22,195 bases of DNA. Source: a virus. The translations under genes were made by a program, and so were the position numbers. This document shows, in pieces, positions 1-22,195 of the stretch (its first letter is position 1; each line of letters opens with the position of its first letter). The stretch lies in IMG/VR virus record IMGVR_UViG_3300027833_000241, positions 1-22,195 of that record. The stretch is one strand, 5' to 3'. The notes under the pieces are model-generated. The model was not told where the DNA came from. It saw only the letters and a program-made list of their open reading frames with translations, and did not search any database.

Positions 1-2479
1 CAGTGCTGATGTAGTCTGTACTGCCAGATTTCCAAAGAAGAAAAGATACCTCCCCCGCCCCGCCTGTGGTGGTTGGAGTAAGCCCATTATCAGCATACGT
101 CATCTTGCCATCCATCTGGATAGACAGTTTATAGCTGACCTCTTTTACAGATACGTTGTCGATTGTTATTTGTCCATCAGTCCTCGTCGATATTGAAAAG
201 CCATCAGGGTGAACAGACGTGACAACACCAGAGAAAACACCAATGGGGATGTTTGCTATCGGACCACTATACACAGGTGTCCTTCCGAAGTTAATAAAGA
301 CGCTGGTACTGGAGTCAACTTTGGCTGTGACTTTAAAAGAACAAAGGTAAGTTTTACCAACTGTAGAGCCGTTAAGTTGTTTAGTCTCCGAGTAATCTCC
401 ATGAGGTGCCGTTTGAACAAGCTGACCACCAATAACATTAGACGTGCCTGTAGCGTTGGCGTTCTGTGTCCAACCAGTTAGACCGTCAGAGAAATCCCCA
501 TTAGTAACCAACTCAGTGCCAGTAACCTCAACAGGAGCAGGATAAGGCAGGTTAGAGGCAGGGACTGTTAGTGTCTCATCAGCACGAGTTACTGTAGCAG
601 AAGCTGTTGGGATGTAGCTTGATGGGGTTGAGCCTAGTTCAAACTGAGTGCCAGCGATTAGGATAACATCTGCTGCACTGCAACTCTGAACACCGTCACC
701 GTTGGGTACCTCATAAGACACACCACCAGAGCCAGAAGCTGCTTCAGATGAAGCCCAGCATAACCACCAGCCATCACCATAGTCTACCATTCCGTGGTCT
801 ATGATAAGGGGTTGTTTAGAACCAACTACACCGTTCTGTAAGTCAAAGAAAGCCTGTTCGTTGCTCTTACCTGTGTCGTACATGTTGACTATGAACCAGC
901 CAGAACCAACAGAATACTTAACTAAAGCCCAACCAACGTAGGTTGAACCTGATGTAATGGATTTACCGATTTGGTATCTTTGCGCCCCACCAAGATTTAC
1001 ACTATTATTTAAAGGTGAAAGGGTCTGAAAGGTACCGAAGGGAGAGCCTGCGGTTACTGTGCCTACAGTCACCGCGCCAGTCCAAGCAGTGCGAGTTAAA
1101 TCATCACTGTAAAGCATTTGGTTAGTCCGAGCTTCACTCTCGTGGAGGATGCCTTCGTTAACCCAAGCAGAGCCATTGTAGATGTGATGACCACGACGAG
1201 GAGCATAGGCAGGAGTAGTTGTCGTTGGGAGGTATGACTCACGGCCTGTAGAGGCATCAGGGTTGTTTACCATTCCACCGAGGCTAATGCGGAAGGAGTG
1301 GGGATAGGCCACTAGAACCCCAGACGTACCATCCCCTGTAAAGTTCTGTGAGCCGAAGGAGGCAGTTTGGGCCGTTTCACCTACCGAGAAGACTTCCTGT
1401 GACACAGTAGAGCTGGTTATTGAACACCTGTACCAACCATTACCCAAACTTGTTACTGTCGGCGATACGGAGTTAGTATCTAAAGACACACTCCCGTCTG
1501 ACAGATTGATAACCGCATAGTGTTGGTTATTGGTAGCAACCGAGAAGAAGTTATAGCCATCTGCTTTGAGGTCTATAGTTACTGTCGAAAGAATGCCATT
1601 AACAAGATTGCTGTTAACTTGGTTTTTATAGAGCCTGTGAAACCCACTAACAGTAGTCGGTGTTACCTTGAAGGCTGTTGGGTTGCCCTCAAAGTCATTC
1701 TGACCAGTCGTTACTGTCAGGCCATTATTAGTCCAATTAGCATTAGTTAAGTCACCACTATGGGTCAGCAAGTTATGTGGACGCCACTTGAGTGCTGGGG
1801 CTTCACGGACGGATACGTTGTCGATAGAACCTAAGAAACCCGCTGTCTGAAAGCGAACATACAAATTACCACCAGTATTCGTAACACTTCCAGTGTAAGT
1901 ACCGTTTGCGCCATTATGTGTTAGATACTGGGCATTACCACCAGCTAGACCAACCCTTACTGACCCAGCGGTGTGTCCACTTATAGTGTAAGTAATAGTA
2001 AAGGTTTTATTGCTTGGGGCAGAAACAGTGTAACCTGTGTTGTTAAGGTTTCCATCAGTACCACCAGAGTGTGTCGCAACACCACCGCTGATAGTCCAAC
2101 CAGTACCCTTGTCCCAGCCACTATCACTAGCAAAGTCACCATTAGTAACCAGATTAGGGCCGTAGCCGTCTGTCATAGTTGCATTGGTTGTAGCTGAGTG
2201 AGTTATAGATGCACCAAAGGTAGAGTCAGTTGCACTCTTACGGAAGTAGTTACCCTTGAAGTCAAAGACCAAGGCTGGCTCAAGTCCATTTACTGCATAA
2301 GCTGAGAGTGCTGAGTAGCCGTACTTAGAGATATAGTTGAAGTACCAATTAGAGTTCTTAAACTTAAAGAACGAGTGACTGTTAATGTCATAACGATCTG
2401 TACCCGTGTCATACGACATGCTGTTAGGTAGGTTAGCTCTTACGTAATCATTATAGATTTTCGTTGGATTATCAACCAT
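1..2479 (-). CDS. Tail / receptor-binding-like protein with jelly-roll modules (partial)
   Basis: The frame is open from an ATG at 2479 to the left edge, giving 826 codons with the C-terminus missing. The start overlaps the portal stop by 8 bases (ATGGTTGA), so the two are probably translationally coupled. After an N-terminal segment of about 110 residues (MVDNPTKIYNDYVRANLPNS) come modules of the kind seen in phage adhesins: two with the signature LVTNGDF followed by a GW-rich stretch ending in IDNVSV (about residues 110-225 and from about residue 690), and two opening like NLLTHSGDLTNANWT or NQMLYSDDLTRTAWT, the latter closing with SYIPTASATVTRADE. These resemble carbohydrate-binding (CBM_4_9-like) and concanavalin/LamG-like domains. 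Composition is Gly, Ser, Thr and Asn rich, as in beta-rich tail proteins. I infer a virion surface role in host attachment. The exact part (fibre, spike or decoration protein) cannot be told. Confidence 0.75.
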   Translation of the reverse strand, partial: MVDNPTKIYNDYVRANLPNSMSYDTGTDRYDINSHSFFKFKNSNWYFNYISKYGYSALSAYAVNGLEPALVFDFKGNYFRKSATDSTFGASITHSATTNATMTDGYGPNLVTNGDFASDSGWDKGTGWTISGGVATHSGGTDGNLNNTGYTVSAPSNKTFTITYTISGHTAGSVRVGLAGGNAQYLTHNGANGTYTGSVTNTGGNLYVRFQTAGFLGSIDNVSVREAPALKWRPHNLLTHSGDLTNANWTNNGLTVTTGQNDFEGNPTAFKVTPTTVSGFHRLYKNQVNSNLVNGILSTVTIDLKADGYNFFSVATNNQHYAVINLSDGSVSLDTNSVSPTVTSLGNGWYRCSITSSTVSQEVFSVGETAQTASFGSQNFTGDGTSGVLVAYPHSFRISLGGMVNNPDASTGRESYLPTTTTPAYAPRRGHHIYNGSAWVNEGILHESEARTNQMLYSDDLTRTAWTGAVTVGTVTAGSPFGTFQTLSPLNNSVNLGGAQRYQIGKSITSGSTYVGWALVKYSVGSGWFIVNMYDTGKSNEQAFFDLQNGVVGSKQPLIIDHGMVDYGDGWWLCWASSEAASGSGGVSYEVPNGDGVQSCSAADVILIAGTQFELGSTPSSYIPTASATVTRADETLTVPASNLPYPAPVEVTGTELVTNGDFSDGLTGWTQNANATGTSNVIGGQLVQTAPHGDYSETKQLNGSTVGKTYLCSFKVTAKVDSSTSVFINFGRTPVYSGPIANIPIGVFSGVVTSVHPDGFSISTRTDGQITIDNVSVKEVSYKLSIQMDGKMTYADNGLTPTTTGGAGEVSFLLWKSGSTDYIST

Positions 2480-3830
2480 TGTCTACACCACCATCTTTAT
2501 CTTGATCCTCTGTGGGCTGAACACCAACATCAGGGTCGTAGTTCAAATCTGCAATGTCCATAAGGTCTTTAACAACCTCTGGGTGACTACTAACGTCAAT
2601 ATTAGCGCCATTAAGATTGCGAAGGAAGGCTGCAACTTCACGAAGATCGTGTGGAGCAACATCACCAGCTTCAATAGTTGGCATAAGATCATAGTTTAGA
2701 CCATTCAACTGCCATAGACGCTCGACCAACTGCTTGTTGAGAACATCTACAATAGCTTGGATATAACTCTCAAGTGCACGAAGGAATAAGTCTGTCTTAG
2801 ACTTAGACAAGGCGTAAGAACCACCTGACGTACCAAGAAGAAGAAACTCAGAAAGTACAGAACGAGCAATGTCATGCTGGTAACGACTAACGATTGGGTT
2901 AATGTCGATGTTACGCTTACCATTAGAAGCCATCAGTTCGATGTCAACTAATCTTGTATTAGAAGGCGCTCCGTCTTTATCGGGGTAGGTATCGGAAGGC
3001 AGGATAATGTAGCCTTGCTCGTTGAACTTAACGTCCCGTAGGATTTGCTGTAAGTTGTTAACAAAGCCCGACTGTGCCAAAGAAGCATCCCCAGAGAGAT
3101 ACTCAGCAGGAATCCTAGCAACGGGAATACCAGCAAGCTCCCTTTCCACTGCGATAGCTTCGATAGCTTGTAGATTATTAAGATACTCATAAGAAGTGTA
3201 AGCATTGCGAAGAATAGAACGCCCACTGGGGTCTCCGTTAAGAGAAGTTGTTCTATAGTAGATAGACTTATTGACAGGAATGTAGTTTTTACCATTCATA
3301 ATACCTACTGATTGCTCAATACCCAAGACATCACCAGTCTTCTGGTTGACATCGAACTTATTAATAGTCCAAGGCGCACGAGCAGCAATCTTCTTAACGC
3401 CTAAGCGTCCATCAGTGTACTTAGAGTGCTTCTTATCAGAACGCTCTGTAGGTCCAACTCTACGCTTGTAGATAACCTCAAACCAACCGAAGCCATACGA
3501 CAAATAAGACAGAGCCTCTGAAATGTGATCGTCTAGGGTATGATCCATGTCGTCAAGAATACTCTTAACAAACTCAGCCTCAGCCTTAGCAGCGTCACTC
3601 TCATCAACAGGTGTTACATGGAAATCAACATCACGTAGTATCTGCTCAACAGAATACATGACAGCACCAATAGTGGCATCATTGTCACGCATCTCACGAT
3701 ACTTACGGATGGCTTTCTTACCACGTAACTCAGGAAGAAACTCATCAGCACGGATTTGACCGTTGTGTGTATTATCGCCAGCTACGCCTAACGTAGCCTT
3801 AGCGGCTGCTTCTGAGAGCTTCTTAACCAT
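2472..3830 (-). CDS. Portal protein (DUF935 / Mu gp29-like)
   Basis: The 452-residue product should form the dodecameric ring at the head vertex through which DNA is packaged and ejected. The N-terminal third shows the DUF935-type pattern: a DNDATIGAVMYSVEQILRDV segment (about residues 48-67), then a stretch rich in acidic and Ala residues (AEAEFVKSILDDM) and ALSYLSYGFGWFEVIYKRR, matching the usual 'D-A-x-x-YGFS-x-x-E-x-x-W' of that family. The centre has PVNKSIYYRTTSLNGDPSGRSILRNAY, in keeping with portal folds. Length is typical. It lies 14 bases after the large terminase, the normal phage order TerS-TerL-portal. The C-terminus is acidic (EDQDKDGGVDNG). A head or neck role is well supported; the precise subfamily is less certain. 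Confidence 0.85.
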   Translation of the reverse strand: MVKKLSEAAAKATLGVAGDNTHNGQIRADEFLPELRGKKAIRKYREMRDNDATIGAVMYSVEQILRDVDFHVTPVDESDAAKAEAEFVKSILDDMDHTLDDHISEALSYLSYGFGWFEVIYKRRVGPTERSDKKHSKYTDGRLGVKKIAARAPWTINKFDVNQKTGDVLGIEQSVGIMNGKNYIPVNKSIYYRTTSLNGDPSGRSILRNAYTSYEYLNNLQAIEAIAVERELAGIPVARIPAEYLSGDASLAQSGFVNNLQQILRDVKFNEQGYIILPSDTYPDKDGAPSNTRLVDIELMASNGKRNIDINPIVSRYQHDIARSVLSEFLLLGTSGGSYALSKSKTDLFLRALESYIQAIVDVLNKQLVERLWQLNGLNYDLMPTIEAGDVAPHDLREVAAFLRNLNGANIDVSSHPEVVKDLMDIADLNYDPDVGVQPTEDQDKDGGVDNG

Positions 3831-3844
3831 TTGTCTATTGCCTT

Positions 3845-5227
3845 TTACTTAGATAAGCCCTTAGCACTAGAATAAGCGAGGGTCAGTTGGGGTTTACTGT
3901 AGCCGTTCAAAGAAAGGTCTGTAATTGCCCACACCATAGCGTCAAGGCGGTCAGGAGAGCCAACTCGACCTAATGGCTCCCACGTTCTCATCTGTGTCTC
4001 AAGTTCATTCAGTGATGCACCATCAGGAGGATTAGAGACGTGCTTAACAAGTCCCCTTTCGTATAATGCAGATACTGGCTCGGCTCTAGCAAACTTCCCA
4101 CGAGAGGCTCTTACAGCCTTGTAGGATACACTATCGTCCTCACCATGAATGGTAGTCTTAACCATGTCACCACCCTGATTGACCTCGGCTACGATACGGT
4201 CAGCTTGGTAGTAATTATATAGTTGAATAGCTTTAGAGGCCCAACCCTGTGGGGATAGCCTATCAGTATAGTCCCCAAGGACATAAGCAATACCGTTGAT
4301 GTCAATACCAGCAACAACAATCCCAGTCATGTCACTCTCAGCATTAGAGGTAACAGCAGGATCAAGTGCAACGACAATACGAGCTAGGTCAGGTAAGTCT
4401 GCATGTTTAATTGCACAGTCATCTAACATAGCCGTAGTCCATAGAGCGCCTTCAGCTTCTTCTAGGACTTCAGCATAAAGCTCTTGTCTACCAATACGTG
4501 TTCCCTCGTACTGCTCCTTAACAGCAACAAGGTATGTATCAGCTAAGTTAGCAGCATTATCAAAGGTAGAACCACTTGTAACAATAGTCTTAGGGTTCTT
4601 AAGTAACTCACGCATTAACTTAGTAGGCTTGGGAGTTGTTGTAACGCACACTCTAGGGTGCTTACCTAGACGTAGACAGAACTGAAGCATCTGCCATGTG
4701 TCAATATCTTTGTTCCATGCAGCAAGCTCATCACACCATGCAGCGGAGAACTGTGGACCACGTAGACGCTCAGGCTCTTCTGCTGAGTAAAATTCTACTT
4801 TTGCACCATTGGCCCAACTCAAGGACCGCTTGGTAGGTGACCACTCAGGAAAGCCCATATGCTTACCCTTATGATCCTTGTCATGCTTCCAGCATACCGA
4901 TAGGAAACCACTCTCGCCCTTAACCATAACACGTTCAATGTCACTGTTAGTGGATGCTACACAGGCTATACGCTTATGACCTAGCTTGACTTGCTCTCGT
5001 ACCCACTCAGCACCACAACGTGTCTTACCGAAACCACGACCAGCATTGATTAACCATGTGTTCCACTCATTGTCAGTTGGAGGAAACTGTGCGTCTCTAC
5101 CCCAGAACGACCAATCATGTTGTAGCTCATCTACCTTAGCTGGTCCTAGCTGAGTGAATAGCTGTTTGACCTTAGCTGGTGGTAGCTGCCTAAGAGTATC
5201 AGCCGTTATTCTCTTCTTCGGGTTCAT
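3845..5227 (-). CDS. terL: Terminase large subunit (TerL)
   Basis: The packaging motor and nuclease, 460 residues from ATG 5227. The ATPase part has Walker A GRGFGKT (residues 63-69), a Walker B-like AAWCDELAAW, and the coupling-type VCVTTTPKPTKL segment. The C-terminal RNase H-like nuclease begins at VVALDPAVTSNAESDMTG, whose first Asp should bind catalytic metal, and ends near SPDRLDAMVWAITDL, another acidic cluster typical of TerL nucleases. A TTG codon at 5236 would add three residues, but AGGA sits about 10 bases before the ATG and would abut the TTG, so I chose the ATG. The start overlaps the TerS stop by 29 bases. Length is normal for a HK97/lambda-type TerL. Confidence 0.95.
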   Translation of the reverse strand: MNPKKRITADTLRQLPPAKVKQLFTQLGPAKVDELQHDWSFWGRDAQFPPTDNEWNTWLINAGRGFGKTRCGAEWVREQVKLGHKRIACVASTNSDIERVMVKGESGFLSVCWKHDKDHKGKHMGFPEWSPTKRSLSWANGAKVEFYSAEEPERLRGPQFSAAWCDELAAWNKDIDTWQMLQFCLRLGKHPRVCVTTTPKPTKLMRELLKNPKTIVTSGSTFDNAANLADTYLVAVKEQYEGTRIGRQELYAEVLEEAEGALWTTAMLDDCAIKHADLPDLARIVVALDPAVTSNAESDMTGIVVAGIDINGIAYVLGDYTDRLSPQGWASKAIQLYNYYQADRIVAEVNQGGDMVKTTIHGEDDSVSYKAVRASRGKFARAEPVSALYERGLVKHVSNPPDGASLNELETQMRTWEPLGRVGSPDRLDAMVWAITDLSLNGYSKPQLTLAYSSAKGLSK

Positions 5228-5615
5228 CAGTATCAAATCCTAGCAAGTTCATAAGTTGATCTGCTGCTGAGACATCAAGTTCGGGATCAGTCTCTTGGTC
5301 AACTTCATTAACTGTATTCTGTGGCGACCATCCAGCTTTAGCTCGTAAGGCCAACTCTTGAGACTTGTAAGTAGAAGAGTCCTTAACATCACCGTTGATA
5401 GCTTGGTCATAAACTCTAGAACCAATCTGCGACATAATGTCAGTATGCTCTTCATGCCAGAGCTTACCATAGTGCTTATAGAAGGTAGTCATAGAACTAG
5501 GGGCATCCTGCAAGTGCTGCATGGAAGCTAACGTCTCTCTCTTAGAGACACCACCACGGACACACTTAAGGACGTGCTTCTCTACGATCTTACTGTAAGG
5601 TAATTTCTCGGCCAT
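5199..5615 (-). CDS. terS: Terminase small subunit (TerS)
   Basis: The 138-residue product should recognise phage DNA and recruit TerL. Sequence identity to a named TerS family is not obvious; the call rests mainly on position directly upstream of and overlapping TerL, on length, and on layout. The N-terminal half (EKHVLKCVRGGVSKRETLASM, then SSMTTFYKHYGKLWHEEH) looks like a helix-turn-helix module. The middle is helical (QELALRAKAGW) and the C-terminus is strongly acidic (DTDEPEEENNG), as expected for the TerL-contacting tail. It is the first gene of the leftward operon; the mapped promoter-like element lies about 280 bases upstream. The ribosome binding site is weak (GTGAGA about 6 bases before the ATG). 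Confidence 0.8.
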   Translation of the reverse strand: MAEKLPYSKIVEKHVLKCVRGGVSKRETLASMQHLQDAPSSMTTFYKHYGKLWHEEHTDIMSQIGSRVYDQAINGDVKDSSTYKSQELALRAKAGWSPQNTVNEVDQETDPELDVSAADQLMNLLGFDTDEPEEENNG

Positions 5616-5764
5616 TCGCCAGTCTCACTTATATAGGTAAACCCCCATGACCATCGGCAGGACCACTTCTGTTAACGACAAGTTTGTGAAGATTCGTCTT
5701 GGTTAGTCAGGGGGGAATAGATTCTGTCTGTCTTAATGAGATCACGACAAAAACAAGGGGGATA

Positions 5765-5878
5765 AACAACTACTACATCAACCTTAAAAAGTGTAACACT
5801 AGAGTAACTCTAGAGTAACTCTCTTATTGGTTGATGTGGTTGTTAATAACTCTAGAGCTACACTAGAGGTAACTTAAG
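5765..5878 (-). repeat. Iterated leader, copy A (inverted relative to copy B)
   Basis: Read on the - strand this 114-base block matches 12124-12238 with about 10 mismatches and one single-base gap, counted by eye (about 90% identity). It holds two adjacent AGAGTTACTCT units, further CTAGAGTTA-like units, and arms GGTTGATGT / ACATCAACC (5829-5837 and 5775-5783) that can pair around them. It lies between the promoter-like element and TerS, so it would be transcribed as 5' leader. Confidence 0.9.
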
Positions 5879-5889
5879 TAAGAGTTCTT

Positions 5890-5924
5890 ATTATACTATA
5901 TAGACCTTTTTAGGTTTTTAACAA
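5890..5924 (-). promoter_or_regulatory. Promoter-like element A (terminase operon)
   Basis: On the - strand TTGTTA (5919-5924), a 16-base spacer ending TAAAAAGGTC, then TATATA (5897-5902). The same arrangement occurs at 12081-12108 and 15961-15988. A perfect TATAAT lies just downstream (5890-5895), but at 23 bases from TTGTTA. It faces TerS, TerL and portal. Spacing fits a sigma-70 family promoter; the conserved spacer suggests a dedicated factor. Confidence 0.75.
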
Positions 5925-6004
5925 CCAAGTATTTTAACAAAAGTGAAACTATTTTATATGTCGTTGATAACGCTAGATTCTTTTATTGTTATTTTTGTGT
6001 TATT

Positions 6005-6020
6005 TTGTAACAATTCGTGA
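6005..6020 (+). repeat. TTGTAACAATTCGTGA motif, copy 1
   Basis: This 16-base motif recurs almost intact at 6162-6177 and 12065-12080. About 12 bases downstream is CCCCTGTTGACATGT, which resembles CCCCTTGTGGACATGT after the TGTAACAA at 6465. Possible operator or part of a promoter; no clear -10 hexamer follows here. Confidence 0.55.
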
Positions 6021-6161
6021 TGATTTCCCCTGTTGACATGTGGGTGGGTAAGTCAAAAGTAAATTCTTGTGTTGGATTTAGGGGGTGTTAAAGGGCTGCC
6101 GCCGAATCACTTTGCATAATTTAGAGGGTCCCAAGAGAAATGTCAATAGATTATTACGCCC

Positions 6162-6177
6162 TGTAACAATTCGTGAT
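6162..6177 (+). repeat. TGTAACAATTCGTGAT motif, copy 2
   Basis: Exact match to copy 1 over TGTAACAATTCGTGAT. It lies 10 bases before the first of the two tandem near-palindromes, so it may belong to the same control cluster. Confidence 0.55.
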
Positions 6178-6186
6178 CAGCCAGAG

Positions 6187-6238
6187 ATAGTTCAACGTTA
6201 AACTATAATCAAACAAAAGTAGTTCAACGTTAAACTAT
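6187..6238. promoter_or_regulatory. Two tandem near-palindromic operator candidates
   Basis: The sequence AGTTCAACGTTAAACTAT occurs twice, as the core of 6187-6206 and 6219-6238. Each 20-base site is nearly a perfect palindrome around AACGTT (the first copy has 9 of 10 base pairs). The copies are 32 bases apart, about three helical turns, so dimers would bind the same DNA face. No repressor-like gene is in the window; the binding protein is unknown. Confidence 0.7.
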
Positions 6239-6478
6239 ATGACTGGCAACAAAAATGTTACACTTATGAAAATAATCTAGTGAAGATCACAAAAGATATT
6301 GACAAACGAGGATAAGGGAATCGCCACACAACTCAACGAATCAACCATGCCCGTTGCCAAGCGAACCAACACAAGATCGGCGCGGGTTAACCTGCCCAAG
6401 CCCCTGATCAGTCACGACAACACCTGATGATCATCCCCCCTGATCAGCCCCTGATCTTGCTATATGTAACAAGTCCCC

Positions 6479-6506
6479 TTGTGGACATGTTCCAACCGTG
6501 TACAAT
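6479..6506 (+). promoter_or_regulatory. Rightward sigma-70-like promoter for the early operon
   Basis: TTGTGG (6479-6484), a 16-base spacer and TACAAT (6501-6506) lie about 65 bases before the first rightward gene. TGTAACAA is 7 bases upstream of it. It differs from the TTGTTA/TATATA elements and could be read by the host RNA polymerase. Confidence 0.5.
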
Positions 6507-6570
6507 GGGGGCACAACTTGCGGGAGCTATGGTTGATTCGCCCCTCCCGCCTAACCTTAGGAGACTTCTG

Positions 6571-6780
6571 ATGCCCTTTACTTATACCGATCTTATCGAC
6601 CTCGCCCTAAATATTGATTTAGAAAACCCTGATGCAGTGGCTGCATGGCGAGACCTATACCTTGTGCACCATAACGCCATGGCCCATTCCAAAACACTTG
6701 GATACGTTGGCGTGGGTTGCATCACCTATTCCGACAATGCTTTGACCGAGGCCTATAACGCTCACAAGGGGGCCAACTAA
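6571..6780 (+). CDS. Small hypothetical protein, first gene of the rightward arm
   Basis: A 69-residue protein starting MPFTYTDLIDLALNIDLENP. The frame is open further upstream to 6427, but the ATG at 6571 has a good ribosome binding site (TTAGGAG, 7 bases away) and lies after the promoter candidate, so I take this start. The sequence is helical and acidic with one hydrophobic patch (LGYVGVGCITY); no family is recognised. It overlaps the next gene by one base (TAATG). As first gene after the divergent region it may be expressed early. Codon use (no CTA leucine) matches the next three genes rather than the rest of the arm. Confidence 0.65.
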   Translation: MPFTYTDLIDLALNIDLENPDAVAAWRDLYLVHHNAMAHSKTLGYVGVGCITYSDNALTEAYNAHKGAN

Positions 6781-6908
6781 TGAAAAGCCTGATCATCACC
6801 GCTATTGCCGCGTATTGCCTAGGCCAATTCGCTTGGGCCTATCCAACCGCCGATGGCGTATCCTTCGGGTTCGCTGACTTTGGCTATCACTACGCCTTCA
6901 ACAACTGA
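6780..6908 (+). CDS. Small exported or membrane-anchored peptide
   Basis: A 42-residue product that begins MKSLIITAIAAYCLGQFAWA, a short positive N-terminus followed by a hydrophobic helix and an AWA-type cleavage site, i.e. a signal-peptide pattern. About 22 residues rich in aromatic residues follow (GVSFGFADFGYHYAFNN). It starts on the last base of the upstream stop (TAATG), which suggests translational coupling. The function is unknown; it may sit in the inner membrane or periplasm and act on the infected cell. It is too short for a homology guess by eye, and the coding call rests on coupling and the signal-like N-terminus. Confidence 0.55.
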   Translation: MKSLIITAIAAYCLGQFAWAYPTADGVSFGFADFGYHYAFNN

Positions 6909-6927
6909 TTAAATAAGGATTAAAACC

Positions 6928-7671
6928 ATGACTATGACACTTGAACAAACTATCGCCGCGATGCTCACCGAAAACACAGGAACCCATATGTTGGACAGTG
7001 GCGGTGCTAATGGCCGCGCTTGGCAACAAAACATGGGTAAAACTATTGACGACTTCAACGCTAAACCAAGCGCATATGCTGAAGTTTACGTGCGTGAATG
7101 GCAAGGCAAGCTCACCGCTGAAGTTTTACCGTGCGTTGATGTGTTCCACTTGTTAACGGGGGGCGCTTTAGAACTTGATGATCTTTGCAAAGAATTTAAT
7201 GCAAAGCCCGTTGATGATTGGGATGGGGATTATATGGGGGTATCAATCGCGGGTTGGGGGTTCTTAAATAAACACGGCTTCACGGCTGAAGGCGAGGGTT
7301 TTAATACCTACAATTGGGCCGCAAATCATAGCCAAGTTATGCAGGGCCAAGAACTGAAACTTGATGGGGAATACGGTGAGGAAACCTACATATTACTCCA
7401 AATTCACGGGGGTGCTGATGTCCGTGGCGGTTATACCGATGCAAAGTTGTTTAAGTTAGATGATCATGCGGAATTTTATAACGTGATCACTGAAGATTGC
7501 GGCTTTTCTGATGAGGAAGGTCAAAATAGCTTATCTTGGCACGGTGAGTGGATTAACGCTGAAGGCACTTGCGCTGATGATGATGAGTTGCTTGCCTTTG
7601 CATTATCTTGCGGGGCGTCACTTGAGAACCCTAGTGTTGTTGTTGTGGGGGATGCATATCTCGATTTCTAA
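6928..7671 (+). CDS. Conserved phage hypothetical protein (LDSGGANGRAWQ motif)
   Basis: A 247-residue soluble, acidic protein. Near the N-terminus is HMLDSGGANGRAWQQNMGK (residues 20-38), a signature I recognise from many phage proteins of unknown function, usually written LDSGGAYGRxWQ. The body has many Asp, Glu, Trp and Tyr residues and a Gly-rich ILLQIHGGADVRGGYTDAKL segment. The ribosome binding site AAGGA stands 9 bases before the ATG. A terminator-like hairpin follows 18 bases after the stop, so the first three genes may form their own transcript. No enzymatic motif is evident and I do not assign a function. The length and steady codon pattern leave little doubt that it is a real gene. 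Confidence 0.85.
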   Translation: MTMTLEQTIAAMLTENTGTHMLDSGGANGRAWQQNMGKTIDDFNAKPSAYAEVYVREWQGKLTAEVLPCVDVFHLLTGGALELDDLCKEFNAKPVDDWDGDYMGVSIAGWGFLNKHGFTAEGEGFNTYNWAANHSQVMQGQELKLDGEYGEETYILLQIHGGADVRGGYTDAKLFKLDDHAEFYNVITEDCGFSDEEGQNSLSWHGEWINAEGTCADDDELLAFALSCGASLENPSVVVVGDAYLDF

Positions 7672-7689
7672 GCTGCAAGATTGTATTTC

Positions 7690-7722
7690 AAGCCCGTTGC
7701 GTGTTTTGCGTTGCGGGCTTTT
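7690..7722 (+). terminator. Rho-independent terminator-like hairpin
   Basis: AAGCCCG (7690-7696) pairs with CGGGCTT (7714-7720) across a 17-base loop and is followed by TTTT (7719-7722). It sits between 7671 and the next start at 7760. The loop is long and the T-run short, so termination may be partial. Confidence 0.6.
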
Positions 7723-7759
7723 ACATGCAATCCCGCGTGATCTTATAAGGATAAAACCC

Positions 7760-8023
7760 ATGAAATACGAATTTCTTGATCTTCACATTGCAAGCGATGG
7801 ATGGCCCTTTTACGTGCAGCCTGATGGCACGGCTTCCGATACGCCCGACCCAACCGTTGCCGATCTCACTTTTGATTGCATAAGTGAGCTATACGATTTC
7901 GACCAAGTGACGCGCGGCACAATATCCGATCACGTAAAATACGCGCAACAACGCATTGATCACGGCTACCCATGCGAAACCGACGAAACCCTTGTGCTTT
8001 GGTATCGGGGGACTCTCGCATGA
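7760..8023 (+). CDS. Small hypothetical protein
   Basis: An 87-residue product beginning MKYEFLDLHIASDGWPFYVQ. The frame is open further upstream, but that part runs through the terminator and the previous gene; the ATG at 7760 has AAGGA 9 bases before it, in a context (TAAGGATAAAACCCATG) nearly the same as that of the gene at 6928. No family is recognised. The centre (DPTVADLTFDCISELYDF) is acidic and the C-terminus is ETDETLVLWYRGTLA. Codon use groups it with the genes at 6571-7671. It is the last gene before the repeat-rich stretch at 8024-8347. Confidence 0.7.
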   Translation: MKYEFLDLHIASDGWPFYVQPDGTASDTPDPTVADLTFDCISELYDFDQVTRGTISDHVKYAQQRIDHGYPCETDETLVLWYRGTLA

Positions 8024-8111
8024 TCTTGGACACTTTGGGCAAACGATACGCGCTCACCACCTGATCACCCGATTTCGACCAAATCCACCCGATCCACGGG
8101 ATCAAAAGGGA

Positions 8112-8334
8112 TGACCCCCACCGATGGAAAATGACCCCTCCGAGGGAATTAGAGAGATGACCCCCTCCGAGGGAATTAAAGATGGCTGGCAAGATTTTGT
8201 CGTGACCCCTACCGATGGAAAGCCAGATGACCTACCAGTGGAAATAATTCTTGATGTGGTCACACCGACCCTTGACCCTACCGAGGGAATTATGTACGGT
8301 CATTCGTAGAAGTTAACACCCCACCGTGGGAATT
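8112..8334 (+). repeat. Array of seven TGACCCC..CCGAGGGAATTA dyad repeats
   Basis: Copies begin at 8112, 8132, 8158, 8203, 8228, 8273 and 8314, all in the same orientation. The consensus is near TGACCCCTCCGAGGGAATTA with variants CCGATGGAAA and CCGTGGGAATTA. Inside it CCCTC-C-GAGGG or CCCAC-C-GTGGG forms a small dyad. Spacing is irregular (20-45 bases). Two more copies lie at 8728-8776. Because the unit recurs in different frames and between genes, it looks like a DNA or RNA signal rather than a coding repeat. Confidence 0.8.
8124..8309 (+). CDS. Doubtful small ORF built on the dyad repeats
   Basis: An open frame of 61 codons runs across the repeat array and would encode DPSEGI, TPSEGI, TPTDGK and DPTEGI units. 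The ATG at 8124 has no ribosome binding site; an internal ATG at 8157 follows GAGGGAATTAGAG. The same DNA repeat occurs outside this frame (8314-8334, 8728-8776), so the peptide repeats are more simply explained as by-products of the DNA repeats. I keep it because it is the only open frame of size here. The rest of 8024-8347 contains only the repeats and a GATCC-ACG-GGATC hairpin near 8090-8102. Confidence 0.25.
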   Translation: MENDPSEGIREMTPSEGIKDGWQDFVVTPTDGKPDDLPVEIILDVVTPTLDPTEGIMYGHS

Positions 8335-8347
8335 ATGGAGAAGACTG

Positions 8348-8506
8348 ATGGAAGTACGTGAGAAATATTACGAAGTTTACAAAGATGGCCAACTGGTATT
8401 AGAAGGTAGCCTTGATGATTGCACAGAAATAGCACTACACTCACTTGACGATGATTGCGTAGAAGTTTATGAAGTTCTCGTGACAGAGACTAAAGTATCA
8501 ATCTAA
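8348..8506 (+). CDS. Small hypothetical protein
   Basis: A 52-residue acidic protein beginning MEVREKYYEVYKDGQLVLEG and ending VYEVLVTETKVSI. The pattern (a two-strand hairpin, a short helix with DDCTEIALHSL, then a strand) looks like a small alpha-beta fold. The ribosome binding site GGAG is 7 bases before the ATG and lies directly after the last repeat of the upstream array (GTGGGAATTATGGAG). From here on, CTA leucine codons become common, unlike the four genes to the left. No family is recognised. Confidence 0.65.
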   Translation: MEVREKYYEVYKDGQLVLEGSLDDCTEIALHSLDDDCVEVYEVLVTETKVSI

Positions 8507-8526
8507 TCACCCAAAGGAATGAACCC

Positions 8527-8730
8527 ATGATTAACCGTTACATTGAAGACCAGAGACTTTACATCACGGTAGGCTCAGACGCCACAGAAGTAGAGTGTGA
8601 CCTGTCGTTTGACTCTACAGAAATCCCTTGCACCATTATGGATGGCCCACTGATGGGCTTCGAGATCATGCTGGATCGTGCTTTCATCCTACGCAAAGCT
8701 CGTGAAGAACAGGGGGAGGATGTCTATTGA
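8527..8730 (+). CDS. Small hypothetical protein
   Basis: A 67-residue protein, MINRYIEDQRLYITVGSDAT to KAREEQGEDVY, with alternating polar and hydrophobic residues that suggest beta strands followed by a C-terminal helix. AAAGGA lies about 8 bases before the ATG. Its stop (TGA 8728-8730) coincides with the start of another copy of the dyad repeat. Function unknown. Confidence 0.65.
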   Translation: MINRYIEDQRLYITVGSDATEVECDLSFDSTEIPCTIMDGPLMGFEIMLDRAFILRKAREEQGEDVY

Positions 8731-8776
8731 CACCCCCACGATGGAAATGTAGACGTACCCCTACAATGGAAATGGA
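8728..8776 (+). repeat. Two more dyad-repeat copies before the gene at 8784
   Basis: TGACACCCCCACGATGGAAA (8728-8747) and GTACCCCTACAATGGAAATG (8755-8774) match the repeat family at 8112-8334. The second copy leads straight into the GGAG ribosome binding site of the next gene. A similar CCCTGATGGAAATGGAG precedes the start at 18745. Confidence 0.65.
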
Positions 8777-8783
8777 GATCGAC

Positions 8784-8939
8784 ATGAAGACATACTCACT
8801 AGCCACCGAAGTAAATGGTATCGTAATGCACTTGGACTTACCATTATTTACTAGACAAGCAGCAGAGAATCACGCTAAGACGTTACGAGAGATGTCACCA
8901 GCATCACCAATATTTGTAATTAACAGAGCATCGGAGTAA
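8784..8939 (+). CDS. Small hypothetical protein
   Basis: A 51-residue product, MKTYSLATEVNGIVMHLDLP to SPIFVINRASE. The frame could begin at 8727, but that would translate the two dyad-repeat copies into a basic, unlike sequence; the ATG at 8784 has GGAG 6 bases upstream and is preferred. A strand-helix-strand pattern is visible (helix TRQAAENHAKTLREM). It resembles the many small phage proteins made early in infection, but no family can be named. Confidence 0.6.
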   Translation: MKTYSLATEVNGIVMHLDLPLFTRQAAENHAKTLREMSPASPIFVINRASE

Positions 8940-8943
8940 TAAC

Positions 8944-9204
8944 ATGAATACCATGAACAAAACCACAGTACGTGACATCATCAAGTCTCGTGGCACAAAG
9001 TTTGCCAGCGTTACCTTCATCAAGAAAGACGGCAGTGAGCGTAAGGTCAACGGCCTGTTCCGTCCAGCATCACACATCATTGGTAATGCTAAGGGCCGTG
9101 TCATCAGCGAAACCATGAAGGCTAACGGCTATGTTCCTATCTATTCTGTCGCTGAGAATAGCTGGAAGTGCTTTCACGAAGATGCAGTAGTGGAGATCAA
9201 CTGA
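8944..9204 (+). CDS. Small conserved phage protein, possible SH3-like barrel
   Basis: An 86-residue basic protein beginning MNTMNKTTVRDIIKSRGTKF. The block FASVTFIKKDGSERKVNGLF (residues 20-39) resembles the 'V-x-F-x-K-K-D-G-x-x-R' pattern of small phage proteins such as DUF2693 (predicted SH3-like barrel), often found in early regions. The remainder (NAKGRVISETMKANGYVPIY) is beta-rich. The family link is by motif memory only. GGAG is 7 bases before the ATG at 8944; a second in-frame ATG at 8953 is possible. The stop overlaps the next start (CTGATGG). Confidence 0.6.
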   Translation: MNTMNKTTVRDIIKSRGTKFASVTFIKKDGSERKVNGLFRPASHIIGNAKGRVISETMKANGYVPIYSVAENSWKCFHEDAVVEIN

Positions 9205-9284
9205 TGGATGATTACTGGGAAGACGATTGCCCACCTGATGTGGCAAAAGAGATCAACGAGTGGCTAGAGGAGGATGAGACATGA
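9204..9284 (+). CDS. Very small acidic protein
   Basis: A 26-residue open frame, MDDYWEDDCPPDVAKEINEW and a short tail LEEDET. It starts on the last base of the upstream stop and overlaps the start of the hydrolase gene by four bases (ATGA), so it is an in-line coupled unit. It has 12 acidic residues of 26. The end encodes the AGGAGG that serves the hydrolase gene, so part of its role may simply be to carry that site. No function is assigned. Confidence 0.4.
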   Translation: MDDYWEDDCPPDVAKEINEWLEEDET

Positions 9285-9679
9285 TGACATCTATGGTATG
9301 CCTAGCAGCGGCTATCTTCTTTGAGGCCAGAGATCAGCCAATAGAGGGTCAACTGGCCGTAGCGGATGTCGTGATGAACAGGGTAGAATCACCCCGATGG
9401 CCCGACGAAATATGTGCTGTTGTCTTCCAACCTAGTCAGTTCTCGTTCACCCACGATGGAAAGTCTGACAACTATCGTAAGTACACCAGCAATGTGGGCG
9501 ACAGACAAGCCATTGGTATTGCAGAAGAAATAGCTAAGTCAGTCATAAAAGGTGGTAGGCTAGGCTTGACAAGTACACACTACCACGCTACCTATGTATC
9601 ACCATACTGGCGAAAACAGTACCACTTAGATGGTCGCATAGGGGACCACTTATTTTACACAGCACCCGCAGGGAGATAA
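9281..9679 (+). CDS. Cell wall hydrolase, SleB/Hydrolase_2 family
   Basis: A 132-residue protein that matches the SleB-type domain (Hydrolase_2), lytic enzymes acting on peptidoglycan glycan strands. Visible hallmarks are AIFFEARDQPIEGQLAVADV (residues 11-30) with the presumed catalytic Glu of FEAR, the VMNRVESPRWPDEICAVVFQ segment, PSQFSF, and the C-terminal THYHATYVSPYW followed by IGDHLFY. The domain fills almost the whole protein, so this is a stand-alone phage lysin rather than a domain of a tail protein. No clear signal peptide is present; the first 14 residues are hydrophobic but lack a charged start. It lies among early-type small genes, far from the structural arm. Two adjacent ATGs (9281, 9284) both follow AGGAGG. 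Roles in lysis or in entry are both possible. Confidence 0.85.
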   Translation: MMTSMVCLAAAIFFEARDQPIEGQLAVADVVMNRVESPRWPDEICAVVFQPSQFSFTHDGKSDNYRKYTSNVGDRQAIGIAEEIAKSVIKGGRLGLTSTHYHATYVSPYWRKQYHLDGRIGDHLFYTAPAGR

Positions 9680-9683
9680 GACG

Positions 9684-9848
9684 ATGACACTAGAACTAGA
9701 GATGCAACTACGAGACATGGGCATCCTACCAGCAACCATGCTAGGAGAACTACAGGCTGTCGCTGACACTAAGCACACTTACCCAGACCTGTTAGTTAAG
9801 AACTACTTCAATGACCCCAGAGACGCAAACGGAGAGGTTCCATTTTAA
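9684..9848 (+). CDS. Small hypothetical protein before thyX
   Basis: A 54-residue product, MTLELEMQLRDMGILPATML to DPRDANGEVPF. It has a helical N-terminus and a TYPDLLVKNYFNDPRDA segment. GGGAGATAAG before the ATG can serve as ribosome binding site. Its stop TAA shares one base with the thyX start, so the two are coupled. Leucines use CTA almost throughout, the codon style of this arm. Function unknown. Confidence 0.6.
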   Translation: MTLELEMQLRDMGILPATMLGELQAVADTKHTYPDLLVKNYFNDPRDANGEVPF

Positions 9849-10513
9849 TGACACAGATTAAAGCAACATACGTAGACCACATGGGCAGTGACTTATCTGT
9901 CGTTAACGCAGCGAGAGTATCCTTTGGTAAGAAGAGTCACTTTGAAGGTCGTGTAGGTGGGCCTAATGTTCTAGCTGAACGTGATGCTAAGCTCATCAAC
10001 TACCTAGCCAAGCACAAGCACATCAGTCCCTTCGGTCATGCCTTTGCATCCTTCCATATTAAGGCACCCATCTTTGTAGCTCGTCAGTTAGTCAAGCATA
10101 AGTTCTTACGTTGGAATGAGATCAGTCGTCGTTACGTAGATGATGAGCCTGAGTTCTATGTGCCTGACGTATGGCGTGGACGTAGTGCTGACAAGAAGCA
10201 AGGCAGTGAAGGCGAGGTCAGACTTGGAACACTTGATGATGCTATAGTGTCGGACAGCCCACATGAGGCACTCTGTGCGTATAACTCATTGCTTGATGCA
10301 GGAGTAGCACCTGAGCAGGCTCGTATGGTACTACCACAATCAACTATGACAGAGTGGTACTGGAGTGGGTCATTGGACGCCTTCGCTGACATGTGTCGTC
10401 TGCGTTTACCTTCAGACACACAACAGGAGACACGTGTAGTTGCACAGCAAATTAGTAAAGTGCTAGGCACGTTGTTCCCAGTGTCGTGGGCTGCACTAAT
10501 GAGCAATCCGTGA
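9848..10513 (+). CDS. thyX: Flavin-dependent thymidylate synthase
   Basis: ThyX makes dTMP from dUMP using FAD, NADPH and methylene-tetrahydrofolate; phages carry it to supply dNTPs. The 221-residue length is normal for the family. Recognisable parts are VVNAARVSFGKKS near the N-terminus, HISPFGHAFASFHIKAPIFV (residues 58-77) and the signature region RQLVKHKFLRWNEISRRYVD (79-98). The family signature is RHRx7S; here it reads K83-H84-K85-x7-S93, so both Arg positions are Lys while the His and the distal Ser are kept. The C-terminal half has the usual GVAPEQARMVLPQSTMTEWY. With MazG and the class II reductase downstream it forms a nucleotide-supply set for replication. Confidence 0.93.
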   Translation: MTQIKATYVDHMGSDLSVVNAARVSFGKKSHFEGRVGGPNVLAERDAKLINYLAKHKHISPFGHAFASFHIKAPIFVARQLVKHKFLRWNEISRRYVDDEPEFYVPDVWRGRSADKKQGSEGEVRLGTLDDAIVSDSPHEALCAYNSLLDAGVAPEQARMVLPQSTMTEWYWSGSLDAFADMCRLRLPSDTQQETRVVAQQISKVLGTLFPVSWAALMSNP

Positions 10514-10546
10514 CGATCCTAATAAACAAATGATGGGAGAAACAGA

Positions 10547-10876
10547 ATGATTGAATACACAGTAAAGGTCTACCCTAATGGCACTAAGTCTTGGTACCTA
10601 AATGGTAAGTGTCACCGTGAGGACGGTCCAGCTGTTGAGTACGCTAACGGCTCTAAGTTTTGGTACCTAAATGGTAAGCGTCACCGTGAGGACGGTCCAG
10701 CTATTGAGTACGCTGGTGGCTATAAGTCTTGGTATCTAAACAACAAGGAGCTAACAGAACAAGAACATAAGAAAGCCACAACTAAGTCTACTTCATGCTC
10801 AGGCAAAGAAGTCGTAATTGATGGTGTTGTTTATGTCTTGAAGGAGAAAGGACAAGACGATGATGACAATAATTGA
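10547..10876 (+). CDS. Protein with WYLNGK-HREDGPA tandem repeats
   Basis: A 109-residue protein whose first 75 residues are tandem repeats of about 23 residues (69 bases): two full units with the core WYLNGK-x-HREDGPA-x-EYA and a third that ends as WYLNNKELTEQE. This unit is known from MORN-like / YwqK-type repeat proteins in phages, large viruses and bacteria, and forms beta-hairpin stacks; functions are mostly unknown. The repeats are nearly identical at DNA level too, which suggests recent duplication or gene conversion. The C-terminal tail (SGKEVVIDGVVYVLKEKGQD) is a separate short beta hairpin with an acidic end. The ribosome binding site is GGGAG, 8 bases before the ATG. Confidence 0.75.
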   Translation: MIEYTVKVYPNGTKSWYLNGKCHREDGPAVEYANGSKFWYLNGKRHREDGPAIEYAGGYKSWYLNNKELTEQEHKKATTKSTSCSGKEVVIDGVVYVLKEKGQDDDDNN

Positions 10877-11033
10877 TCCGCCGAGTGGCTGGAAGTATGG
10901 CTTCCCTAAACCACTCCCAGACGAGGTAGAGGATGTCTTGGAGTGGTTAGTTAGCGAAGGTTATCCACAGTCTGAAATAGATAAGCTGGGGAAGCACTTC
11001 TACTGTCGGTACTGGGAGACAGAAGATGAGTAG
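10860..11033 (+). CDS. Small hypothetical protein
   Basis: A 57-residue acidic protein beginning MMTIIDPPSGWKYGFPKPLP, then a helix DEVEDVLEWLVSEGYPQSEI and the end FYCRYWETEDE. The opening DPPSGWKYGFPKP is a pattern I have seen in small phage proteins, but no function is known to me. It overlaps the repeat-protein gene by 17 bases and the next gene by 8, and two adjacent ATGs (10860 and 10863) are possible starts. AAGGAGAAAGG upstream is a strong ribosome binding site. Confidence 0.65.
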   Translation: MMTIIDPPSGWKYGFPKPLPDEVEDVLEWLVSEGYPQSEIDKLGKHFYCRYWETEDE

Positions 11034-11355
11034 TAATTACAAACCTGACAACTGGGTTATCATAAAGTTTAAAGGGGATGACCCACACTACCGTGTTCTA
11101 GCTGGTTGGTCTGGTGGGTACATGACTGGAAACTCTTGGCGAATGAACAGTGGCATTACTTCTTTTCGTGAAGGTGATGAACACTATCTATTTTATGGAT
11201 CAAGTGGTTCTTGCTATAGTTGTGGTAGAGAGTCTTACATGCTGAGAATGAGTACTGCTGGCATCTGGAATCAACTACAAGAACTACACGGTGACAAAGT
11301 TGAAATGATGCCAGAAGATACAGACTGGATGAACATGGATTGGATTATATCATGA
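11026..11355 (+). CDS. Hypothetical protein, conserved in phages
   Basis: A 109-residue protein, MSSNYKPDNWVIIKFKGDDP onward. The segment YRVLAGWSGGYMTGNSWRMN followed by SGITSFREGDEHYLFYGSSG is reminiscent of a recurrent phage small-protein family. A CYSCG pair might bind metal, though only two Cys are close together. The C-terminus is acidic and Met/Trp rich (MMPEDTDWMNMDWIIS). It overlaps neighbours by 8 and 4 bases. Function unknown. Confidence 0.65.
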   Translation: MSSNYKPDNWVIIKFKGDDPHYRVLAGWSGGYMTGNSWRMNSGITSFREGDEHYLFYGSSGSCYSCGRESYMLRMSTAGIWNQLQELHGDKVEMMPEDTDWMNMDWIIS

Positions 11356-11516
11356 AGTTTACACACCAACACAGTGATGGCACAAAGATTGAAATAGAAA
11401 TGGCAGAACATGCGTCCATGGATGCTGTCCTTGAAGAGTTTCAAAACTTCCTTCGTGCTTGTGGATACGTAGTTGAATACAATCAATGTTTAGTTTTGGA
11501 GAATATGGATGACTAA
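11352..11516 (+). CDS. Small hypothetical protein before the sigma-like gene
   Basis: A 54-residue product beginning MKFTHQHSDGTKIEIEMAEH, with a helix DAVLEEFQNFLRACGY and the end VLENMDD. Strand-helix-strand layout. It starts inside the stop of the preceding gene (ATGA) and overlaps the sigma-like gene by 8 bases, so translation is likely coupled to it. A role as a partner of the sigma factor cannot be excluded but nothing in the sequence shows it. Confidence 0.6.
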   Translation: MKFTHQHSDGTKIEIEMAEHASMDAVLEEFQNFLRACGYVVEYNQCLVLENMDD

Positions 11517-12069
11517 GCTAACCACAGATGAGATCGTGACAATGTGCGAGAAACTAGCTCGTAAGTACAGACGACCCCACATGAACGACGATTTAGTGTC
11601 TGAAGGTGTCTTGGCTGTCTATGAGAGGTTGGAGGTTAAACCAGAGGAGTACCCTGCAAGCCTATACAGACGCGCTAACAAGGCCATGTACGATTACATT
11701 AACAGGAGGTCTAGGGTTGTACACATACCTTACACACGTACCGCTGAGAGTTTATCAAAGGGTGTAGAGTATAAACACGGCACATACTCTGAGAAAGGTA
11801 AAAAGGAACTGGCAAGAGCTTTATCAGCTACCTCAGTTAACTTTGATGACGCCTTCTCTCTATCTGTGCAAGATTGTACTCAAAAGTATGAGACTGAGGA
11901 CTTCTTATCAAAAGCATTTAAGTTGCTTAACGACATAGACGCGGAAATCATACACAAGAGGTACTTTAATGAGATGAAACAAGAGGAGGTAGCGGCAGAA
12001 TGTGGGATGTCTCAACAGGCTGTATTTAAGCGTGAAGTTGCCGCTTTAAATAAAATGTCACGGCTGTAA
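11509..12069 (+). CDS. Sigma-70 family-like RNA polymerase sigma factor
   Basis: A 186-residue protein with the two core parts of a small sigma factor. Region 2-like: MNDDLVSEGVLAVYERLE (about residues 25-42), then PASLYRRANKAMYDYINRRS and VVHIP, the usual order of the core-binding and -10-reading helices ending in the 'vriP' turn. Region 4-like: LLNDIDAEIIHKRYFNEMKQ and EEVAAECGMSQQAVFKREVA, a helix-turn-helix of the -35-reading type. The linker (residues 73-135) is longer than in ECF factors. It should redirect host RNA polymerase to phage promoters. It is the last gene of the early-type operon, and a TTGTTA/TATATA promoter-like element begins 12 bases after its stop. No phage RNA polymerase is seen in the window. 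The family call is good; which promoters it serves is inference. Confidence 0.75.
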   Translation: MTKLTTDEIVTMCEKLARKYRRPHMNDDLVSEGVLAVYERLEVKPEEYPASLYRRANKAMYDYINRRSRVVHIPYTRTAESLSKGVEYKHGTYSEKGKKELARALSATSVNFDDAFSLSVQDCTQKYETEDFLSKAFKLLNDIDAEIIHKRYFNEMKQEEVAAECGMSQQAVFKREVAALNKMSRL

Positions 12070-12080
12070 CAAATCGTGAG
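12065..12080 (+). repeat. TGTAACAAATCGTGAG motif, copy 3
   Basis: It differs from the copies at 6005 and 6162 by one internal base and the last base. It overlaps the stop of the sigma-like gene and abuts the TTGTTA of promoter-like element B, where an activator or repressor site would be expected. Confidence 0.5.
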
Positions 12081-12108
12081 TTGTTAGAACTCTAAAAAGG
12101 TCTATATA
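12081..12108 (+). promoter_or_regulatory. Promoter-like element B (primase-polymerase operon)
   Basis: TTGTTA (12081-12086), a 16-base spacer ending TAAAAAGGTC, TATATA (12103-12108). Same hexamers, spacing and spacer end as elements A and C. It lies in a 204-base gap between the sigma-like gene and the primase-helicase. Confidence 0.75.
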
Positions 12109-12123
12109 AGTAAGTGTAGCCCT

Positions 12124-12238
12124 CTTAAGTTACCTCTAGAGTTACGCTAGAGTTATTAAACTACTACATCAACCAATAAAAGAGTTACTCTAGAGTTACT
12201 CTGGTGTTACCCTTTTTAAGGTTGATGTAGTGGTTGTT
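12124..12238 (+). repeat. Iterated leader, copy B
   Basis: 115 bases matching copy A (5765-5878, opposite strand) at about 90%. AACTACTACATCAACC (12159-12174) can pair with GGTTGATGTAGTGGTT (12220-12235), 16 pairs with one G-U in RNA. The 45-base loop holds two AGAGTTACTCT units (12181-12202). It lies in the presumed 5' leader of the primase-helicase transcript. Attenuator, antitermination site, operator array and origin iterons are all possible. Confidence 0.9.
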
Positions 12239-12273
12239 AGACTTAAGACACCTCTAGATAAAGAAAGATAAAT

Positions 12274-13848
12274 ATGAGTGACAATAGTAACCTACCGTGC
12301 CCTTTTGTGTCGTGCGGCTCCTCAGATGCCTTTAGCTTTAATAGCAATGGTTATGGGAAGTGCCACTCGTGCAATACAAACTACCCATCTCGCGCAAATA
12401 CTTTTGATTGGGCTAAAGAAAAGTACCCTACAATAGAAAGAGACAAACCTACATTTACTCCTAAAGCTATTGAGCCGTTTGTTGTGTTAGACCCCAGCAG
12501 TGGAAAATATGAAAGTATGCGGGGTATTGATGAAGCGATAATGACTCAGTACAACGTACTAACTTTTCCAGATCGTCAGGAATATGTGTACCCTAGCGGG
12601 GGAATTAAAGTTCGTAAGTTGCCAGACAAGGCTTTCTTTGCTAAGTCTGGATTTAAGGCTGATGAACTGTTTGGAATGAACTTGTTTACTGCGGGTTGCA
12701 GTAAGATGGTAACTATCACTGAGGGTGAGTTAGATGCCCTTTCAGTGTATCAAATGGTTCAGAGTAAGTTCCCTACGCCTGTGGTGTCGTTACCCTCTGC
12801 TACGCCTTCTAGGAAGCTGTGGGAGAATTGTGCGGATTGGCTAAACAGTTTTGAGAAGATTGTTCTATCTGTAGATAACGATGACGCAGGAAATGCACTA
12901 GCAGACAACATTGCTAAGTTGTTTCCTAACAAGGTCTACCGTGTTGACCACAGACCTTACAAGGACGCTAACGAGTTCTTACAGGCGGGTAAGGGGGTTG
13001 ACTTCAAGGGGGCTTGGTGGGCAGCTAAGAAGTACACACCTGAGAATGTTCTAAATGGTGTAGATGACTTCTTGTCGTTATATCAGAACGCACCAGAGCA
13101 TGAATACGTGCCTACAGGGATTGAAGCACTAGACGCTAAAATATTGGGTCTAATGCAAGCTCACTTCACAGTAATTAAGGCACCCACTGGGATAGGCAAG
13201 ACGGAGATCATGAGGTACTTGGAGTACAATATGCTGCAACGTGGAGTACCAATCGCTGCAATGCACGTAGAGGAAACTAAGCTACGCTCTCTGCTCGGTC
13301 TTGTATCTTATGAATGTAATGACAACCTGACACGCAGGGATTTAATTGAACAGAAGGGGGCAGATGAGCAAGTAATTGCTGCCATTGAGAGTATCAACAA
13401 AGACGAACTTTATTACCAGTTCTTCATGGGTGATGGTCAAGGTTCTGATGAGTTGTGCGACCAGATCAGATACTTCAGTCAAGCCTGTGGGTGTAAGTTC
13501 GTATTCTTTGAGCCTATACAAGACGTAGTAGTAGGGTCATCTGCGGAGAGTAAGGAGGAGATGCTTGCTGATCTATCTATAAGACTATCTAAGCTGGCAG
13601 CAGAACTTAACGTGGGTATCGTTACTATCGCCCACACTAATGATGATGGAGACCCAAAGTATTGCAAGATGATTGGACAACGAGCTTCTGTCGTTATTGA
13701 CTTGTCACGGGAGAAAGAAGCAGATAGCTTAGAAGAACGGAACACGACTCACATCCGCGTTGAGAAGAACCGACCATGCTCAGAAGAGGGCAATGCAGGT
13801 ACAATGCGGTTTAACTTAGATACGTTTACATTAAGGGAAGTAAAATGA
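12274..13848 (+). CDS. DNA primase-helicase (T7 gp4-like)
   Basis: A bifunctional replication enzyme of 524 residues (T7 gp4 has 566): it lays RNA primers and unwinds the fork as a hexamer. An N-terminal zinc ribbon uses C9, C14, C30 and C33. The TOPRIM primase core shows TITEGELDAL (metal-binding Glu about 150) and LSVDNDDAG (about 199-207). The RecA-like helicase has Walker A APTGIGKTEIM (about 300-310), EPIQDVV as the Walker B region, and GIVTIAHTNDDGDPKYCKMI followed by the DLSREKEADS region. Its start lies after the promoter-like element and iterated leader; the ribosome binding site is weak (AAAGAAAG), so leader structure might control translation. The stop overlaps the next start (ATGA). 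Confidence 0.93.
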   Translation: MSDNSNLPCPFVSCGSSDAFSFNSNGYGKCHSCNTNYPSRANTFDWAKEKYPTIERDKPTFTPKAIEPFVVLDPSSGKYESMRGIDEAIMTQYNVLTFPDRQEYVYPSGGIKVRKLPDKAFFAKSGFKADELFGMNLFTAGCSKMVTITEGELDALSVYQMVQSKFPTPVVSLPSATPSRKLWENCADWLNSFEKIVLSVDNDDAGNALADNIAKLFPNKVYRVDHRPYKDANEFLQAGKGVDFKGAWWAAKKYTPENVLNGVDDFLSLYQNAPEHEYVPTGIEALDAKILGLMQAHFTVIKAPTGIGKTEIMRYLEYNMLQRGVPIAAMHVEETKLRSLLGLVSYECNDNLTRRDLIEQKGADEQVIAAIESINKDELYYQFFMGDGQGSDELCDQIRYFSQACGCKFVFFEPIQDVVVGSSAESKEEMLADLSIRLSKLAAELNVGIVTIAHTNDDGDPKYCKMIGQRASVVIDLSREKEADSLEERNTTHIRVEKNRPCSEEGNAGTMRFNLDTFTLREVK

Positions 13849-14099
13849 CATTCGATGAACACCTAGAAGAGAACACAGAGATGTGGGATATGTTTGTTAA
13901 GTACGCAATAAAGATTGGGGAGCAAGGTAAGAAGTTTTCTGCCGCTGGCATTTTCCACTTGATGCGCTACGAGACTATGGTAAAAGAAAACAACAGTGAG
14001 TTCAAGATCAGTCAGAACTGGTGCCCACTGTACGCAAGAAAGTTTCTGGAGGAACACCCAGAATATCCAATCTTTAGACTTAAGGAGCTACGCAGCTAA
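13845..14099 (+). CDS. Small conserved protein between primase-helicase and polymerase
   Basis: An 84-residue mostly helical protein, MTFDEHLEENTEMWDMFVKY onward, with SQNWCPLYARKFLEEHPEYP near the end. This closing pattern ('NxxPxYARxFxEEHPEY') is familiar from small proteins in phage and bacterial replication regions, with no known function. It overlaps the primase-helicase stop by four bases and the polymerase start by one, so all three are translated in line. A role in replication is suggested only by position. Confidence 0.75.
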   Translation: MTFDEHLEENTEMWDMFVKYAIKIGEQGKKFSAAGIFHLMRYETMVKENNSEFKISQNWCPLYARKFLEEHPEYPIFRLKELRS

Positions 14100-15946
14100 T
14101 GACAACAGTATTCGACATTGAAACAGACGGTCTTTTAGATGAGATGACCAAGATTCATGTCATGTCTTGGTCTAACGACATGGGTGAAGTTAAGCATACC
14201 CATGACTACGATGAGATGCGTTATGTGTTACTCAACACTGGTACTCTGGTGGGTCACAACATTATCCGCTTCGACATACCCGCCGTGGAAAAGTTACTTG
14301 GTATCAAAGTAAAGGCACGTCTGATCGACACGCTGGCACTTAGTTGGTACATCAACCACGGACGTATGAAGCATGGCCTTGAGGGCTACGGAGAGGAGTA
14401 TGGAGTGCCTAAGCCAGTGATTAAGGACTGGAACACCCTGACGCCTCAAGAGTACGCTCACAGGTGCGATGAGGACGTTAAGATCAACAACCGTTTATGG
14501 CGTGACTTAAGCCTTAAGCTAAACAGACTGTACAGTGATACACCAGAAGACAAAGAAAGTCTGATTGACTATCTGTCGTTCAAGCTAGACTGCGCTAGAG
14601 AGCAGGAAGACCTACGATGGAAATTAGACGTACCAAAGGCGCAAGAAGCCTACGACGAAATTAGCCGTCTCAAAGAAGAGAAGGTTGATCAACTGGCAGA
14701 GGCTATGCCTAAGCGTACCCTTGAGCGTATGGCAGCAAAGCCAAAGGTTATGCACAAGAAAGACGGAGAGTTATCATCACACGGTGAAAAGTGGGTGGCT
14801 CTCTGCAAGGAGTACAAGCAGTCTGTGACAACAATAGCCTTTAAGGTTAAAACAGGAGAGGAACGGGGAAACCCAAACTCTAACGATCAGGTTAAGGATT
14901 GGCTACGGTCTTTAGGCTGGAAACCACGTACATTTAAATTCGTAAGGGATAAGAAAAGTGGAGAACCAAGACAGATTGAGCAGGTACGCAAAGGCTCTGA
15001 CTTATGCAGTAGCGTTCGGGAACTTTCTTCTGTTGATCCTGCTGTTGACTTGCTTGATGGCCTTACTGTTCTTACTCACCGCGCAGGGATACTGAAGAGC
15101 TTCTTAGAGGGTCACACAGATGGCTACCTACAGGCTGGTGTCGCTGGGCTTACGAATACGTTCCGCTTCAAGCACTTTAAGCCACTGGTTAACCTACCCA
15201 GCGTAGACAAGCCTTATGGTGATGTGATCCGAGGGTGCCTGATTGCACCAGAAGGTTATGTGCTATGTGGTGCTGATATGACATCATTAGAGGATACGAC
15301 CAAGCGTCACTACATGAAGCCACTAGACCCTAACTATGTACAGGAGATGAGCCGTGAAGGTTTTGACCCACACTTAGACTTAGCACTACACGCTGGTCTT
15401 ATTAAGCAGAGTGACATCGACATGCACAACTCAGGTGAGCGATCACTTAAGGAGTTGCGTAAGAACTACAAGGTTGTTAACTACAGCGCCACGTATGGCA
15501 TTGGAGCAGCAGCACTTGCAAGAGGTACTGGCATGAGTAAGAAGGCTAGTCAGACCCTCTTAGATGCCTTCTGGTCACGTAACTGGGCCATTGAGAAGGT
15601 AGCCAGTGGAGCAAAGACAAAGGAAGTGTTGGAAGGCATGTGGCTTAAGAACCCAGTGTCAGGTTTCTGGCATAGCCTACGAAGTGACAAAGATCGTTTC
15701 AGTACGCTCAATCAGAGCACTGGAGTATTCTGTTTTGATACATGGGTTGCACTGTGTCGTAAGAACGGAATTAAGTGTGTCGGTCAGTTCCACGATGAGG
15801 TGATTGCCCTAGTCAAGAAAGGAGAAGAGGATGCAGTAGAAAAATTAATGCACGATGCTGCTATCAAGTTGAATGAAAAGGTAAAACTTAATGTTCCACT
15901 AGGTACAGATGTGCAGTTCGGCAACACTTATGCTGATATTCACTAA
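14099..15946 (+). CDS. DNA polymerase, family A (T7-like, with 3'-5' exonuclease)
   Basis: Replicative polymerase of 615 residues. The proofreading domain has Exo I FDIETDG (residues 5-11), Exo II GHNIIRFDIP and Exo III HRCDEDVKINNRLW. Polymerase motif A is ADMTSLED (metal-binding D393; E398 at the steric-gate position), motif B is RKNYKVVNYSATYG with K458 and, four residues on, Tyr462, and motif C is QFHDEV (D566, E567). Tyr462 aligns with E. coli Pol I F762 and T7 Y526, a position used to sort marine phage polymerases. All catalytic residues seem present. Size is a little below T7 gp5 (704). It starts one base into the previous stop (TAATG). Promoter-like element C follows its stop by 14 bases. 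Confidence 0.96.
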   Translation: MTTVFDIETDGLLDEMTKIHVMSWSNDMGEVKHTHDYDEMRYVLLNTGTLVGHNIIRFDIPAVEKLLGIKVKARLIDTLALSWYINHGRMKHGLEGYGEEYGVPKPVIKDWNTLTPQEYAHRCDEDVKINNRLWRDLSLKLNRLYSDTPEDKESLIDYLSFKLDCAREQEDLRWKLDVPKAQEAYDEISRLKEEKVDQLAEAMPKRTLERMAAKPKVMHKKDGELSSHGEKWVALCKEYKQSVTTIAFKVKTGEERGNPNSNDQVKDWLRSLGWKPRTFKFVRDKKSGEPRQIEQVRKGSDLCSSVRELSSVDPAVDLLDGLTVLTHRAGILKSFLEGHTDGYLQAGVAGLTNTFRFKHFKPLVNLPSVDKPYGDVIRGCLIAPEGYVLCGADMTSLEDTTKRHYMKPLDPNYVQEMSREGFDPHLDLALHAGLIKQSDIDMHNSGERSLKELRKNYKVVNYSATYGIGAAALARGTGMSKKASQTLLDAFWSRNWAIEKVASGAKTKEVLEGMWLKNPVSGFWHSLRSDKDRFSTLNQSTGVFCFDTWVALCRKNGIKCVGQFHDEVIALVKKGEEDAVEKLMHDAAIKLNEKVKLNVPLGTDVQFGNTYADIH

Positions 15947-15960
15947 ATTAAAAAGTTTGG

Positions 15961-15988
15961 TTGTTAAAACGATAAAAAGGTCTATATA
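15961..15988 (+). promoter_or_regulatory. Promoter-like element C (SSB operon)
   Basis: TTGTTA (15961-15966), a 16-base spacer ending TAAAAAGGTC, TATATA (15983-15988), then GTATAGTA, very like element A. It lies in the 79-base gap before the SSB gene and lacks the iterated leader found after A and B. The start codon is 37 bases downstream. Confidence 0.75.
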
Positions 15989-16025
15989 GTATAGTACCAC
16001 CACCCCGACAAAAAGGAAGATCACA

Positions 16026-16535
16026 ATGGGTAAAACAGTAATAGTAGAGTGCGAAGTTGAATGGGCTAAGTTGCGAGAAGAGGATCGTGACATGGGACCA
16101 AAAGACGGTTCTGATATGGCTATCAACATGGAAGCAAAGCAAGGTATCTATGTTGTAAACCTAATGCTTACTGAGGAGAGTAAAGCTAAGATGATTAAAG
16201 ATGGTGTACCAAATAAGGGTCTCCAAGCTCAGTTGTTTAAGACCGACAAAGAAGGTCGCATGTTCTACAAAGCGACACGACCACACTTTAATCCTAAGTT
16301 CCGTAATCAGGAAACTGGAGAGCAGGGTGTTACAGTGGGTTCACCTGCCTTGTTTAAGAAGGTGGGAGGAGATTACACCCCTTGGAACTGGGAAGAAGAC
16401 GGGCTAATCGGTAACGGCTCTAAGGCGATTGTTAAGCTGGACGTGTGGGACGGTAAGATCACCACACTAGAAAAAGTAGCGATTGTTGACCATGTAGTTT
16501 ATGAATCAAATACAGATGATCGGAGCGTTTTCTAA
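16026..16535 (+). CDS. Single-stranded DNA-binding protein (T7 gp2.5-like)
   Basis: A 169-residue protein that should coat ssDNA at the fork and contact polymerase and primase-helicase. The GIYVVNLMLTEESKAKMIKD region, the KATRPHFNPKF block, SPALFKK and the IGNGSKAIVKLDVWDG segment form the OB-fold pattern known from phage gp2.5-type SSBs. The C-terminus is NTDDRSVF: a short acidic tail closed by Phe, the hallmark by which gp2.5 binds its partners, though less acidic than T7's. It has its own promoter-like element and a good ribosome binding site (AAGGAAG about 7 bases upstream), as fits a protein needed in large amounts. The call relies on motif memory plus context between polymerase and exonuclease. 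Confidence 0.8.
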   Translation: MGKTVIVECEVEWAKLREEDRDMGPKDGSDMAINMEAKQGIYVVNLMLTEESKAKMIKDGVPNKGLQAQLFKTDKEGRMFYKATRPHFNPKFRNQETGEQGVTVGSPALFKKVGGDYTPWNWEEDGLIGNGSKAIVKLDVWDGKITTLEKVAIVDHVVYESNTDDRSVF

Positions 16536-16735
16536 TGCAAGTGACAATAACATTTACGCCTGAGAGTGAAGACGATGGGTTTGAGGGTAGCACAACAGTG
16601 GTCCGTGGCAACATTGATGACCTCTACGGGCTAGGGTACGCCTTTGCAGACGCAGCACGGGCAGGGGGTTATACATATGTACAAGATGTAGCCTTTGAGA
16701 AGGACAATGGTGAAATGGTGTTTGGGGGGTTCTAG
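16535..16735 (+). CDS. Small hypothetical protein between SSB and exonuclease
   Basis: A 66-residue acidic protein, MQVTITFTPESEDDGFEGST to GEMVFGGF. Beta-alpha-beta pattern with DLYGLGYAFADAARAGGYTY as the helix. It shares one base with the SSB stop (TAATG) and one with the exonuclease start (TAGTG), so it belongs to the same translational chain. The end of its frame encodes a run of G that acts as ribosome binding site for the exonuclease. No family recognised. Confidence 0.65.
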   Translation: MQVTITFTPESEDDGFEGSTTVVRGNIDDLYGLGYAFADAARAGGYTYVQDVAFEKDNGEMVFGGF

Positions 16736-17523
16736 TGGAAAGTGGCAAGGTCTTAATTGATGGGGACATTGTAGCTTATGCAGCAGCGGCCTCTCTGGAA
16801 AAGAATTACTTCAGAGAGGTCGATACCGCCTTAAAATTGCACAAATACAAACAAGAGCATTACGAAGAGTTTGTTGAAGGCTACAAGTTTTGGGCAGCAG
16901 ATAAAACTGGTTTAAAACATCATGTAGATAAGAGTATGAAGTTTATAATCGACAAGACGGTTAGGTTTCCAGAAGACGGTTTGTATCAGGTTTACTTAAC
17001 TGGCTCTAAGAACTTCCGCTACGAAGTCGCCAAGTCTCATCCCTATAAGGGGTTAAGAAAGTTAACGCCCAAACCAGTAGATTTGCCAAAGGCAAGAGCC
17101 TACATGGTAGAAAAGTATGGGGCTATCATTAGTGAAGGAGAAGAAGCAGATGACCTGATTGCAATAGAGGCAACTAGATGTGGTCCTACAACGATTGTCG
17201 CCTCTATAGACAAGGATATGTTGCAGATACCGTGCAGACACTTCAACATTAACAAGGGTAGCTGGACTACAGTTACTGAAGATACTGGCCTTAAGTTCTT
17301 CTATACCCAACTGTTAACTGGAGATGCTGCTGACAACATCAAGGGTGTACATGGTATTGGCCCCAAGACAGCACAAAAGTTATTAGCTGGTCTTAATACT
17401 GAGGAGGAGTTCTGGGACGTTTGTGTTGAAAAGTACAAAGGTGACGTACAGAGAGTAGTGGAAAATGCCAGATTGCTTTGGCTTAGACGGGAAGTAGGTG
17501 AGATATGGATACCTCCAAAATAG
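16735..17523 (+). CDS. 5'-3' exonuclease (FEN / T7 gp6-like)
   Basis: A 262-residue nuclease that would remove RNA primers and degrade host DNA. Start is GTG at 16735, which overlaps the previous stop (TAGTG) and follows GGGGGG. Metal-binding motifs of the PIN/FEN fold are in order: LIDGDIVAYAAA (residues 7-18), EEADDLIAIEA (136-146), IVASIDKDMLQIP (about 154-166) and GDAADNIKGVHGIGPKTAQK (197-216), which is both the last Asp pair and the helix-3-turn-helix DNA-binding motif. Size is typical of phage enzymes (T7 gp6 has 300). It overlaps the PP-loop gene by 19 bases. Confidence 0.9.
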   Translation: MESGKVLIDGDIVAYAAAASLEKNYFREVDTALKLHKYKQEHYEEFVEGYKFWAADKTGLKHHVDKSMKFIIDKTVRFPEDGLYQVYLTGSKNFRYEVAKSHPYKGLRKLTPKPVDLPKARAYMVEKYGAIISEGEEADDLIAIEATRCGPTTIVASIDKDMLQIPCRHFNINKGSWTTVTEDTGLKFFYTQLLTGDAADNIKGVHGIGPKTAQKLLAGLNTEEEFWDVCVEKYKGDVQRVVENARLLWLRREVGEIWIPPK

Positions 17524-18266
17524 AAGGTAAGCATATTGCCGTTTGGTTTTCTTGTGGTGCAGCTTCAGCAGTGGCAGCTAAGTTAACCTTAGATTTATAC
17601 GGTAAGGAAAACAAGGTAAGTGTCGTCAACAACCCTATCAAAGAGGAACACCCAGATAATCAAAGGTTCCTAAAGGATGTTGAGGGTTGGTTAGACTTTC
17701 CTATAGAGTTTGCCGTTAGGTCTAAGTACCCTGATCAATCCTGTGAAGAAGTTTGGTCTGACCGTAAGTTTATGTCTGGTCCTATGGGCGCTCCGTGTAC
17801 CTTAGAGCTTAAGAAGAAGGCAAGACAAGAGTGGGAGAAAGTTAACAAGCCTGATTACACTGTACTGGGATTTACTGCTGAGGAAGTTAAACGTGCAGAC
17901 CGTTTTAGGTTAACTGAGCGTGATACACTTTTAACACCTCTGATTGATGCAGGGTTTACCAAAGAGGATTGCTTTCGTATCCTTCAAGGTGATGGCATAA
18001 CTCTGCCGTTTATCTACACGTTGGGCTACCCTAACGCTAACTGTATCGGTTGTGTTAAGGCTAGTTCAGCTACTTACTGGAACTTAGTCAGAGAGACTTT
18101 TCCAGAGGTTTTCTTGTCTAGGCAAGAGCAGTCAACTGAGATAGGTGCAAAGTTAGCCTACTATAAAGGAGAAAGAATAATGCTAAAGGATTTACCGCCC
18201 GATGCGAAAGGGCATAAGTTAAAAGACTACGACTTTGAATGTGGTATCTTCTGTGAAGAAAAGTAG
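17505..18266 (+). CDS. PP-loop protein, PAPS-reductase / nucleotide alpha-hydrolase type
   Basis: A 253-residue member of the adenine-nucleotide alpha-hydrolase superfamily. The PP-loop is VWFSCGAASAVAAKL with S16-C17-G18-A19-A20-S21 in place of the usual SGGxDS. Further signs are VSVVNNPIKEEHPDNQRFLK (end of strand 2), CTLELKKKARQEWEK, LGFTAEEVKRADRF and the Cys-bearing PNANCIGCVKASSATYWN, which in PAPS reductase-like proteins carries redox or metal-binding Cys; CGIFC closes the protein. Phage copies are often annotated PAPS reductase, but no other sulfur-assimilation gene is here and the ancestral PP-loop chemistry (activating ATP to AMP) also serves tRNA or DNA modification. Substrate unknown. 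It lies between exonuclease and endonuclease I genes. Confidence 0.75.
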   Translation: MDTSKIEGKHIAVWFSCGAASAVAAKLTLDLYGKENKVSVVNNPIKEEHPDNQRFLKDVEGWLDFPIEFAVRSKYPDQSCEEVWSDRKFMSGPMGAPCTLELKKKARQEWEKVNKPDYTVLGFTAEEVKRADRFRLTERDTLLTPLIDAGFTKEDCFRILQGDGITLPFIYTLGYPNANCIGCVKASSATYWNLVRETFPEVFLSRQEQSTEIGAKLAYYKGERIMLKDLPPDAKGHKLKDYDFECGIFCEEK

Positions 18267-18648
18267 TGAGCGTAGACGACACGCCATAAAGAATGGCTAC
18301 CGATCAGGACTTGAGGATGACATCTCTGTTGACTTGAAGGATCGGGGTATAGCTTTTGAGTATGAGACCCTGAAGATTAAGTGGGTCTTAAACGAAAACA
18401 AGAGTTATACTCCAGACTTCATTTTACCTAACGGTATCATAATTGAATCAAAGGGAAGGTTTGTAGCTGCTGATCGAAAGAAACACTTGAAGGTTAAGGA
18501 GCAACACCCTAAGTTAGACATACGATTCGTATTTAGTAACTCTCGTGGTAAGATCAACAAGGGTTCTAAAACAACATACGGTGACTGGTGTGATAAACAT
18601 GGGTTCATCTATGCAGACAAAAGGATACCAGACGAATGGCTGAAGTAA
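18235..18648 (+). CDS. Endonuclease I, Holliday junction resolvase (T7 gp3-like)
   Basis: A resolvase that cuts branched DNA before packaging and helps break down host DNA. The match with T7 endonuclease I is close: YRSGLEDDIS, YTPDFILPNGIIIESKG, DRKKHLKVKEQHPKLDIRFV, KTTYGDWCDKHG and IPDEWLK. Catalytic residues of T7 (E20, D55, E65, K67) correspond to E27, D61, E71 and K73, with near-identical spacing (numbered from TTG 18235). The start is unclear: TTG 18235 gives 137 residues and GTG at 18241 or 18253 would be slightly shorter; all lie inside the PP-loop gene's 3' end and none has a good ribosome binding site. The N-terminus before the catalytic Glu is about as long as in T7. Confidence 0.93.
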   Translation: MNVVSSVKKSSERRRHAIKNGYRSGLEDDISVDLKDRGIAFEYETLKIKWVLNENKSYTPDFILPNGIIIESKGRFVAADRKKHLKVKEQHPKLDIRFVFSNSRGKINKGSKTTYGDWCDKHGFIYADKRIPDEWLK

Positions 18649-18752
18649 ATAGTTTATTAACACAACTGCTTAAACTCAACAAAGAGCAGCTTGAGGAAAT
18701 AGGGTTCCATGTAAGTGTGGCCCTGATGGAAATGGAGGCAGCAGATGAGTAA
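18636..18752 (+). CDS. Very small helical protein
   Basis: A 38-residue frame, MAEVNSLLTQLLKLNKEQLE followed by EIGFHVSVALMEMEAADE. It is amphipathic and could form a coiled-coil helix. It overlaps the endonuclease stop by 13 bases and the phosphoesterase start by 8, in keeping with the packed style of this arm, so I keep it although short. No function is known. Confidence 0.45.
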   Translation: MAEVNSLLTQLLKLNKEQLEEIGFHVSVALMEMEAADE

Positions 18753-19527
18753 GACAGTAGTGGTGTTTAGTTGCGCTCACGTAGACCCTTCGGTAGACAA
18801 TGAGCGGTTCAACTGGTTAGGCGAGTTCTTGTATGACGTTAAGCCTGATTATGTCGTTGATCTTGGGGATGGCGCTGACATGCGGTCATTAAATACATTT
18901 GACACTCGTTCCCCAGAAGCAATTGTTAGCCAGAACTATGAAGCTGACATCAACCACTACAATGATGCACAGGAGCGCATACGATGGAAGTTCAGACATC
19001 ATAAGCGTAAGCGGCCTAACTACTTTGGATTTGAGGGAAACCATGAGCAACGCATCAAGAAAGCCATCAGGACAGACCCCAGACTTGAGGGAAGCAAATA
19101 CGGGATTTCCTTCGGACATCTTCAAACAAAGCACTGGTTCGATGAATACCACGAGTATGAAAACTCAGCACCTGCAATCGCTGATTACGATGGTGTCTCT
19201 TATGCGCACTTCTTTAGTAGCGGCAACTTCGGTTCTGCTATGTCTGGTATGCACCATGCTAACGGGCTACTTGCTCATAGGCACCACAGCAGCACTTGTG
19301 GCCACAGCCATAAACGTGATATTAAGTTTAAGGATGCGTCACACCCTAATGGAGTTATCGGCCTTGTCGCTGGGTGCTATAAGGGAGCAGCAGAGGGATG
19401 GGCAGGACAAGCCAACCGAGAGTGGTGGTCTGGAGTAGTAGTGAAGCGTGAGGTAGCTAACGGTATGTATGAACCACAGTTTGTATCTCAGGCCACCCTA
19501 AAGGAGATGTATGGGAAAGCGCAGTAA
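18745..19527 (+). CDS. Calcineurin-like metallophosphoesterase
   Basis: A 260-residue two-metal phosphoesterase of the kind phages carry near replication genes; substrates (phosphoesters, DNA ends, nucleotides) are unknown. Motifs seen are VVDLGDGADM (GDxxD), FGFEGNHEQRI (GNHE), and STCGHSHKRD (GHxH), with further His in HRHHSS and SYAHFFSS. The first motif, normally DxH, reads SCAHVD, so a Cys sits where the metal-binding Asp should be; whether activity remains is open. The start is ATG 18745, after GGAGGCAGCAG. It overlaps the methyltransferase gene by 17 bases. Confidence 0.85.
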   Translation: MSKTVVVFSCAHVDPSVDNERFNWLGEFLYDVKPDYVVDLGDGADMRSLNTFDTRSPEAIVSQNYEADINHYNDAQERIRWKFRHHKRKRPNYFGFEGNHEQRIKKAIRTDPRLEGSKYGISFGHLQTKHWFDEYHEYENSAPAIADYDGVSYAHFFSSGNFGSAMSGMHHANGLLAHRHHSSTCGHSHKRDIKFKDASHPNGVIGLVAGCYKGAAEGWAGQANREWWSGVVVKREVANGMYEPQFVSQATLKEMYGKAQ

Positions 19528-20056
19528 CTTTGAGAGAGTTGAACGTGATTACTACCCAACACCAATAGCCGCTGTTGAACCGCTGATCCCGCACTTGCCT
19601 TACACGTTTGATTACGTCGAGCCTTGTGCGGGTGATGCCAGACTGATACAGCACATAAAAGAATTAACTGGGGGGCATGGGGAGTGCTTATATGCTTGCG
19701 ACATTGATCCACGACACCCTGATGTATTTACCTTTGATGCTCTTACTTTGGATTTTGGCGGGAGGGGAGTAGTTGACTATTGCATTACCAACCCGCCTTG
19801 GGATAGAAAGATACTACACCCAATGATTGCTCACTGGATGTACAGGTGTCCAACTTGGTTATTGTTTGATGCAGATTGGATGCACACTAAGCAGTCGGCA
19901 TGGTTTATGTCGTATTGTACTAAAGTAGTAAGTGTTGGCAGAGTTAAGTGGATAGAGGGTAGCAAGAGCGTTGGTAAAGATAACTGCTCTTGGTACTGTT
20001 TCGATGCTTACGCTGATCCAACTAAGGCAACAGAATTTTATGGGAGAACGATCTAG
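19511..20056 (+). CDS. N6-adenine DNA methyltransferase
   Basis: A 181-residue SAM-dependent methyltransferase. Motif I is VEPCAGDARLI (E37-D42 region) for SAM binding, LYACDIDPRHPDV fits motif II, and NPPW (residues 94-97) is the catalytic motif of N6-adenine methylases. The short length and lack of a separate target-recognition domain are common in phage methylases of this type, and the recognition site cannot be read from the sequence. It may guard phage DNA from host restriction. No partner endonuclease is nearby, so it is a solitary enzyme. It starts inside the phosphoesterase gene and shares one base with the MazG start (TAGTG). Confidence 0.85.
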   Translation: MGKRSNFERVERDYYPTPIAAVEPLIPHLPYTFDYVEPCAGDARLIQHIKELTGGHGECLYACDIDPRHPDVFTFDALTLDFGGRGVVDYCITNPPWDRKILHPMIAHWMYRCPTWLLFDADWMHTKQSAWFMSYCTKVVSVGRVKWIEGSKSVGKDNCSWYCFDAYADPTKATEFYGRTI

Positions 20057-20367
20057 TGGACTTTAAAGAATACCAACGTAAGGCAGTAACCTTTGCGATC
20101 TACCCTGCAACGCACAAGGTGCTGTACCCAACACTGGGACTATGTGGGGAGAGCGGTGAGGTAGCAGAGAAGGTTAAGAAGCAAATTCGTGATGGGGAAT
20201 TTAACGCACATGAGGTAGCAAAGGAACTAGGTGATGTGCTGTGGTATCTGGCTAACATCTGTAATGACATTGGGTATAACCTAGATGAGATTGCTGACCT
20301 TAACCTAACTAAACTCCGTGGTCGTATGGCACGTAACGTAATTAAAGGAAGTGGAGACAACAGATGA
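20056..20367 (+). CDS. mazG: MazG-like nucleotide pyrophosphohydrolase
   Basis: A 103-residue protein of the all-alpha NTP pyrophosphatase (MazG) group, which hydrolyses (d)NTPs to monophosphates; in phages it is thought to adjust nucleotide or alarmone pools. The ExxE/ExxD metal site is seen in CGESGEVAEKVKKQI (about residues 31-45) and VAKELGDVLWYLANICNDIG (about 55-74). One MazG domain only, as usual in phages. GTG start at 20056 overlaps the methyltransferase stop. It is one gene upstream of the DUF1127 protein and two of the reductase, so it fits the nucleotide-metabolism set. Confidence 0.9.
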   Translation: MDFKEYQRKAVTFAIYPATHKVLYPTLGLCGESGEVAEKVKKQIRDGEFNAHEVAKELGDVLWYLANICNDIGYNLDEIADLNLTKLRGRMARNVIKGSGDNR

Positions 20368-20546
20368 CATGGTTCTGGAGATATGTAAACTTCTTAGCTA
20401 CGTGGCGTGAACACCGTAAGGCTATTAAGCAGCTTAACATGCTAACGGATCGTGAGTTAAACGACATTGGCATGAGCCGAGCAGACATTGACCGCCTAGT
20501 GTGGCTCAAGGAAGACAAAGACAACCGTGGCCGAGAGCTAAAATGA
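20364..20546 (+). CDS. DUF1127 (YjiS-like) small protein
   Basis: A 60-residue basic protein. The C-terminal half, LNMLTDRELNDIGMSRADID, is the DUF1127 signature (L-x-x-L-x-D-x-x-L-x-D-I-G-x-x-R-x-D-I), preceded by a basic amphipathic helix RYVNFLATWREHRKAIKQ. DUF1127 proteins are very common in Alphaproteobacteria, where members studied in Rhodobacter and Agrobacterium bind RNA and affect sRNA maturation, RNA turnover and phosphate or carbon metabolism. A phage copy may be picked up from such a host and used to alter its RNA metabolism; this is inference. It overlaps neighbours by four bases on both sides (ATGA). Confidence 0.8.
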   Translation: MTWFWRYVNFLATWREHRKAIKQLNMLTDRELNDIGMSRADIDRLVWLKEDKDNRGRELK

Positions 20547-20605
20547 GTAGAGAGAACCACTCGCAAGAACACGTAATGAACCTATTTGACAGGACTATTA
20601 AATGA
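20543..20605 (+). CDS. Possible 20-residue peptide or coupling ORF
   Basis: MSRENHSQEHVMNLFDRTIK. It starts in the DUF1127 stop (ATGA) and ends in the reductase start (ATGA). It bridges the 55-base gap between the two genes with ribosomes, and GACAGGA near its end can be the reductase's ribosome binding site. It may serve only for translational coupling. Confidence 0.3.
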   Translation: MSRENHSQEHVMNLFDRTIK

Positions 20606-22195
20606 GCAGCAATCAACTCCCAACAGACTACCAATCATTCATCCACAAGTCACGTTATGCACGTTGGCAAGAGGGTACGGGCAACCGTGAATCTTGGTCT
20701 GAGACAGTAACACGTTTCATGGACAACATTGTATTACCTAAGACTGGTGATGACACATACATCCGTGACCTTGAGCAAGCTATCTTGTCACTAGAAGTGA
20801 TGCCTTCTATGCGATCCTTGATGACAGCAGGTCCAGCAGCCTCACGGGACAATACGAGTATGTATAATTGCTCCTACTTAGCGGTTAACAACATTAAGTC
20901 TTTCGACCAAGCTATGTTTATCCTACTGTGTGGTACAGGCGTAGGGTTCTCTGTAGAGCGTCAGTATGTATCTAAGCTACCAGAAGTGCCAGAGAAGATG
21001 TTTAACAGCGACACTAAGATCGTCGTTAAGGACAGTAAAGAAGGTTGGGCCAAAGCACTACGTCAACTGATTGCACTACTCTATAGTGGTGAGATTCCAC
21101 AGTGGGATGTGTCAAAGGTACGACCAGCAGGTGCAAGACTTAAGACCTTTGGTGGTCGTGCATCAGGTCCAGCACCACTGATTGACTTGTTTAACTTTGC
21201 TATTAACACCTTCGCTAATGCTAAGGGTCGTAAGCTATCCTCTATTGAGTGCCACGATCTCATGTGTAAGATTGGTGAGGTAGTAGTGGTCGGTGGAGTG
21301 AGACGCTCGGCTATGATCAGTTTGTCGAATTTGTCTGATGATCGTATGCGTCACGCTAAGTCAGGTGCATGGTGGGAGAATGATAAGCAACGTGCCTTGG
21401 CTAACAACTCTGTGTCATACACTGAGAAGCCAGATGCAGTCTCATTTCTACGTGAGTGGACAGCACTGGTAGAGAGTGGATCAGGTGAACGTGGTATCTT
21501 TAACCGAGAGGCATCCAAGAAACAGGCGGCTATGAATGGTCGTCGTGATGCAAACTACGAGTTCGGGACGAATCCTTGCAGCGAAATCATCTTGCGCCCA
21601 AGCCAGTTCTGCAACCTAACCGAGTGTGTAGTACGTGCGACAGACAGTGTAGGGGACTTAGAACGTAAGGTACGACTTGCAACTATTCTAGGTACGATTC
21701 AGAGTACATACACACACTTCCCGTATCTTAGCAAAGAGTGGAAGGACAACACAGAAGAAGAGCGTCTGTTGGGTGTAAGCCTTACAGGTATCATGGACAA
21801 CCCGATCACCACACTTAAGAATGGTGGTTTGGCTAAGACCCTACGTCACCTTAAGCAAGTTGCAGTTGACACAAACAAAGAGTGGGCTGAACGTCTTGAC
21901 ATCCCTGTTGCTGCTGCTATTAGCTGTGTTAAGCCAAGTGGTACGGTTTCACAACTGGTAGATAGTGCCAGCGGGATTCATGCTCGTCACTCACCATACT
22001 ACATCCGCACAGTACGTGGGGACATTAAAGACCCGCTAACACAGTTTATGAAGGACAAAGGAGTACCACACGAACCATGCGTTATGAAGCCAGATACTAC
22101 TGTAGTGTTCAGCTTCCCACAGAAGGCACCTGCTGGGGCTGTATGTACCTCTGACATGACTGCCATTGAGCAGTTAGAGATGTGGTTAATGTACC
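20602..22195 (+). CDS. nrdJ: Class II (cobalamin-dependent) ribonucleotide reductase, partial
   Basis: 531 codons are present; the C-terminus lies beyond the right edge. It reduces ribonucleotides to deoxyribonucleotides with adenosylcobalamin, so it works with or without oxygen but needs B12 from the host. It resembles the monomeric Lactobacillus RTPR type: MPSMRSLMTAGPA, GTGVGFSVERQYVSKLP, VVVGGVRRSAMISLSN, NPCSEIIL and SCVKPSGTVSQL. Radical and active-site residues can be placed: C326 and E328 in NPCSE, C337 exactly 11 residues after C326 as in RTPR (C408/C419), and C90 in YNCSY as the partner Cys. The C-terminal Cys pair that restores reducing power is not in the window. Part of the dNTP supply set with ThyX and MazG. 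Confidence 0.93.
   Translation, partial: MSSNQLPTDYQSFIHKSRYARWQEGTGNRESWSETVTRFMDNIVLPKTGDDTYIRDLEQAILSLEVMPSMRSLMTAGPAASRDNTSMYNCSYLAVNNIKSFDQAMFILLCGTGVGFSVERQYVSKLPEVPEKMFNSDTKIVVKDSKEGWAKALRQLIALLYSGEIPQWDVSKVRPAGARLKTFGGRASGPAPLIDLFNFAINTFANAKGRKLSSIECHDLMCKIGEVVVVGGVRRSAMISLSNLSDDRMRHAKSGAWWENDKQRALANNSVSYTEKPDAVSFLREWTALVESGSGERGIFNREASKKQAAMNGRRDANYEFGTNPCSEIILRPSQFCNLTECVVRATDSVGDLERKVRLATILGTIQSTYTHFPYLSKEWKDNTEEERLLGVSLTGIMDNPITTLKNGGLAKTLRHLKQVAVDTNKEWAERLDIPVAAAISCVKPSGTVSQLVDSASGIHARHSPYYIRTVRGDIKDPLTQFMKDKGVPHEPCVMKPDTTVVFSFPQKAPAGAVCTSDMTAIEQLEMWLMY

Follow-up and report, generated by a model that had tools for sequence, protein, structure and literature searches.

The window, which is the whole stretch of DNA analysed here and a 22,195-base fragment of a virus record, contains three exact copies of a promoter-like element, TTGTTA-N6-TAAAAAGGTCTATATA. 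These elements, the genes around them and the smaller features of the region are located as follows.

5897-5924, minus strand: element A, promoter-like TTGTTA-N16-TATATA with the GTCTATATAGTA core, before the terminase, portal and structural genes
12081-12108, plus strand: element B, promoter-like, 12 bases past the stop codon of the sigma gene and before the primase-polymerase genes
15961-15988, plus strand: element C, promoter-like, after the DNA polymerase gene and before the gene at 16026-16535 and the genes beyond
2-5615, minus strand: genes presumably read from element A (small terminase, large terminase, portal and a further gene running off the window)
12274-15946, plus strand: genes presumably read from element B (primase/helicase, a small gene and DNA polymerase A)
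16026-22194, plus strand: genes presumably read from element C (the gene at 16026-16535, exonuclease, PAPS-reductase-like, endonuclease I and ribonucleotide reductase)
11509-12069, plus strand: phage sigma factor of the sigma-70 family, 186 amino acids, with regions 2 and 4 (Pfam, PHROG, structure model and fold search)
11782-11787, plus strand: codons of Thr92 and Tyr93, residues that co-vary with the dinucleotide directly upstream of the GTCTATATA core
12013-12018, plus strand: codons of Gln169 and Gln170, with which the region 4.2 recognition helix begins; these residues co-vary with -35 bases 4 and 3
12065-12079, plus strand: conserved sequence TGTAACAAATCGTGA, directly upstream of element B and overlapping the sigma stop codon, with copies also at 6006-6020 and 6162-6176 (plus strand)
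5765-5844, minus strand: leader hairpin downstream of element A (z -3.6), 93% alike to the hairpin downstream of element B
12159-12238, plus strand: leader hairpin downstream of element B (z -5.5)

The three elements had been singled out in a sequence-only reading by their identical spacer end, and they prove to be exact and unique in the window. Not one of 100 dinucleotide shuffles of the window gave even a single copy of TTGTTA-N6-TAAAAAGGTCTATATA (three observed), and no fourth copy is present in the window when up to three mismatches are allowed. The looser pattern TTGTTA-N16-TATATA, allowing two mismatches, occurs four times in the window against a mean of 2.6 expected, which is not significant. 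Because this looser pattern alone is not above chance, it is the identical end of the spacer that gives the observation its weight.

Family matches back the primase/helicase, DNA polymerase A, 5'-3' exonuclease, B12-dependent ribonucleotide reductase, large terminase and portal genes. The gene at 16026-16535, which had been called 'SSB', has no family match, and this label is only putative. In a relatedness search, the polymerase and reductase of the window were related to those of phages of the Cobavirus group and Zobellviridae.

The product of the gene at 11509-12069 has both the region 2 and the region 4 domains of the sigma-70 family. In Pfam, Sigma70_r4 matches with 31 bits (E 1.8e-7), above the cut-off of 24.1, and Sigma70_r2 with 21.5 bits (E 2e-4), below the cut-off of 24. 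The gene also matches PHROG 351, 'RNA polymerase sigma factor', with E 1e-12. The best PDB sequence matches are SigB, SigF, FliA and RpoH, which are group 3 sigma factors, and the top matches of a fold search with the structure model are mostly sigma factors, with TM scores that are low because of the domain arrangement. In the model, the recognition helix comprises residues 169-184, so that residue 169 is its first. Residues 92-93 are modelled with modest confidence (pLDDT about 70, pTM 0.42) as a loop after region 2, which perhaps corresponds to the sigma-70 region that reads the extended -10. An ECF sigma factor was considered and rejected. ECF-type promoters have a GGAAC or AAC -35, 16-17 bases and a CGTC-like -10; the possession of regions 2 and 4 alone would fit this class, but the -35 here is TTGNNA-like and lies 13 bases from GTC.

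Relatives of the sigma gene, gathered from IMG/VR down to about 35% identity, comprise 51 sequences once duplicates are removed. One of these ends at the end of its contig, which leaves 50 with sequence past the stop codon. The element lies directly after the sigma stop codon in all 50, mostly exactly 591 bases from the sigma start. Loss of the element in relatives that keep the sigma gene would count against a shared regulon; it was looked for among these 50, and none has lost it. The layout of the window recurs in the relatives, with A before the small terminase, B after the sigma gene and C after DNA polymerase; the A and C sites were determined independently. Exactly three close copies are found in contigs of 34 and 36 kb, as in the complete 45-kb genome of phage CRP-6; a fourth match in the 36-kb contig, with three mismatches, was counted as chance. 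Most relatives are metagenome fragments, and the distinct genomes with multiple sites number only 25. Bacterial and archaeal genomes yielded only one relative locus, which is weak and partial. Many further loci retrieved with the pattern GTCTATATAGTA or GACGTCATA were chance matches without the neighbouring genes and were left out. Some sigma genes have nearly identical N-terminal parts and very different middle and C-terminal parts (L122 and L140, L147 and L153), which suggests that the specificity part of the factor may be exchanged between phages.

Roseobacter phage CRP-6 (MK613348) is the closest isolate to the window phage. The two are alike in their polymerase (69%), reductase (85%) and gene order, and CRP-6 has a homologous sigma gene, gp14, annotated as 'hypothetical protein' and 30% identical. 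Its element, TTGACT-N13-GACGTCATA, occurs at the same three places (4113, 8052 and 42191), including upstream of the small terminase, and the core is nowhere else in its 45 kb. The laboratory host of CRP-6 is FZCC0042. An unsupervised search of its non-coding 9-mers gave only two candidates, one of which is the GACGTCATA core. Unlike the window phage, CRP-6 has other -35, dinucleotide and core sequences, and its sigma factor has Lys169 and a deletion around 92-93. CRP-6 has been described as mosaic and as forming a separate group (PMC6918029), and the terms 'sigma factor' and 'promoter' are absent from the text of that genome paper.

The elements of one genome change together. For the 25 genomes with at least two sites, likeness between sites was compared within and between genomes by using 20,000 shuffles. 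The -35 hexamers agree at 5.4 of 6 positions within a genome versus 3.4 between genomes, the dinucleotide before the core at 2.0 of 2 versus 0.89, and the core at 8.92 of 9 versus 7.88 (0 of 20,000 shuffles in each case). The first half of the spacer, which served as an internal control, agrees at 2.8 of 7 positions within genomes versus 2.49 between them (921 of 20,000 shuffles). The conserved spacer of the sequence-only reading therefore holds for its final six bases, and most of all for the dinucleotide preceding GTCTATATA, whereas sites of one genome do not have its first half in common. Had the sites descended independently, such within-genome agreement would not have arisen, which argues for a shared reader.

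That reader might be the host's own sigma-70, possibly with a phage activator, in which case the elements would be ordinary host promoters and the sigma-like protein a decoy or an anti-sigma factor. Elements A and C of the window do resemble sigma-70 promoters (TTGTTA-18-TATAGT, 9 of 12) closely enough that the host factor could use them, and element A has a stronger site of host type, TTGACA-17-TAAATT, nearby. In the relatives, however, the -35 becomes GTTACA, GTCTAA, GTATAA or TTCTAG, changed alike at all sites of a genome, and it moves with residues 169-170 of the phage sigma factor. Host sigma-70 would not follow such changes, because its region 4 is reported to be highly conserved, R584 and E585 included (PMC8407463). 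We therefore consider the host-promoter explanation very improbable.

Each sigma residue was compared with each promoter base, with no prior choice of positions. Base 4 of the -35 follows residue 169 in all 50 of the 50 genomes, Gln going with T (30), Lys with A (12) and Arg with C (8), and -35 base 3 can be predicted from residue 170 in 90%. Residue 92 corresponds without exception to the first base of the dinucleotide, with Asn accompanied by G (25) and Thr, Ser, Asp or Glu by A (19), and a gap at this residue pairs with C in six CRP-6-type rows. For residue 93 and the second base of the dinucleotide, the figure is 94%. When the specificity columns are left out of tree building, residue 169 and -35 base 4 change nine times each on the resulting tree. 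Neutral bases were simulated on this tree with 8-10 changes in 1500 runs; none matched the observed association for residues 169, 170 and 92, and 13 did so for residue 93. For -35 bases 1, 5 and 6, association with single residues is no better than in the neutral simulations. Those of core bases 4-6 go back to deep splits between clades instead of repeated switches, and no claim is made for either set of bases.

The residue 169 code is also kept at sites that lie 4-6 kb away from the gene (26 of 26 C sites and 6 of 6 A sites), so linkage to the end of the sigma gene does not explain the pairing. A near-minimal pair is provided by L017 and L028, whose sigma factors are 90% identical in the shared part and differ at 14 residues, including Q169R; L017 has Arg169, and L028, of one type with L015, has Gln169. 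Their B elements differ by a single base, T to C. Residues 169 and 170 presumably occupy the places of R584 and E585 of E. coli sigma-70, judging from a gapless alignment of the conserved helices by eye against the established E. coli sequence. In classical pairings, Gln contacts the adenine opposite T and Arg the guanine opposite C. The E. coli residues R584 and E585 have reported contacts with template bases -31 and -33, respectively (PMC2613000). The base tracked by residue 169 is number 4 of the hexamer, one position upstream of base 5, which goes with R584 of sigma-70; the contact geometry is thus displaced by one base. The co-variation of residue 169 with base 4 and of residue 170 with base 3 points to base-specific reading of the -35 by region 4.2 of the phage factor.

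In a different account of the same co-variation, a phage repressor or activator uses the elements as operators, and the changes in the sigma residues only happened to fall on the same lineages. Such a protein may bind TGTAACAATTCGTGA (12065-12079, 6006-6020 and 6162-6176, plus strand), which is a further conserved sequence. This sequence lies upstream of B in nearly all relatives, with one base different in CRP-6, and its two further copies in the window are in the divergent region. It varies neither with the sigma type nor with the element type and probably serves another protein. Moreover, the nine parallel exact switches occur at a residue homologous to a known base contact of sigma-70, and none of the 1500 neutral simulations reproduced them. 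The operator account is accordingly given a very low probability, somewhat below that of host promoters.

Because its residues co-vary with the promoter bases, the phage sigma factor is in all likelihood the reader of the elements. The three sites very probably form a small regulon in which this factor, acting with the host core polymerase, would read exactly A, B and C through a two-part recognition. This agrees with the earlier proposal that a special factor reads all three sites as one regulon, to which the retention of the element with the sigma gene and the residue-base co-variation now lend support. The factor would be made as the last gene of the first operon, would join host core RNA polymerase and would direct it to the three elements. 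Element A would then drive the packaging and structural genes, B the primase-polymerase genes, and C the genes at the SSB position together with the exonuclease and reductase genes. Within the factor, residues 169-170 of the region 4.2 helix are predicted to read -35 bases 4 and 3, and residues 92-93, after region 2, are predicted to read the dinucleotide in front of the -10-like GTCTATATA core.

A phage RNA polymerase encoded in the missing part of the genome is a further conceivable reader, since the window is a fragment and CRP-7 and other marine phages have a single-subunit RNA polymerase. Searches for such an enzyme, in which T7 and CRP-7 were detected as positive controls, gave no family match in complete CRP-6, whose three sites are arranged in the same way, or in four long contigs (34, 36, 32 and 23 kb). 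A T7-type polymerase regulon was rejected on this basis, and the sequence-only remark that no phage RNA polymerase is visible extends to these genomes. In addition, the element has two parts at a constant distance, and the co-varying residues sit in the sigma protein. A reader of this kind is hardly credible.

If the sigma factor reads the elements, the order of expression might be that host polymerase transcribes the early operon, that sigma is then made, and that the remaining operons follow. No clear host promoter was found for the early operon on the plus strand. The host-like promoter TTGACA-17-TAAATT lies at 6146-6118 (minus strand), upstream of element A and in the same direction, so early transcription of the structural genes is also possible. 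A similar sequence appears to recur in CRP-6, L006, L019 and L029.

Sigma factors made by phages, such as T4 late sigma gp55 and the SPO1-type factors, redirect host core polymerase to later genes. The regulon predicted here is alike in this respect. T4 late promoters consist essentially of only a -10 element, and further phage proteins are needed. In contrast, the present factor would use both a -35 read by region 4.2 and the upstream dinucleotide. Residues of bacterial ECF sigma factors and their promoter bases reportedly co-vary and define specificity (Todor et al. in PNAS, 2020, cited in PMC12153292), which resembles the co-variation described here. Those factors, unlike this one, are stress sigmas of bacteria and not viral, and the spacing from -35 to core and the sigma type differ. 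The Zobellviridae phages PA11, CW02 and T2S2 are alike in having related polymerases and small sigma genes near the polymerase, but these genes stand between those for primase and polymerase, and a search for a matching three-site element in PA11 and CW02 found none. In T2S2 (L033), which has its own sigma gene, a 12-base motif, AATGGGGTCATA, occurs at three non-coding places, 3684 (plus), 12062 (minus) and 40144 (plus); it was rejected as a set of promoters because its orientation does not fit. At these places, TACC precedes GGGGTCATA by 20 bases.

Phage sigma factors and sigma-promoter co-variation were already known separately. The whole three-promoter regulon of the present marine lineage and its repeatedly switched code appear to be new within the open-access papers searched. 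Related marine phages have been described in papers as lacking an RNA polymerase, and the papers on them that were searched have no word on promoters or sigma factors. A candidate factor and its promoters can now be named for these phages. The broader proposal, for which we see about equal grounds for acceptance and doubt, is that phages of this family keep rewriting their sigma-promoter code. A single amino acid would have switched nine times or more, each time together with the same base change at all readable promoters, and transcription might thereby be kept private from relatives in a shared host. The natural code would consist of Gln-T, Arg-C and Lys-A in region 4.2 and of Asn-G and Thr/Ser/Asp/Glu-A in the segment after region 2. 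The family would then be a natural experiment in which one amino acid and one base were switched together about nine times. Its natural protein-promoter pairs make the sigma recognition code directly testable, and the regulon of an uncultured phage in the group would be predictable from a few residues.

The leader hairpins downstream of A and B have no counterpart after element C in the window. The hairpin is strong in the window and in L009, where a different sequence occupies the same place, but not in L019 or CRP-6, and it was therefore left out of the core claim. Rfam gave no match in the window, CRP-6 or L019. At 6176-6239 the window has two 32-base direct repeats with the near-palindrome TAGTTCAACGTTAAACTA, of which three copies occur in L006; these repeats are possibly an operator or an origin.

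GANTC is the site of CcrM methylation and of GcrA in alphaproteobacteria. It forms dense arrays in CRP-6 (L031, 42433-44387), L168 (184-4862), L019 (3451-6996) and L052 (around 7200-8200), with 13-19 sites per kb versus an average of 1.5-3.7 per kb. All arrays are near the terminase or early region, and the N and the flanking bases vary. GANTC is rare outside the arrays, and the window has 30 sites versus about 85 expected, with a weak array at 5976-6535. The early region of the window also contains, at 8093-8340, repeats of about 20 bases comprising TGACCCCTCCGAGGGAATTA and its variants.
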